In this document: one piece after another, positions 1-64,000 of the stretch
Layout of the letters: the number at the start of each line of letters is the position of its first letter
How positions within the stretch are numbered: the first letter of the stretch is position 1
NCBI GenBank assembly: GCA_023091665.1
Contig: JALJCQ010000015.1
Span: 744,001-808,000, forward strand
Source: Pythium myriotylum
Lineage: Eukaryota > Oomycota > Peronosporomycetes > Pythiales > Pythiaceae
DNA length: 64,000 bases
Direction: 5' to 3'
Program-made: the position numbers and the translations under genes
The notes under the pieces: generated by a model
Seen by the model: only the letters and a program-made list of their open reading frames with translations
Told to the model about the DNA's origin: nothing
Databases searched by the model: none

Positions 1-532
1 AATGATCGCATCAGTTGTGGACAGCTGGCCATGGTAGGGCAGGGTATGCCACTTGAGAGGTGCTCTTGGTAGGGCGTCTATCAACTCTACTTGATTGATT
101 TGCACGAGGATCAATGTTGGCAGAGCTCAGAAGGGATGTTAGTTCTTCCGCCACGACTTGCTCTACGGTACGAGTGACCGCGACGGCGCAATCTGCCGTG
201 GCGTGCGTTTCGAACGTCCCTTCGCTTCTTCTCGCGATTCTCGCACCTCTCGTATTCAGCTGCTCGCTGCCAGTGGGTCACTGGACCTCTCCAGCTCCTT
301 GGTGCAACAATAGTCCAGCAATATGTACAGAAGAAGTCGTCATCCACTGCCAGTGCGAGATGCAAGTGGATGCACAGGCCCATTCCCTCGCAAGCCTGGC
401 TGAAGTCGCGCACGATAGCGCTAGCGTCATGGCGGAAATCGGTCGACGGTGAGCTGCTCGTTCCGTCTGGTAAATTGCTCTGTTTGAATTTGGATGAGAC
501 GGTCGAAACTGCCTACGTGCGCATTTGAAGTA

Positions 533-559
533 GGGGGGGGGGGGGGGGGGGGGGGGGGG
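533..559 (+). repeat. Poly-G tract, 27 G
   Basis: An uninterrupted run of 27 G residues in non-coding sequence. Two similar long runs occur elsewhere (34970-34990, and C15 at 32119-32133). Length in the assembly may be unreliable. Confidence 0.95.
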
Positions 560-1797
560 CGAAAGGTTATGGGTTCCTCCCAAAATTCTCTGTCATTGAA
601 GAAAAAGAGTGACGATACACAGTCTCGTCACAATACTTCAGCCAGAGCAACAAATCCTCAGCGACTTCGGTGGTGTTCTCCGTGGAATGCCCCTGCGCAT
701 GAATCCAGGTTCACTGGTGCTGGTACGTACAGGTGCGGGGCGGTGGCACCCTTCTCTGTCGCAACAGGGATCATGTTGAAGCGCTGTTCTCGAAGAAAGT
801 GATTCCTGGCGTTGGGTACCAAACAGACCAAAGAATTGCGCTCCGAGTTCGCAGAGAGAAAACCCGCACAAATGCGACCGTGCAGAGGCCCCTGGATGGC
901 GTTACAATGAGTATCTGCACAGAAAGATCTCAGTAACCCCACGGAATTCTTCTTAAGGGATGGATCTATTAGTGTCCGGGTTGTGCAGGCCATAGTTGCA
1001 TCCAGCGACATCCCGAGATTCCCGACAGGGCACTGATTGGTGTGACCTTGGCGGAGTATTGAGGTGCCGGCACATAACCGTGCCAACTCGGATCTGCATC
1101 GTGTTGCATCACGTGATCTCCGGCCGACAGATTCTGGTCCAGTCGCATCACGCTACAGTCGGTGCCACACTCAGAACCGCCGAACACTGGCGACTCGGTC
1201 CAAGTGGCCAGCGCCGTGAAGTCGATCGGGCGTACTTACTTCTATTGACAGCTCTTTCCGCCAGGCACGTTGTGAAACGGTCGAGAGGGTGGATTGGATC
1301 TTGCGCTGAGAGGGCGATGGGGACTGGATCTGGACGTACGAGCGAACTGGCCATCGAGAATAATAAAAGCAAGTGGACCACGGCCCGTCAGAACTCGAAA
1401 CCAATTCAACCGCAAACTCGGTGTGTTTTCATGCGGAAGATCCAACTCTCTCCCCAAGAAGACCATCGCCGTGATCAGAGTCGCCGACCATGGAAAAGAG
1501 TCCGGAGAGTGGTTTGGGGCCCCGTCAAGTGAGCGTTTCTGTACGAATCAACCGGTGCAACACCTTGAACAAGGGTCCACCACGCGTGACTCGTCTTGAC
1601 TCAAATCTCGAGAGGAGCTCGGCATGATCGGCAGCGAAACCCCCGAACCAAGCGGGGTTTAGGGTCGAAAATATCGAAGCCGAAGCCTGTCGTTGTTGTC
1701 TGTTCGATCTTTCTGAACCCCTAACCACGTTCGGTCGATACACCAAAAAAAGCTACTTTCTGATGAAAGATTGGGCGGAGCACTTACTTGCCTTACC

Positions 1798-1830
1798 AGC
1801 TCACGTGGCACGCGTTGCGCCACGTGAGCT
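1798..1830. promoter_or_regulatory. Perfect 12-bp inverted repeat with two CACGTG boxes
   Basis: The left arm AGCTCACGTGGC (1798-1809) and right arm GCCACGTGAGCT (1819-1830) are perfectly complementary around a 9-bp loop. Each arm holds the palindrome CACGTG, the core of E-box/G-box sites bound by bHLH and bZIP factors. The stretch could be a paired binding site or a hairpin. No gene start is nearby, so a regulatory role is inference. Confidence 0.4.
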
Positions 1831-2120
1831 CGCTTCACTTGAGCTAAGACACCGACCACCGGAGACTAAGGATTCGCTCATCACGATGTTGTCAAGTCGC
1901 GGTAGCTGTACGTCTCAGAAAGGTCGGACTCGGCTGGACGCACCAGCTCTTGGTCTTCGTTGCAAACAGTGGCGACAAAAGAATCAGCGCTTCCACTCGC
2001 GTTAACTCTTCTCTCTCTATGAATGCAAACCTCCTATCTATAAATCGAGATGCTCAGACGAGAGCAATGTGCACCGGGCTAGGCTGCATGGCAAACCCCA
2101 CGCCGATCAGTGAGGTATCA

Positions 2121-3934
2121 TTACAGGTCAACTCGTTGGGACTTGCGTGGGCTTGGTGGTCTTACACTGAATCGCAGATGATCTTTCCGCTGGATCGGGC
2201 TCTGGATCTCAAGGTCGTCGTCGTCGATCCCAAACTCATCGAGAGAGTCGATTTTTGTCGACACTTCCAGGTACGGATTTTGGTCGACTGGTCGAAAACG
2301 GTAACCCGTGAAGACGAAGAACGTCAGTGCTGCTCCTTCAGCCACAACAACCGAGAGCCACGTCGCATTGTACGGCAGTGATGCTGCGAGTAGAAAGAGC
2401 GCAATGCGCGTAACGTAAATATACGTCACGACACTGACGTAGAAGGATCGGAACTGTACGAGCTTCTGGAGATTGATCTGTGACTTGCCGTCCGTGAATG
2501 CCGACTGGCGGAGTGAGCGAATCGACCACACGATGGGGAACAGAATCGCGAAGCAACACAAAATATCCATAATGTGAAGCACGTCTCGCCAATTTGTCCA
2601 CCTGCGTGTGCCAACAGAGCTTTCCTCAGTCACAATCACGGCTGTGTTGCTGAGCACCTGCAAAACGAGCACGATGGAGATAATCGATTTGTCCCGTCGA
2701 GACAAATGGGCCTTGAGTAACGACCAGCCGGTGCCGATAAGAAGAATCACTACGAAGAGCATAACGCCCTTTAGAAAAACGAAGACGTAGTACACAGCTG
2801 TCCAGCTTGTGAGGGTGTCGCCGTGGCTCTTCATGTAGTAGTACCGCATAGACTCGGCGAACAATGAGATGGTCTTCAGCACCACCAACACAGACATCAT
2901 GTGATGGATATGATGGATCTATCAGACACGCCATAGACGACATGAACTCTTCAGTCCGCGAAAAACAACTAACAAAACCAAAGAAACTAGGGTGACACTT
3001 ACATGCTTCTCGTTGGATCGAAGATAGCGTACCCATGCGATCGCAGCAGTGAGAAAAGCAGCATCAAAGAATAAATACACCGTCGGCAAAAGCGAGTCGC
3101 CAGCACTCAAATAGTTGCCGCCTGGGTTTCGGAACTCTGCTTCCATCTATGCACCAGGCACCTTTCGTCAGCGATAGTAGTGTAAATCCGTGAGGAGCAT
3201 TCGAACACTAACATCAAAGGAAACTTTCAAGCCTTCGGTGCACTGGGAATAGAAAACATAGTAGAATCCAGGACGGGGCTGAGCATGTGCGTCGACTAAC
3301 ACGGGTGCATCGTTCTGCTCCGGCTCAGGGCCGACCGTGTGAGCGACGACCCACGTCTCTTTGTTCGTGAGGTCGACATACAGACCTTCGGTGCGGTTCT
3401 GAAGCAAGCATGTTGGTTCGGGCTGGCTCGACACGTCTTCGTCGCCATTCTCAATATATGCCATCGTATCCCATAGTTTGGATTCCTGTACACAAGCAGC
3501 GAGTCGAGAGAGAGAGAGAGGAAGTGGTACAGCAATTAGTCGAACGGCCAGGGGAAGATCTCTCGCAGCGTTGAACGAACATGAACGAAGACGAGCCCAG
3601 CCAGGATCTCGTTTGTGGGCTTTTTGAGACTCGGATCTTTGAAAGAGAACGAGACGCCGCTCACGCGCAGCTCCATCGCCGCATGCGGCGCGAAGCCGAA
3701 GCGTTCCAATAGGAACTCGGCGCGGTCTTCGTCGCGGAAACGCCAGTTTTGCCGCATTGCCGAGGCCGTTTCGAGCAGAAAAGCCACCGATAGAACGAGC
3801 GCGACGGCGCGCACCGGCGAGAGAGTCGTCGTCGCTCGCCGCGCCGTCCCCATGGCGCGAGGGAGCCGCGTCCGCGCCATCATGCCAACGCCCGATCGCT
3901 GCTTCGAGTGGCCAGTTGTTTTCGTCTTGGTCAT
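2121..3934 (-). CDS. GPR107/GPR108-like seven-transmembrane protein
   Basis: This is a Golgi/endosomal lung-7TM (GPR107/108) family protein; animal relatives act in membrane trafficking. Four exons fit: 3934-3581, 3485-3213, 3146-3003 and 2918-2121, with GT..AG introns of 95, 66 and 84 bp (donors GTTCGT, GTTAGT, GTAAGT). All phases are compatible and give about 522 residues. An N-terminal hydrophobic stretch ending near TASA looks like a signal sequence. The third exon has the family block NYLSAGDSLLP before the first membrane segment and WVRYLR after it. The last exon carries the remaining membrane segments, with ILLIGTGWSLLK, WRDVLHIMD and FPIVWSIRSLR, and a charged cytosolic tail. The gene lies 138 bp downstream of the arginyl-tRNA synthetase on the same strand. 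The first junction is the least certain because its donor is weak. Confidence 0.88.
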
Positions 3935-4072
3935 GGGAGAAGCGAGGGGCGATCAGTCGGAGTGATGGTCAATCAGTTTGTATCAAACTGGCAGTCAGTT
4001 TGTATCGCAACAATGGGTACACTTTGGGAATTTCTGCGACGTGTGACGGGGGGAGGGAGAGGTTGGCTCTAT

Positions 4073-5932
4073 TTACATTTGCTTGATTGCTTCCAGCCCG
4101 ACGAGATCCAGGCCGCGTTCGAGAATGGCGTGGGTCGCAGCGCAGAGCAGTAACCGCGAGTCTTGCTTTGCGTCGCCTAACACGCGGCACTTTTCGTAGA
4201 AGGCGTGGAACTGGCCGACGACGCGGAAGAGGTAGTCGCACAAATAGTGGGGGTGCAGATGCGTCACGGCAGCCATCACCTCGTCATCAAACTGGGACAA
4301 TAGCAACACTAGCTCGCGCTCGGCTGGCTCCCAGTCTTCGGAAGCATGCACCAGCATGTCTCGTGCCTCCGGCTGTAAACGGAACACTTCTCGCCACTCT
4401 TCGACACCTCGAAGACCTGGATGCTGGTCACGTGCTCGGCGGAGGATTCCGTTCAACCTAGCTGATGCGTACATGAGGTAGACACCAGTGTTTCCTTTCA
4501 GGTTCAGCACATTGTCGAAGAGAAACTTGTAGTTGCGCTCACGCTGCTGTGCCAGATCAAAGTAGCGTGCAGCAGAATCACCAATGCGTTGGTTCAGTGC
4601 GCTAGCGGAGTCACTCGACAGAACCGAACGGCGCTGGCACTCCGCACCCACTTCGTTGAGCAGATCTTCCAAGAAGTCGAAGGCGCCATTCCTTGAACTG
4701 AGCTTGGTTCCATCCTTGCCCAAAACAAGCCCGAACCAAGCATGTGTCAGCTTGATCTCCTTACCGTCGCGTTGTAACCATCCGGCACGCTTTGCAGCCT
4801 CGAACAAGTGCTGGAAGTGGAGCTGCTGGCTTTGATCCGTGATGTATACAATCTCATCGTACTTTGTCTCGTCCACACCAGGAAAACCAAATATCCGGGA
4901 GTGCAGGCATGCCAGGTCGACAGTGGCGTACAGAAAGCCCCCATCCTGCTTCTGGATGATCATCGGTGGTTTGTCTGGGCCATCAAGGAAGATGCACAAA
5001 GCTCCTCGAGATTCTTCAGCTAGGCCACTTGCCTTGAGTTGTTCAAGCACATCCGGAACAAGTTTTAGGTAGGTGGACTCCCCACGTTCGGTGACTTTGA
5101 CGCGAAGCCGGTCAAAAATTGCAGTGAATGATTCTTGGCTGACCTGGCATGCTCGCTTCCATGTTTTCTCAACAACCGGGTCAAGTTTGCCGCTGTCGGA
5201 GCCACCAATACGCTGCAGTTGGATGACAACGTCGTCGACTTTGGCTTTGAACTCGACATCATTATTCGCGATTCTCTTCTTCCCCGACTCGTAGTACTGG
5301 CCCAATTGCTCATCATTCAGCGTCTCTAAAGCAACCTGCTTCTCGATCAGCTCTACCAGCAGTGTCGCAAACGCTGAGCCCACGTCGCCAGTGTGGCTTA
5401 TGCGGGAGACCTGGTGACCGCGAAACTCGAGCAGGTTGCTGATCGTGTCGCCGATCACACTCGACCGCAAGTGCCCCACGTGGAGTTTCTTGCCGTAGTT
5501 GGGTGCGCAAAAGTCGACGAGAATGTTTTTGCTCTCGCCTTCTTTGAACGGCGTCGGCGTGACGCCGAGCGTCGCCATGTCCACGACATTCCGTGCGAGC
5601 CACTTATCTTCGAGCACCAGGTTCACGAACCCGCCTTTCGAGACGAAAGCGTCGCGCACCAATTCCTTGTCGCTGCTTTCCAATTGTGCGATCACGTCGC
5701 TCGCGAACTGGTCGGGCGAGACGCGCAAGCGGTTGCCGAGCAGCAGCGCGAGACTGCTTTGGTAGTCGGCGTTCGCCTGCATCGAGCGCCGCACGCCGAG
5801 AAACGGCGGCAGCTTGAGCTTCGGCAGCTCGAGCGCCGTCGGGTGCGCGCGCTGCAGCGCGCCGTGGAGCACGCGCTGCAGCTGCCAGGAGCACGAGAGC
5901 GCCGCGCGCGAGCCGCCGGCCGTGAGCCCCAT
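4073..5932 (-). CDS. Arginyl-tRNA synthetase
   Basis: A class I aminoacyl-tRNA synthetase charging tRNA-Arg, in a single 619-codon exon. The HIGH signature appears as HVGHLRSS in the ArgRS-specific context NYGKKLHVGHLRSSVIGD, followed by the conserved SHTGDVGSAF block. A KMSKS-like loop is visible as GTKLSSRNG. The C-terminal region, with FHAFYEKCRVL and ending near LVGLEAIKQM, fits the DALR anticodon-binding domain. Length is normal for the family. The first 50 residues are rich in Ala, Arg and Leu and could be a mitochondrial targeting peptide, with a second Met at the SMQAN position offering a cytosolic form; this dual use is inference. It diverges from the PHD-finger gene with about 150 bp between start codons. 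Confidence 0.95.
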   Translation of the reverse strand: MGLTAGGSRAALSCSWQLQRVLHGALQRAHPTALELPKLKLPPFLGVRRSMQANADYQSSLALLLGNRLRVSPDQFASDVIAQLESSDKELVRDAFVSKGGFVNLVLEDKWLARNVVDMATLGVTPTPFKEGESKNILVDFCAPNYGKKLHVGHLRSSVIGDTISNLLEFRGHQVSRISHTGDVGSAFATLLVELIEKQVALETLNDEQLGQYYESGKKRIANNDVEFKAKVDDVVIQLQRIGGSDSGKLDPVVEKTWKRACQVSQESFTAIFDRLRVKVTERGESTYLKLVPDVLEQLKASGLAEESRGALCIFLDGPDKPPMIIQKQDGGFLYATVDLACLHSRIFGFPGVDETKYDEIVYITDQSQQLHFQHLFEAAKRAGWLQRDGKEIKLTHAWFGLVLGKDGTKLSSRNGAFDFLEDLLNEVGAECQRRSVLSSDSASALNQRIGDSAARYFDLAQQRERNYKFLFDNVLNLKGNTGVYLMYASARLNGILRRARDQHPGLRGVEEWREVFRLQPEARDMLVHASEDWEPAERELVLLLSQFDDEVMAAVTHLHPHYLCDYLFRVVGQFHAFYEKCRVLGDAKQDSRLLLCAATHAILERGLDLVGLEAIKQM

Positions 5933-6080
5933 GCTGCTTCCTTGTGTGTGTGGCGGTCAAGTTGCCGCAGTTGTGGATGTTGCACGAAGGTGGCATGGAG
6001 GTCGTTTTGTACCTTCGCGCAACCTGTGTGGATTCGAACCGCGCCCAACCACGGAGAGATCAAAGTTGGCCAAGGGAAAG
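5933..6080. promoter_or_regulatory. Shared divergent promoter, ArgRS / PHD-finger gene
   Basis: Only 148 bp separate the two divergent start codons, so both promoters and 5' leaders must lie here or overlap coding sequence. I see no clear TATA or oomycete initiator element. Confidence 0.5.
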
Positions 6081-9000
6081 ATGGCGGCAGCGACGTGCCC
6101 CGTGTGCCTCGAGAAGTACGAGGACCTCTTCGCGTTCGCGCTCCACGTGGCCGAGTGCGCGGCCCCGAAGGGCGCGCCCGCGGCCTCGGCGGCGGCGGTG
6201 CAGACGCCCCACTGCCCCATGTGCCACGCCGCGTACACGAGCGAGATGGCGCCCCACGAGATCGAGTTTCACGAGGAAGAGTGCGAGCGTCTGAATGAGT
6301 TTGTCGGCCCCATCATGCCCATGTCGCCACGAGCCGTCGCGGCCGGTGGAAGCGACGCCGGCGCTGGCGGAAGCGGCGGCGGCAGCACTCGCGGACCGGC
6401 GAGCGGCGCCAAGCGAACCAGAGACAGCGCCATCGCGGCGGCAGCTTCCGCCGCGAGCGCCACCGCGACGGGCCCGGTCGTCACGTTGTATCCTGCGAAT
6501 TGCGCGGTGTGCAACAGCGGCGGGCGCACGCTGCTGCATTGCGCCGGCAAGTGCGCGCGGTCGTTCCACCCGCTGTGCATCGAAGAAATCAACGTCTCCA
6601 AGGACTTCGGAGCTGACGGTACGGTGAAGGCGAGCGCCGGTGGCGGTTCCGCTGGAACGGGAGCGACAGCAGGACCGAACGTGTCGTTCGCGACTTCGAT
6701 TACGCGTGATAAGAAGGCACAGAAGGCGTGGGTCTGCGGCGAATGCACCCGTGGCCTCCACACGTGCCAGATCTGTGGCTTCTTAGGCCACGAAGGCCAC
6801 GAGATCGTGCGCTGCTCGCTTCCAAACTGTGGTTTTTTCTTCCACACAGCGTGTTTGCGTGACCAAAACCATCGTATCCAGAATCCGCTTGTCTGCCCTC
6901 GTCACACCTGTTCCACCTGCAATGCAATTGAGACCGACATGACATTGTGCACTAGCTGCACCAAGTGCTGCAAGTCGGTTCATATTCGCTGCCGCGAATC
7001 GCTCGGCGACACGGCCGCATCGGCGACGCAGACTCGAGGTCGTGGTGAGGTTCTTGACTCAAACTTCCACGTGTGCGATACACACAAGACCCAGACGACT
7101 CAAACACAAGCATCGACGGGACGAAAGCTTGCGCAGTTTGTCGGCTTGAAGATGCACTCTCGGCCAGGTGACATCGTAATGATCTTGGAGTACGGGAATT
7201 TGCTGCTCCCGTCGACGGCAAAGGACACAGCACCTCAGGCTTACAACCAATGGGGAATTGTGCAGCGTGTGGAGAATCTTGGCGACGGCATCTCATCAGC
7301 CTGGTGGACTGAGTTGCTCACTGTCGTTTTGTTCTCGGATAACAGCTCGATCTGCATTCCAAACCGTTATGTCCTGCCGTTGAGCACCATTCGCCATTAT
7401 TCGAGTCCGACACACATGGTGCGTGACGCCATTAAGTGGCACGCGATGAACGAGATCCACGCACGTCACTTAGAGAAGAAGACGACGGATCCATCCCCGT
7501 CCCAGTCGACTATTCTCTCGGGTGTTGTACTCGCATTTCAGGAGCGTGCTAAAGCGCTGGGATTATCCTCTACAGACTGCATGCAGAATGCTGGTGATGG
7601 TTTCGCAGCCTGGCAACAGTTTATAGGTGCTACATCGAGTGCTTACGAGGATACTTCCGCGCCAGTGTATGTTGCGCTTGATACTCGTGGAACAATCAGA
7701 GCAGATATCGGTAGCTCTACACAAGGTGAGAGTTCGAATCAGGCAAAGACAGGATCTCAAGAAGATTCAGCTAATGGTGACGATGATGTGGAGATGGACG
7801 ATTCCCCGGACCAAAATGAGCATGAAGGTGAATCAACAAGTTCAAAATCCAATGTGCCCCGTACTAAGTCAGCGATTGGTGCCGTGAGAGAACCAGAAGA
7901 AGAGGTGCGGGAGGTAATGACACGGCTCATGGAGACTATTGAGGCAGACAGTCGAAGAGGAATCCTGCTTGGCGGATCAGAGGAGTCCTCGCACCCGACG
8001 CAGTCTTTGAAGGATCTCGTGAACGAAATGAATGACGAGGATGATGACGAAGACATGGACGTCGTTGACTTGGAGCCAAATAGTACGGCTGGGGAGGATG
8101 ATCCAGGCCTCGAAAACCGACTTTCAATGGACGATTTGCTCAATCCGTTAAGCCAGGATAGCATGGTTTCAATTCGTCTTGCCCCTTCACCCTCGCCAGA
8201 ACACAAAGAGACTCCTCACATCAAAGACGACAGCCCACGAGAAGGCCTGCGAAATGCCGAGGACCCATTGAACTCCAAGAAGAGACCGTTTGACGACAAC
8301 GATAGCAAGTTCGTGGATGAGATTTCTACGGTACAGGGGAAAGGTTCAGCAAGCCACAGCGCTCCTGTGAACAAGAAGCCGAAACTCCAGCAGGAATCGA
8401 GAACCTCGGGGGATGTTCGCTTCTCTCTGCTTCCTGTGAATGTCAACAAGCTCCGAGGTTCGGTGTTTAGCCGGGCTCCAATTCCTGCCCAGCCTCAGTT
8501 GACTGCGAAGGAAAAGCTGGCTACTGAGGTGTCAAGCCACGTACTTCATGATCTCCAGCTCCACGTCGATGCCTTCTTCGGCAAGGAGAATACTGTAGAC
8601 GTTTGGAGTTTCAAGAACAACCCCGCGATTCGACCAGCATTCTATCGCCCGACACCGTTCCTGTATCGAGGCCCTCGCGTTGGCCGTCGCGTGGATGCAA
8701 TCAGTCGCGTTTTATTATGTCAAGACAAACGGAACCTCAAGTGTTTTGTACGCCAGGCTCCACGGTCCGTAGCCGCGAGTGCGATTCGCTCTAGCCGACG
8801 CTCGTGCTTTTTCGAGCCTACGCGAGACGGCCGTCTGTCTTACATCTCGGTCGATCTCATGGGCATTCCGAATTTCCCCACACTTGAGAAAGAAGTGCGG
8901 GGCCGTGTCGTGACAGCGCTGAGCACGCAAGAGCGTCCTAGCGGGTGGCACGTCACCAGCGACGAGGACGCCCCGCGCAAACCGGAGATCGAGCTCTCGT

Positions 9001-9128
9001 ACTGCGTCTACGACGGCTCGGAGCACGCGCTGCCGACGCACAAGTTCATGCGCATGCCGCAGCCCGAGTGGCTCTGTTTCTGCGCGAACGTCGTGCACCT
9101 CACGGCCACTGTCATCGCGCAGCACTAA
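6081..9128 (+). CDS. PHD-finger chromatin protein with N-terminal zinc fingers
   Basis: A 1,015-residue intronless protein likely acting in chromatin. The ATG at 6081 is chosen because it is the first in frame directly before the domains; the frame upstream has no ATG. Residues 6-26 form a C-x2-C-x12-H-x3-C finger and residues 45-68 a second CPMC..H..C finger. A low-complexity Gly/Ala spacer follows. From residue 141 come tandem PHD-type modules: CAVC..C..C..FHPLC, then CQIC..C..FFHTAC..CPRH, then CSTC..C..C..HIRC, an arrangement like extended PHD clusters that read histone tails. A conserved-looking region after the PHDs (GDIVMILEYGN to NRYVLPLST) is unassigned. The middle is acidic and Ser-rich (DDDVEMDD, DEDDDEDMDVVD), consistent with an intrinsically disordered nuclear protein. 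The C-terminal 170 residues are ordered-looking but unrecognised. Confidence 0.85.
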   Translation: MAAATCPVCLEKYEDLFAFALHVAECAAPKGAPAASAAAVQTPHCPMCHAAYTSEMAPHEIEFHEEECERLNEFVGPIMPMSPRAVAAGGSDAGAGGSGGGSTRGPASGAKRTRDSAIAAAASAASATATGPVVTLYPANCAVCNSGGRTLLHCAGKCARSFHPLCIEEINVSKDFGADGTVKASAGGGSAGTGATAGPNVSFATSITRDKKAQKAWVCGECTRGLHTCQICGFLGHEGHEIVRCSLPNCGFFFHTACLRDQNHRIQNPLVCPRHTCSTCNAIETDMTLCTSCTKCCKSVHIRCRESLGDTAASATQTRGRGEVLDSNFHVCDTHKTQTTQTQASTGRKLAQFVGLKMHSRPGDIVMILEYGNLLLPSTAKDTAPQAYNQWGIVQRVENLGDGISSAWWTELLTVVLFSDNSSICIPNRYVLPLSTIRHYSSPTHMVRDAIKWHAMNEIHARHLEKKTTDPSPSQSTILSGVVLAFQERAKALGLSSTDCMQNAGDGFAAWQQFIGATSSAYEDTSAPVYVALDTRGTIRADIGSSTQGESSNQAKTGSQEDSANGDDDVEMDDSPDQNEHEGESTSSKSNVPRTKSAIGAVREPEEEVREVMTRLMETIEADSRRGILLGGSEESSHPTQSLKDLVNEMNDEDDDEDMDVVDLEPNSTAGEDDPGLENRLSMDDLLNPLSQDSMVSIRLAPSPSPEHKETPHIKDDSPREGLRNAEDPLNSKKRPFDDNDSKFVDEISTVQGKGSASHSAPVNKKPKLQQESRTSGDVRFSLLPVNVNKLRGSVFSRAPIPAQPQLTAKEKLATEVSSHVLHDLQLHVDAFFGKENTVDVWSFKNNPAIRPAFYRPTPFLYRGPRVGRRVDAISRVLLCQDKRNLKCFVRQAPRSVAASAIRSSRRSCFFEPTRDGRLSYISVDLMGIPNFPTLEKEVRGRVVTALSTQERPSGWHVTSDEDAPRKPEIELSYCVYDGSEHALPTHKFMRMPQPEWLCFCANVVHLTATVIAQH

Positions 9129-10813
9129 GACAAATGTAGCCATGTGCCGTGCCACATGTTTTCATTCGCTTCCACTGTGGGGTGTCGCGCGAAGGTTGCT
9201 TGTATAGTGTCGACGAAGGATGATGGGGCGGAAATATTTGTTGGGGTTCTCGGCCTCAAAAAACCTCGGGTCAAAAGGCCACTCTAGCCATCACTCCGTG
9301 CCGGGCATCTGGTGCGAAGTGAGACCCTGCGGTGCTGCCAGTTTGTTCCGGCCACAAGTGCAAATGCGACGACCGCGTCGCGAGCCCGGCGTTCGACGCG
9401 GCGTCGCGACGCGCGCCCTCGCCGTTTCGCAGCGCCGAGCCGAGCCCCAGCAAGCGTGAGTCCAGGCGAGTCGGCGCGTGCAGTCCGTTCGTCGAGAGCC
9501 GCCGCCGATCGCGCGCAGTCGAGCCTGGAAGCCCGACGCACGCGACGAGAACCAGCGCGCAGGTGAGTACGTCGATTTTCTCGCATTGTGGAGCTCGTTT
9601 CGACTCAACCCAAGTGGCTCCAAGTAGCCCGTCGTCGTCGCTACAAGGTGGTGGTGGCGAATGCGCGAGAAGGTCCACGGGTGAAGCGCGCGGCCGCGTC
9701 AATCGACTCGCGCGCATGTTCGCCGTCGGAAGGCTCCATGTTCTCCCGATGGTTCAGTTCGGTCCACAAGGTGTCTCATCTTGACCTCGATGTGGAGCAG
9801 GTCCAGAACGCGGTCGACGGTCCAGATCCAGAAGCAGTTTCGCGCCCCAGCTCTGGAACATCCAGATGGCGCCCAGAACCGGGTGGTCCGGAACCCTTTT
9901 TCTGGCTGCCCAGAATTCCAGAAGCAGGGAAAAAGCTCAAGGAGAGGTGACCCGAAGAAGAATCTCGACCACCCAGTCTCCCGTCATGTCAAGTCGGGCA
10001 CGTCGCCCGTCCTGTCGCGCCTCTCCCATACAAATTCCCAGTCAAGGTCCCTCCGACTGGCTCTTCGCGCACGCCATTTGTTTCGCGGGTCGGCAATTCA
10101 AATTGCAATTCATTGCAATTCAATTGCAATTCAAACGGGTGGGTTTTTATAGAAAAACCAGATTTGAACGAACGGACGGGGGAGAACGGTTCTCTCCCCC
10201 CTCTCTCTCCACGCGGCGGGTCGAGGGCGGGGATTTCGTTCCAGCCAAACCTCCAAAGGAAACCCGGGAAGACAGGAACGGCAAGAAGGCATCTCGCTGC
10301 TTCTTCATCTCTCCGTGGACATCGCTTGGTGGTCGACGCAGCTCTTCGACTCGTAGGTGACGCTAGTACTCGGTCCGGTCTATCGCCTCGCGGTTCTCTG
10401 GTCTCTGTCGGCGCTCTCCTCGTCTCGCTACCGCCTCTCTCGCATCCCATCGGTTTCTCTCGACCTCCGAGAAAGCCACTCGCCCAGCCCCCGCTTGCTC
10501 GCCTCGCTTCTCTCGTTGCGTGCATCGGTCTTTCGTCACTCGCTCGCCCGCCTCGTCGTCCAGTTCCCTACTGAGCGTCGAGTTCGAATTAAAAAAAAAA
10601 GTCTCCTCCTTTCCAGAAAAAACAACCCATCAGAAAAAGAAGAGTCTGCCTGAAGCAGCGCTACCCGTCCGAAGAAGCCTCTTTCGAGTCGATCGTCGCG
10701 TGCGCCTACCTCAGCTAGCTCGCGTGTATCGTCTTGACTTGAATTTTCGCCCGTGTGCCTCCGTATTTTATGTGGTTTGATAGAACCTAAATTATCCTCA
10801 ACCCCCTCAACCG
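9129..10813. other. 1.7-kb non-coding stretch upstream of the cyclin gene
   Basis: No recognisable gene. The distal half is GC-rich with short frames lacking homology. From about 10190 to 10800 the + strand is pyrimidine-rich with many TCTC and TCGTC runs, as in a core promoter and 5' leader of the cyclin gene. It also holds the AATTGCAATTC cluster listed separately. Confidence 0.55.
10095..10134 (+). repeat. Cluster of GCAATTC / CAATTG repeats
   Basis: The heptamer GCAATTC occurs four times within about 40 bp, and the palindrome CAATTG overlaps two copies. The cluster is AT-rich inside GC-rich DNA, about 850 bp upstream of the cyclin start codon. It could be a factor-binding array or a simple-repeat remnant. 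Confidence 0.6.
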
Positions 10814-10886
10814 GTGAGTCTCTCGCACCGTGAAGATGGATGGCGAGAGGCCGCCCCCGCTGACATGATTTCTTTTGGATGCTCAG
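10814..10886 (+). other. Probable 5'-UTR intron of the cyclin gene
   Basis: A strong donor (GTGAGT at 10814), a CTGAC-like branch site at 10859-10863 and an acceptor TGCTCAG ending at 10886 define a 73-bp intron. Splicing removes the ATGs at 10834, 10838 and 10875 and leaves 10965 as the first sensible start codon. Confidence 0.55.
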
Positions 10887-10964
10887 TTGTTCGAACCACT
10901 TCGTTCGTTGTCTCTATTCACGAAACCCACAACTACCCTCTCCACATCGTCTTCGCTCAACGCC

Positions 10965-12177
10965 ATGGCCAACGACTGGATTTTCTCCGACTCGGAACTG
11001 CGGTCCACGCCGTCTCAACGCGACGGGATGAAGCAGAAGGACGAGCTTATCCTCCGCCGCAAAGGATGTGATTTTATTGAGAAGCTGTCGAAGCCTCTGG
11101 ATCTCCCAAAGCTCGCCATCGTCAGCGCACAGTACTACCTTCACAGGTTCTACATGCGCCAGTCGTTCGTGCGTTACGATAAGTACCTCGTGGCTGCTGC
11201 GTGCGTCCTCCTCGGCTCGAAGGTCGAGGAGTCACCGAAGAAGATCGGGTACATCGCCAAGGAGTACATCGCGGTCCGTAACGTGGTGGAGAAGGACCAG
11301 GTCTTTGCCATCCAGAAGCACGACCCGCAAGTGATTGCGAGCCGGATCATCTCCATGGAGGGCGTTCTCCTGCACTCTCTCGCGTACGATCTGACCATCA
11401 CGCACCCGTACAAATTCATCAATGAAAAGGTCGATAAGGTCGTGCGGCTCTTGCAGCTTCCTGAGGAAGTCGCAAAAAGCCAGTGTGGTAAGATGAAGCA
11501 GGTCGCGTGGAGTTTCCTGAACGACAGCATGTACACCTGTGCATGCCTCCGTGCTGAGCCGGTCGATCTCGCCGCAGCTGCAGTGTACCTCGCCGGCTTG
11601 TACGAGAGCTACGTTCCAGACGAGCTGTGCACCACGGACGGAGCGCCGTGGTGGGAAGTGCTGTCGACTCCAGTGCATACCTTGCAAGGTATATTTTTGG
11701 CGCTCCTAGTTTGGGTGGGGACAGCAATGCCCTCACCCGCGGTTTGCGGACTGTGGAATGTGTATTAAACAGTGTTGCTATGCTATGACTATAGATGCGG
11801 CAACGTATCTGCTTGCGGCATACGCTGAGCCATACATTGACACGAACGTGCTTCCAGCCGGTCTGGCCAAGCTCGTGTTCCTGTTCCACCCGACGCTCAC
11901 CGCGGAGAGCCCAAACCACGTCGAGGCCTCCATCTCTGGAGAGCTCTCGCAGTGCTCCACTCACAAGTCGGTCGCGGCTTCGCCCTTGTGCGTCACGTCG
12001 CCCGAGTGTGGTGGTAGCCAAGGCCGATCCCCGATCGACCACGAATTCGACCACCATGACGATCTTGTCGTCGGTGAGAAGAGTCCAATGGTGTCAAAGA
12101 GTGCTCACTTCACGAAGAAGCGACCGTACGAGTCAAGCGAGGCTTCGTCTCGGCGTGTCGTGAAAACTTTTCGGTGA
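10965..12177 (+). CDS. Cyclin K/T-like transcriptional cyclin
   Basis: Two exons, 10965-11688 and 11795-12177, joined over a 106-bp intron (donor after CTTGCAAG, acceptor GACTATAG), give 368 residues. The N-terminus WIFSDSEL..TPSQRDGM and the block YYLHRFYMRQSF..YDKYLVAAACVLLGSKVEESPKK match the first cyclin box of the C/K/T group; the second box follows with MEGVLLHSLAYDLTI..HPYKFI. These cyclins partner CDK9 or CDK12-type kinases to phosphorylate the RNA polymerase II C-terminal domain. The start at 10965 is preferred because the upstream in-frame ATG at 10875 lies in a likely 5'-UTR intron. The C-terminal 90 residues are Ser- and His-rich and probably disordered. Assignment to K rather than T is not secure. 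Confidence 0.88.
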
Positions 12178-12694
12178 ACGTGTCGTGCCGTCGATGAAGA
12201 AGTCGGTGTTCCGGATCTGGAATGGTATTGACGTTAATTCCTGAAAGCAAATTCGCCACGCAGGGAAAGACGTTCGTGCCAACCCCCCCCCAAGAGGTCG
12301 CCGCTGGCCCTGAACGAGGAACTCCTCGTGTCAGTGTCAGTGGTGATGAAGGTGCAACTTCCGGGGACTTAACGGGTTCCTTGACGTTCCACCTCTTCCT
12401 CGACGCATCCAGTCCGGTTGTTCGATGCATCTCTCACGCGGCTATTTCGTGTCACCAGCCTTGTCGATCGGCGTGTTCTTTCGGTGCACACCATGATTGA
12501 TAGGATTATTAGAAGCTAGCAACCCCGCCGTCACGCACAGTCCCCTTATTTAAAAAAACAAACATGATGTACGAGCGGCGGCGCCTTTGAGCCCACCGTT
12601 TCTTTTCAAGCATGCAAATTCACATCTTTGTGACCCTCGTTGCAGTGTTCATTATCCTCGAGCGAAGTCCTCAGTTGGAGAAACAACGCAACTG
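12178..12694. other. Convergent intergenic region
   Basis: It lies between the 3' ends of the cyclin and pyrophosphatase genes. It contains a C9 run (12283-12291) and no gene that I can support. Confidence 0.5.
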
Positions 12695-14013
12695 TTATTC
12701 CTCCGTGTTTGGCTGAATGTACGCCGTGTACTTTGCAGCTGATCCGTTGACCTATCACCCATGTCGATGTTTTAGTTCGAGGAGCGTGAAGTGGTGACGA
12801 TCGCTGACGAGTCACTCACCAAGTGTGCAGGGTATTTTCTTGCGTTCTTGGCGATTTTATCCAGAATTGCTGTCGAAAAGTCGACGTTGCAACGGTCTGC
12901 AAGGCGAACGAGGTAAATTGCAACGTCACTCAGCTCTTCGCCTAGGTGTTCTCGTTCTGCCGGAGTCCAGTCTGATTGAGCAAGCCGTGGTGAGTTTCTA
13001 GACCGCTCATGTCTACTCCAGTACTGACCATCGACAGAGATGTGATCGCCCTTCCACTGAAAACACTCGCACAGCTCGCCCATCTCGCCAGTGAGTGCAA
13101 GCACCAAGTTGCGCGGCGTATGGCCCTACACGAAGCATGACGGTGAGGCAACGAACTCAGTTGCTTTGTTCCGTTCCTCGCATACCGACTCCCAATTGCG
13201 TTCGTCCACAAACTTTTTGAGCTGCTTGCGAAGACCCTCGAGGGTCAGAGTTGGTTCAAACTTGCTCGACGACTGGGCTCCACTTGGCGGAGCACTGGAC
13301 GTGGCTTCCTGCGAGTCGTTGGGCTCGTATGCCGTGTATTTCTGCATCGAGCCGTCGATCTAGACCATCACAAAGGATTGAGTTGCCATGAGCACACGAA
13401 AGTTCACGCGGCGTGACCACACCAGTTGCGCTGGATACTTGCGCGCATTCTTGACGATCTTGTCCTGGATCGCAGTCGGCAGATCGACGTTACTGCGGTC
13501 CGCGAGCCGAATGAGGTAGGCAGCTACATCGCTGAGTTCTTCACCGAGATGTTCTCGCTCGGTTGGCGTCCAGTCTACCATCCATGGGTCAAGGTGTCAG
13601 CATCACGCGTACCCGAGAAGTCTTCAAGTAGCCGCAACGAAAATGGACGCACCGTCGACTGAGATGTGGTCGCCCTTCCATTGGAAGCACTCGCAGAGTT
13701 CTCCGACCTCACCCGCGAGCGCGAGCACGAGGTTACGTGGGTTGTGGTTCTGCGCTCAGACGACGCTGCCGTGAGAACCTCCCAACAAAACGCCCAGCGA
13801 CTATGCGATCGCAGTTACCTGTTCCCAGTTGCGCTCGTCTGTGAACACTTTGAACTTCTGGCGGAGCTGCTCGAACGTCAGCGTCGGCTCGAACTTGTTC
13901 TCCGGCTGCACCGTCTCACGGCCTTTCTCTTCATGTGCACGCTGCGCCGAGAGACTCTCGACGGAGCTCGTAGACGCTGCCGCCGCGGCGACCTTGTCGG
14001 TCGGTGTGTCCAT
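12695..14013 (-). CDS. Two-domain (tandem) dCTP pyrophosphatase-like protein
   Basis: Seven exons fit on the minus strand: 14013-13819, 13749-13653, 13574-13423, 13359-13186, 13125-13029, 12971-12820 and 12751-12695. All junctions are GT..AG, all phases agree, and the spliced frame is open for 307 codons. It encodes two all-alpha NTP pyrophosphatase (MazG/dCTPP1-like) domains in series. Each has the pattern FEPTLT..LR...FxDERNWE, then PRNLVLAL.GE.GELCECFQWKGDHIS, then DWTP.EREHLGEELSDV..YL.RLADR, with the metal-binding Glu/Asp residues of helices 2 and 3 intact. Family members hydrolyse dCTP or modified dNTPs to monophosphates. Corresponding exons of the two halves have identical lengths (97 and 152 nt) and the same phases, and a KYTAY motif ends each half. 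It diverges from the ASNSD1 gene with 62 bp between start codons. If the junction intron at 13422-13360 were not spliced, two single-domain proteins would be an alternative, but the second half would then start at an internal Met. Confidence 0.85.
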
Positions 14014-14075
14014 GTTGCCGAGTGACGTGATGTCACTCAGTCGTGGCCAAGACGGTCCCTCGCTTGAACGACGCG
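14014..14075. promoter_or_regulatory. 62-bp divergent spacer between pyrophosphatase and ASNSD1-like genes
   Basis: The two start codons are only 62 bp apart, so the promoters must overlap the opposite 5' leader. No specific element is recognised. Confidence 0.45.
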
Positions 14076-16343
14076 ATGTGCGGCATCTCGCTCGTGCTCG
14101 CGCGCGAAGATGGCGCGGCGCGTGGGCTGCTCAGCGACGGCCGCCTCGCTCAGGACGTTGAGAAGCGTCTGAGGCAACGCGGACCCGACCATTTCGGCGT
14201 CTTGGAACGGTCCGTGGGCCCCGTGAGCGGCTCCGAGAGCGAACATTGGCAGCTTCGCATCTGCAGCGCCGTGCTCCACTTGCGCGGTGAGGCGCTGACG
14301 CCGCAGCCGATCGAAGACGCGCGCGGCAACATTCTCTGCTGGAACGGCGAAGTGTTTGGGTATCGAGATGCCGATGGGGTCTCGGTGGATATCGAGCACG
14401 GCAACGACACGAAGTGGCTCAGTGAATTGCTACAGGAGCAGAGCGAGAAAAGCAGCACCGCTGAGGAGCTCACCGAGCGTGTCGTGGGCGTGCTGCGACG
14501 TATCCATGGGCCATTCGCGTTTGCGTGGCTCCATGCAGCGTCGCAGCGCTTGTTCTTCGGCCACGATCGCTTCGGCCGGCGTAGTTTGCTGTTCGATGCA
14601 GGCTCCCTCAACGCGCTCGTGACTGCGCTCGCAGCGTCGTCCGGCAGCGAGCCCGTAGATATCTCCGACCTCAAGCGCCTCGTGCTCAGCTCCGTCGCTG
14701 TCGACCACCAGGAAGAGTTTCATCTTGCATTCGACGAAGTCCCATCCAATGGCATTTTTGTCCTCGATCTCTCAAGCCAGCGCCTCAACTTCCACGCCCA
14801 CGAATCGTTTCGGTCGACTTCTGAAGATCGAGACATCCCCATGATCTCTGATCGCTACGACTGCGGACTTTCACGATTACCGGTAGAATTGAATACGCCG
14901 TTAGATCGTGCAGCCCAAGGCTTGTTGACGGCACTTAGCAACGCGGTTGGCGTGCGCGTGCGAACAATCCCGACCAACTCGACCAAATCCCCGCGAGTAG
15001 GCGTGCTCTTCTCCGGTGGCCTCGACTCGGTCGTGTTAGCGGCGCTCACACATTTCCACGTCGAAGACCCGGACGAACCTATCGATCTGCTCAACGTTTG
15101 CTTCGACTCGGCGTCCAAGTTCAGGTCTCCTGATCGACTCGCCGCGCAAGTCTCCCACCGCGAGCTATGCCAGCTTTTCCCAACTCGTCAGTGGCGACTC
15201 ATCTACGTCAATGAAGTCTACGACAACGTTTTGGACCAACAGAATGAGATCCTCTCGCTCCTGCGACCGTGCAACACGCACATGGACTTCAACATCGGCG
15301 CTGCATTTTGGTTCCTCGCGCGTGGCCAGGGCTCGCTCTCCACGGCAAGCGAAAGCATTCTTGGAGGAGACTCACTACGAGAGCTTAATGGATTCCTTAC
15401 ACAGAACCGGGTCTCGATCGAGCAACTCGAGGCCGAAGCTGCTGTGCAAGCGTTGGATTTGTTCTCGACCGTGGAAAGTGGGTTCTGCCCTGCAGCAAAG
15501 TGCAGGCGAAAGCTGAAGCCTGGCTGCACACTCGGTCTCTGTCGACTGTGCTGCTTGAAGGTCCAGAAGTGTCTGTCAAAGCTGCATGGGGCAGAAGGAC
15601 AGCAGCGAGTTAACGAGCACGAGGCAGCAGCGAGGAAGAAGCAGCTCATATCACTAGTAAGCGTAGAAAGAGAAGACGAGGACCGTGCCAGGCGCGTGGA
15701 TATGCTCGTGGATTTGTGGCGAGCGCACTGGTCGTCGCCAAGTACCAGTATCTGCCGTGTACATCGCTCGAAGAAGGGCAATGAGGACGAGGAAAAGGCC
15801 GTGGACTCGCGACCGCAGACAGCCAAGCCCAGCGAGGCGTCGTCAGCGTACAGAACGACCGCTCGCGTTTTGCTAGTGGGAATTGGCGCCGACGAGCAGC
15901 TCGGTGGCTATGGACGCCACAAGGTCGCCTTTCTCAAAGGCGGCTCCGACGGTCTCCGAAATGAACTCGCTCGCGACATGCAGCGCATCTGGAAGCGCAA
16001 CCTCGGGCGAGACGACCGCTGCATTTCCGCCCACGGACGCGAAGCGCGGTTCCCGTTTCTGGACGAGGCCGTCGTGCAGTTCATCGCGTCGTTGCCGCTC
16101 GACTGCGTGTGTGATTTCGACAAGGCCCGCGGCGAGGGCGACAAGCGTGTGCTGCGCGTCGCCGCCGCGATGCTCGGGCTCGTCAACTGCGCGGGCCTCG
16201 CCAAGCGCGCGATCCAGTTCGGCACGCGCATCGCCAAGCACGCCAACGTCGCGGCGTTTGGCAGCAATCGCCAGGCCTCGGGCGACGCCGCGATCGTGCT
16301 GCTGACGCGCAGCCGCGACGGCGAGGAAGACGACGAGGAATAG
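14076..16343 (+). CDS. ASNSD1: Asparagine synthetase domain-containing protein 1-like
   Basis: A single-exon gene of 755 residues. The start at 14076 is chosen because it places Cys2 (MCGIS) as the N-terminal glutaminase nucleophile; an upstream frame extension lacks an ATG. The N-terminal class II amidotransferase half shows RQRGPDH, CSAVLHLRGE and CWNGEVFG, matching ASNSD1 more than true AsnB. The C-terminal ATP-pyrophosphatase half has the PP-loop FSGGLDSVV, later GIGADEQLGGYGRH and GREARFPFLDEAVVQF. A Cys-rich insertion at about residues 470-500 follows a C-x4-C-x7-C-x4-C-x2-CC-x5-C spacing and could bind zinc; a charged linker with RKKQ and EDEEKA lies after it. The protein is longer than animal ASNSD1 mainly because of this insert. 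Its substrate is not established for the family. Confidence 0.92.
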   Translation: MCGISLVLAREDGAARGLLSDGRLAQDVEKRLRQRGPDHFGVLERSVGPVSGSESEHWQLRICSAVLHLRGEALTPQPIEDARGNILCWNGEVFGYRDADGVSVDIEHGNDTKWLSELLQEQSEKSSTAEELTERVVGVLRRIHGPFAFAWLHAASQRLFFGHDRFGRRSLLFDAGSLNALVTALAASSGSEPVDISDLKRLVLSSVAVDHQEEFHLAFDEVPSNGIFVLDLSSQRLNFHAHESFRSTSEDRDIPMISDRYDCGLSRLPVELNTPLDRAAQGLLTALSNAVGVRVRTIPTNSTKSPRVGVLFSGGLDSVVLAALTHFHVEDPDEPIDLLNVCFDSASKFRSPDRLAAQVSHRELCQLFPTRQWRLIYVNEVYDNVLDQQNEILSLLRPCNTHMDFNIGAAFWFLARGQGSLSTASESILGGDSLRELNGFLTQNRVSIEQLEAEAAVQALDLFSTVESGFCPAAKCRRKLKPGCTLGLCRLCCLKVQKCLSKLHGAEGQQRVNEHEAAARKKQLISLVSVEREDEDRARRVDMLVDLWRAHWSSPSTSICRVHRSKKGNEDEEKAVDSRPQTAKPSEASSAYRTTARVLLVGIGADEQLGGYGRHKVAFLKGGSDGLRNELARDMQRIWKRNLGRDDRCISAHGREARFPFLDEAVVQFIASLPLDCVCDFDKARGEGDKRVLRVAAAMLGLVNCAGLAKRAIQFGTRIAKHANVAAFGSNRQASGDAAIVLLTRSRDGEEDDEE

Positions 16344-16560
16344 ACGCGATAGAGCACTCGATAACGAATTCGATAGACTTGTTGATGGGTCGCGCACGCC
16401 ACTTCACTCGGCCTTGGCCCCCGGGGCGTCTGAGGAGAGCGCGTCGATCTTGGCCACGCTCAGCTCTTCCCACTGGTCCGAGTCTGTCACCACACACAGA
16501 GACAAAAGCAAAACATCTGAGCCTTCCCACAGCTCTCGTCGACGTGGCCATGGCATGTCA

Positions 16561-16827
16561 CTACGCACTCTCTTTCTTCCAGCACATGTAGACGACGCTG
16601 TCGTTCTGGATGTCGTGGTCCGCGAGCGTCGCGACGTCCGTTAGCTCCTTGCTCTCTTTGGCCTGGAGCCCGTTCCAGAGTTGGATCTGAGCGGGCCCGC
16701 TCAGGTGGAAGATGGCCGCGAGCTTCTCCTTGACGCTGAGGAACGTGTCGCCCGGCAGCGCGTCCACGAAGACCGTCTGGTGGCGGCGCTTGACGCGGAT
16801 GTACGGCGGGATCTTGCGGTCGGTCAT
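16561..16827 (-). CDS. Ubiquitin-fold protein, elongin-B-like
   Basis: An 88-residue protein with a single ubiquitin-like domain: YIRVKRRHQTVFVDA forms the first hairpin, DTFLSVKEKLAAIF the helix, and QIQLWNG and NDSVVYMCW the later strands. The IRVKR...TVF start resembles elongin B and a family of short plant and protist ubiquitin-like proteins. There is no C-terminal Gly-Gly, so it is not a conjugated modifier. Its 3' end faces ASNSD1 with 217 bp between; its start diverges from the dynein light chain gene. A role as an adaptor in an elongin B/C ligase is inference. Confidence 0.7.
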   Translation of the reverse strand: MTDRKIPPYIRVKRRHQTVFVDALPGDTFLSVKEKLAAIFHLSGPAQIQLWNGLQAKESKELTDVATLADHDIQNDSVVYMCWKKESA

Positions 16828-17120
16828 GGTGCCGTTTGGAGGGAAGGCCGATGAAGGAGCCGCAGATACCTGTGTTACCGCATACGTATCTCTAATAACA
16901 AATGATTTCTATAAAACACTGAGTCTATTCATAGATAGTCGATCATTTCCAAAAGGTTTGTATGAAACTATACAGGAATAAGGGTAGTTGACAGTCGAGG
17001 CCGCGAAAGGTCGTGGGCGGAATGGAGCTGCTCACGGGAGCTTGGGCGTTGCTGCGTGGATTGAGCCCGTGACGTTGAGCGACAGAGCGCATTTCCCCAT
17101 TGGACCACGTGCTGTCCATT
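16828..17120. promoter_or_regulatory. Divergent intergenic region, ubiquitin-fold / dynein light chain
   Basis: 293 bp separate two divergent start codons. The part from 16880 to 16980 is unusually AT-rich for the window. No defined motif is recognised. Confidence 0.4.
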
Positions 17121-17955
17121 ATGATCCCGCCGCAGAGCTCGCTAGTCAAGTACAACAGCCCGATCCTCGTCAACTCGACCAAGGAGAAGGCCTTCAAGCA
17201 GAAGAGCAAAGCGCCCGCGGCGCCAAAGTCGAACCAGACGCAGCCGGCTGAGACCCCAAAGCCCACGCTTTTCACAGGCAGCCACACGCAGTCGCAGTCG
17301 CAGACCGAGGACATTCTGAACTCGATCCTCCCGCCGAAAGAGTGGACCGAGGACGGCCAGCTATGGGTGCAGTACGTCTCCAGCACGCCGGCCACGCGAC
17401 TCGACGTCGTCAACTTGCAAGAGCAACTGGATCTGAGACTGCAGCAGCGCCAAGCCAGAGAAACAGGAATCTGCCCCGTCCGCGAAGAGCTCTACGCTCA
17501 GTGCTTTGGTGAGGAGCTGTGTTGTTGTTGAGAGCAGGTTCATCTTCGTGAAGTGACTTCCGCACTGTTGCCTAGATGAACTGATCCGACAGATCACGAT
17601 CAATTGCTCTGAGCGCGGCCTCTTACTCCTCCGCGTGCGTGACGAGGCCCGAATGACGATTGCGGCCTACCAGACACTGTACGAGAGCAGCATTGCCTTC
17701 GGGATGCGGAAGGCACTGATGGCCGAGCAGAAGAAGATGGAAGCCGAACAGAAGATCCGCCAGCTCGAAGCCGAGAACCGTGAACTTCTCGCTCAGACGG
17801 ATGAGTTGCACACGCGGTGCGAAGCTGTGCAACGGCGTGAGGAAGAGCGAAAGGCCAGTGACGAGAAGAAACACCAGGAGGAGGTGGAGGTATTGCGCAA
17901 GGCCAATGATCAGCTCAAGGCAAGTCTGGAGACGCTGCTCTCGGCGCCAAAGTGA
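17121..17955 (+). CDS. DNALI1: Axonemal inner-arm dynein light intermediate chain (p28)
   Basis: Two exons, 17121-17508 and 17576-17955, with a 67-bp intron (GTGAGG..CCTAG) give 255 residues. The start MIPP..LVKYNSP is the family's canonical N-terminus, which decides 17121 over 17100. The core is almost invariant: ILNSILPP.EWTEDG, then RQARETGICPVREELY.QCF, DELIRQ.TINC.ERGLLLLRVRDE and TIAAYQTLYESS.AFGMRKAL. The last 80 residues are a coiled coil. The protein belongs to single-headed inner-arm dyneins of motile flagella, so the organism makes flagellated cells such as zoospores. The 3' end is 48 bp from that of the convergent histone deacetylase gene. Confidence 0.97.
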
Positions 17956-18003
17956 GTTAGGCTTTAACCTTTTAGTACACTAGTGCATCGAGGAAAATAC
18001 TAC

Positions 18004-19461
18004 CTATTGTTTTTCTATTGAGCCTCCGACGTAGTGGTGGCGATGCTCCGGACGGTGCGAGTGTGGAATGGAGCCGTGGAGTAATGCGAGCACGTGTTGC
18101 TCTGTCGAATCGGCGAGTGCGCTGGCATTGTAGCCGCCTTCTAGCACCGACACAACGCGCCCATGACAGGTCTGCCAAGCCATTTGGACGATTTCATTCG
18201 TGATCCAGTAGAAGTCGTCCGCTTGGAGCTTCATGTCGGACAAAGGATCACTCGCGTGTCCGTCAAAGCCCGCCGATATCAGGACAAGCTGTGGCTTGAA
18301 CGCTGCTACACGTGGCCAGACAGTGTCCTTGAATTTATCGCGATACACAGCACCAGATGACCGCGCCGGTAGGGGAATATTCACGATGTTGTTGTGTTTG
18401 CCACGCTCACGCTCGAAGCCTGAGTGCGGATACCACGGCGACTGGTGGAGCGACACGTAAAGCAGTCGTGGCTCGTTTTCCACTCGCTTTTGTGTGCCAT
18501 TCCCGTGGTGGACATCGAAGTCGATGATCGCGATGCGGTCGAGTGCGTATTTATCCAGTGCGTGGAATGCGCCGATGCCGATGTTGTTGAAGAAGCAAAA
18601 CCCCATAGACCGCTGCGGCTCGGCGTGGTGGCCAGGCGGACGCACGACGCAAAACGCATTACGAGGCCTTCTTTCATCCGTCGCTTCGTCTATCTCACTG
18701 CTTTGGTCCAGCAAAACGCGGTCGATGGCGTGGCAGACACCTCCAGCTGCTAAGAGGGCGGCTTCAAGCGTGTGTCGCATCAGGATCGTGTCGTTGTCAA
18801 TGTCGATGAACTCGAACTGCGCGTAGTATGCTGCTTTGCCTTTGGGCTTATGCGCATGACCGTGGTGGTGAGTAGTCAGCGAGCCTGAATGCTTCGAAGG
18901 CGCTGAGACCCCGTTCCGAGGCTTGGCTGTAGAGCCGTTCGCTCCATTCATCGCTCCATTCACAGCACCGTTCATATCTCCGTTCATGGAACCGTTAGTC
19001 ACTGTGCACGGGCTGCCAACGCCGTTCTGCAGCTCGAGCGCGTCTAGCGCGGCCATGCTTCGCTCGATCTTGGCTGCGAGCTTGTGGATCGAGTCGACGT
19101 GGACCTCGGAGTGGAACCGCGTGAGCTGGTCGATCGTCGCGGGCTCGTAGCTCTGCGAGACCGCGACCGTCGGGATGCGTTCGAGCAGCCGATCCATGAC
19201 GAACTGCAGTCTCTCGGGGCGCTCGGCGCGGCGCGGGATGCGGTGGCGCGCGCACTGCGGGTGGGTCACGACCAGCGTGCGCCTGCCGAAGACGAGGCCG
19301 TCGATCACGTCGCGCCAGAGCCGACTCACGCGCTGCAAATCGCGCCACGCGGCCGCCGCCTCGCGGCCCAGCAAGCCGCTGCGCACGAGCGAAGCGATCA
19401 CGAAGGTCTGCGTGCGCGGCGCGTGCGTGGCGACGCAGGGCGAGTGGTCCATTTGGCTCAT
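18004..19461 (-). CDS. Class II histone deacetylase family protein
   Basis: A zinc-dependent deacetylase of 485 residues. The first in-frame ATG is at 19461; the frame is open further upstream but without ATG. The domain begins with CARHRIPRRAERPERL, continues through RPPGHHA and GFCFFNNIGIGA, and shows the zinc ligands in DFDVHHGNG (about residue 311) and AGFDGHASDPL, then VLEGGYN. This pattern is that of class II enzymes, which act on histones or other acetyl-lysines. About residues 15-60 (LLGREAAAAWRDLQRVSRLW) look weakly F-box-like. Within the domain an insertion holds short NG-rich repeats (NGSMNGDMNGAVNG) and a His-rich patch (HHHGHAH). The 3' end nearly abuts the dynein light chain gene. 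Confidence 0.92.
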   Translation of the reverse strand: MSQMDHSPCVATHAPRTQTFVIASLVRSGLLGREAAAAWRDLQRVSRLWRDVIDGLVFGRRTLVVTHPQCARHRIPRRAERPERLQFVMDRLLERIPTVAVSQSYEPATIDQLTRFHSEVHVDSIHKLAAKIERSMAALDALELQNGVGSPCTVTNGSMNGDMNGAVNGAMNGANGSTAKPRNGVSAPSKHSGSLTTHHHGHAHKPKGKAAYYAQFEFIDIDNDTILMRHTLEAALLAAGGVCHAIDRVLLDQSSEIDEATDERRPRNAFCVVRPPGHHAEPQRSMGFCFFNNIGIGAFHALDKYALDRIAIIDFDVHHGNGTQKRVENEPRLLYVSLHQSPWYPHSGFERERGKHNNIVNIPLPARSSGAVYRDKFKDTVWPRVAAFKPQLVLISAGFDGHASDPLSDMKLQADDFYWITNEIVQMAWQTCHGRVVSVLEGGYNASALADSTEQHVLALLHGSIPHSHRPEHRHHYVGGSIEKQ

Positions 19462-19612
19462 CGAGGCGAGCAGCTCCGCTGGGTTCTGGCTCGAATGGAC
19501 CGACGAGGAGAGAGTGTGTGTGGACTGACGTCGGTCATGCTGCCACGCCAAGCCTCGTTGTAGTGACTATAGTATACGCAAAATATTTTGGGGGACAGAG
19601 ATAGTGACAGTG

Positions 19613-19731
19613 GAGCTCCTCAAAGTCTGAGGGGCGCACTTTCTCATGTTGAGCCATGACGACTCGACGAGCGTGCGTCAGTCGCACTCCTCGTCTTCAC
19701 AGCGTCGTATTGCTCGTCCTCAGCGTTGTGG
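19613..19731 (+). repeat. Diverged repeat, left copy
   Basis: This stretch aligns with 27878-27994 in the same orientation with several indels. Shared anchors are TCCTCAAAGTCTGAG, ACTCGACGA, CGTCTTCACAGCGT and CTCGTCCTCAGCGTTG. It lies upstream of the retrotransposon insertion, whereas the right copy lies after the GIY-YIG gene. It may be the 3' end of a lost zinc-knuckle gene copy. Confidence 0.7.
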
Positions 19732-19810
19732 AAACTGCTAACTGCTAATTTTTTTTGTCTCGCCGATTAATCTCGATTCGGTGCGACCAGTTTCGGAATC
19801 TCGCCACACT

Positions 19811-19815
19811 ACCGA
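19811..19815 (+). repeat. Target-site duplication, left (ACCGA)
   Basis: ACCGA occurs immediately before the first LTR and again immediately after the last one (26663-26667). A 5-bp duplication is typical for Ty3/gypsy integration. Confidence 0.9.
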
Positions 19816-19884
19816 TGTGACAGAGTCCTTACAATAGACTCTGCCTCTCTACACTATACTGAGCGCGAGATAAATCCAGCATAG

Positions 19885-19908
19885 CCGGACAAGACTGCCC
19901 TTGTCCGG
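19885..19908 (+). promoter_or_regulatory. LTR hairpin
   Basis: CCGGACAAG and CTTGTCCGG form a perfect 9-bp stem around a 6-base loop in the LTR. Such a hairpin in the R region could help poly(A)-site use or strand transfer; this is inference. It is repeated in each LTR. Confidence 0.6.
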
Positions 19909-20069
19909 AGCCCCAACTATAACACGGAGGGATGACCTCAGTAATCCCATACAAACAGTAGGATAAGTTTGGCTAAGAACATCTCGTGTCCTGACTCGTA
20001 CACGGAGTCTAGACCAAAGATCCAGTATAGTTTATTCAAGATTAGTTAGGAGAGACGACGTAAACCATA

Positions 20070-20105
20070 TGGGTGGCTCAGACAGTAAGGCTCGGGAGGT
20101 TTGAA
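20070..20105 (+). promoter_or_regulatory. tRNA-like A/B box within the LTR
   Basis: GGTGGCTCAGACAGTAAGG resembles a tRNA D-arm/A box, and GGTTTGAATCCC resembles the T-arm/B box (consensus GGTTCGAATCC). They are too close for a full tRNA, as the anticodon arm is missing. The same segment is in LTR2 and LTR3. It may be a pol III promoter relic or a SINE fragment captured by the LTR. Confidence 0.4.
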
Positions 20106-20625
20106 TCCCGGGCCCATTCAATATCACTCCACAACTTGCCATCGAGCAATCAAGTCTAGCCTTCTTCGCCTCAACTAGCCTCGGCTTCGGTCTTCCCCGC
20201 TCAGTGTCGCCCCGCTTCTGTGACATAGTAGCGCTCGTCGGTCCCCTTCCTCGCCAAGCTCGGTTTGCTGGAGTGGCCACATAGTGGGAAGCTCCATTAG
20301 CATCCGGAAGACTAGACCAAGCCAACTCGTGCTAATCCAGGCTACCCAGGCTAGGCCAAACCAACCAAAGTCGTCATCTGACGAGGGCGGTTACCAACAT
20401 CTCGTCGCGCACAATCTGTTACGTTCCGTAGCTGGTTGGTGTGGTTACGTCGTTGTGTGGCACACACATTGGAGACTCTTTCGGTGGGTCCGCGGCCTTA
20501 CGTGCCTCATCAGAGCACTTATCCCGCCATCGAAAACACAGAGAATAACTCTCCTTTAGCTGCCCTCTAACGATCGTTAGATCCACATCCGTTGCTATAG
20601 AACTGTGATAGTGTTGCAACACTTG

Positions 20626-20940
20626 ATGGGGAAGCGGAAAACTCGTGAACCCGAGAACCCTTTCCAATACGATACTGAGTGCTTGACTCAGAACTTCGAA
20701 AAGCTTGATAAGCTCCGTCACGACCTTTGGCTCACGACGGTTAAGCAACAGAAACTCGTGAAGTTAATTCGTGACGAGATCCCTGACTCGTTCGATCACG
20801 AGACTCGGAACCTGTTGCAGTCGACCACGAACTTGCTCTTGCACCACATCGACAGGACGCAAACGGTTGTTTCAAGCACTTTCGATCACTCCATTCACCT
20901 CTTCAACAAGAACAAGAAGAAGAAGAAGACCAAGAACTAG
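20626..20940 (+). CDS. Small unrecognised ORF between 5' LTR and gag
   Basis: A 104-residue frame inside the retrotransposon, upstream of gag. It starts at MGKRKTREPENPF and ends in a very basic tail (KNKKKKKTKN). The middle is Leu-, His- and Asp-rich with heptad-like spacing (LDKLRHDLW, LVKLIRDEI, LLQSTTNLLLHHI), suggesting an alpha-helical coiled coil. I do not recognise the family. Ty3/gypsy elements rarely have a leader ORF, so it may be an accessory protein or captured sequence. The clean frame and biased composition argue against chance, but coding is unproven. Confidence 0.45.
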   Translation: MGKRKTREPENPFQYDTECLTQNFEKLDKLRHDLWLTTVKQQKLVKLIRDEIPDSFDHETRNLLQSTTNLLLHHIDRTQTVVSSTFDHSIHLFNKNKKKKKTKN

Positions 20941-21065
20941 ATTTTAGTTTAGGTTTTTCAAAATTTAGTTTTCTTCAACTTTAGCCTTCATTTTAGGTTA
21001 GTTAAAGTAGAGTAGAATCAAGTCAGAAGTAAGCAAGTGAACACGCAAGTGGAGTCCAACTTCTC

Positions 21066-21659
21066 ATGTCCGGACGTCGATCCCGAGAAGTTGAGCGTGA
21101 GTCACCGAACTTACGTCCCCGTCAACAAAGTCGATCGAACGACACTCCAGACGTTGAGCGTGCACGTTCTGCATCACGCCCACGCCCGGCCGCTGCACAA
21201 GAAGAGATGGATCAGCCAGAAGTACCTCAGGCTGTGCCACCGCAGGCCGCACCAGCCGCAGCTGCGCAACCAGCTGCTGCCCCGTCCATGGACCCGGCTC
21301 TCTTCTACCAGTTTATGATGATGATGCAGCAGAACAATGTGCAATCGCAAGCAAGTATGCAAGCGTTTATGCAACAGTCGCAAGCACAATTCATGCAGAT
21401 GCTGAACCTTCAAGGGCCATCGCGCAAGAAGGAACCGCCAGGGTATGAAGGCAAGCAGAATGAAGACGTCGAATTATGGATATTCAACACGGAGGATTAC
21501 TATGCGTTCAAGCGCGCGATAATGGAAGCCGACTCTTCTGCATTCGTTGAAGAGATTACAGGAAACCTCGGCAAGTCTGTACAGAATTGGGTACGGACGA
21601 CTTTTACCGCAGAATGGCGTAAACAAGACGTGGGAACGTTTCAAGGAGAAGCTGCGTAA
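21066..21659 (+). pseudogene. gag: Retrotransposon gag, N-terminal part before a frameshift
   Basis: A 197-codon frame with an N-terminal Arg/Ser-rich stretch, a Pro/Ala/Gln-rich spacer, a Met/Gln-rich segment (FMMMMQQNNVQSQ) and then the start of the retrotransposon Gag domain (WIFNTEDYYAFK, LGKSVQNWVR). Homology to Gag leaves this frame at about 21600-21625 and continues in the frame of the pol ORF (+1). The switch is inside the Gag domain, not at a gag-pol boundary, so an indel is more likely than programmed frameshifting. Confidence 0.8.
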
Positions 21660-24600
21660 GCGCTTCAAGCCTGTTGATTTCGAGTACAACCTCCGTGAGC
21701 GAATGTTTGAACTCAAGCAAACTGCTTCGATTCACGATTACGTGACGAAGTTCCAGGACTTGCTTTCGCAAGCGCAACAGCGGATCGAGGATCTTGATCA
21801 GCGCTTTTACTTCCAGAACGGTCTACGCGCAGAGACGTGCGCCAAGATCAAGGAGGAAAGTCCAAAGAATCTCGATGATACGATCGAGATTGCCACGAAC
21901 TTCGAGTTCGCACACTATTCCGGGAAATCTGCCAGACTACAAGGGCAGAAGTCTTCCAAGCCGAATCACGACACGGCCGCAGTCATGACCAAGTCGAAGA
22001 AAGGCAAGAAAAGTCATAAGTCCCAAGACGACAAGAAGGGTGATGACTGGAAGAAGAATGCAACATGTCACGCTTGCAAGAAAAAGGGCCACATTTCTCC
22101 TGAATGTCCCGATAAGAAGAAGGAAGCCAACAACTACATCAGTGGCGCCTTCTATGCGATTCTTGAAGTACAAGCACTCGCGTATGACAAGCCGGAAAAG
22201 AAGAAGAATGTATCTATCTTCATTGATAATGGTTGTAGTCTAAACGGCATCTCGGAAGATTTGGCACAATCATTGAACCTCAAAGTGCACGAAGACAAAC
22301 AAGACACCATGGAAGTTGATCTTGGATTTGGTCAGAAGGTGCATCGACCCCGTCGCACTGCTGAAATGAATCTTGAGGTTCCTGGTTTCCCTGCCATGAA
22401 GTCTAAGTTCCAGGTCATGCCGATCCCTGAGGACAAAGACGTGATTCTCGGTATGATTTGGCTCCGTGAGCAAAACCCCGAGATTGACTGGAAAACTCTC
22501 CAACTGTCGCCTCGCACTCAAGCTGCGCCAGACCCACCACTACGTCTTCGTACACCAACGGTGCGCCCTGCTCGCTTTGTTGCGAATCGCCGTCGAGCGA
22601 GACAGACTCAGACCCGTGAGATCTTCAACTTTTATCGTCAACACGGTCACAATGGAGAATTCGGTCAGACCAAGTTCATCTCCATGAAGAAACTTGCCAA
22701 AGAGTTGCGCAAGGGAGATGTCGAGTGCGTGTTTATGGTGAATCCACACGACTCGGAAAAGGCTGCTAGGTATATGCAGCAAGGGTGGGACGCTTTGAAG
22801 GATAACCCAGCATATGATGTGCTGTGGAAGCGTCGTGATACAGTGTTTCGAACTGAACTACCGAACACTGTTCCGCCTGTTCGGGAGGGTATTGAACATG
22901 TCATCGAACTCAAGCCCGGTACGAAACCTATTCACGTTCCTCAGTGGCGCCAGAGCCCTGAGCAACGCAAGGTGATTCAAGAATGGACGAAGGAAATGGT
23001 CAAAGCCAATATCATTAGACCAAGTACATCTCCTTTCTCGGCACCAACCTTTTGTGTGAAGAAGCCTGTTGGTTGGCGAATAGTCCACGACTTTCGTCTG
23101 TTGAACCACAACACAGTGTTGCCTGCTATTCCAATGCCACGCAAAGAAGATACCTTTGACGCCATGACTGGTAGTTACTGGTTTTCGTGCCAGGTAAAAC
23201 TCAGAGAACAAGATATACCATTCACGGCGTTTTCAACGCCTGATGGGTTGTTTGAGTATTTGGTAACTCCAATGGGACTCAGCGGGAGTCCAGGCACCTT
23301 CAACCGTCTTCTTCAACGTGTCTTCAGCGACTTGCGCGATTGCATGCGCATCTACTTCGACGACATCTATGTCTTCACGAAAAGCACGGACATCAACGAG
23401 CACCTCGAGGCTCTCGATCGTGTTCTTCAACGATGTGAAGATCAACAGCTGTACATCAAACTGTCGAAGTGTCAGTTCTGTGTTCCTGAGATTCCTTGTC
23501 TCGGTGACTTTGTCGGTCGCAACGGTGTGCGTATGGACCTGGACAAGATCAAGATCATCAAGGACTGGCCCGTTCCAAAGACGAAGAAGCAGATGGAGAG
23601 CTTTCTAGGTACTACTGTGTACGTCTCTCGTTTCTGCCCGGACTTTGCACAGTTTGCGGGTCCACTTCATGAGTGTATCAAGGGGAAGAAATCCAGTGAG
23701 GCAATCCAACTCTCTGACCATCAACTGGCGTGCTTCGAGCAACTCAAGCAGCGCCTGTCTTCACCACCTGTTTTGAAACTACCGGACTTCTCGAAGCTTT
23801 TCGGAATCCGGATGGATGCGTCCAACTTCGCCATTGGGGGAGTCTTGTTTCAAAAGGAGGGAGAGCTAGAGTATCCCATCGCATACACAGGACGAAAAAT
23901 GAAGTCTGCTGAACTCAACTACCCTGTTCGTGAACAAGAACTTCTCGCGATCATGCACGCGCTAAAGGTGTGGCGTGTGTACCTTCTCGATCATCCATTT
24001 GTTGTGGAAACGGATCACAAGAGTATAGAGACGATCTTGACACAGAAGACAACGAAGAGAAGAGTTGCACGTTGGTTCAACGAACTTGCTGAGTTTCACC
24101 CTCAGTTCAAGTGGATTCCAGGACACACGAATCACGTCGCTGACGCGTTATCCCGGAACCTGGGCTTTGAGCACAAGGCTGCTCAAGTTAGTCTACAAGA
24201 TCTTCTTGATGCAGCAGCAAGCCGCGAGATTGTAGCAACTATTGAAGCGAGCCCCGTCTCAGTCAAAGAGTCGGTGAAGAAGCTGTACAAGTCAGATCAA
24301 CGAACACGAGACATTCTGGAAAAGATGGCTGATGGTGTGCAAGTACCAAAGCACTCGGTCGTCGACGGACTCCTTTACTATCAAACAATGGAGGACGAAC
24401 ATCCCAGACTTGTGATTCCTGACAACGAAGATCTGAAGAATCGTGTAATCTATGAGAATCACGATGTTTTGACCGCTGGTCATCCTGGTTACTACAAGAC
24501 GTATCTTGCAGTCCAGAAGAAGTACTATTGGCTGCGCATGACCAAGTACATCCAGCGTTACGTGAACACTTGTGAGATGTGTCAGCGTAACAAAGCCAGG

Positions 24601-25764
24601 CAATTTAAACCGCCAGGTCTCCTCAATCCACTCAGTATTCCATCGGGAAGATGGGTTGAGATTTCCATGGACTTTCTGGTATCCTTACCAAAGACCAAGG
24701 AAGATGATGATGCAATCATGGTAATTGTCGATCGTCTGACGAAACGTGCCAAGTTCATCGCAACTAAGACGACTGCATCAGCGGAGGGCACCGCGAGTCT
24801 TTTCATGAAGCACTACGTGAAAGATCATGGTATCCCCAAGACCATTGTGTCGGATCGTGACTCTAAGTTCACATCCAAGTTTTGGACCTCAGTGACATCG
24901 ATCCTGAAGTCTCAGCACAATCTCTCATCAGCGTTCCGTCCCCAAACAGATGGACAGACAGAACGGACGAATCGTTTCGTCGAGGATTATCTCCGAGGAG
25001 TTGTGAATCCAGCAAAGAATGACTGGAGTGAATATTTGCACTTAGCAGAGTTTGCGTATAACCGCAGAGTGCATTCTTCGATCGGTATGTCACCTTTCGA
25101 AGCTGATCTTGGCTATGTTCCATACATGCCGGATGATGTTGCAGCTGATCCAGAGTTCACTAAGTTGAGCAAGACAGCAAAAGAGTTTCTCTTGCAACAA
25201 GAAGTCTTTCTTCGGAAAGCACAAGACGCTATGAGTGAAGCGCAAGAACGTATGAAGTCGTACTACGACAGGAACCGCAAGCACCAAGAGTTTGAGATCG
25301 GTCAACTCGTATTGCTTGACGGTAAGAATCTGGACATCCGCCACAAGGGCTTCGCATCGACAAGCAAGTTGGCACCAAGATTTGTTGGACCCTACCCCAT
25401 CGTGAAGAAAGTCCACCATGATTCATACGAGATCGCTATGTCGAAGGATCTTCTAATCCATCCTGTATTTCACACTTCACGGTTGAAGCTGTATCAGAAG
25501 GACGACAGGCGACATCAGCAAGCTGCTAAGGTTTTACTTGCAGACGGAACAGAAGGACAACTGGTCCAAGCAGTCATTGGAGACTGCAGACGTCAAGGTA
25601 AACAGCAGTACAAGATCCATTGGCTTGGAGAAACCGTGAGACAAGCCACTTGGGAACCCATTGAGAACTTCAAGCAAATTCCAGGGCTGATCGCCGAGTA
25701 CTGGAGGAACAAGAAGGGAAGTCTTCTCTCGAAGGGAGGTCATGTGACAGAGTCCTTACAATAG
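21620..25764 (+). pseudogene. pol: Retrotransposon gag C-terminus plus pol polyprotein, defective
   Basis: The frame is open from 21547; Gag homology starts about 21620. In order it has the end of Gag (RFKEKLRKRF), a CCHC knuckle CHACKKKGHISPEC, an aspartic protease (FIDNGCS, where families usually have D-S/T-G), reverse transcriptase, RNase H (RMDAS, REQEL, ETDHKS, VADALSR), an integrase with an HHCC zinc domain (CEMCQRNK) and a DDE core (DFLVSL, VSDRDSKFT, TDGQTERTNRF), and a C-terminal chromodomain-like module (QYKIHWLGE, ATWEPIENF). The RT keeps YFDD but lacks the segment with motif A and the first catalytic Asp: WFS is followed almost directly by QVKLREQDIPFTAF, an in-frame loss of about 8-10 residues. 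The stop codon lies 22 bp inside LTR2. The protein is probably inactive. Confidence 0.88.
25731..25739 (+). promoter_or_regulatory. Polypurine tract
   Basis: The purine run GAAGGGAGG lies 3 bp before LTR2, the expected place for the plus-strand primer. It is copied before LTR3 at 26241-26249. Confidence 0.6.
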
Positions 25765-26152
25765 ACTCTGCCTCTCTACACTATACTGAGCGCGAGATAA
25801 ATCCAGCATAGCCGGACAAGACTGCTCTTGTCCGGAGCCCCAACTATAACACGGAGGGATGACCTCAGTAATCCCATACAAACAGTAGGATAAGTTTGGC
25901 TAAGAACATCTCGTGTCCTGACTCGTACACGGAGTCTAGACCAAAGATCCAGTATAGTTTATTCAAGATTAGTTAGGAGAGACGACGTAAACCATATGGG
26001 TGGCTCAGACAGTAAGGCTCGGGAGGTTTGAATCCCGGGCCCATTCAATATCACTCCACAACTTGCCATCGAGCAATCAAGTCTAGCCTTCTTCGCCCCA
26101 ACTAGCCTCGGCTTCGGTCTTCCCCGCTCAGTGTCGCCCCGCTTCTGTGACA
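25743..26152 (+). repeat. Middle LTR (LTR2)
   Basis: 410 bp, same ends as LTR1 and identical to LTR3 as far as I can read. It serves as 3' LTR of the long element and 5' LTR of the deleted one. Confidence 0.95.
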
Positions 26153-26252
26153 TAGTAGCGCTCGTCGGTCCCCTTCCTCGCCAAGCTCGGTTTGCTGGAG
26201 TGGCCACATACTGGAGGAACAAGAAGGGAAGTCTTCTCTCGAAGGGAGGTCA
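26153..26252 (+). mobile_element. Deleted internal region (100 bp) between LTR2 and LTR3
   Basis: The first 58 bp equal 20226-20283 (5' end of the internal region) and the last 42 bp equal 25701-25742 (3' end). The two parts meet at a shared TA dinucleotide. About 5.4 kb of internal sequence is missing. Confidence 0.95.
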
Positions 26253-26662
26253 TGTGACAGAGTCCTTACAATAGACTCTGCCTCTCTACACTATACTGAG
26301 CGCGAGATAAATCCAGCATAGCCGGACAAGACTGCTCTTGTCCGGAGCCCCAACTATAACACGGAGGGATGACCTCAGTAATCCCATACAAACAGTAGGA
26401 TAAGTTTGGCTAAGAACATCTCGTGTCCTGACTCGTACACGGAGTCTAGACCAAAGATCCAGTATAGTTTATTCAAGATTAGTTAGGAGAGACGACGTAA
26501 ACCATATGGGTGGCTCAGACAGTAAGGCTCGGGAGGTTTGAATCCCGGGCCCATTCAATATCACTCCACAACTTGCCATCGAGCAATCAAGTCTAGCCTT
26601 CTTCGCCCCAACTAGCCTCGGCTTCGGTCTTCCCCGCTCAGTGTCGCCCCGCTTCTGTGACA
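26253..26662 (+). repeat. 3' LTR (LTR3)
   Basis: 410 bp, identical to LTR2. It ends directly before the right ACCGA duplication and lies 10 bp from the next gene's ATG. Confidence 0.95.
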
Positions 26663-26667
26663 ACCGA
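26663..26667 (+). repeat. Target-site duplication, right (ACCGA)
   Basis: Matches 19811-19815. Five further bases (AGACA) lead to the ATG of the GIY-YIG gene. Confidence 0.9.
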
Positions 26668-26672
26668 AGACA

Positions 26673-27748
26673 ATGCCGCCGAAGTCGTTTGTCAAGAAGT
26701 CGGGCTCTAGAGGCAAGCCGTCGGTCTCGACAGCAAAGGCGCGAGCCCCGAAGAAATTCTCGAAAGCTATTCGCGCAACCAAACCCAAGCGGGAATCCAA
26801 AACGCGGAACTATACGTCGAAGTACCGATATGTGCAGGCGAAGACGTTTGCTCGCCCAAGAGCAAATCGCAAGACCCATAAAGTCGTGGTCAAGGAGTAC
26901 GTGTGCACGACATCCAGTTCGGGAGACACGGTGACGATATACGTTCTCGCCCTGACAAATGGCAAGTTCTACGTCGGGAAGACGTCGAGACCAAATGTTG
27001 AAGAGCGGTTGCTCGAGCACAAACAAGGTCATGGCTCCGCTTGGACAAAGCTCCATCCGCCTTTGCACGTGCTGGAGATTCACCGAAACGCTGATCCATT
27101 CGATGAGGACAAGATTACGAAGAAGTGCATGCTCAAATACGGCATTGCGAACGTCCGCGGAGGGAGGTGGAGTTACTGCAGACAGAAGTCGATGCCGTCT
27201 CGCAACAACTACGCGGTAGCACTGACCAATGCTTCATCTGCGGAGGCAGCGGTCACTTCGCAGCCAAGTGCCCAAGAGATTCGCAAGAGGTGGAAGAACA
27301 CGGGCCCGACATTGAGATGCCAGTCGAATGTTATCGGTGTGGACGTGAAGGCCACGACACCGAATCGTGCTACGCGAAGTCCCACTCCAACGGTGCCAAC
27401 TGGTGTCTTCGCTGCGGTCGAGAAGGCCACGAAGAACCCTCTTGCTATGCCAAGTCTCATGTTGTCTTGGGCGAGATTATCGACTCAGAAGGTGAATCTT
27501 CCGAGGAGGACGAGGTCGATGAAGACGACACCAACGACGACAAACCTTCCCTCGGAGACGAGTGCCAGCGTTGCGGGCGCAGAGGGCACACTAAGCAGTC
27601 GTGCTATGCAAAGAGTCACGCTAACGGATCCAACTGGTGTCTTCGATGTGGTCGTGAAGGCCACACCATGGAGTCATGCTACGCGAAGACCCGCGCCACA
27701 GGGGGGCTCATTGACACCGTCGAGGCAACCAACACAAACCGCAAGTGA
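26673..27748 (+). pseudogene. GIY-YIG domain plus CCHC zinc-knuckle protein, frameshifted
   Basis: The first part (frame of 26673) has a basic N-terminus of about 85 residues, then a GIY-YIG nuclease-like fold: TIYVLALTNGKFYVGKT, EERLLEHKQGHGSAWT and DEDKITKKCMLKYGI. At about 27155-27185, in a G-rich stretch, homology moves to another frame (ending 27748). That frame carries five CCHC knuckles: CFICGGSGHFAAKC, CYRCGREGHDTESC, CLRCGREGHEEPSC, CQRCGRRGHTKQSC and CLRCGREGHTMESC, with an acidic spacer. No intron of plausible size reconciles the frames. The intact protein would be a nucleic-acid-binding, possibly DNA-nicking, protein. The retrotransposon sits in its 5' leader. A sequencing error or programmed frameshift are alternatives to a pseudogene. 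Confidence 0.75.
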
Positions 27749-27877
27749 CATTCCGGTGCTGGTAAATGCACTATTGCGTGATCAGGTGAATTGACTATTG
27801 AGTGACATAAATGGTTGGGCTGTTGTGTGAGATAGGCATGTAATGAGAAGTCGATGTTTGAAAGAGACAGAGCAACT

Positions 27878-27994
27878 GAGTTCCTCAAAGTCTGAGTCTC
27901 ATGTCGAGTCATCCCCACTCGACGAGGTCCACAAGATGTGCGTCTTGCACTCCGCGTCTTCACAGCGTAGCACATCTCGTCCTCAGCGTTGCGA
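27878..27994 (+). repeat. Diverged repeat, right copy
   Basis: Counterpart of 19613-19731, same orientation. It lies about 130 bp after the zinc-knuckle frame and leads into the degenerate zinc-knuckle remnant. The pair suggests an old tandem duplication of a zinc-knuckle gene unit. Confidence 0.7.
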
Positions 27995-28019
27995 GAATTC
28001 CATACTTCGCAGAAATCCA

Positions 28020-28615
28020 AAGCGAAACACTTTCAAGTGTCGATGGTGAATGCACAAGGGAGGGGCTGGACTTCCAGCGACAAGGTTGGGACACTCGAGA
28101 TTGCCCCGAAATTAAGCAGCTGCTCGCGAAGGCACACGAGGTAGGGAGCAGAGTGAGCGGTTGAATCTCCTTCGCCTCCCCAGCACTATCTTCCCCGTCA
28201 TGAGCTGCATCTTGGTTTCGGAACCATCTTTGTGAGTTCAGCTGGTAGGTGTGACAGCCCCACTGAAGATTGTTGCTACGCTACGGCCCACGCTGTCCAG
28301 AGTCCCCATTTGCCAATACCATCCCCGTGTCGACAGTGTGGTCGGCAAACTCACGACGAGGACTCATGCTATGCTTCGATCCATGTAAACGGGTCGAACT
28401 GGTGTCTGCGATGTGGACGCGAGGGTCACTTCAAAGATCTGTGCTACACCAGGTCCCACGTGACGCAGCGAGGCGGTTTCGGACTCGCACAGCGATCGTG
28501 TACTTCGTACGTTGTGGGCGAGACTCCCACACTGAGGCCGACTGCTACGCACGCACGCACGCGTCGGGCTACGCGATACCGCACGGGCAACATGGGGTCT
28601 TTCTTCGCGTGGTGA
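28020..28615 (+). pseudogene. Degenerate zinc-knuckle gene remnant
   Basis: Fragments in different frames resemble the neighbour's C-terminus: CRQCGRQTHDEDSCYAS followed by NGSNWCLRCGREGHFKDLC at 28325-28455, and weaker C-x2-C..DTRDC-like pieces at 28040-28110 and 28500-28560. Stops and frame changes separate them, so it is a decayed paralogue without the GIY-YIG part. Confidence 0.65.
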
Positions 28616-28826
28616 GCTCTGGATGACACCTCCGATAGATGGCTACATTTCTATACAAGAGCACTAAGTCGCGTAAAATTCCTATATAAGAGCATGAAGT
28701 TTACCAACATTCCACGAACTGAAGTGTCAAAACACGGTTGAGCTCCTCATCATCGAGTTGGCCCTCGTGTGTCAAGAACAGCGTCATCTCATCTTCGTCT
28801 CTCTTTTCTCTCGCTCTTCTCTCGCC

Positions 28827-30851
28827 ATGTGCGGCCCGCCCCCGCTGCGCCACCACTCGTACGCCAACTTCAGCGATGTGGTCTTCAAGCATCTCCACTG
28901 GGTCTTCGAGATCGACTTCGAGCGCGAGCAGCTCCGCGGCTACGCCGAGTACAAGATCCAGTACGCGGCCAACGTCGACCGCGACTCCAAGCCTGTCGTG
29001 GTCCTCGATACTAACCACCTGACGATCGAGAGCGCTGCGGTCGATGGGAGAGAAGTCGCGTTTGAGCTGTCCAAGGCCGACCCGGTCTTTGGTAGTGCGC
29101 TGACGGTGCCTGTGCTGCCCGGCACTAAGAAAGTCCGAATTCACTACTCCACGACGGCGGCCTCCAGCGGGCTACAATGGCTTTCCAAGGCGCTGACGGC
29201 AGGCAAGACCCACCCGTACCTCTTCACGCAGTGCCAAGCCATCCACGCCCGCAGTATCGTGCCGTGTCCGGATACGCCGGCAGTCAAGTTCGCCTACTCG
29301 GCTACGGTTACCGTGCCTCAGTGGTGCACGGTGCTTCTCAGTGCTATCGCCGGAGATATGCCCAAGGGGTCTCCGGACAGTGCTCGAGTCAAGGGCAAAC
29401 GTAAAGTGGTCTACCATCAGGAAGTGCCGATCCCGTCGTATCTGCTGGCGATCGCGGCGGGGAAGCTCGAGTCCATGGACATTGGTCCACGCAGCCGCGT
29501 GTGGGCCGAGCCGTCAGTCGTCACCAAGGCCGCCCATGAGTTTGCGCAGACCGAAGAGTTTCTCCAGTGCGCCGAGGAGATCACGGGCCAAAAGTACGTG
29601 TGGAAGCGATACGACCTTGTGTGTCTGCCGCCGTCGTTCCCGTACGGAGGCATGGAGAACCCGTGCCTGACGTTCGTGACGCCCACGCTTCTAGCTGGTG
29701 ACCGCTCGCTCGCGGACGTCGTCGCGCACGAGATCTCGCACTCATGGACGGGTAACCTCGTGACCAACCACACGTGGAAGGATTTCTGGCTCAATGAGGG
29801 CTGGACTGTGTGGCTCGAGCGCAAGATCTTGGCCAAGGTTACGAATGACCCAACCGTGTACGACATGAAGGCAACGATCGGTCTGCAGGGTCTGCGCGAG
29901 TCGATCAATGCCTTTGGGGAAACCCACCCGTACACGCGTCTCGTGCCGGACAGCGACGGGGTGGATCCTGATGACGTTTTCTCTCGCGTTCCATATGAGA
30001 AGGGTTTCAACTTCCTCAACTACCTCACCGAGGTCGTCGGTGGTCGCGACGTCTTCGAGAAGTTCGCTAAGGCCTACATCAAGCACTTCCGCTTCAAGAC
30101 ACTGACGACCGAGGAGTTCCAGACGTACTTCACCAACTACTTCACGTCCGTTGTTGACAAGAGCGAGCAGCTCAAGCAGATCGACTGGCACAACTGGTTC
30201 CACTCTCCGGGCATGCCGCTGGTTGTGGCACAGTTCGACACGACGCGCACGAGTGCGGCGACGAAGTTGGGCGAGCGCATGGCTGCGTCGGCCGACCCGT
30301 CGACCTGGGGCTCTGCCAAGCCGAGCGACTTCGCGGCGTGGCCCACGGTGCTGTGGGTGCTGCTGCTGGACACGCTGCTGCTACAGCAGTCAGAGCGCGG
30401 CGCGGTCTTCTCGCGTGCGCACTTGGACGCGATCGACGCGTTCGTGGGCCACCGCCTGACGACGTCAGGCAACGCCGAGCTGCGTTTCCGCTGGTACACG
30501 CTGTCGTTGCGAGCCAAGGACCCTCGCCAGCACGAGAACATCGCTGCGTTCCTGGGCGAGCAGGGCCGCATGAAGTACGTGCGTCCGCTCTTCCGCGACC
30601 TCATCAAGCACGCGGGCAAGGCCCACGCGGCCGAGCTGTTCGGCAAGACCAAGGGTCTGTACCACCCGATCTGCGCCAAGATGGTGCAGCGCGACATCGA
30701 CGAGGCCAAGCACGTCGTGGTCGTCACGAAGACGACAACGGAACCGTCGAAAGGACTGCTCGCTTCCGTTGGGGTCCGAGAGATTGTCGTCATGTCTGTT
30801 GTGGTAGGAGTCGTCGCGACGGCTGCGTTCGTGCTCCGTCGCCGACGTTAG
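28827..30851 (+). CDS. Leukotriene A4 hydrolase-type M1 aminopeptidase, copy 1
   Basis: A zinc metallopeptidase of the M1 family (LTA4H/aminopeptidase B group), 674 residues, one exon. The ATG at 28827 begins MCGPPPLRHHSYAN, the same start as its paralogue. It has the exopeptidase signature PYGGMENPC (about residue 274), the zinc site HEISH at 301-305 and the third ligand Glu324 in WLNEGW. The C-terminal helical domain typical of LTA4H follows. Unlike animal LTA4H it ends with a hydrophobic segment (IVVMSVVVGVVATAAFVL) and RRRR, suggesting a tail anchor. It likely trims N-terminal residues from peptides; epoxide hydrolase activity is not implied. Inverted paralogue at 35007-37079, with the 3' halves almost identical. 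Confidence 0.93.
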   Translation: MCGPPPLRHHSYANFSDVVFKHLHWVFEIDFEREQLRGYAEYKIQYAANVDRDSKPVVVLDTNHLTIESAAVDGREVAFELSKADPVFGSALTVPVLPGTKKVRIHYSTTAASSGLQWLSKALTAGKTHPYLFTQCQAIHARSIVPCPDTPAVKFAYSATVTVPQWCTVLLSAIAGDMPKGSPDSARVKGKRKVVYHQEVPIPSYLLAIAAGKLESMDIGPRSRVWAEPSVVTKAAHEFAQTEEFLQCAEEITGQKYVWKRYDLVCLPPSFPYGGMENPCLTFVTPTLLAGDRSLADVVAHEISHSWTGNLVTNHTWKDFWLNEGWTVWLERKILAKVTNDPTVYDMKATIGLQGLRESINAFGETHPYTRLVPDSDGVDPDDVFSRVPYEKGFNFLNYLTEVVGGRDVFEKFAKAYIKHFRFKTLTTEEFQTYFTNYFTSVVDKSEQLKQIDWHNWFHSPGMPLVVAQFDTTRTSAATKLGERMAASADPSTWGSAKPSDFAAWPTVLWVLLLDTLLLQQSERGAVFSRAHLDAIDAFVGHRLTTSGNAELRFRWYTLSLRAKDPRQHENIAAFLGEQGRMKYVRPLFRDLIKHAGKAHAAELFGKTKGLYHPICAKMVQRDIDEAKHVVVVTKTTTEPSKGLLASVGVREIVVMSVVVGVVATAAFVLRRRR

Positions 30852-31096
30852 AAGCTGTTGACGTTGAAGTGGTTGCATGGCAGCATGGTGGGGAATGAAC
30901 TGTAAATGGATTGGGACGCATGCTGCGTAGAAAGTGGGAGGGAGAATCGTCGTTTATAGTGAGACAGGCAGAGCGAGATGGGTGTGTGGACTACGCGAGC
31001 ACTTCATCAGCAGTGTCCATTATGTCGGCACTAAAACGGGAAGAAGGAACGACGGCGCGACGCCTCCTATTTAGAGCTCCAAAAGGTCGAACTTGC

Positions 31097-31919
31097 TTAA
31101 GCCGACTTGTTCTTGAGCTTCTCGAGCAGCACCTTCTTGACGATCTTCTGCTCCTCGATGAGGAACGCACGGACGATGCGCTGGCGCACGCAGGTCGCGC
31201 AGCGCGAGCCGCCGTAGGCGCGCGAGACCGTGCGGTGGGTCTTGCTCACGGTCTTGTACTCCTTCGGCGAGAGGTGCTTGATGCCCTTGAGCGACTGCTT
31301 GCAGTCACCGCACTTGGGGCCGGCAGTGGCCTTCTTGCGGTACTGAGCGACGAGCTTGCCACCTGCACGAATCGACACCAGTCAGCAAGCGTGCTCTAAA
31401 GGCACCAACCACTTAGGCAGGATCAGCGCAGCGTTCCACCGCAGCGTCGACAGATCGAGAGAGATAGAGGGAGAGGGAAGAGTGAAATAGCCGCGCTCGA
31501 CACTCGGAGCGCTGATGCGTTCCACCAAAAATTCTCTCGAAGTCGTACACGATTCCGGGTCTCCGCGCTCACCAATCGCCACAACTCGCCCGTCCGCCGA
31601 ATCAATTGCTCCCGAGCAGACCACCGAGAGCCCCTGCCCAAGCCGATCTCGCCTCGCGTCGCCCCTGTCGCTCATCGCGCATCTCCGACGACACCTCGCT
31701 CCGCCCACGCTGTCCGCTGTCCTCGGAACTGCACTCGTCTCTCTCTCTCTCGCTCTCCCTATCCCTTCTACTCTCTCACTGTCACTGTCGCCGCTGCTCG
31801 GGCGCCGCGCGACCGCCGACGAGGCGCCACATACCCGGGGTCTTGACGACCTTGATGCCGTTGGACTTGGTGGCATACGAGTGGCGGCGGCGGTACGTCA
31901 CGCGCACGTTCTTGACCAT
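31097..31919 (-). CDS. RPL34: 60S ribosomal protein eL34
   Basis: Two exons, 31919-31835 and 31362-31097, give 116 residues. Exon 1 encodes MVKNVRVTYRRRHSYAT and ends TPG; exon 2 continues GKLVAQYRKK, CGDCKQSLKGI, VSRAYGGSRCATCV and RAFLIEEQKIVKKV, all diagnostic of eL34, with the four zinc-binding Cys (CGDC, CATC). The intron (31834-31363) is 472 bp, by far the longest placed in the window, and is pyrimidine-rich on the + strand. I looked for a box C/D snoRNA in it and saw none. The gene is convergent with aminopeptidase copy 1. Confidence 0.97.
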
Positions 31920-32118
31920 GGTTCTCTACTTTCTTCTCCCGTTAGCGAAGCGAATGACCCTCGCGAGCCACTCGAGGGCTCAATGCCATTGGACCCCAAC
32001 GCCAATCGTTTGCGAGACACTGCGAAAGACGATAACCAACGCCTGCGAAATACGATAAACGTAATTACCACACGACCCGACGTAAATTGGGTGGACCACA
32101 TGGAAGGAAGGAATTGTA

Positions 32119-32133
32119 CCCCCCCCCCCCCCC
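32119..32133 (+). repeat. Poly-C tract, 15 C
   Basis: A C15 run in the 432-bp spacer between the eL34 start and the end of the FYVE gene. On the minus strand it is a G run like those at 533 and 34970. Confidence 0.95.
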
Positions 32134-32351
32134 TCCCACCTCTTCCTCGATCTGACTCAGACGGCTGTTCAGGATCCACATGGGAAAATGGAGCAGGGGA
32201 GGCAGATGAGGAAGGCTATGACGACGAGAGGGAATATGTATTGCCAGGCGATTAATTTCGTAGACATGGAGGGAGGCCGTGGCGGCCATGACGCGATGAG
32301 ACAAGCAGACGAGAGGAGCTAAGGAAAGTGCTACGTTAGGACGGTGCGGAC

Positions 32352-33533
32352 TTAGGACGCCTGGGCGATCTGGCGCCGGCTCGGGACGATCATCTGCGAC
32401 TTGCGCTGGCGCGCGAGCATTTCTTCTTTCTCGATGCGGAGGTCCGTGTCCCACGCGCGGTTGCGCAGCTGGTCGACGCTGGCCTTGCGCTTGAGCAGTG
32501 GACGGATCGGCAGCGTCCAGAGCGACTTCTTGGTGCCCCTGGTCGAGTTCTGCGAGCGCAGGCGGATCGAGACGCCGCTCCGAGAGCCAGGAGACCGCGG
32601 CGAGTCCTCGGGCTGCTCCGACTGGAACGAAGACGATCGCTGGGCGCGCAATGGGCTATGGGTGCTTTCCTGTCGCTGCAACTGCTGCGGAGACGCAACA
32701 GCACCTTCCTCTGGCACTGGTGTCGGGCCTGACGGCGGGGGCGACGCGGAAGGAGTAACGGCTGATGTCGAGCCGCTTGCCCCGCCCATACCATTGAACG
32801 CATGCACGTCACACGAGAAGCACACCTTTTGCGGCTTGTCAAGCTTGAACCACGGGATAGGGCGCTTGACGCAGCTGAGGCATTTACTGCAGAAGCTCTC
32901 CCCGCAGTTGCGGCAGTGGTGGCGGCGACGCGTGGGGAGACGCTGGAACTGCAGATAGCACGACTTGCAACGCTTGTCCTCCTTGAACTTTGGCGGTTCT
33001 CCAGGCACGACGACAGGAGCCATTGCTTGTGCAGTCGCTGCGTTCGCGAGGCTTATGTTCTGCAACTCCTCCGTCTCGATCACTGCCTGGTCGCGTTCGC
33101 GACGCAGCGAGTCTTGCTGGCGCACGCGCTTGCGGCGACGACGCTCCTCCTTCTGGCGACGACGCACAAGGTCGCGACGGCGCTTCATGTTGCGCTGGGC
33201 CGCCTTGCTCGCAGCCTTGACGCGCTTGCGCTCGGCCTTGATCTCCTTGCGCTGCATCTTGAGCACAGCGCGAGCCTGTTTCTTGACGCGCTTCTCCGCA
33301 GCGTCGCGCTCCTTGCGCGCTGCCTTGGCCTGCTTCTGAATCTCCTTGAGCTCTTTCTTGGCCGCGCGCTCGCGTTCCTTCTCGCGCTGCTTCTCCTCCT
33401 TTGCCTGCCGCGCAGCCTGGCGACGCCACTCCTCATCCGTGCGGTGTGCACTCGCGACCGCCTGATCCACGGCCTCGGCCGCCGTTGCCTCGGCCGGCGC
33501 AGCCGCCTGCTTCTTCTTCCAGAACCATGCCAT
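32352..33533 (-). CDS. FYVE zinc-finger protein with long basic coiled coil
   Basis: A 393-residue intronless protein. The start at 33533 (MAWFWKKKQ) is the first ATG that gives a compact N-terminus; an upstream extension to 33623 is possible. Residues 40-190 are a highly charged Lys/Arg/Glu/Ala-rich helix (REKERERAAKKELKEIQKQ). A FYVE/FYVE-related domain follows: CKSCYLQFQRLPTRRRHHCRNCGESFCSKC and CFSC. The RRHHCR pocket binds phosphatidylinositol 3-phosphate, so the protein should sit on endosomes. The tail is Ser/Pro-rich and ends in a basic segment (PLLKRKASVDQLRNRAW). FYVE proteins are expanded in oomycetes; the specific role is unknown. Confidence 0.85.
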   Translation of the reverse strand: MAWFWKKKQAAAPAEATAAEAVDQAVASAHRTDEEWRRQAARQAKEEKQREKERERAAKKELKEIQKQAKAARKERDAAEKRVKKQARAVLKMQRKEIKAERKRVKAASKAAQRNMKRRRDLVRRRQKEERRRRKRVRQQDSLRRERDQAVIETEELQNISLANAATAQAMAPVVVPGEPPKFKEDKRCKSCYLQFQRLPTRRRHHCRNCGESFCSKCLSCVKRPIPWFKLDKPQKVCFSCDVHAFNGMGGASGSTSAVTPSASPPPSGPTPVPEEGAVASPQQLQRQESTHSPLRAQRSSSFQSEQPEDSPRSPGSRSGVSIRLRSQNSTRGTKKSLWTLPIRPLLKRKASVDQLRNRAWDTDLRIEKEEMLARQRKSQMIVPSRRQIAQAS

Positions 33534-34969
33534 GGCGCGCTCGGAGCTCGGTAACCTACGAAGTGCCTGCTTCTCGCACACGAAGCGACGCCGACTTCTG
33601 CGTCGCTGCTGACCACTCGCCACGTCGGGAAATGGAAGCTTTCTCTGCCGTCGAAAAGCGAGAGGCCATCAGCGCCTGCCAAGTGAATGGAGGGACAGGG
33701 GAGGGAAGCGAACCGTTCCATCTTCCCGTCCCGCGCAGCTTACGTACGCGTTCTGTGATGCAGAGCCTTTTTCCATCATGTCTAGATCTGGCAAGTGCCG
33801 CGAAAAGATCCCACGCTGCCGAATTGAACAAGATCACTTCAGATCGAAGGATAATACGTTTGTAGAGGTACTTGAGGCGATGACAACCAAGCAAACACGG
33901 TGAGATACGGTATGGATTAATTAGAGATGATGTGCTTTCGCAGGGATGATTTAGCAGCTGAGCCATGAAAGACGGAAGCCAATCTGTCATTTCAGAAAGC
34001 GAATGCACGCGATAAACCGTTGCGGCTATTCGACCCGCACGAGGATCGTGTCCTTTCAAGATTTCATACAAACACCAAGACAATTTCTAGCCGGGTTTCC
34101 CTTCAAGATTGATCAGATACAAATCGCCGACTTTCGGGTGGTATTTTGTACTGGTCAGATAGCACTTCAAGTGTGCTTTCCCTTCAAATCCAGTCGCTTG
34201 GGACAGTGTCACTTTCCTCCAAATTTGTATGCGCATCGTCGGTGGAGACTTCTGGCGACATGGGACACCGGCGGCTCGCTTGAGGCCACCCGCACGGGAC
34301 TCTCCGCCTAATGGAGGAGCCTTTTGCGTGCCGACTTGCCCCTACGGTACGAGGGCGGGCTTGTTCTCGCGTGGGATGCGTCGCGCCGCGAAGAAGCTCG
34401 GCGCCGTCGACGATATATCGGCGCCGTGACGCGATGGCCTGACGCCGCGAGACGCATCGCGCTCGATTGGTACAGTGTATTGGATCTCCCTGCCGTCCGT
34501 CCGGTGCAAATCACCATGAGCAATCTAATCTGGGTTTGCTGATCTGGATTGGTCAGGTAAACCAGCATGTGCATGGTTGTTTGACACGAGTCGGCGGGAG
34601 TCCCCCTCTCGCATCGAATGCGTACGTGCTCCTCTCCCTTTCCGAAGATACCACGAAGGTCGCGTGGGTGCACGACGATGGATTTCGAGCAGGTGCGTGT
34701 TTCCATCCGTTGATCCATCGGGTGCGTGGACGACTTCAGAGCCGGGGGGTTGGATCTGAGTCAAGTGCAGGAAGATGTGGTCGCGCTCACGCAATCGAAG
34801 AAGAAAAGGGCGAAGTGAAGAGTCCCAGGTATGTACATGGACAGCGCTGTATTCGAATGGAACGCGGTCAGTTGACGCAAGGAACGCGTCCATCTCCGTG
34901 CGGCGAATCCGGCGTGGCGACGAAAGAGAAAGGAAAACGAATCTCGGCATGGCTACATTGAGTCACAGC
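33534..34969. other. 1.4-kb intergenic region
   Basis: No supported gene. It holds the upstream region of the FYVE gene and the downstream region of aminopeptidase copy 2. Short frames on both strands lack ATG starts or domains. Confidence 0.55.
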
Positions 34970-34990
34970 GGGGGGGGGGGGGGGGGGGGG
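34970..34990 (+). repeat. Poly-G tract, 21 G
   Basis: A G21 run 16 bp beyond the stop codon of aminopeptidase copy 2, so it probably lies in that gene's 3' UTR as C21. Confidence 0.95.
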
Positions 34991-35006
34991 CGCCTCTCCC
35001 TCGCAC

Positions 35007-37079
35007 TTAGCGGCGCTTGGAGAAGACGAGCGCGACGGCGTACACGGCGCCGACGGCGACGCCGGCCATCGCGAGGTCGCGCAGGCCCAGGCGCGTCACC
35101 ACGAGGCGCTTGCCGCTCGGGTGCTGGTGGTGGCTATGCGCCTTGACGACCGGCTTGACCGTCGTCGTCTGGGTCGTCGTGACGACCACGACGTGCTTGG
35201 CCTCATCGATGTCGCGCTGCACCATCTTGGCGCAGATCGGGTGGTACAGACCCTTGGTCTTGCCGAACAGCTCGGCCGCGTGGGCCTTGCCCGCGTGCTT
35301 GATGAGGTCGCGGAAGAGCGGACGCACGTACTTCATGCGGCCCTGCTCGCCCAGGAACGCAGCGATGTTCTCGTGCTGGCGAGGGTCCTTGGCTCGGAGC
35401 GACAGCGTGTACCAGCGGAAACGCAGCTCGGCGTTGCCCGACGTCGTCAGGCGGTGGCCCACGAACGCGTCGATCGCGTCCAAGTGCGCACGCGAGAAGA
35501 CCGCGCCGCGCTCCGACTGCTGCAGCAGCAGTGTGTCCAGCAGCAGCACCCACAGCGCCGTGGGCCACGCCGCGAAGTCGCTCGGCTTGGCAGAGCCCCA
35601 GGTCGACGGATCGGCCGACGCAGCCATGCGCTCGCCCAGCTTCGTCGCCGCACTCGTGCGCGTCGTGTCGAACGGCGTCATGACGAGCGGCATGCCCGGT
35701 GAGTGCAGCCAGTTGTGCCAGTCGATCTGCTTAAGCTGCTCACGCTTGTTCACGACGGACGTGAAGTAGTTGGTGAAGTACGTCTGGAACTCCTCGGTCG
35801 TGAGCGTCTTGAAGCGGAAGTGCTTGATGTAGGCCTTGGCGAACTTCTCGAAGACATCGCGACCACCAACGACCTCGGTGAGGTAGTTGAGAAAGTTGAA
35901 GCCCTTCTCGTACGGGATGGACGAGAAGACATCATCCGGGTCGATGCCGTCGCTGTCCGGCACGAGGTGGGTGTACGGATGGTCGGCACCGAAGTCCTCG
36001 ACCGATTCCTTGAGGTCGCGGAGGCCCATCGTCGCCTTCAGGTCATACGCAAGTGGGTCGTTGTAGATCTTGGTCATGATCTTGCGCTCCAGCCACATGG
36101 TCCAGCCCTCGTTGAGCCAGAAGTCCTTCCACGTGTGGTTGGTCACGAGGTTACCCGTCCATGAGTGCGAGATCTCATGCGCCACGACGTCCGCGAGCGA
36201 GCAATCACCAGCCAGAAGCGTGGGCGTCACGAACGTCAGGCACGGGTTCTCCATGCCTCCGTACGGGAACGACGGCGGCAGACACACGAGGTCGTATCGC
36301 TTCCACACATACTCCTGGCCCGTGATCTCCTCAGCGTACTTGAGGAACTCCTCGGTCTGCGAGAACTCGTGAGCAGCCTTGTCCACGACCGACGCCTCGG
36401 CCCACACGCGGCTGCGCGGGCCGATCTCGCGCGACTCGATCTTGCCGGCGGCGATGGCGAGCAAGTAGGCCGGGATAGGCACCTCCTGGTGGAACGAGAC
36501 CGTGTGCACGCCCTTGGGCTCGACGGCCTTGTGCTTCGTGTTCTTGGGGGATCCCTCGGAAGCAATCGCACTCAGCAGCGCCGTGCACCATTCCGGCACG
36601 GTGACCGTAGCCGAGTAGGTGAACTTGGACGCCGGCGTGTCCGGGCACGGCACGATCGTGCGCGCATGGATGGCCTGGCACTGCGTGAAGAGGTACGGGT
36701 GGCTCTTGTCGGCCGTGAGCTCCTTAGAGAGCCACTGGAGACCGCTCGAGGCCGCGGTCGTGGTGTACTGGACCTTGACCTTCTTGACCTCGTACTCGAC
36801 GGGGATCTTGAGCGCGCTGCCGAAGACGGGGTCGGCCTTGAGCAGCTCAAACGCGACCTCCTTGCCGTCGGCGAAGGCCTTCTCGACCACGAGGTGGTTG
36901 GTGTCGAGCACGACGAAGTGCTTGTCCTGCTTCTCGCCCTTGTACTTGACCGTGTACTCGGCGGAGCCGTGGAGGTGCTGGCGCTCGAAGTCGACGTCGA
37001 TGACCCAGTGGAGGTGCTCGAAGTTGACCTGCGTGAGGTTGGCGTACGAGTGGTGCTTGAGCGGAGGCGTGCCGCACAT
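35007..37079 (-). CDS. Leukotriene A4 hydrolase-type M1 aminopeptidase, copy 2
   Basis: 690 residues, one exon, start MCGTPPLKHHSYAN at 37079; the frame is open further upstream without improving homology. It shows PYGGMENPC, HEISH at 301-305 and WLNEGW, as in copy 1. The N-terminal 400 residues differ clearly from copy 1, while from about EKGFNFLNYL to IDEAKHVVVVT the proteins are almost identical and the DNA differs at only scattered positions, with the last 200 bp identical. The tails then diverge: this copy has a Thr/His-rich linker and its own hydrophobic end (LAMAGVAVGAVYAVALVF) plus KRR. Gene conversion between the inverted copies is the simplest reading. Confidence 0.93.
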   Translation of the reverse strand: MCGTPPLKHHSYANLTQVNFEHLHWVIDVDFERQHLHGSAEYTVKYKGEKQDKHFVVLDTNHLVVEKAFADGKEVAFELLKADPVFGSALKIPVEYEVKKVKVQYTTTAASSGLQWLSKELTADKSHPYLFTQCQAIHARTIVPCPDTPASKFTYSATVTVPEWCTALLSAIASEGSPKNTKHKAVEPKGVHTVSFHQEVPIPAYLLAIAAGKIESREIGPRSRVWAEASVVDKAAHEFSQTEEFLKYAEEITGQEYVWKRYDLVCLPPSFPYGGMENPCLTFVTPTLLAGDCSLADVVAHEISHSWTGNLVTNHTWKDFWLNEGWTMWLERKIMTKIYNDPLAYDLKATMGLRDLKESVEDFGADHPYTHLVPDSDGIDPDDVFSSIPYEKGFNFLNYLTEVVGGRDVFEKFAKAYIKHFRFKTLTTEEFQTYFTNYFTSVVNKREQLKQIDWHNWLHSPGMPLVMTPFDTTRTSAATKLGERMAASADPSTWGSAKPSDFAAWPTALWVLLLDTLLLQQSERGAVFSRAHLDAIDAFVGHRLTTSGNAELRFRWYTLSLRAKDPRQHENIAAFLGEQGRMKYVRPLFRDLIKHAGKAHAAELFGKTKGLYHPICAKMVQRDIDEAKHVVVVTTTQTTTVKPVVKAHSHHQHPSGKRLVVTRLGLRDLAMAGVAVGAVYAVALVFSKRR

Positions 37080-37380
37080 GGTGAAGGAGGGCGAAGGGGG
37101 GACGGGCAGAGGGGGGGGCGAAGGAAGGGCTCGGCGGTTTGTCGGCCAACACGCAAGTGAGCGTGTGTCAAGGAGGGACCCGGTCGTCCACAGATCAAGT
37201 GAGCTGCTCGCGACAATTAGCCAATCAGATCGCTGGCTTTTCAGCTTGTTTTGAGATTTCGGCGAGGAGATCACCTCATTTCGACATTTTGGGGCTGATT
37301 TTGACCAGCTTCAAGTGATCTGCAAGGAGATTATCGACAGATACAGGAACTGCACGCTACTCGACACTTTCCATCTCTCT

Positions 37381-40300
37381 CTACCAAAACGGACACCAGC
37401 CAATGTAGCACTGGCAGAGGTTCTCGTGGGACGACGCCTGGTCGATCAGCCGCTGCACCTGAGCACTCACGTCCAGCGGGTCGTTCTTGACGTCGTCGAA
37501 GTCGCGGCCCGTGAGCTTGGCCTGCACGCGGCGAATCACAGCCACGGCCTTCTCGTTCAGAGCCTCGGCGGGCGCACCGGCGCCTTCGGGGCCCAGCGCC
37601 TGTACGAGCTCGCGCTCGCGATGGCTGCGATTGGCGTGAACATCGGACTTGTTCTGGGACTGGGCCACTTGGGTTGGGGCTTGGCCTTGCGGCGGAGCCT
37701 GGCCTTGCCCTGGTGCAGGGGCAGGTCCAGCACTAATGGATCCACGGCGTGCCTTGGCTCGCACAACACCACCGCCTGTAGCTGCGACTGGGGGAGCCTC
37801 CTCAGTCTTGGACTCTTCGGTGGCGGCAGGTGGGGCAGCAGGCTCTCGCTGCTGTGCCGTAGCTCGAGCGACCGTCGAGCGCAATTCGGCAGCTGTCTGC
37901 GAGAAATCACGACGCAGGCTGCCTTGACCTTCGGTAGTGACGCTCGCTGCGAGGTTCGAGATCTCAGCGGCGAGATTCGTGGTCGAGTGGTCGACGCGCT
38001 GGACAGGCTCTTGCTCGCCGTCATCATCCTCCAGCGCCGCATTGTTGCGAGTGACGACTGGCGGCGGACGGCGCGTGAATGCGATGGATTTACTCACACT
38101 CATTGGTCGTGAGCCCGCCACTGACGTGGACGGACGCGGCGGAAGCTGAGAGGAACGCACACTACCAGCGACTGAGCCAACGATCGGACGAGCAGTTTCA
38201 CGGCGTGAAGTTGTCGCAGCTCCTGAAGCCGGTGGAAGCTGCTGACGCACGGGTCGAGGACGCTTCGGCATTTTACTCACCATGACCGCTGACGCCGACA
38301 GGCTCTCGGCCACCTGGTCTCCATCTTCGTCGTCACTGCTGCTCTCCGACTCTTCTTCCCGTCGTGCCTCCGCTTTAGGTTCCTCGCGTGGAGCAGGAGC
38401 TGGTGCTGCGGCAGGCACAGGCGCAGGTACCGGTGCCGGCGCCAATGTGGGTGCAGGTGGTGGCACCGCCGCAGGTGGCTGCTGCTGCTGCTGCTGAGGA
38501 GCCACGGGTGGTTGAGTTGGCACTGGCACTGGTGCCGCCATTGCCTGGCGCATTTGCATCGACGCCGGGCCTCCAGCTCCTGACAGCGCACTAACGCGGC
38601 TAGGCGAGCCGCCGTCCTTGGGGTTATTCTTCGGTGCAAGCAAACGCCAGCAGATGAGCGGGTCGTGGACGAAGGCTTCGAGCATGGCCATGAGTGAGTG
38701 ACGGTTCTCGCGCAGCACGCCCATCACCGACTCACAGCTGAAGCGGAAATTGCCTTCAATGCCGCTCACCTCCATCGCGTTCGTGAGCATGCGCGTTAGG
38801 CGGAACGGAATCTTTTCTGGGTACTTCTCGCGATGCATCGCGACTTCAAAACAATCGCCAAAATCGATGTGCAAAATCGTGCCCGTGAATCGATGAAGCA
38901 TTAGATTGGATGGATGGCGATCACCCAGTCCAAGAATGTAGCCGACCATCGACATGACCGCGAGCGAGCGCGTGTAGTTGGTACGGCGGTCGAGCCAGAC
39001 CTCAGAGTTCTGGCTCTTCAGCCATAGCACCTTGTATAGGTCCTGGCCGGCCGTGTTCTCCAGCGCGTACTCGAAGACCTCGACCTTTTCGAGCAGTGTG
39101 AGCGCGTCGTAGTCGGGGGCCATCTGCAGCATCAGTCTGTGCTCAATATTCAGCAGAATCTTGCGGGCTTCTCGGTAGTCGCGGATCAACTGATGGAGAG
39201 TGTCGCAGTTGGGGACCCAACCAAGAATGCCGGCGTTGTGCGAAAGCGGAATGACCGGATACCGGTGGATCTTGAGATCTTTCTTCGAAGTCGTGCGGTC
39301 GTTGATAAGCAGCGCGTTCACGAGGCCAAACAATTGCGCTACGCGTTCGTCCTGGCGAAGGTCTTCGTGGCCCTTGAGCAGAAACATGTACTCGAGACCG
39401 TTCGAGCCGACGAGAGTGATGCGTCGCGGGCGCTGCTTACTCGTGATGACTTGGACCGTGGGCTGGAAGCGGCCGATCTTGACGATACTGTGCCCCGCAC
39501 GGTACGTACCAGGCACGGCCAGCTGAAGGTTCTTTGCCTGCAGTAGATTAGGTGAGACGTACTGCAGTTCGAGCGTGGTGAGCTGTGGCAGCTGCTTGTT
39601 AATCCGGCGGAAGACGTGGTAGTAGAGGTCCCACGCGCGGTTCAGGTCACTTTCATTGTTCTTGCGGTTACTGCTGTGCAGGAAACGCTGCAGCCACTCG
39701 TAGGCCTCGCGCAGATCACGTCCGAACGCCTGTTGGAAGCTCACCTCACGCAGCGTCTCCGGGCCGTTCTCCATCATCTGGTGCAGCGGCTCGAGCACGG
39801 CAACCATGCCTTCGACGTCGTGCTCACCGAAATACAGTCTCGAAGCTTCTTCGAGGCCTTCATGCCACATCTCGTGCCACAAGATTGCGACGCGAATGAG
39901 CTCTTTACTGACGAGCAGTGCTTCGTCGACGAGTTCTGGGTAGTGACGCCGCATCGAGTTCATAATGGCCTCAGCAGCTTGTTGGCGAACAGGCAACGGG
40001 CTCTTGAGTGCGACGGAAAGTGGATAGATGAGAGCATGCGGATGCTGCGCGCCGATGGCGCAAAGCAGTCGCTGCAGCTGGGCCTGGATGCGTTGGTATG
40101 GCGTGTGAATACGCGCGATGAGCTGCGGGATCACGATGAGCCACGTCTCAATGCTCACTGAAGCAAAGCCTTGGACCAGTGCCTGGTGGACATCTGCACG
40201 GTGACCGTACGCAAACCACAGCGTGAGCACGCGCAGAATGTCTTGTTGGACGTTGGCAGCCCAACGACTGCGACCGAGCGCGATCGAGCGGAAGAAGCCT

Positions 40301-43300
40301 TCCATCGCAGACGAAATGTATGGACCCATTGTCGGGCTAGCTGCAGTAGCGGCTGCAGAAGCTGACGACGTGTAGTGCTCGACCACATAAAAGTTCACCA
40401 ATGCCCACGAGTGCCATGCCTTGTAGCTTTTCGGTTCAAGTTCGGTACACATCTTGAGAGACGATAAAATCGCCGGCACCGAGCCGACGCGATCAAGCTG
40501 CTGGTCGTGGATCGCGAGCTGCCAGTCAGCAAGCTTTAAGTGGCACTTGACGAGCAGTTCCTCCTCTCCGCTCCCGCGTGGCATGGAGATCGCAGCTGGC
40601 GATGCCGGTGGCGTCACGCTGATGCCGGGACCTGCACCCGCGTTCCCAGGATTCATGCGCTGCCGCAATGCCGCAGACGAGGCCGACACCTTCTGCACGA
40701 GTGACTGGAGTTCTGTTAGCGCTTTCTTCTTGTCACCAACCGCCCATAAATGCTTCAGATACGCAAACGCCACGCGGTGGTGTTCACGCTCTCCGTAGCC
40801 AAACGTTCCGCCTCCGTTGACAGAAACAGCAAGGTCGCCAGCACTCGATGAAGGGGTTAGCGACAAGGACTTCGTGAACACGTTGAGACTCATCGATAAG
40901 TTACCTGACTGGCGGCAGAGACTCGCAAACTGGAGCCACGTGTCCATATCCTCATACGGCGCAACAATCAGTGAGCGCACCGCGAGGATCTGCTGCCACA
41001 CGTCAACCACGCGCTTGCAGCCAGTTTGCAGTCGTGCGTGCCACATCCGAATCAGGTGGCGCTTGTAGCGAGCAGCTTCTTCCGTCTTGGAAACCTGGAG
41101 GCGAAGCTTCTTGTACGTGACGATTTCCTCCAGCTCACTCAGCTGCTGAAGCGTGACCATCGAATCATACGCCCGACTGTAAGATTCACCAACCAGCGCT
41201 CCGAGCTGTCCGTCAAGCAACTTGCGGGTTTCGTCGATGCACTCGCTAGCGGTATCAAACTGGTTGTGGTGAACAGCCAGTACAGCTCGGAACAGCGCGC
41301 TCTCAGTCTCAGTCTCCGCTGGACCTGTCGCAAGCCCCGTCGGTCTCAATGATCCAGACGCTAGTGAGTTGCTTCCTCCCGAATTCAGGCTCGAACCACA
41401 CGCCACATCCACGTACGTTGCCATCTGATCCCACTGCCCAAGACACCACGAGGCCTTGGCACCGAGCATCGAGATCGTGTTCACTGCCGCCTCATCGCTC
41501 AGACCTCCATCATCCATTGCTCCAAGTAGTCCTGACTGCGACGTAAAGCTTCCATGTCGTGACAGCGAGCCGCTAGTGCTATGGCGCAACATTCGACCAC
41601 TTCCGACACTCGTGAGGTTCGACGCACTAACAGATCGCCGCGATCCAGGCTGTTGCGCCGATTGTTGTGCCTTCTTCTCTTGCAGATACGCGTAAACACG
41701 AGAGGCTAGCGAGGACAGCTCCTCCCACTCGCCAAGCGCTTCGAGACAACGCATTTTGCCGACATACACCTCCAAGTCCACGTGACCGCTCTGCTCGTAT
41801 TGCTCAATCTTCGCATTGTACAGCTGCAAAGCCGCTTGCCAGTCCTGGAGCTTCTCGTACCACGTCTCTTGTACATGGATTGGGTGCGCTGCCGACTGCT
41901 TCTGTGCGTACTTCAAAATGCCAACAGCAGCCTCCGGCTGTCCAAGTTGGTTGTTGATAGAAATCAACGACTCGATACACGTTGACGGTGAGGTGTGGAA
42001 CTCAAGTTCCTTGTAATGCAGGGCTTTGGCGTAGGCATGGCACTTTTGAGCTAACTCGCCAAGTTCCCGAATGTCGATGGGAAGAGCTTCAACGTCGTGC
42101 TCCATGAACTCGGCAAGGTTCAGCAGGATCTGGAGGATTTCTGCGGGGATCGTATCCGACTGGAAGGCGGTCTCCAATGCCCGCACTAGGTAGTCCTGGT
42201 ACTGCTCGTACAGCTCGTTCCAGCACGACACAAACGCAGGATTGAATAGCTCGCGAGCAAGAGGGTTGTACGCCTGTGCGAGTGCGCAGCACGAACGGAG
42301 CGCGGCCGATGGAGACTCGCGGAGCAACTCGATTGAGAACCGTCTCATCCACTCGAGCCAGTCCTCACGCGTGCTTCGCTGCGAAGCCTCCCAGGCACGT
42401 CGAAGATTTTGCTGATTCACGTGGAGGCGGACTGCATTGGACGGAACATTAGATGCCGGTGCAGCCAGACTTTCACTCATCATTCGTATCATCGTCTTCA
42501 AGCTCGCATTCTGTGTGAAGACTTCATCGTCAAGGAGCCATGAAATCTCGATGCGTTGGCCTGTCCGAAGGCGGTCCATCGCGTTTCGCAGCTTTAGCTG
42601 CATATCCATCGACTCGGAGGATGGTAACGTCGAAAGCATTTGGTTGACAATTGGAGCAAACTGGAGGAACTCGGACTGTAGTTGATAGAGTAGAGACGCC
42701 AAAGCGTACAATAACACATCTGAGAACTGCTTGGCTTCCGCCTTCGTCGCAGCGATCGGCGCGGATGTTGAAGAACTGGAGCCAGCAACTAATACACCAG
42801 CTGCACCATCACTACGGCCGCTAGTCGCGCCACCTCCCGTGTTGCCTCCTGTTCCAAAGAACAATGAGTGTTTGGCGGAGATCTGGCGAGCAACGCGCGC
42901 CAGTGGCTGGATAATGCGTGCACCAGCGTAATGTTCAAACTTGGCGACAACGCAGATACGCGCAATCGCGTACATCACAGCGATCTTCACATCCAGCGAC
43001 GTGTCGAGACTCTCCATAAGCCGGAGCAACGCAGGAAGCAACAGGTACACGTAGTCCTCGACTGCATCCCGAAATACAATCAAGGCCTGCACCACTTGAG
43101 TCTGCAACGCAGCCATCGCTTGCTTACTGGCCGCCTTAGCGGTCTTGTCACGAGCGGAGACTGGACCCGCAGCGACTGCGCTCGTGACGACCATACCACT
43201 TTCCACAACACCTTCTCCCCCCAAAACCATCAACTGGTGAGCACCCACACCGACCGCCGCAACGCCGGAACCAGGTGCAGCCACTACAGGGCCTCCGTCA

Positions 43301-46300
43301 GCATTTCCCGCGACTCCAGCAGTAGCGGGACCGGTGGCGGATGACGACGTTGCCAACACTTCAAAGAACACCTCGGGGTTGGCGTGGGGTTGCAAGACGT
43401 CGACAATCTTGGGCAATACCTGGGGGAAGTAAACCGATCGGAATTCGGTCGGTGCTGCTTGGCTCATTTTCTCCAGCAATCGGATGATCTGCTGAAGATG
43501 TTGACCCCAGTACCGAAGGGTGAGAACCATAATCGCCGGGAAAAATGGCTTCATGTGGGAATGCACGATTCCCACGAGGGTCGTGAGCTGCAAGAACAAG
43601 GACTCACGAAGACGAGGCTCACCTCGGGCGAGCACACGCAAGAACGGCGGCACAATGTACGGCAGGAATGGAACACACTGGATGTGAAGCGACTTGAAGA
43701 TAAACATGATCGCCTGAATCACACCATGGTGATGGGTCGAAAGCGATGGCTCGTTCAGGATCTTCAGCAACGCAGAGATCGCGACAGTAGGGAAATATGA
43801 CTCAGATGCCGGGGAGATACCCGTGGCGTCAAGACTCCCGAGCGATTCAATGCCTTCAGGGAGTAGCTTCTCAAAATCAAACACTACTGCGTCACTCTTC
43901 AGCCCGCCGCTACGCCCGCCACCAACAGATGAGGCCTCACCGCTGGAGGTGCCCTCAGCAGAGGTTGTCGCTCGCTTCGTACCAATCGGTGCCGCTGTGA
44001 ACAGTTGCAACTCGATCTGCTGCTTCTCGTTCAAGACATCGACACCCATTTGGTTGTTTGAAGAAGCAGCCAAACTATCAAAGTCCAGACCGGGCACGAG
44101 TCGGCCGAGTGCTTGCAACTCGGAGGCCAGTGCGGCACTAGCCGGATCTCCCTCCGCCTCAGGAAGCGCCTTAGTTTCTTCCTTCTTTCCAGTACCATGC
44201 TCATCGTTGTCCTGAAGCATTGAAACACGCGACAGGCAGAGCTTGTACTTGTACGGATCCAAAGCTCCGAGAATACCAATCGTCTTCATTGCTTCTCGAC
44301 GAAGTGGCCACGGCGTTGCGGCAGTGTGCTGCAGCATACTGAGCAGGATCTCAAGCAACTTCGGGAATGCCAAATACGGACGCACGACACAAGCCGTGCT
44401 ACCAGCAAGCTGCCCCATTGTCTGCAGAGCAAGTTGGCGTTTCTCCATCGATGAATGGTCTTGCAGCGTATGCAAAATGAGTGGCAATAGGTATCGCTCG
44501 TACCTTGCAATTTGGTGCTGCGCAACAAGAGCGAGTTCACCGATCGTGACTAGCACTGCCGATGCCAGCGACGCGTTGTTGTTGTGCCCGTAATTGACGT
44601 AGCTGGGGCCAGCCGACACAACGACTAGCTTCGGTAACAGCACCCGCAAAACGCGGACGATATATGGATCGATCAAATGGTGGGCGCCTCGAATGAGCAA
44701 GCCCAGCAGTCGTGTGGCATCCTCCTTCATGCGCACATCAGCTGGATTTGCATGTTCCAACTCGGTCAAAAGCTGTAAGAGCATTCGGCGTAGAGATGGC
44801 ATCACAAATGCCGGGTTTCGAGGGGCAAGGCGCTCGATGAGCTGCATCGCCTGCTCGCGAATTGACGAAACCTCGTCGTTAAGCAAAATGAAGAGTGCTG
44901 TTAAGTGGTCTTCTTGGCTGAGCCATGAGTCGAAACGCGGATCCAATGATTCGACGACGCTCTTGCGCACATGAAAATCTACGTCCGAGCAACCTACGAG
45001 CAACAACTGCGTCAACAATTCGTCAATCACGCGACCACTGGGTCCTCGCTTCGTAACATGGCGCCAACTCGGCGCCTGGGGCTGGTACAAAGATGTCGAT
45101 ATGCTGGTGGACGACGACGAAGATGAAGGAAGAAGTAGTTGGCTGCATGTGACGACAGCTTGTCGGCGAACTCGGGGATCGCTGTGCTTTAGATATAGCG
45201 AAACACAATCGCGAACAAACGGAAGCAAGCAGAAATTGCCACTAAAATCGAAGCAACTGAGCGTGCGAAGTGACAGCAGGATGATCTCGCGCTCATCGGC
45301 ATTCTCGCCCTTAAGCACAACGAATTGCGAGCCGTGAGAAGCAGACCCAGACGCAGTAAGGTGACGCTCGTCATCGTATGCGGACGACGATGCCGATGCC
45401 GATGGAGAAGCTACACCTACTGAAAGCTTCATCGACGACAGCAACGCTTGCATGACGCTGGTGGTTCTCGCTGGCTGTACTGGCGGAGATGCGGTAACCG
45501 AAGAAGGACCATTACTACTCGTCTTCTCAATACCAAAGTACGAGGAGTGCTCGCTATCACCATTCAGGCTTCCGTTTCCCAGCTCACCCGGGACCGAGGA
45601 GAAGGGAACACCACGCAGAGTCTTGGAGATCTCGTTGAGTAGTGTTTCTTGCACGTTGGGAAGCACACTTGGAACAGCAGCCACGATCTGTGATAGTGCT
45701 TCCAGCAGCTCGTCACTGAGCCCTCCTTGCATCATGATCTCCAACAACTCGCTGAGATGGGGCTCAAACTTCTCATGGAGAGCTTGGCTGAGATGAGCCA
45801 CACAAGTAAGCGTCTCAACACAGTAGAGTTTGTTTAGCTTGGCGTTTGTCAGGCCACGGCTGCTGCTGGTTGTGGATAGTTGGTTCTTTGCAAGCGATTC
45901 TTTTACCAGCTTCACAATGGCTGGAACGTGGGGTAGAATGTGGTCGCCGATGGCTGAAGACAGCTTCCCTAGTGACAAAAAGGCGATTCCACGCTCCGAG
46001 GGCGATGTGTAGTTGACAATGCGCTTCATCAAGTGGTTCAAAGCCACGTTCAAGTAGTGGCGAATGAACGCGTCGGGGCAGAAGGCAGCGAGTTGAGGAA
46101 GGAGCACGCAAACTGCGCGACCCACGAGCTTATCCTTTGCATCTTTGTAGAGCAGGACAGTATCACAGACTTCCCTGAAACGGGGCAGCATGAACCCGCC
46201 TGTGTGCTGTAGCAGCTCGCCAATCACCAGCAACGAACCGTGGACACAGTCCCAGGAAGCAGATGTCGGCGGTGATGGCGTCGTCGATGTGACAGGCGGC

Positions 46301-47151
46301 GACTGAGATACGATTCCACTACTCGTACTACGATTGCTCGTCGTCGGCAAGTTCAGTCCTTCAAAGACTTGGTCGTACACTTTGCAGTACCACTGCACGC
46401 GGTGGCGAGTCTGACGCTTGGCAATCAGCTCGAGGCATGCGCGCAACGCGTCGGTCGCGGCCTCTCGGATCTCCACGCGCGGATCGCGGATCGCACCCCA
46501 AATCGACTGGAAAAACGTCGTCAGATTGACGTGGAACAGCGTCGGTGCGCTCTGCGCGAGCTCTCGCAGCACAAAGCATGCCGCGAGCCGCCGCTGGCTG
46601 AAGAGCGCGTCCTGGCGCCCGCCTCGCGAGCCTGACGCTGCATCTGCGCCGGCGCCGCCGGCAGTGACGCTGCCTCCTTGCAGCCACTCGAACGCGCGCT
46701 TGACCTCGAAGTCCACGAACGCCGCGACGAGCGTGCCGCTGACGCCGCCGCTCGCATTGGTCGCATTGCCGCTCGCGAGGTGGCCGAGCGCGGCGCTGGC
46801 GGCGAGCAGCGCCGTGCGCGTGGTCTGGGGCTGCGCGAGGAAGTTGCGCAGGTAGTTGGCGAAGCGGATGATCTGGTCTTCTTGCGCGAGGTCGATGAGC
46901 AGGTCGATGGCGGCGAGCGCGCCCAGCTGGTCGGCCTCGTGGGAGCTCTGCAGCAGCGTGAAGAGCTGCGGCGCGAGCTGCTGCAGCGCCTTGGCGTACT
47001 GCTCGGCGCTGAGCTGGCGCGCGAGCGAGGCCACGAACGAGAAGAGCTCTCGCGCGTGCTGCGCGCGGCGCGCCGCGTCCTTGGTGGAGAGCCGCTTCAC
47101 GAGCGAGGCCACGACCGTCTCGACGTGCTCGCGGTCCTTGTTGAAGGCCAT
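37381..47151 (-). CDS. TOR: TOR (target of rapamycin) serine/threonine kinase
   Basis: A single uninterrupted frame of 3,256 residues; the ATG at 47151 (MAFNKDREHVETVV) is the first in frame. It is the catalytic subunit of TORC1/TORC2, the nutrient-sensing growth regulator. N-terminal HEAT repeats run to about 1,500, the FAT domain follows, and the FRB is at about 2,420-2,500 (WHEMWHEGLEEASRLYFGE), including the Ser and Trp that contact FKBP-rapamycin in other TORs. The PIKK domain has LKGHEDLRQDERV, GLGDRHPSNLML (about 2,740) and HIDFGDCFE (about 2,763). The C-terminus is a perfect FATC (SHENLCQCYIGWCPFW). An unusual Pro/Ala/Gln-rich, acidic and Ser-rich insertion of about 345 residues separates kinase and FATC. 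The 5' 1.27 kb is duplicated at 51463-52735. Its upstream neighbour is a membrane protein gene ending 200 bp before the start. Confidence 0.98.
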   Translation of the reverse strand: MAFNKDREHVETVVASLVKRLSTKDAARRAQHARELFSFVASLARQLSAEQYAKALQQLAPQLFTLLQSSHEADQLGALAAIDLLIDLAQEDQIIRFANYLRNFLAQPQTTRTALLAASAALGHLASGNATNASGGVSGTLVAAFVDFEVKRAFEWLQGGSVTAGGAGADAASGSRGGRQDALFSQRRLAACFVLRELAQSAPTLFHVNLTTFFQSIWGAIRDPRVEIREAATDALRACLELIAKRQTRHRVQWYCKVYDQVFEGLNLPTTSNRSTSSGIVSQSPPVTSTTPSPPTSASWDCVHGSLLVIGELLQHTGGFMLPRFREVCDTVLLYKDAKDKLVGRAVCVLLPQLAAFCPDAFIRHYLNVALNHLMKRIVNYTSPSERGIAFLSLGKLSSAIGDHILPHVPAIVKLVKESLAKNQLSTTSSSRGLTNAKLNKLYCVETLTCVAHLSQALHEKFEPHLSELLEIMMQGGLSDELLEALSQIVAAVPSVLPNVQETLLNEISKTLRGVPFSSVPGELGNGSLNGDSEHSSYFGIEKTSSNGPSSVTASPPVQPARTTSVMQALLSSMKLSVGVASPSASASSSAYDDERHLTASGSASHGSQFVVLKGENADEREIILLSLRTLSCFDFSGNFCLLPFVRDCVSLYLKHSDPRVRRQAVVTCSQLLLPSSSSSSTSISTSLYQPQAPSWRHVTKRGPSGRVIDELLTQLLLVGCSDVDFHVRKSVVESLDPRFDSWLSQEDHLTALFILLNDEVSSIREQAMQLIERLAPRNPAFVMPSLRRMLLQLLTELEHANPADVRMKEDATRLLGLLIRGAHHLIDPYIVRVLRVLLPKLVVVSAGPSYVNYGHNNNASLASAVLVTIGELALVAQHQIARYERYLLPLILHTLQDHSSMEKRQLALQTMGQLAGSTACVVRPYLAFPKLLEILLSMLQHTAATPWPLRREAMKTIGILGALDPYKYKLCLSRVSMLQDNDEHGTGKKEETKALPEAEGDPASAALASELQALGRLVPGLDFDSLAASSNNQMGVDVLNEKQQIELQLFTAAPIGTKRATTSAEGTSSGEASSVGGGRSGGLKSDAVVFDFEKLLPEGIESLGSLDATGISPASESYFPTVAISALLKILNEPSLSTHHHGVIQAIMFIFKSLHIQCVPFLPYIVPPFLRVLARGEPRLRESLFLQLTTLVGIVHSHMKPFFPAIMVLTLRYWGQHLQQIIRLLEKMSQAAPTEFRSVYFPQVLPKIVDVLQPHANPEVFFEVLATSSSATGPATAGVAGNADGGPVVAAPGSGVAAVGVGAHQLMVLGGEGVVESGMVVTSAVAAGPVSARDKTAKAASKQAMAALQTQVVQALIVFRDAVEDYVYLLLPALLRLMESLDTSLDVKIAVMYAIARICVVAKFEHYAGARIIQPLARVARQISAKHSLFFGTGGNTGGGATSGRSDGAAGVLVAGSSSSTSAPIAATKAEAKQFSDVLLYALASLLYQLQSEFLQFAPIVNQMLSTLPSSESMDMQLKLRNAMDRLRTGQRIEISWLLDDEVFTQNASLKTMIRMMSESLAAPASNVPSNAVRLHVNQQNLRRAWEASQRSTREDWLEWMRRFSIELLRESPSAALRSCCALAQAYNPLARELFNPAFVSCWNELYEQYQDYLVRALETAFQSDTIPAEILQILLNLAEFMEHDVEALPIDIRELGELAQKCHAYAKALHYKELEFHTSPSTCIESLISINNQLGQPEAAVGILKYAQKQSAAHPIHVQETWYEKLQDWQAALQLYNAKIEQYEQSGHVDLEVYVGKMRCLEALGEWEELSSLASRVYAYLQEKKAQQSAQQPGSRRSVSASNLTSVGSGRMLRHSTSGSLSRHGSFTSQSGLLGAMDDGGLSDEAAVNTISMLGAKASWCLGQWDQMATYVDVACGSSLNSGGSNSLASGSLRPTGLATGPAETETESALFRAVLAVHHNQFDTASECIDETRKLLDGQLGALVGESYSRAYDSMVTLQQLSELEEIVTYKKLRLQVSKTEEAARYKRHLIRMWHARLQTGCKRVVDVWQQILAVRSLIVAPYEDMDTWLQFASLCRQSGNLSMSLNVFTKSLSLTPSSSAGDLAVSVNGGGTFGYGEREHHRVAFAYLKHLWAVGDKKKALTELQSLVQKVSASSAALRQRMNPGNAGAGPGISVTPPASPAAISMPRGSGEEELLVKCHLKLADWQLAIHDQQLDRVGSVPAILSSLKMCTELEPKSYKAWHSWALVNFYVVEHYTSSASAAATAASPTMGPYISSAMEGFFRSIALGRSRWAANVQQDILRVLTLWFAYGHRADVHQALVQGFASVSIETWLIVIPQLIARIHTPYQRIQAQLQRLLCAIGAQHPHALIYPLSVALKSPLPVRQQAAEAIMNSMRRHYPELVDEALLVSKELIRVAILWHEMWHEGLEEASRLYFGEHDVEGMVAVLEPLHQMMENGPETLREVSFQQAFGRDLREAYEWLQRFLHSSNRKNNESDLNRAWDLYYHVFRRINKQLPQLTTLELQYVSPNLLQAKNLQLAVPGTYRAGHSIVKIGRFQPTVQVITSKQRPRRITLVGSNGLEYMFLLKGHEDLRQDERVAQLFGLVNALLINDRTTSKKDLKIHRYPVIPLSHNAGILGWVPNCDTLHQLIRDYREARKILLNIEHRLMLQMAPDYDALTLLEKVEVFEYALENTAGQDLYKVLWLKSQNSEVWLDRRTNYTRSLAVMSMVGYILGLGDRHPSNLMLHRFTGTILHIDFGDCFEVAMHREKYPEKIPFRLTRMLTNAMEVSGIEGNFRFSCESVMGVLRENRHSLMAMLEAFVHDPLICWRLLAPKNNPKDGGSPSRVSALSGAGGPASMQMRQAMAAPVPVPTQPPVAPQQQQQQPPAAVPPPAPTLAPAPVPAPVPAAAPAPAPREEPKAEARREEESESSSDDEDGDQVAESLSASAVMVSKMPKRPRPVRQQLPPASGAATTSRRETARPIVGSVAGSVRSSQLPPRPSTSVAGSRPMSVSKSIAFTRRPPPVVTRNNAALEDDDGEQEPVQRVDHSTTNLAAEISNLAASVTTEGQGSLRRDFSQTAAELRSTVARATAQQREPAAPPAATEESKTEEAPPVAATGGGVVRAKARRGSISAGPAPAPGQGQAPPQGQAPTQVAQSQNKSDVHANRSHRERELVQALGPEGAGAPAEALNEKAVAVIRRVQAKLTGRDFDDVKNDPLDVSAQVQRLIDQASSHENLCQCYIGWCPFW

Positions 47152-49183
47152 GGCGTCGCCATGCACGGGGTCCCAGCGTCGAGCGGATCTGTTTGGACGA
47201 GGAGCTCCGTGCGATCGGTTTCGAGAGGGAAAGAACTGGGAGCAAGAACATGTTCAAAACAAGAGTTTAAAACACCCTGTGGATACCTTTGTAAACGCAT
47301 ACATGCATCCATAACGATTTGGTTAGGTGAGCTGTGTGGTCATTGGTGACTCACGGGGAATTCTTCTTCAGCCACGCAAACTTGAACGTGTAGTCGGCGC
47401 CTGTGGGCAGATCATCCAAAATGCGTAAGATATCGCAGCCCGTCAATGCCTCCAACGCTTGTGTCTCTCTGACTCACCAAGTTGGATGATCGAGTTTTGC
47501 ATGATGTCGATGACCCACTCCAGCAGTTTCGACTGGAGACTCCGCTGTCGTGTCTCCAACACAAACGCCAACTGATGAACGAACGGCAGACGGAGCTTCC
47601 ACCATAACACGCCGCTCAGCAACACAAAAGACGCAAACTCAAGAGATGCGTAGATCATGACGTTGACCATGGTTGGCACGAGCTGGTTCTGGGTCATGCC
47701 GGCTAGGAAGGGGTAGTAGCGTCGGTTGGGCAGGTGGTACATGACGACGAGGTAGAAATCTAGGTCGAGCAGAGCAACATCAGTACTGGTATGGAATGTG
47801 CCACTGGGAAGGGTTAGTCAGTGAAGCTGAACGTACTGTAGATCATGGGCATGATGACTTCAGTGTACTCTATGAGAGCAGTGAACTCGGTGATGTACAT
47901 AATTTTTTGCGTGGAATGAACGAGCGAGCGTTGTTCGTCATCGGTGAGTGCTGCAAGCTCTGGAGGCAGCGCCGTGGTTAGTACGGGTGTGACATGGGGT
48001 GTCCTTGGCATAAGGTGTTTTTCTGGAGGTACAGGTTTGTTTTTTGTCTGTGCGGCGATACGCTTGGGAAGCCAGTTGCTAAACTGTGGAAGCATGGGTC
48101 TCTGCTTGAGTAGCTGCCCTGTCGCGGTCTTGGCTTCTTCGAGAACCAATTGCGAATGTTCGAGCGCTTGATTCGAGATGGCCATGATGGTATTCTGTCT
48201 TCGGCGCTCAGTTTCGACTGGGTTTCTGTTCTTCACAGCGATATGGCGTCTCACCCGCCAAATCTTTACCACGATCGGTTGGAGGCGAGCCATGATTGCG
48301 TTAATGTCCATGATCGTGAGGAGGGCTTGGATAAAATCAACTGCTACGAGCGCGACGATTGTAGAAGGGGATGTAGCGCGCTGCATACATAGGGAGACGA
48401 AGAGCGAGTGGTAAACTTCGATGTTGAAGACCACGGCTTCTGGTGTAGCATCAGGATCACCGATGAGGCCACGACTGATCCAGTTGCGGATACCGAGCTT
48501 GAGCACGGGCAACACAAGCACAAAGGCTGTTTGCTGCCACGCGCTGCAACTTAAATAGCCGTGATTGAAGAGTGGGTAAGCAACGGTCATGAGCACTTGG
48601 CACACAGCCACGACATGGTATCGCACGAAGTCGAAGAAGAGTTGGCGGTTCCGACGAATCTGAGGAGCCATGGCCACAAGAGTGAGAGGCACAAAGACCA
48701 CACTCCACGGGGCTGTCCCGATAATCATCATAAAGGGGAGCGGATACCCGATCATGTCGCTTAGTCGATAGCAACTCCATGCCGTCACACCACTGGACAC
48801 CGTTGCGATGATAACTCGTGAGAGCCAAGAAAGGGACAACCCGGGGACGTGTTGGACGTACTGCTCTGTCACACATAACGAGATGACAGCCTTGGATATG
48901 AAAGCACGTGTCCAGACAATCGGGCTGTGGTGTGCGCCTCTCTCCGGAGGCTCGAGCGGCATGAGGTCCACGAGCACCATGAAGAGTACGCTGGGCATGG
49001 GCGTGAGACAGCATACGAACAGTGCTCGTCGCCAGCTTGTGCGCTGGAAGTAGCTCTCGAAGGCGAGGAGTCGGGCGGGTGAGTATTGCCCGTGTAGCTC
49101 GACTTGCGTGGCCTCCCACAGTCGTACGACCCGCCGGAGGAAGCCACGCTTGGTCGCCATGGTCTGTCGACCGTAGTGTTGCG
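45879..49183 (-). repeat. Inverted duplication, arm 1 (3.3 kb)
   Basis: Positions x here pair with 98614 minus x in arm 2 over the outer 2.1 kb, where I read no difference. The arm covers the first 425 or so codons of TOR, the TOR 5' flank and the whole membrane gene. The middle of the membrane gene is diverged; its first 325 bp differ at about three sites. Confidence 0.95.
47351..49160 (-). CDS. Multi-pass membrane protein, family copy 1
   Basis: Three exons, 49160-47837, 47759-47478 and 47400-47351, with GT..AG introns of 77 bp each, give 551 residues. It has many hydrophobic segments (ALFVCCLTPMPSVLFMVLVDL, VIIATVSSGVTAW, IIGTAPWSVVFVPLTLVAM, TAFVLVLPVLKLGI, IYASLEFASFVLLSGVLWW), so about 10 membrane passes are likely. 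Conserved family marks are WEATQVELHGQYS, LMPLEPPE, IEVYHSLFVS and HQLAFVLE. I do not recognise a named family; no enzyme or transporter motif is evident. A hydrophilic loop of about 120 residues in the middle is the least conserved part. Copies 2 and 3 lie to the right. Confidence 0.8.
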
Positions 49184-49439
49184 TTCTATGTCTGATGCAA
49201 ACTCCCTTACTAAAGAAAAAGAGTTCTTGGTCCTTCTGGCTGCGGTATACTCAAGAATAGATGATTCGTCCAGATATGTAAACTGCTCGTGGCGAGTTTG
49301 GCTACGTGCATTCGATCATGTGCCGTAGATTGTTGCGGTAGCGTGGAGAGCTGTGATATGTCCACTGATTTCAACTTTCCTCATCGTCGCCGTTTATTTT
49401 GGGCACATGAACACACACGCACACACCCATGAACACACA
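49184..49439. other. Spacer of the inverted duplication / divergent promoter
   Basis: A 256-bp non-repeated stretch between the two arms, serving as the 5' region for both head-to-head membrane genes. It contains an ACACAC-rich run at 49408-49440. Confidence 0.7.
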
Positions 49440-52400
49440 CCCAGCACTACAGTCGACAGACCATGGCGACCAAGCGTGGCTTCCTCCGGCGGGTCGTACG
49501 ACTGTGGGAGGCCACGCAAGTCGAGCTACACGGGCAATACTCACCCGCCCGACTCCTCGCCTTCGAGAGCTACTTCCAGCGCACAAGCTGGCGACGAGCA
49601 CTGTTCGTATGCTGTCTCACGCCCATGCCCAGCGTACTCTTCATGGTGCTCGTGGACCTCATGCCGCTCGAGCCTCCGGAGAGAGGCGCACACCACAGCC
49701 CGATTGTTTGGACACGCGCTTTCATATCCAAGGCTGTCATCTCGTTATGTGTGACAGAGCAGTACGTCCAACACGTCCCTGGGTTATGGTTATCGTGGCC
49801 ATCGCGAATCATAATCGCGATAGCCACGGGCGGCGTTACAGTATGGAGCTGCTATCGGCTAAGCGAGGTGATCGGATACCCACTGCCGTTTACTATGATC
49901 ATTGGCACAGCCCCATGGGGAGTCACACTCGTCCTCCTCACGCTTATCGCGCTCGCCCCACAAATCCGACGAAACCACCAGCTATTCTACGCGTTCGCGC
50001 GCTACCACATCGTGCCTGTGTGTCAGATACTCATGACCATCGCGTACCCGGTTTTCAATTACGGCTACACGAGTTGCTCTTCCTGGGAGCAAACGGCGTT
50101 TGTGCTCGGGCTACCGGCGCTCAAGATCGGTATCCGCAACTGGATCAGTCGTGGTCTCGTCGGAGACAGCGAGGACAAACCCGAGGCCGTGGTCTTCAAC
50201 ATTGAAGTATACCACTCGCTCTTCGTCTCCCTCTGCATGCAGCGTGCAGCATCGCGGTCCACGATCGTCGCGCTCATCGTGGCCGATTTTGTCCAGGCTA
50301 TGCTCACGATGTTGGATATCAAGGCCATTATGGCTCGTCTCGAGCCCCTCGTCATGAAAGTTCGGCGAGCACGGCTCCGTTTATCGACAGAGATTACCAG
50401 CTCCATCTCGGTGTCGCCCTCAAAGGACAAAAGTATAATGACGATCTCCAAGCAAGCCTTGGAGCATTCGCTGTTTGTTCTAGAAGAGGCACAGGATGCG
50501 TCGCGGCGCATTCTCCACTCAGCCCAAGGGCTCTCAACGATTCACCCATCGCAGTGTGCAGCATCGGTCGCCGGGAAGGGCTCTAACTCTCCAACGATTA
50601 ATCTCGTACGACCTTGGAAGCAGGTCACACTTGATCCGATCGCACTACCTCCAGAGCTTGCAGCTCTCACCGATGACGAACAACGCTCGCTCGTCCATTC
50701 CACACAAAAAATTATGTACATCACCGAGTTCACTGCTCTCATAGAGTACACTGAAGTCATCATGCCCATGATCTACAGTACGTTCAGCTTCACTGACTAA
50801 CCCTTCCCAGTGGCACATTCCATACCAGTACTGATGTTGCTCTGCTCGACCTAGATTTCTACCTCGTCGTCATGTACCACCTGCCCAACCGACGCTACTA
50901 CCCCTTCCTAGCCGGCATGACCCAGAACCAGCTCGTGCCAACCATGGTCAACGTCATGATCTACGCATCTCTTGAGTTTGCGTCTTTTGTGTTGCTGAGC
51001 GGCGTGTTATGGTGGAAGCTCCGTCTGCCGTTCGTTCATCAGTTGGCGTTTGTGTTGGAGACACGACAGCGGAGTCTCCAGTCGAAACTGCTGGAGTGGG
51101 TCATCGACATCATGCAAAACTCGATCATCCAACTTGGTGAGTCAGAGAGACACAAGCGTTGGAGGCATTGACGGGCTGCGATATCTTACGCATTTTGGAT
51201 GATCTGCCCACAGGCGCCGACTACACGTTCAAGTTTGCGTGGCTGAAGAAGAATTCCCCGTGAGTCACCAATGACCACACAGCTCACCTAACCAAATCGT
51301 TATGGATGCATGTATGCGTTTACAAAGGTATCCACAGGGTGTTTTAAACTCTTGTTTTGAACATGTTCTTGCTCCCAGTTCTTTCCCTCTCGAAACCGAT
51401 CGCACGGAGCTCCTCGTCCAAACAGATCCGCTCGACGCTGGGACCCCGTGCATGGCGACGCCATGGCCTTCAACAAGGACCGCGAGCACGTCGAGACGGT
51501 CGTGGCCTCGCTCGTGAAGCGGCTCTCCACCAAGGACGCGGCGCGCCGCGCGCAGCACGCGCGAGAGCTCTTCTCGTTCGTGGCCTCGCTCGCGCGCCAG
51601 CTCAGCGCCGAGCAGTACGCCAAGGCGCTGCAGCAGCTCGCGCCGCAGCTCTTCACGCTGCTGCAGAGCTCCCACGAGGCCGACCAGCTGGGCGCGCTCG
51701 CCGCCATCGACCTGCTCATCGACCTCGCGCAAGAAGACCAGATCATCCGCTTCGCCAACTACCTGCGCAACTTCCTCGCGCAGCCCCAGACCACGCGCAC
51801 GGCGCTGCTCGCCGCCAGCGCCGCGCTCGGCCACCTCGCGAGCGGCAATGCGACCAATGCGAGCGGCGGCGTCAGCGGCACGCTCGTCGCGGCGTTCGTG
51901 GACTTCGAGGTCAAGCGCGCGTTCGAGTGGCTGCAAGGAGGCAGCGTCACTGCCGGCGGCGCCGGCGCAGATGCAGCGTCAGGCTCGCGAGGCGGGCGCC
52001 AGGACGCGCTCTTCAGCCAGCGGCGGCTCGCGGCATGCTTTGTGCTGCGAGAGCTCGCGCAGAGCGCACCGACGCTGTTCCACGTCAATCTGACGACGTT
52101 TTTCCAGTCGATTTGGGGTGCGATCCGCGATCCGCGCGTGGAGATCCGAGAGGCCGCGACCGACGCGTTGCGCGCATGCCTCGAGCTGATTGCCAAGCGT
52201 CAGACTCGCCACCGCGTGCAGTGGTACTGCAAAGTGTACGACCAAGTCTTTGAAGGACTGAACTTGCCGACGACGAGCAATCGTAGTACGAGTAGTGGAA
52301 TCGTATCTCAGTCGCCGCCTGTCACATCGACGACGCCATCACCGCCGACATCTGCTTCCTGGGACTGTGTCCACGGTTCGTTGCTGGTGATTGGCGAGCT

Positions 52401-52735
52401 GCTACAGCACACAGGCGGGTTCATGCTGCCCCGTTTCAGGGAAGTCTGTGATACTGTCCTGCTCTACAAAGATGCAAAGGATAAGCTCGTGGGTCGCGCA
52501 GTTTGCGTGCTCCTTCCTCAACTCGCTGCCTTCTGCCCCGACGCGTTCATTCGCCACTACTTGAACGTGGCTTTGAACCACTTGATGAAGCGCATTGTCA
52601 ACTACACATCGCCCTCGGAGCGTGGAATCGCCTTTTTGTCACTAGGGAAGCTGTCTTCAGCCATCGGCGACCACATTCTACCCCACGTTCCAGCCATTGT
52701 GAAGCTGGTAAAAGAATCGCTTGCAAAGAACCAAC
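49440..52735 (+). repeat. Inverted duplication, arm 2 (3.3 kb)
   Basis: Counterpart of 45879-49183. It ends at 52735, where TOR sequence (..GAACCAAC) stops and unrelated sequence begins. Confidence 0.95.
49463..51263 (+). CDS. Multi-pass membrane protein, family copy 2
   Basis: Exons 49463-50777, 50855-51136 and 51214-51263 give 548 residues with the same splice sites as copy 1. Residues 1-108 and the C-terminal 150 or so match copy 1 almost exactly, while the centre (about 109-395) has many substitutions and a different hydrophilic loop (HSAQGLSTIHPSQC). The frame is intact, so both copies may be functional. It is followed by the truncated TOR fragment in the same relative position as the complete TOR follows copy 1. 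Confidence 0.8.
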
Positions 52736-52773
52736 AAAAAGTAGATTTCGCTCGTACTCGTTTTTTACCATGA
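51463..52773 (+). pseudogene. Truncated duplicate of the TOR 5' end
   Basis: The first 423-424 codons equal the TOR gene exactly, up to the repeat end at 52735. The frame then reads 12 unrelated residues (KVDFARTRFLP) to a stop at 52773. Only N-terminal HEAT repeats are encoded, with no kinase. The promoter and 5' flank are also copied, so transcription is possible. It is a fragment by origin, whether or not a short HEAT protein is made. Confidence 0.9.
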
Positions 52774-52849
52774 ACGACCAAGATAAATCAGCGCCTAGAC
52801 TCCAACACTCCTCAGTACCGAATCACTCATGTTTCTCTGATCGACGTAC

Positions 52850-54423
52850 CATAGTGCGCTAATCCGTTGATAATCACGAGCGGTACCCATAGCAGTAATT
52901 TGGCCCGGATATTCGCCGCACGTTCTTCTAGCACAAAAGCTAGCTGATGCAACACTGAGATCCGCGCAATCTTCCAGATAATCCCGGCCATTATTAACAG
53001 TGAAAGGAGCTCCAACAAGACGTAGTACTGAACGTTGTTGGTGATGTGATGGAGATCATCAAGGGAGCATATCTTCTCAAAAAAAAATGAAATTCTTGCG
53101 GTTGGGGAGATGGAAGAGGATGGCCAAAAGTGCGTCTGTCGTTCCAACGGTTTGTTACAACCAGACATCTCAACAAATGCGAGATTAGGAAAGCTTACTG
53201 TAAATGATGGGAACGATGACCTCTGTGTACTCGATCAAGACGATGAACTCTGTTATATACAGAAGCTGCAGAGTGAAGTCAACAAACTTCCTCTTGCCAT
53301 CCACATTTTGGTCACGTGTGGGAGTTGTAGGGGACAATGGCATTGATTGGACCACCGATGAAGATAAAAGTGCTGGACGGAGTGAGATAGTCTTTGTTTG
53401 CCCACTCGGGTGAACTTGTATGACGTTGATCATCCGCTGGGGAGTCGCTGGAACGGTTTGTGGCACTGACCCTAGTCTTGGCTGCTGATTCACTGTAGCG
53501 GAGGCCAAGCTGACGAGGGACTCGTTCATCTGATCTCTTGAAATCATACATCGTAGTTCACTCAAGATATCATGCACATCTCGGAACGACAGCCATGCTT
53601 GAAACGCATCCAACGCCATCAGTATAGCCACCGTACGCATTGATGTCGAACTACCCATACACACGGACACGAACAATGCATGGAATACCTCTACGTTGAA
53701 GATTACAGCCTCCGGCATCGATCCATCACAGTCTGGAAGCGTGCGCGTTATCCAATTCTTGGAGGCGAGTTTGATCAGTGGCAGCAATAACACGAATGCT
53801 GTCTGTTGTGTTCCAGAGAGGCGAGTGTAAGCGGCAGTGTAGATTGGGTAGATGAAGGTGAAGTTCATTTGGGATAGTGCAAACAGCAAATAGCGCACGA
53901 ACAGATTAGAGAGACCCGGTGTCGTGCGGAAAAGGTGAAGCTTCATTGTACCGAACACGACTTGGAGCGAAGCAAACCAGGCGATCCCACCAATGGTGAG
54001 AGTGTAAGGGAACGGGTAGCCGACCATAGTAGCCAACGCTAGTGGAGGAAGCATAGCCACTGGGCAGGTGAATAAAGGAGCGATAATGCAGTCTCGCAGG
54101 CCGACGCGAAATCCAGGTACGTGATGTCCTATTTGCTGGAGCGAGCATAATGTGACAACGACGAATTCGAATAGAAAGAGCAACCACACGAGACTGCTTC
54201 TGGTTGGGCCGTCCTCAATTGGCTCTAGCGGAATCAGTCCGACGAGAGTGACGAATCCGATGGAGGGAAGCGGCACCAAAGCACAGACAAATATCACCCG
54301 AACCCATGAAGCTGCCTTTTGATATCGCTCAAACCTGAAGAGTTGATCTTCGCTATATCGTCCGTGCAGCTCCACCTGGGTGGCGTTCCACGCGCGCTGC
54401 ACCAAGCCACGAATGCGGAGCAT
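52850..54423 (-). pseudogene. Multi-pass membrane protein, family copy 3, broken
   Basis: Exon 1 (54423-53199) encodes the family pattern with WNATQVELHGRYS, LIPLEP, FNVEVFHALFVS and YITEFIVLIEYTEVI; the ATG at 54423 is the first in frame. Intron 1 (53198-53136, donor GTAAGC) leads to exon 2 with HLPNRK, then a run of nine A (T on the coding strand, 53079-53087) is followed by a TGA; homology (HQLAFVLEE) continues in another frame to a donor GTACGT after 52850. No third exon is present: at 52735 the sequence switches to the duplicated TOR fragment. So it has a homopolymer frameshift and a lost 3' end. It is clearly more distant than copies 1 and 2 are from each other. Confidence 0.75.
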
Positions 54424-54432
54424 TCTCACCAC

Positions 54433-55692
54433 GCGTGTTCACTTGTCTACCCGCACGTCACGCCTATCCGAGCCATCCGAGCAACCTATTCTTGGACCAA
54501 TTGTATGAGCCTGAACACCCGCCACCCAAACGAACCGCAAGTCGAGATCTGCATCATGGGGGACGTTCGAGTCTGTGGTTGTGTACTGACTCCTCTCATA
54601 TATCACCATAAACGTGAGGTATCAAGGGCTGTTGGCGAACTGAGCAGGGGCCGCTACGAACTTTGGATCCGCCATGTGCTGTCACCTAATGGGCTAGAAA
54701 GAGTGCTGATGCGATGTGGTGGATGAATCGTGGCTCAAAGACGCATGGCGTTCATCCCGCGGCTCGGGACGTTTGAATGGAGTGGCTGCCCAGTCGCTTC
54801 TACTGATCTGTGACTGCATTGCCCATGAAGGCGACTCTATCGCGAAGGCGCTCGACGCCATCTCGTCGTTCCAAACGTCCACACCACAACCAAGAGGTTC
54901 TCGCTTACGAATTCGTGCTGGTTCCTTGGTTGATCGAGATCCCGAATCCCATGATATGCCTCACGAAACACGCTTCATTGACCATCAGGCCCTCCTAGAG
55001 CTCCTCAAAGGCTCCAAGTCGGATATCTACCAGTTTCAACCAATGATAGCCTCCGAGAAACTCGATGATCAGGAACTGGGAGACTTGGATCGGCTCACAG
55101 GCAGTGATCGCTCATTCCAATGCACACTCATCTTTGCCGAGTAGCAAGCGATCTGGAGCCACCGCTCTCTCGGTCGCGAGGGCATGCGAGTCGCAAAACT
55201 CTAAAATACCAACACATCTGTTCACTTACGAGCCCCGATCTTCTTGTTCACTAGCTCTCCTCGCGCAGTTCCACTTGAGTTGCCAGAGACGTTTCGTGAT
55301 AAATAGGCATGACTCATGCTTCAACACGAGCCGGGTGGCGCCGGCCTGTCGGCAGGGTGGGGGTGCGATCGGCTGAAGTTCCGCCGATCCCAGCACCATT
55401 GCCCAATGTAGCCATCCTCTCCGGCCCTATTCCAGGACAAGAGAGCAGAACTTGAAGTAGCGGGCAGAATACCGGTATTCCACCAGTTCTGCGTCGAGCG
55501 TCCAGCGTCCCGTAAACCAAAACGTCAAACACCCACCCGCAGCTTTCTCCTCGAGACGGCGGCATACTCATCGGAGGGATCCTCCCTTCCGCTCCCTCCC
55601 TCTCGCACTCTCTCTGTCCTTCTCCGACCCGTCGCGCTCACTCACTCTCGCTCTCTCCGCGTCCTCGCCACTCGACTCTCGCTCTCGTCGCC
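54433..55692. other. Intergenic region with one doubtful ORF
   Basis: It holds the doubtful frame at 54716-55144 and, from 55560, a strongly pyrimidine-rich promoter-like segment before the hydrolase gene. Nothing else is supported. Confidence 0.5.
54716..55144 (+). CDS. Hypothetical ORF, 142 codons, doubtful
   Basis: The open frame starts at GTG, with an in-frame TGA three codons upstream and no early in-frame ATG. Composition is protein-like (SLLLICDCIAHEGDSIAKALD, HQALLELLKGSKSDI). I recognise no family. It might be a 3' exon or a gene relic. Confidence 0.25.
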   Translation: MVDESWLKDAWRSSRGSGRLNGVAAQSLLLICDCIAHEGDSIAKALDAISSFQTSTPQPRGSRLRIRAGSLVDRDPESHDMPHETRFIDHQALLELLKGSKSDIYQFQPMIASEKLDDQELGDLDRLTGSDRSFQCTLIFAE

Positions 55693-56757
55693 ATGCTGCC
55701 GCGCCCTCGCTACACCGAAGGTTTCTTCAAGAACCGCCGCGCCCAGCAGCTCTTCTACTCGGCGTTCTTCCCGGAAAACTCGTCCGTGGACGGCGTCGAG
55801 GGCGTCGTGCTCTTCATGCACGGCATCAACGAGCACTCGCACCGCTTCACGCACGTCTTCGAGCGCCTCGTGTCGCACCGCTTTGGCGTCATCGCCTACG
55901 ACATGATCAGCCACGGACGCAGCGACTGCGACTACGAGGACTTGCGCGGCCACAGCGAGAACTTCCACCACATGGTCGACGACACCAACGACTTCCTCAC
56001 GGCCGCCAAGTACTCGGTGTACAAGGAGATGCTCCCGCCGCAGCAGCAGACCCAGGAGCCGCCGCTCTTCTTCATGGGCATCTCGTACGGATGCCTCGTC
56101 GGCCTCCACACGGTGCTCTCGGGTGTCCACCCGTTCCAAGGCATGGTCATGGCCGCGCCAGCGCTCGGCGTGGAACCGACGCTCACGCTGCGGATCCAGA
56201 ACCTCTTTGCAGCGCCGATCGTGTGGCTCTTCCCACACGCGCGCATCGTTCCAGGCGTCAACTTTGATGGTGAGTGGAATTTCGTTGGTGTCATCTGAGA
56301 CGTGGTCATCGGACTCATCTGATATATTGCAGGGCTGAGCCGCAACGAAGCTTTTGTCCAGGACTACATGACCGACAAGCTCAACATCACGGACAACATG
56401 ACGGCGCGAATGGGCGTGAACACCGTTGCCGCCATGCACGAGCTCACAACGCGTCCCGAGCTGACGGACCCCAGCAGCACCTTCTCCAAAATGCCGATCC
56501 TGCTCCTGCAGGGTACGCAAGATAAAGTGACGAGCGGCCCTGTCGCTCGCTCTTTCTTCGAACGCGTTGCGAACTTCGACAAGAAGATGATTGAGTACGA
56601 GGGGCTTTACCACTGCCTCTTCAACGAGCCGGAGCGTGAACAAGTTTTCGAGGACTCGATGTCGTGGCTTATCGCTCGCGCACGTCGCGCGAACGAACTC
56701 GTGGCTGCGCAGCAAGAAGCCAAGACAGTCTTTGAAGTGCCGGCTGCCAAGCTGTAA
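55693..56757 (+). CDS. Monoacylglycerol lipase-like serine hydrolase, copy 1
   Basis: Exons 55693-56269 and 56333-56757 with a 63-bp intron (GTGAGT..TTGCAG) give 333 residues. It is an alpha/beta hydrolase of the monoglyceride lipase / serine aminopeptidase S33 type. FMHGINEHS forms the oxyanion region, YDMISHGRSD follows, and the nucleophile is Ser131 in GISYG. The acid is probably Asp in LLQGTQDKV and the His lies in YHCLFNEPE. No signal peptide is visible, so it is likely cytosolic or loosely membrane-associated. It would cleave monoacylglycerols or related esters. The paralogue at 57084-58124 is convergent with it. Confidence 0.9.
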
Positions 56758-57083
56758 TTTAGACTGATCCTCCTAGGAGAGATGCTGGGTCAAGAAATCT
56801 GAATGCCACTATATTCTTCTCTTGTGCTCTGAGGTTGCCCCGGAATCCAACAAGCCCTTTCACAAATCTATCGCAGCCCACAGATTTGCCATTGTGCTTC
56901 TGATTGGTGTCAAACCAGTGGTGCCGTCAGAAACATTGACTCGCCATGAAATCCGACCATGATTCTTTGGACAACCTGAGGACTGTTGAAATACGTCATG
57001 GTCCAATTATTGGTATGGTTGCTACTCCGATACAACTATGCACATGCAAAGCCAGCTCCTAACCTACGATCAAAGACGCTACT
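56758..57083. other. Convergent intergenic region
   Basis: 326 bp between the 3' ends of the two hydrolase genes; nothing else is seen. Confidence 0.6.
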
Positions 57084-58124
57084 CTACGAAAGCACGGGGA
57101 ATCGCTTGTAGAGCCAAGTCTGGATGTGGTCCATAACTATCTTCCGGTCGAAGTCTTCGAAAAGGACGTGGTAGCAACCGTCCATCTCAATAAACTCCTT
57201 GTCCTTGTTGGCAATGCGCGCGTGGAACTTCTTTGCACTCGGCAAGCTGCAGACGCGGTCGAGTGAGCCCATAATGCTCAGAACAGGCAGCTTGCAGAAC
57301 GCGTTCTCTGGATCTTCGAGCCTCTTGTCCTTGCCAAGCTTGGCCATCCAGTCGCCGAGATCCTTGCCGGTGCGGCTCGTTAGCTGAGCTCGCACAGTGA
57401 GAGGGTCGGCGTCGTAGTCTTTGCCAACCAACGGATCCCGGCAAACCCACTTCTCGTTCACGCCTGGGACCGTACGGGCCGACGGAGCAAGCGGGACGAG
57501 AAGGCCTCCGACGGCCGACAGCCCGCGCAGCAACGGCGTGAGCTCGACACCGACACAAGGTCCGGCCAGCACAAGCGCGTCGAGCTTGTGCTGCTGGCTG
57601 AGTGCCGTGTGAATGGTCACGAGCGTACCCATCGAAAAGCCCATGATGATCTGCGGGAGCTGCTCATGCGAGACGCCCATCTTCGGGTAGATGTCCTGCT
57701 TGGCAAACGCAAGGAAATCGTTCGTGTCGTTCACCATGTTGACAAATGTGTTGACGTGACCACGGAGCTTGGGTTTGTCCATGTGGGTCTTGCCGTGCGA
57801 ACGGAGATCGTAGGCCACGACGCCAAAGCCCCAGGACGCGAGTTCGGCGAAGACGTGGAAGTAGCGCGCCGAGTGCTCGTTCACGCCATGGATGAAGAGG
57901 ATGAGAGCACGCAGCGGCGTGCCGGCAGCGGGGAAGACGGCTTCGTACCAGAGCTTGAGGCCGTCGCGGTTGGGCGTAAAGTCCTCGATGATGCGGAGGT
58001 CGGAGGGCAAGTCGGCGGCGCGCTTCCAGCAGAGCGCGGTCGCCGAGGCGCGGAGAGCGGCCGCGTCCTCGGGCGAGAGCGGCGTCTTGGTCTCGTAGAA
58101 CACTTCGGAGTCGGCGACGGCCAT
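57084..58124 (-). CDS. Monoacylglycerol lipase-like serine hydrolase, copy 2
   Basis: A 346-residue intronless paralogue of the neighbour. FIHGVNEHSARYFHVF, YDLRSHGKTHMD and the nucleophile Ser164 in GFSMG match copy 1; the acid lies in IMGSLDRVCSLP and the His in YHVLFEDFD. An N-terminal extension of about 45 residues (ETKTPLSPEDAAALRAS) is absent from copy 1. The lack of an intron where copy 1 has one means loss here or gain there since the duplication. Start at 58124 is the first ATG. Confidence 0.9.
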   Translation of the reverse strand: MAVADSEVFYETKTPLSPEDAAALRASATALCWKRAADLPSDLRIIEDFTPNRDGLKLWYEAVFPAAGTPLRALILFIHGVNEHSARYFHVFAELASWGFGVVAYDLRSHGKTHMDKPKLRGHVNTFVNMVNDTNDFLAFAKQDIYPKMGVSHEQLPQIIMGFSMGTLVTIHTALSQQHKLDALVLAGPCVGVELTPLLRGLSAVGGLLVPLAPSARTVPGVNEKWVCRDPLVGKDYDADPLTVRAQLTSRTGKDLGDWMAKLGKDKRLEDPENAFCKLPVLSIMGSLDRVCSLPSAKKFHARIANKDKEFIEMDGCYHVLFEDFDRKIVMDHIQTWLYKRFPVLS

Positions 58125-58743
58125 TGGAACCGATCAGAGGCAGGTCAGTTGACGAATGAAGCCGCGCCGGCCACTCGGTGGAGAGGAAGACGATGGCAAT
58201 CATCAGCCATCGCCCGTGGCGGTCGTGTTGAGACCACATCAACAACGCCAAACACCACCTGTTGAGGAGAGGTGATCACCAAAATAATACTATTTCAGTT
58301 GATTAGGTGACGCTTCTGTCGAGATACTTGTCATTATATACTGGTTTAACCAGATTTCTGACTAGTGTGGAAAGTCGAAGGTAAACAAAAAAAGGTGATA
58401 GAAACGGTTGAATCACATGTGGCGCATTTCAGCGATGGAAAAAGCAGTCCAGCTGGCTGGGCACGGAACCTAAGACGTGCGTCTGACGGCAAGAAACGAG
58501 CCAGTTTGCATATTACACACGGTCATAACCGGATGGAAAACTGGATTGCGTCAACGAAGCACCTAGGTGATGCAGGCGACGTGGAAACGTCTGCACACGT
58601 CTCATATAATCGAGGACCATGTTGAAGAGCTTGCTCAAAATGGAAATTGCGACGTTAGATTTTTTTGTGTTTTGGTAGATTTTGTTGCGAGTACGAAGAC
58701 AGATTAGTAGGAGCTGAGTGCAAACTGAGGGACTACAGTACGC
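58125..58743. other. Intergenic region
   Basis: 619 bp between hydrolase copy 2 (upstream side) and the end of malate dehydrogenase. It is AT-richer than its surroundings. One 86-codon frame on the + strand has no recognisable feature. Confidence 0.5.
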
Positions 58744-59998
58744 TTACGCGGCGCGCGAGAGGATCTCGACGGCGTCGGCCTTCTCGTCGCTGAGCTCCTG
58801 AGCGGTGACCTTCATCATCTCGGCAATGCGGTCGCTGATCGGAAGGCCGTTGATGACTTCGTAATCACCGTTGCCCAAACACTTCACCGGGAACGAATAG
58901 ATGAGTCCTTCTGGCACACCGTACTTGTTGCCGTCCGAAAGAATGGCCATCGACGCGTACTCGCCTTCCGCCGTGCCAGAGAGCCAGTCACGCAGGTGGG
59001 CGCCGATCGCAGCAGCGGCAGACATGGCGCTCGACAGCTTACGAGCTTTAATGATTGCAGCACCACGCTGCTGGACGTCCTTGACGAGCTTGTTCTCGAT
59101 CCATTCCTTGTCGTTGACGAACGCGGCGAGAGGCTCCGTGGCGCCACCGACTGTGACATCGACATTTGTCACATCCGGCACCTGCGTGCTCGAGTGGTTG
59201 CCCCAGATCACAACCTTGCGCACATCCTTCGAGGTGACGAGCGAGGCCGAACCCTTGGCTGCAAGCTCCTCGTTCGTGCGCTCGACAAGGAACGAGCGAA
59301 GGCGCTCATGGTCGAGACGGGTCTACGAGTGAACACATTGGACGTCAGTTGATTCGTCGCATTGATCAATGAAGAGATGGTGACTCACCAGTGCCGAGAA
59401 GTTCTTGCGTGGGATGCTGGGCGCGTTCTCCATGGCGATGAGGCAGTTCGTGTTGGCTGGGTTGGCAACGACAAGCACCTTGACGTCGCGGCTAGCGAAC
59501 TTCTCGATGGCCTGGCCCTGGGCCTTGAAGATCGTCACATTCTTCTCAATAAGATCCTTGCTGTTACCATACAAAAAGTGTGGCATCAGTGCCTTGCCAT
59601 TGGAGTGAGTCGATCACAAGCAGCTAGAACGCACCGCTCCATGCCGGCCTTGCGAGGGAAGCCGCCGACCAAGATAGCAATGTCGGCATCCTTGAACGCA
59701 ACTTCAAGGTCCGCCGTCGGGATGATCGAGTCGACGAGGTTGTAAGCGCAGTCCTGGATCTCCATCTTGACGCCTTCGAGCGCCTCCGCGGCCACCGGGA
59801 TATCAAGCAGGCGCAGCTCAACTCGGCGCTGAGGACCGAACACGAGGCCATTACAGACTAATCGACACCGCAGATCTCGTCAGTTACAAATCCAAGTGCT
59901 CGCACTACTCAGACACCCTCGCGACACATACTCAATGGCAGCAGCGAGTACGCGATCTGGCCGGCGGCACCGGACACGACAACCTTGATGGCGCTCAT
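58744..59998 (-). CDS. MDH1: Malate dehydrogenase, cytosolic type
   Basis: Four exons, 59998-59932, 59857-59635, 59560-59389 and 59322-58744, give 346 residues with introns of 74, 74 and 66 bp, all GT..AG. The N-terminus [20 protein letters not shown] is the NAD-binding glycine motif. Then come [47 protein letters not shown] (proton-relay Asp) and [15 protein letters not shown] (catalytic His), the pattern of cytosolic MDH. It interconverts malate and oxaloacetate with NAD(H). No targeting peptide is visible. The longest exon is last. The start diverges from the receptor-kinase gene across 1.6 kb. Confidence 0.95.
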
Positions 59999-61586
59999 GG
60001 TGACGGCTGATGGGAGAAGTGTGGACGAACTTGGTCGACGGCGAGTGGATTGGAGAATGAGCGCTTGCTTGGGAGTGCTGCTGCGAGAGCCGCGCGTGTC
60101 TACAAGCCCCGCGTCACGCCGGTCGAGCCGAAATTCAGATTCCCACGTTGGGATCTTCGAAGACCTGGAAGATGGCTGCGACTGGTGCGCTCGTGCAACC
60201 TTCGCGCAACAAATCCGCCTGAGTGACCAGCAATGACGCGGCGGGCGTGGCGTCTATGCGTCATCTAGCAACATAAGCGCACCATTGACGGCTTCGTGCG
60301 ACATACGAGACGCGGCGATGATGCACAACCCGTGGCCGCGAGAGCTTCGCTTCTCTGCCATCTTGAAGCTGGGTCTCCACAGAGAGAAGAGACCGCGAGC
60401 CATCGGGGGCTTTCAACCTGGTCCGCTCATGTTCCCACAATGGTCGGAAGGTGCCACCTGGCACTTTGACGAGACCACCTGCCACGTTCGTGAGACCAAC
60501 TTTCCTGCCACATGAGTTGACGAGGTTTCTCCTGTCGACGAAACGCTGCGAGTCTTCCTCGCCCGTAGAAATCGCAGGATGCGGGTTGTCTTGGTTCATG
60601 ACGAGCACGCGGTCGCGGTGGCGTGCTCCGAGAACAAGGCAACAAACGAGCCTGGGCCGGGAAGTCCAACTTGGCACAGGAAAACAGATCCCTCTGTTGT
60701 ACGATCAAACCACCTGCCTTTCACGATAAGTACTCTACTAAACGATACGTAACCTCTGTTGAACGATAACTTGAAGTCTTCCAGCGCGACGATGCGTTCA
60801 GCATGGAGTATGCCTGAGATGACGGATCGGCCGCCTCGGTGGGCACGCCAGGCTGCGGCTGCGCGGCTCAACTGTCGAGAGCAGAAGAGAGCGCCTGGGC
60901 ACGCGCAGCATCCGCCTCTTTCCACCGTCTTCGCCGCGTCCACTGGCCCCCGGCGCCGAACCGTGGAAGATTTCGCGGCGACTATCGCGACGCCTGCTCG
61001 TCGTTCCGCGGTGCTTCGCGGAACAGCGCAGCGCCGGTTCCGGCGCTTCTACGCGGGTTCCCATCGGTTATTGACTGGCGCACAACCCGCTTCTGCGGCT
61101 CTAACGGCCCCCGGGAGAGCGTGGCAGCGGACTCGGCCGCGCTGAACTCTCGGCTGGGCGGTCGCGTCAACGGCCCCGAGGAACGAAGGAAGGGGGGAAA
61201 CGGCTTCCGCAGACTACCTCAAGTGGCCGCCGTCCCGTGCGCAGAAGCCCCGAGAATCGATCGACCACTAGGCCCCCAAGCAAGCGGGAGACGGACGCTG
61301 AGCAGGCCACTTGCACTCCCGCCCGTCGTCCGCGCGAGTATCTTTCGCCCTCGTGTCGAGCCCCCACCAACCGCGGCGTTGGTATCCCGTCGCAGCGCGA
61401 GGCGCCGCGCGGCGTGTTGTTTTCTTTTTGTTGTGTCTGTCTTTCCAATGTAAGTTGGGTATGGAAACGTTCCGTCACGATGAGTTGATCTGACCGCCTG
61501 CTGAGAGCCTAGTTCAGTATCCACCCCTTCTCTCTCTCTCTCTCTCTCTCTATCGGAAGGCCCCGTCTTCTTGATACACGTTGTCG
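59999..61586. other. 1.6-kb divergent intergenic region
   Basis: No supported gene. A 138-codon minus frame at 60261-60677 is protein-like but lacks an ATG at its start and a recognisable domain; it might be a relic. A CT microsatellite precedes the receptor-kinase gene. Confidence 0.5.
61529..61551 (+). repeat. CT dinucleotide repeat
   Basis: A 23-bp TC/CT run 36 bp before the start codon of the receptor-kinase gene, probably in its 5' leader. Confidence 0.9.
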
Positions 61587-64000
61587 ATGGCGTCGGCAGT
61601 CGTCAACGACACGTTGATCATGACGAGTCAACCCGAAGTGCCGGGCGGAGGGGGCACTTGTCCTGCTAGGAACTCCTATCTGCCTATCATGGTCTCGGTC
61701 GCGTCGCTCATCGGTTGCCTCTACGTTATCTGTACCTACCTGTATGTCCGCGCGTTGCGACAGCACCCAGCGGGCATTATGTTCGGTATGAGCGTCTACG
61801 GGGCGATCTATCAGTTCCTGTACCTTATCGACCGTATGTCCGTGTCGGTACACTGCTCGCAAATGGCCATCTTCGTCGACATCTTCCTCACTGGCCAGGA
61901 CACATACATGCTCATTTTCGCCATCGATCTACTCATGGCATTGAAAAATCCATTCTCCGCATCAAAAGGGCAGATGAAAAAGTACCACATTTTTGGAGGA
62001 CTCTGGAGTATCTCATGCGCCGTCATCTCCCAGTTCGACACCCATTACGCACTCTTTGGGTTTTGTTGGGTTAACTACAGTGGGCAGATCTTTGGCGGAC
62101 CGGACCTTAACGGCGACAAGGTCGACCTAGCACCTGGATCAGTCAAGCTCGCATCAGGCATCTTCTTCGCACTGTACATCATCGTCGTCTACTGCACGTC
62201 TCTGGTCGCCTTGCTGCGTACGTGGAACACATTTGTCAAGGGTTTGCCAGATACCTTCAAGACTCGCCACCGAATCCATCGACACCTCAAGTATTACGTT
62301 GTGAGCTACTTCGGCTATTGGACTCTCGTGCTCTCGTGCTATGCTGCCTTCATGCTCGTCCCTCACGACGAGCAGACATCTGAAGGTGGACTGCGTTGTC
62401 GGCTTTGGCACTTGCTTTCTTGCCTGCTGCTCGCGAAGGGCATGGTCAACTCGATCATTTGGACTCGCACCTCCAATATCCTCAAAATTGTTGAGCAACT
62501 TCGTACGTACGGATATGTCGACATGCCGCCTCATGACGACAGCATCAACTGGGCACTGCGGCTTGAAATTTTGACAAACACGACAAAAGGTATCTGTGAA
62601 GGCGTTGACCGTGCAGAACGTCAGGCACGAGCTTCTGCTGCTTCATCAATTGGTGATACTGGTGGCGCTAGTGTCAATGCTAGCAGTGATGCTGATTACT
62701 GTGAGCGGAAGGAGAGTTATGCACAGATCGAGGAGATTATTCTCGAGAATCGAAACAACTCCGGTGCGCGTGGCCAGCGAACGGAAGGCGTAGTTTTCTA
62801 TGACTACGCTCCACACGTATTTCGGCGGCTTCGCATGGAAGCGAAGATCTCTGCAAGCAGCTATCGTAACTCCATGACACAAACGACTAAAGAGCGTGTG
62901 AGTGAGGGCAAAAGCGGTGCGTTCTTCTATTTCACAGAAGACCGCAAGTACGTCGTGAAGACCATGACTCACGAAGAGCTCAAGTTCTTGCTCAGTATCT
63001 TGCCCAAGTACAACAGCTTTATCAAGAATAACCCGAACACGTTCGTCACGCGCTTCTTTGGTTGCCACGCAATCACCATGTACGGGAAGACTGTATTCTT
63101 CATGGTCATGCAGAGCGTCTTTGACACGACACTTCAGATCCACGAGCGGTTTGACTTGAAAGGCTCGTGGGTGGGTCGTCTCGAAGGTCGCAAGCCAACC
63201 GGAACAATAGCGACTTGCAAATTCTGTAGCCGCGATTATGTTGTCGGTGGCAGTCACGACCAGTTATGTGATGTCCGTCGAGGTGAAGGTAACCTGAGGC
63301 ATCAGTATGACCAGGTCGGCAAAGACCTTAACTGGAATCGCCACATGGCGTTGCCTCGGAGCACTGCCCGCGCAGTCGCCCGGCAGCTCACGAAAGATTC
63401 AAACTTCCTGTGCAAGATCAATTGCATTGACTACAGTCTTCTCGTAGGAATCCACCACCGAAGCTTTAACGTCTCGCACTACTCTTCTGCTGAGGCACTC
63501 GACCTACCTCGCTCGAGTGCATCAAGTACGTGCGGGCGTCATAGCAGCATGTGTGCAACAACCAGCAAATCTTTCCCACGGACAATCTCTGGCGGCATGA
63601 CTGTCGATGAAGTTCACGGTCCAGGTATTTACTTTATGGGCCTGATTGACATGCTCCAACAGTGGAACTTCCGCAAACGCGCCGAGCACTTTGTGCGAGC
63701 CTACATTTTGATGCAGGACAAGCACGGTATCTCGGTCGTGAACCCCAAGCAGTACGCTGAGCGATTCCAGCAGCGCGTGTTGAAGGAGCTGATCTACGAC
63801 TCCGCTTTCGAGTTTGATGATGCTACGTACTACAACAGCAACCTTCACTACCAGCAGCATCAGTATCACTACCAACCGCAACTACCCGAGCACTTTGACC
63901 CTAACTTGTACGAGTCTGCCCGGACCCTCAGCACCGTGCTAAACTCGTTCGACATGCAGTCCGATCCAGTACTGGGTGGTGAGCGGCTCTCGACGATCAT
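61587..64000 (+). CDS. GPCR-phosphatidylinositol phosphate kinase fusion (partial, 3' end outside window)
   Basis: The frame is open from ATG 61587 to the window edge (804 codons), no intron seen. Residues 1 to about 330 are a seven-transmembrane receptor module (IMVSVASLIGCLYVICTYLY, FALYIIVVYCTSLVALL, WTLVLSCYAAFML) with an extracellular Cys near the N-terminus. A linker of about 90 residues follows. From about 420 a phosphatidylinositol-4-phosphate 5-kinase domain begins: GKSGAFFYFTEDRKYVVKTM (ATP-binding Lys), RFDLKGSWVGR and NCIDYSLLVGIH (catalytic), then DKHGISVVNPKQYAERF near the activation-loop end. Such GPCR-PIPK proteins are abundant in oomycetes and also occur in Dictyostelium (RpkA); in Phytophthora they affect development and virulence. 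It would couple an external cue to PIP2 synthesis. The ligand is unknown. Confidence 0.95.
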   Translation, partial: MASAVVNDTLIMTSQPEVPGGGGTCPARNSYLPIMVSVASLIGCLYVICTYLYVRALRQHPAGIMFGMSVYGAIYQFLYLIDRMSVSVHCSQMAIFVDIFLTGQDTYMLIFAIDLLMALKNPFSASKGQMKKYHIFGGLWSISCAVISQFDTHYALFGFCWVNYSGQIFGGPDLNGDKVDLAPGSVKLASGIFFALYIIVVYCTSLVALLRTWNTFVKGLPDTFKTRHRIHRHLKYYVVSYFGYWTLVLSCYAAFMLVPHDEQTSEGGLRCRLWHLLSCLLLAKGMVNSIIWTRTSNILKIVEQLRTYGYVDMPPHDDSINWALRLEILTNTTKGICEGVDRAERQARASAASSIGDTGGASVNASSDADYCERKESYAQIEEIILENRNNSGARGQRTEGVVFYDYAPHVFRRLRMEAKISASSYRNSMTQTTKERVSEGKSGAFFYFTEDRKYVVKTMTHEELKFLLSILPKYNSFIKNNPNTFVTRFFGCHAITMYGKTVFFMVMQSVFDTTLQIHERFDLKGSWVGRLEGRKPTGTIATCKFCSRDYVVGGSHDQLCDVRRGEGNLRHQYDQVGKDLNWNRHMALPRSTARAVARQLTKDSNFLCKINCIDYSLLVGIHHRSFNVSHYSSAEALDLPRSSASSTCGRHSSMCATTSKSFPRTISGGMTVDEVHGPGIYFMGLIDMLQQWNFRKRAEHFVRAYILMQDKHGISVVNPKQYAERFQQRVLKELIYDSAFEFDDATYYNSNLHYQQHQYHYQPQLPEHFDPNLYESARTLSTVLNSFDMQSDPVLGGERLSTI

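What the first reader, a model, noticed from the sequence alone, without database searches (positions are those of the whole stretch)
45879..52735. 3.3-kb inverted duplication copying the 5' end of TOR and its neighbour
The arms are identical by reading over the outer 2.1 kb (TOR start, 5' flank, last exons of the membrane gene) around a 256-bp spacer. A large, near-perfect palindrome beside an essential growth regulator is a potential hotspot for rearrangement, hairpin formation or antisense RNA against TOR. The exactness means the duplication or a conversion event is recent.
Basis: partly seen in the sequence, partly recalled or inferred. Interest (0 to 1): 0.8.

Follow-up and report, generated by a model that had tools for sequence, protein, structure and literature searches.

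The report
Half-copied TOR beside gene-converted pair
In an oomycete (water mould) genome, an old back-to-back pair of membrane-protein genes seems to have been recently overwritten at its ends, and the same copying seems to have carried along an extra start of the growth-control gene TOR, leaving a shortened TOR that overlaps a third gene.

Summary
The inverted repeat is real: 45879-47909 and 50705-52735 match over 2,031 of 2,031 bases. But it is not one recent 3.3-kb duplication. It holds a head-to-head pair of oomycete membrane-protein genes, A and B, whose middle is old (420/573 identical; dS about 1.5, dN/dS about 0.1) and lies between two almost identical tracts: 326/328 at the gene starts, 2,031/2,031 at the gene ends and beyond. 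Best reading: an old inverted pair, later homogenised by gene conversion. One long tract began in the shared 3' part of A and B, ran past A through the 199 bp upstream of TOR and 1.27 kb of TOR coding sequence, and was joined without visible homology into a third family member, C. Result: TOR' (TOR residues 1-424, 12 new residues, stop) behind TOR's own near upstream region, and a gene C whose presumed last exon now reads 45 codons of TOR antisense. No expression data exist here, gene C may be dead, and misassembly of the outer right arm cannot be excluded without reads. A known kind of event at an unusual place.

The parts
37384..47151 (-). TOR kinase gene, 3,256 aa, one open frame
   Evidence: Pfam FAT, FRB, PI3_PI4_kinase, FATC, mTOR_dom; residues 1-1500 57-61% identical to Pythium oligandrum, [Pythium] brassicae and Globisporangium TOR
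47351..49160 (-). gene A, membrane protein, 551 aa, two 77-bp introns (47836-47760, 47477-47401)
   Evidence: gene model compared with Pythium insidiosum homologue, 41%; 102 family matches in the genome, 94 of 197 candidates scored
49463..51263 (+). gene B, 548 aa, same exon structure; start and end like A, middle divergent
49172..49451 (.). centre between the two genes; its halves align poorly (55 of 108 aligned columns identical)
45879..47909 (+). left outer arm: 3' end of A, 199-bp intergenic, first 1,273 bp of TOR; presumed donor
   Evidence: 2,031/2,031 identity
50705..52735 (-). right outer arm: end of B, intergenic, TOR'; presumed recipient
48844..49171 (-). inner near-identical tract in A (first 317 coding bp or so), partner 49452-49779 in B
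   Evidence: 326/328; boundaries
51463..52773 (+). TOR': TOR residues 1-424 plus 12 new residues and stop (436 aa), HEAT region only
52735..52736 (.). junction: identity stops at the base; no TOR remnant found to the right
52598..54423 (-). gene C, third family member (start read by eye from the open frame); presumed last exon 52794-52598 has 19 codons before the junction and 45 codons of TOR antisense after it; frame change at a T9 run from about 53087
   Evidence: family tails
28698..30845 (+). open frame of gene D, M1 aminopeptidase/leukotriene-A4-hydrolase type; inverted partner of E
35010..37310 (-). open frame of gene E, partner of D; patches of 95-100% identity in a pair otherwise mostly 61-92% per 100 bp

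Best explanation
An old inverted (head-to-head) pair of membrane-protein genes has been patchily homogenised by gene conversion. In one recent event the damaged 3' part of gene B used gene A, lying inverted close by, as repair template. Copying began in the shared end of exon 1, ran through A's last exons, the intergenic region and the first 1,273 bp of TOR, and, having left all homology, was finished by end joining into the end of the convergent neighbour C. This replaced B's own end, created a 5'-complete, 3'-truncated TOR copy (TOR'), and removed C's natural end. Shown by sequence: the mosaic, the sharp junction, the reading frames. Inferred: the order of events, the direction A to B, the repair route, C's exon use, any transcription of TOR' or of C.
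For: Old core between near-identical flanks: dS 1.49 and dN 0.148 over codons 99-290, but 2 synonymous and 0 other changes in codons 1-98, and 2 and 0 in the last 43 codons of the exon-1 frame. The identical tract starts inside homologous coding sequence (58/63 at its inner edge) and runs 2,031 bp with no difference, across both introns and the intergenic region too. At the outer edge homology stops at the base; the next TOR-like matches in the window have E 1.2 or worse, and the two flanks do not resemble each other. Gene C's presumed last exon begins like the family's (GAD) but has no stop in the 19 codons before the junction and runs 64 in all; 18 tails of the family read from loci of this genome by a loose motif have 12-32 residues, 12 of 18 having 19 or fewer. 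A query of 1,122 of the 2,031 arm bases found two copies in the genome. Copying of kilobases followed by joining without homology is a described repair outcome (PMC5104497, abstract and introduction read). A mean conversion tract of 2,068 bp is reported for human Y palindrome P6 (PMC3723533, abstract).
Against: No relative's genome could be aligned, so the state before the event is not seen and the order of events is inferred. No microhomology can be tested at the junction because the pre-event right flank is lost. The inner tract needs a second conversion event or a more complex one. Six of the 18 family tails are longer than 19 residues (21-32), so C's stop could have lain further on; and C already departs from the family's F-x-W-L end motif some ten codons before the junction and changes frame upstream, so C may have been decaying before the event, or its last exon may be misread by me.
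Confidence: 0.66

Rival explanations
1. The original old duplication already included the TOR start; repeated conversion has since kept the outer 2 kb identical, as in sex-chromosome palindromes, while the core of A and B diverged.
For: Inverted arms elsewhere are kept over 99.9% alike by conversion (human Y, PMC3723533 abstract). Short TOR-like N-terminal proteins do occur in the databases: 10 hits of 292-670 aa at 31-57% identity; I looked at 3 of the 10 sequences and cannot tell real short genes from fragments.
Against: Conversion would have to reach the last base of homology and yet spare 0.9 kb in the middle of the same arm. The 10 short hits are no closer to TOR' than full TORs of Pythium relatives are to TOR, so none points to a TOR' kept in this lineage.
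Confidence: 0.16
2. Misassembly: A, B and C are real but the outer right arm is a chimeric copy of the TOR end of gene A, wrongly joined to B.
For: Perfect identity over 2,031 bp is also what a chimeric join would give; no reads are available to me; a junction that spoils both neighbouring genes could be an assembly scar; gene C also has a frame change at a T run.
Against: A and B differ strongly in their core, so the pair itself is not an artefact. Arms of 2 kb set 2.7 kb apart are easily crossed by long reads, and 58.7 Mb in 55 contigs suggests long reads were used (inference).
Confidence: 0.12
3. A whole recent 3.3-kb inverted duplication whose core was then replaced by conversion from a third, distant family member.
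For: The family is large (102 matches, a lower bound).
Against: No donor seen: outside A and B the DNA matches to either core are stretches of 153 and 161 bp at 70-71% and of 69 and 63 bp at 78-81%; the best other protein match over the middle is 46%. These searches score only the best candidates.
Confidence: 0.06

Closest known systems
Long-tract gene conversion with non-canonical (end-joining) termination / short break-induced replication
   Same: Kilobases copied from a homologous donor, starting in homology and ending where there is none (PMC5104497, abstract and introduction read).
   Different: There studied with a reporter in mammalian cells, between sister chromatids; here inferred from a standing genome, between inverted paralogues.
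Gene-converting palindromes, for example human Y palindrome P6 (PMC3723533, abstract)
   Same: Inverted arms with identical tracts of about 2 kb.
   Different: Here the arms are a mosaic: a 0.9-kb core per arm is strongly diverged.
Partial gene duplicate with recruitment (PMC3449122, passages read)
   Same: TOR' is part of a parent gene plus a few codons taken from the new site; SRGAP2C is listed there as a partial duplicate.
   Different: Apparently a passenger of conversion of the neighbouring gene; function unknown.
Origin-dependent inverted-repeat amplification, ODIRA (PMC10766186, abstract)
   Same: Makes inverted copies.
   Different: Starts from an inverted triplication; a 1,122-base piece of the arm was found twice, not three times.

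Membership tests
Long-tract gene conversion, non-canonical termination | one boundary in homologous sequence | tested here: met
   tract starts inside exon 1 of A/B, 58/63 at the edge, then 2,031/2,031
Long-tract gene conversion, non-canonical termination | other boundary without homology to the second end | tested here: met
   identity stops at 45879/52735; flanks unlike; no TOR beyond residue 424 to the right
Long-tract gene conversion, non-canonical termination | microhomology or added bases at the joint | not testable with these tools
   pre-event right flank is not known
Gene-converting palindrome (Y type) | arms over 99% identical along their length | tested here: not met
   core 420/573 and 140/289
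Gene-converting palindrome (Y type) | inverted arms with near-identical tracts | tested here: met
   326/328 and 2,031/2,031 flank the core
Partial gene duplicate with recruitment | derived copy = part of the parent plus unique codons from the new site | tested here: met
   424 residues identical to TOR, 12 new, stop
Partial gene duplicate with recruitment | expressed product | not testable with these tools
   no RNA data
ODIRA | inverted triplication | tested here: not met
   two copies of a 1,122-base piece of the outer arm; secondary loss of a third copy not excluded
Natural antisense pair acting through RNAi | overlapping convergent reading frames | tested here: inconclusive
   TOR' stop 52771-52773, presumed C stop 52600-52598 on the other strand; but C has a frame change upstream and its exons are not confirmed by RNA
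Natural antisense pair acting through RNAi | silencing machinery present | tested here: met
   Piwi domain at 4 places, RNase III domain at 6 places
Natural antisense pair acting through RNAi | small RNAs from the overlap | not testable with these tools
   no small-RNA data

The most novel reading that the evidence does not exclude
The accident created a working TOR regulator: either TOR', a separate piece of the TOR HEAT region behind TOR's own upstream region, competes for TOR partners, or transcripts of gene C running into TOR' yield siRNAs that match the full TOR mRNA perfectly. Either would be a new, self-targeting control of TOR born in one repair event.
Probability: 0.07. Interest if true: 0.8.

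Novelty: new member of a known kind. Interest (0 to 1): 0.42.

Why it matters
The scar is unusually legible: the start, path and end of what looks like one repair event can be read, and it touched three genes at once (new end for B, a truncated TOR, a new end for C). It shows how ordinary homogenisation of a gene family can duplicate part of a central gene next door, and it makes a specific, cheap test possible: small RNAs or a short TOR transcript from 51.4-52.8 kb.

Tried and rejected
Recent whole-arm duplication: rejected because the core has dS about 1.5. Core replaced from a third paralogue: no donor found (only the best candidates are scored). A TOR remnant beyond the junction: none, other matches in the window have E 1.2 or worse. 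A conserved truncated TOR elsewhere: 10 hits (7,998 candidates scored, a capped list), 3 of 10 sequences looked at; not settled. Naming the membrane family: no Pfam match for exon 1 of A and B or for C; of 4 homologues one weak match below cut-off (DUF202, E 0.12) and three without match. A model of the Pythium oligandrum homologue (mean pLDDT 76.1, pTM 0.75; alignment of 15 of the 17 proteins, P0008 and P0017 left out, plus exon 1 of A and B) gave 301 PDB matches at E up to 10, 50 shown, none at 0.001 or better. Papers: searches; no title or abstract start in those listings names this locus, and 'oomycete' with 'long tract gene conversion' gave 0 papers. A genome-wide count of such repeats was not done. 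In 30 kb fetched to the right (L046-L048) the inverted pairs over 80 bp were 65-70% alike, except one of 137 bp at 79%.

My first tail count covered 11 readable tails, 8 of them of 19 residues or fewer, and dropped rows without a readable tail; one search repeated it with a looser motif on loci of this genome only and is the count used (18 tails, A and B counted once, C not included because it lacks the W of the motif).

Full report
WHERE. The window is contig C15:744001-808000 of a 58.7-Mb, 55-contig genome. Protein matches put it among the oomycetes, near Pythium: TOR residues 1-1500 are 61% identical to Pythium oligandrum and 57-58% to two Globisporangium, and gene A's best named hits are from Pythium insidiosum, the first at 40%. 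The species is not known.

THE OBSERVATION. Arms 45879-47972 and 50642-52735 are inverted copies. All 5 mismatches fall in the inner 63 bp; the outer 2,031 bp are identical. Going inward, the arms then match 140/289 and 420/573, then again 326/328, and align poorly in the centre. In the whole window, exact inverted matches of 100 bp or more occur only in these two tracts and at 30510-30700, in another pair.

THE GENES. TOR runs from 47151 to 37384 on the minus strand. 199 bp upstream of its start ends gene A (551 aa); head to head with A stands gene B (548 aa); both have two introns of 77 bp. They belong to a large family of helical, probably membrane, proteins (helices in the model; one relative is named Transmembrane protein by a source): 102 matches in this genome, some of them further exons of one gene, 94 of 197 candidates scored. 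A and B are each other's closest relatives: 74% over the whole exon, against 46% or less for the other matches except short C-terminal pieces of 41-48 residues, which reach 58%. Gene C, the next to the right, is a third member.

AGE. Codons 99-290 of A and B differ at dS 1.49 and dN 0.148: an old pair, apparently under purifying selection. Codons 1-98 differ by 2 synonymous changes and the last 43 codons of the exon-1 frame by 2. Selection on protein cannot explain this, because silent sites, introns and the intergenic stretch of the outer tract are identical too. The longest identical runs in exon 1 are 245 and 93 bp; 10,000 shuffles gave at most 51. So the duplication is old and the identical tracts are recent conversions.

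THE TOR COPY. The right arm carries TOR residues 1-424, then 12 foreign codons and a stop at 52771-52773. It keeps the whole 199 bp upstream, so it could be transcribed; this is inference. TOR residues 15-331 and 321-517 align in two pieces with the N-terminal part of an mTOR chain (7pe7_B), so TOR' is a HEAT fragment without kinase, FRB or FATC domains. Nothing of TOR beyond residue 424 was found to the right.

THE JUNCTION AND GENE C. The family ends with a short stretch that begins GAD or similar; 18 such tails from loci of this genome have 12-32 residues after the G, 12 of 18 having 19 or fewer. In gene C the presumed last exon starts at 52794, has 19 codons up to the junction, no stop, and continues for 45 codons in the antisense of TOR' to a stop at 52600-52598. 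If that exon is right, the junction lies inside C's last exon: C's natural end, and B's natural end, have been replaced. TOR' in turn takes its last 12 codons from the antisense of C. The two frames overlap by 176 bp. Cautions: C's tail lacks the W-L of the family motif already before the junction, and C changes frame at a run of nine T from about 53087, either a sequencing error or a dead gene. I described it and did not mend it.

MECHANISM. The simplest course is a break in the 3' part of B, invasion of the inverted neighbour A in the shared end of exon 1, copying for 2 kb past the gene into TOR, and joining without homology to the other broken end within C. Gene conversions of several kilobases that end without homology and are finished by end joining are described (PMC5104497, abstract and introduction), and conversion tracts averaging 2,068 bp occur in a human palindrome (PMC3723533, abstract). 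Direction A to B is inferred from the full TOR lying next to A. The inner tract is a second conversion, of unknown direction.

SAME PROCESS NEXT DOOR. On the other side of TOR, D (28698-30845) and E (37310-35010), both M1 aminopeptidases of the leukotriene-A4-hydrolase type, form another inverted pair, 84.6% overall. Synonymous difference per 25-codon window is 0-0.14 over 30279-30728 and 0.05 at 29604, against 0.17-0.96 in the other windows. Patchy conversion between inverted neighbours is therefore not confined to A and B.

CONSEQUENCES. Sense: TOR' may give a short TOR HEAT protein; the genome has one Raptor_N match and a second FRB-bearing TOR-like gene on C12, with pieces 32-39% identical to TOR'. 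Antisense: any C transcript that includes the presumed last exon runs into TOR antisense, and that RNA would match the full TOR mRNA perfectly. Piwi domains (4 places) and RNase III domains (6 places) are present, and in Phytophthora infestans the generation of 21-nt small RNAs is reported as Dicer-dependent (PMC3522703, passages read). None of this shows that it happens here.

VERDICT. Observation confirmed, interpretation partly supported. A known kind of event (gene conversion that overran its homology) with an unusually readable and possibly consequential result. Open: whether the outer right arm is assembled correctly, whether gene C is alive, and whether TOR' or C is expressed.

Noticed in passing
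window 28698-30845 and 35010-37310: Second inverted gene pair (M1 aminopeptidase/leukotriene A4 hydrolase type) just downstream of TOR, with near-identical patches in a diverged pair.
   Followed up: partly
window 19815-26662: Ty3-type LTR retroelement (open frame 21523-25758) with direct repeats of 411-473 bp at 99.4-100%, three repeat copies, two of them close together at the right end.
   Followed up: partly
G000 C12:714754-721257: A second TOR-like gene with FRB domain in a 2,707-aa open frame; N-terminal pieces 32-39% identical to TOR'.
   Followed up: partly
G000 C15:797-854 kb: Cluster of further members of the A/B/C membrane family to the right of TOR, in both orientations.
   Followed up: partly
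window about 53079-53087: Frame change at a run of nine T in exon 2 of gene C: homopolymer error or pseudogene.
   Followed up: no
L046 1122-4456: Three copies of a unit of about 950 bp, 65-70% alike, in mixed orientation.
   Followed up: no
L048 7781-8505 and 9276-10000: Direct repeat of 725 bp at 92% identity, cut by the end of the fetched stretch.
   Followed up: no
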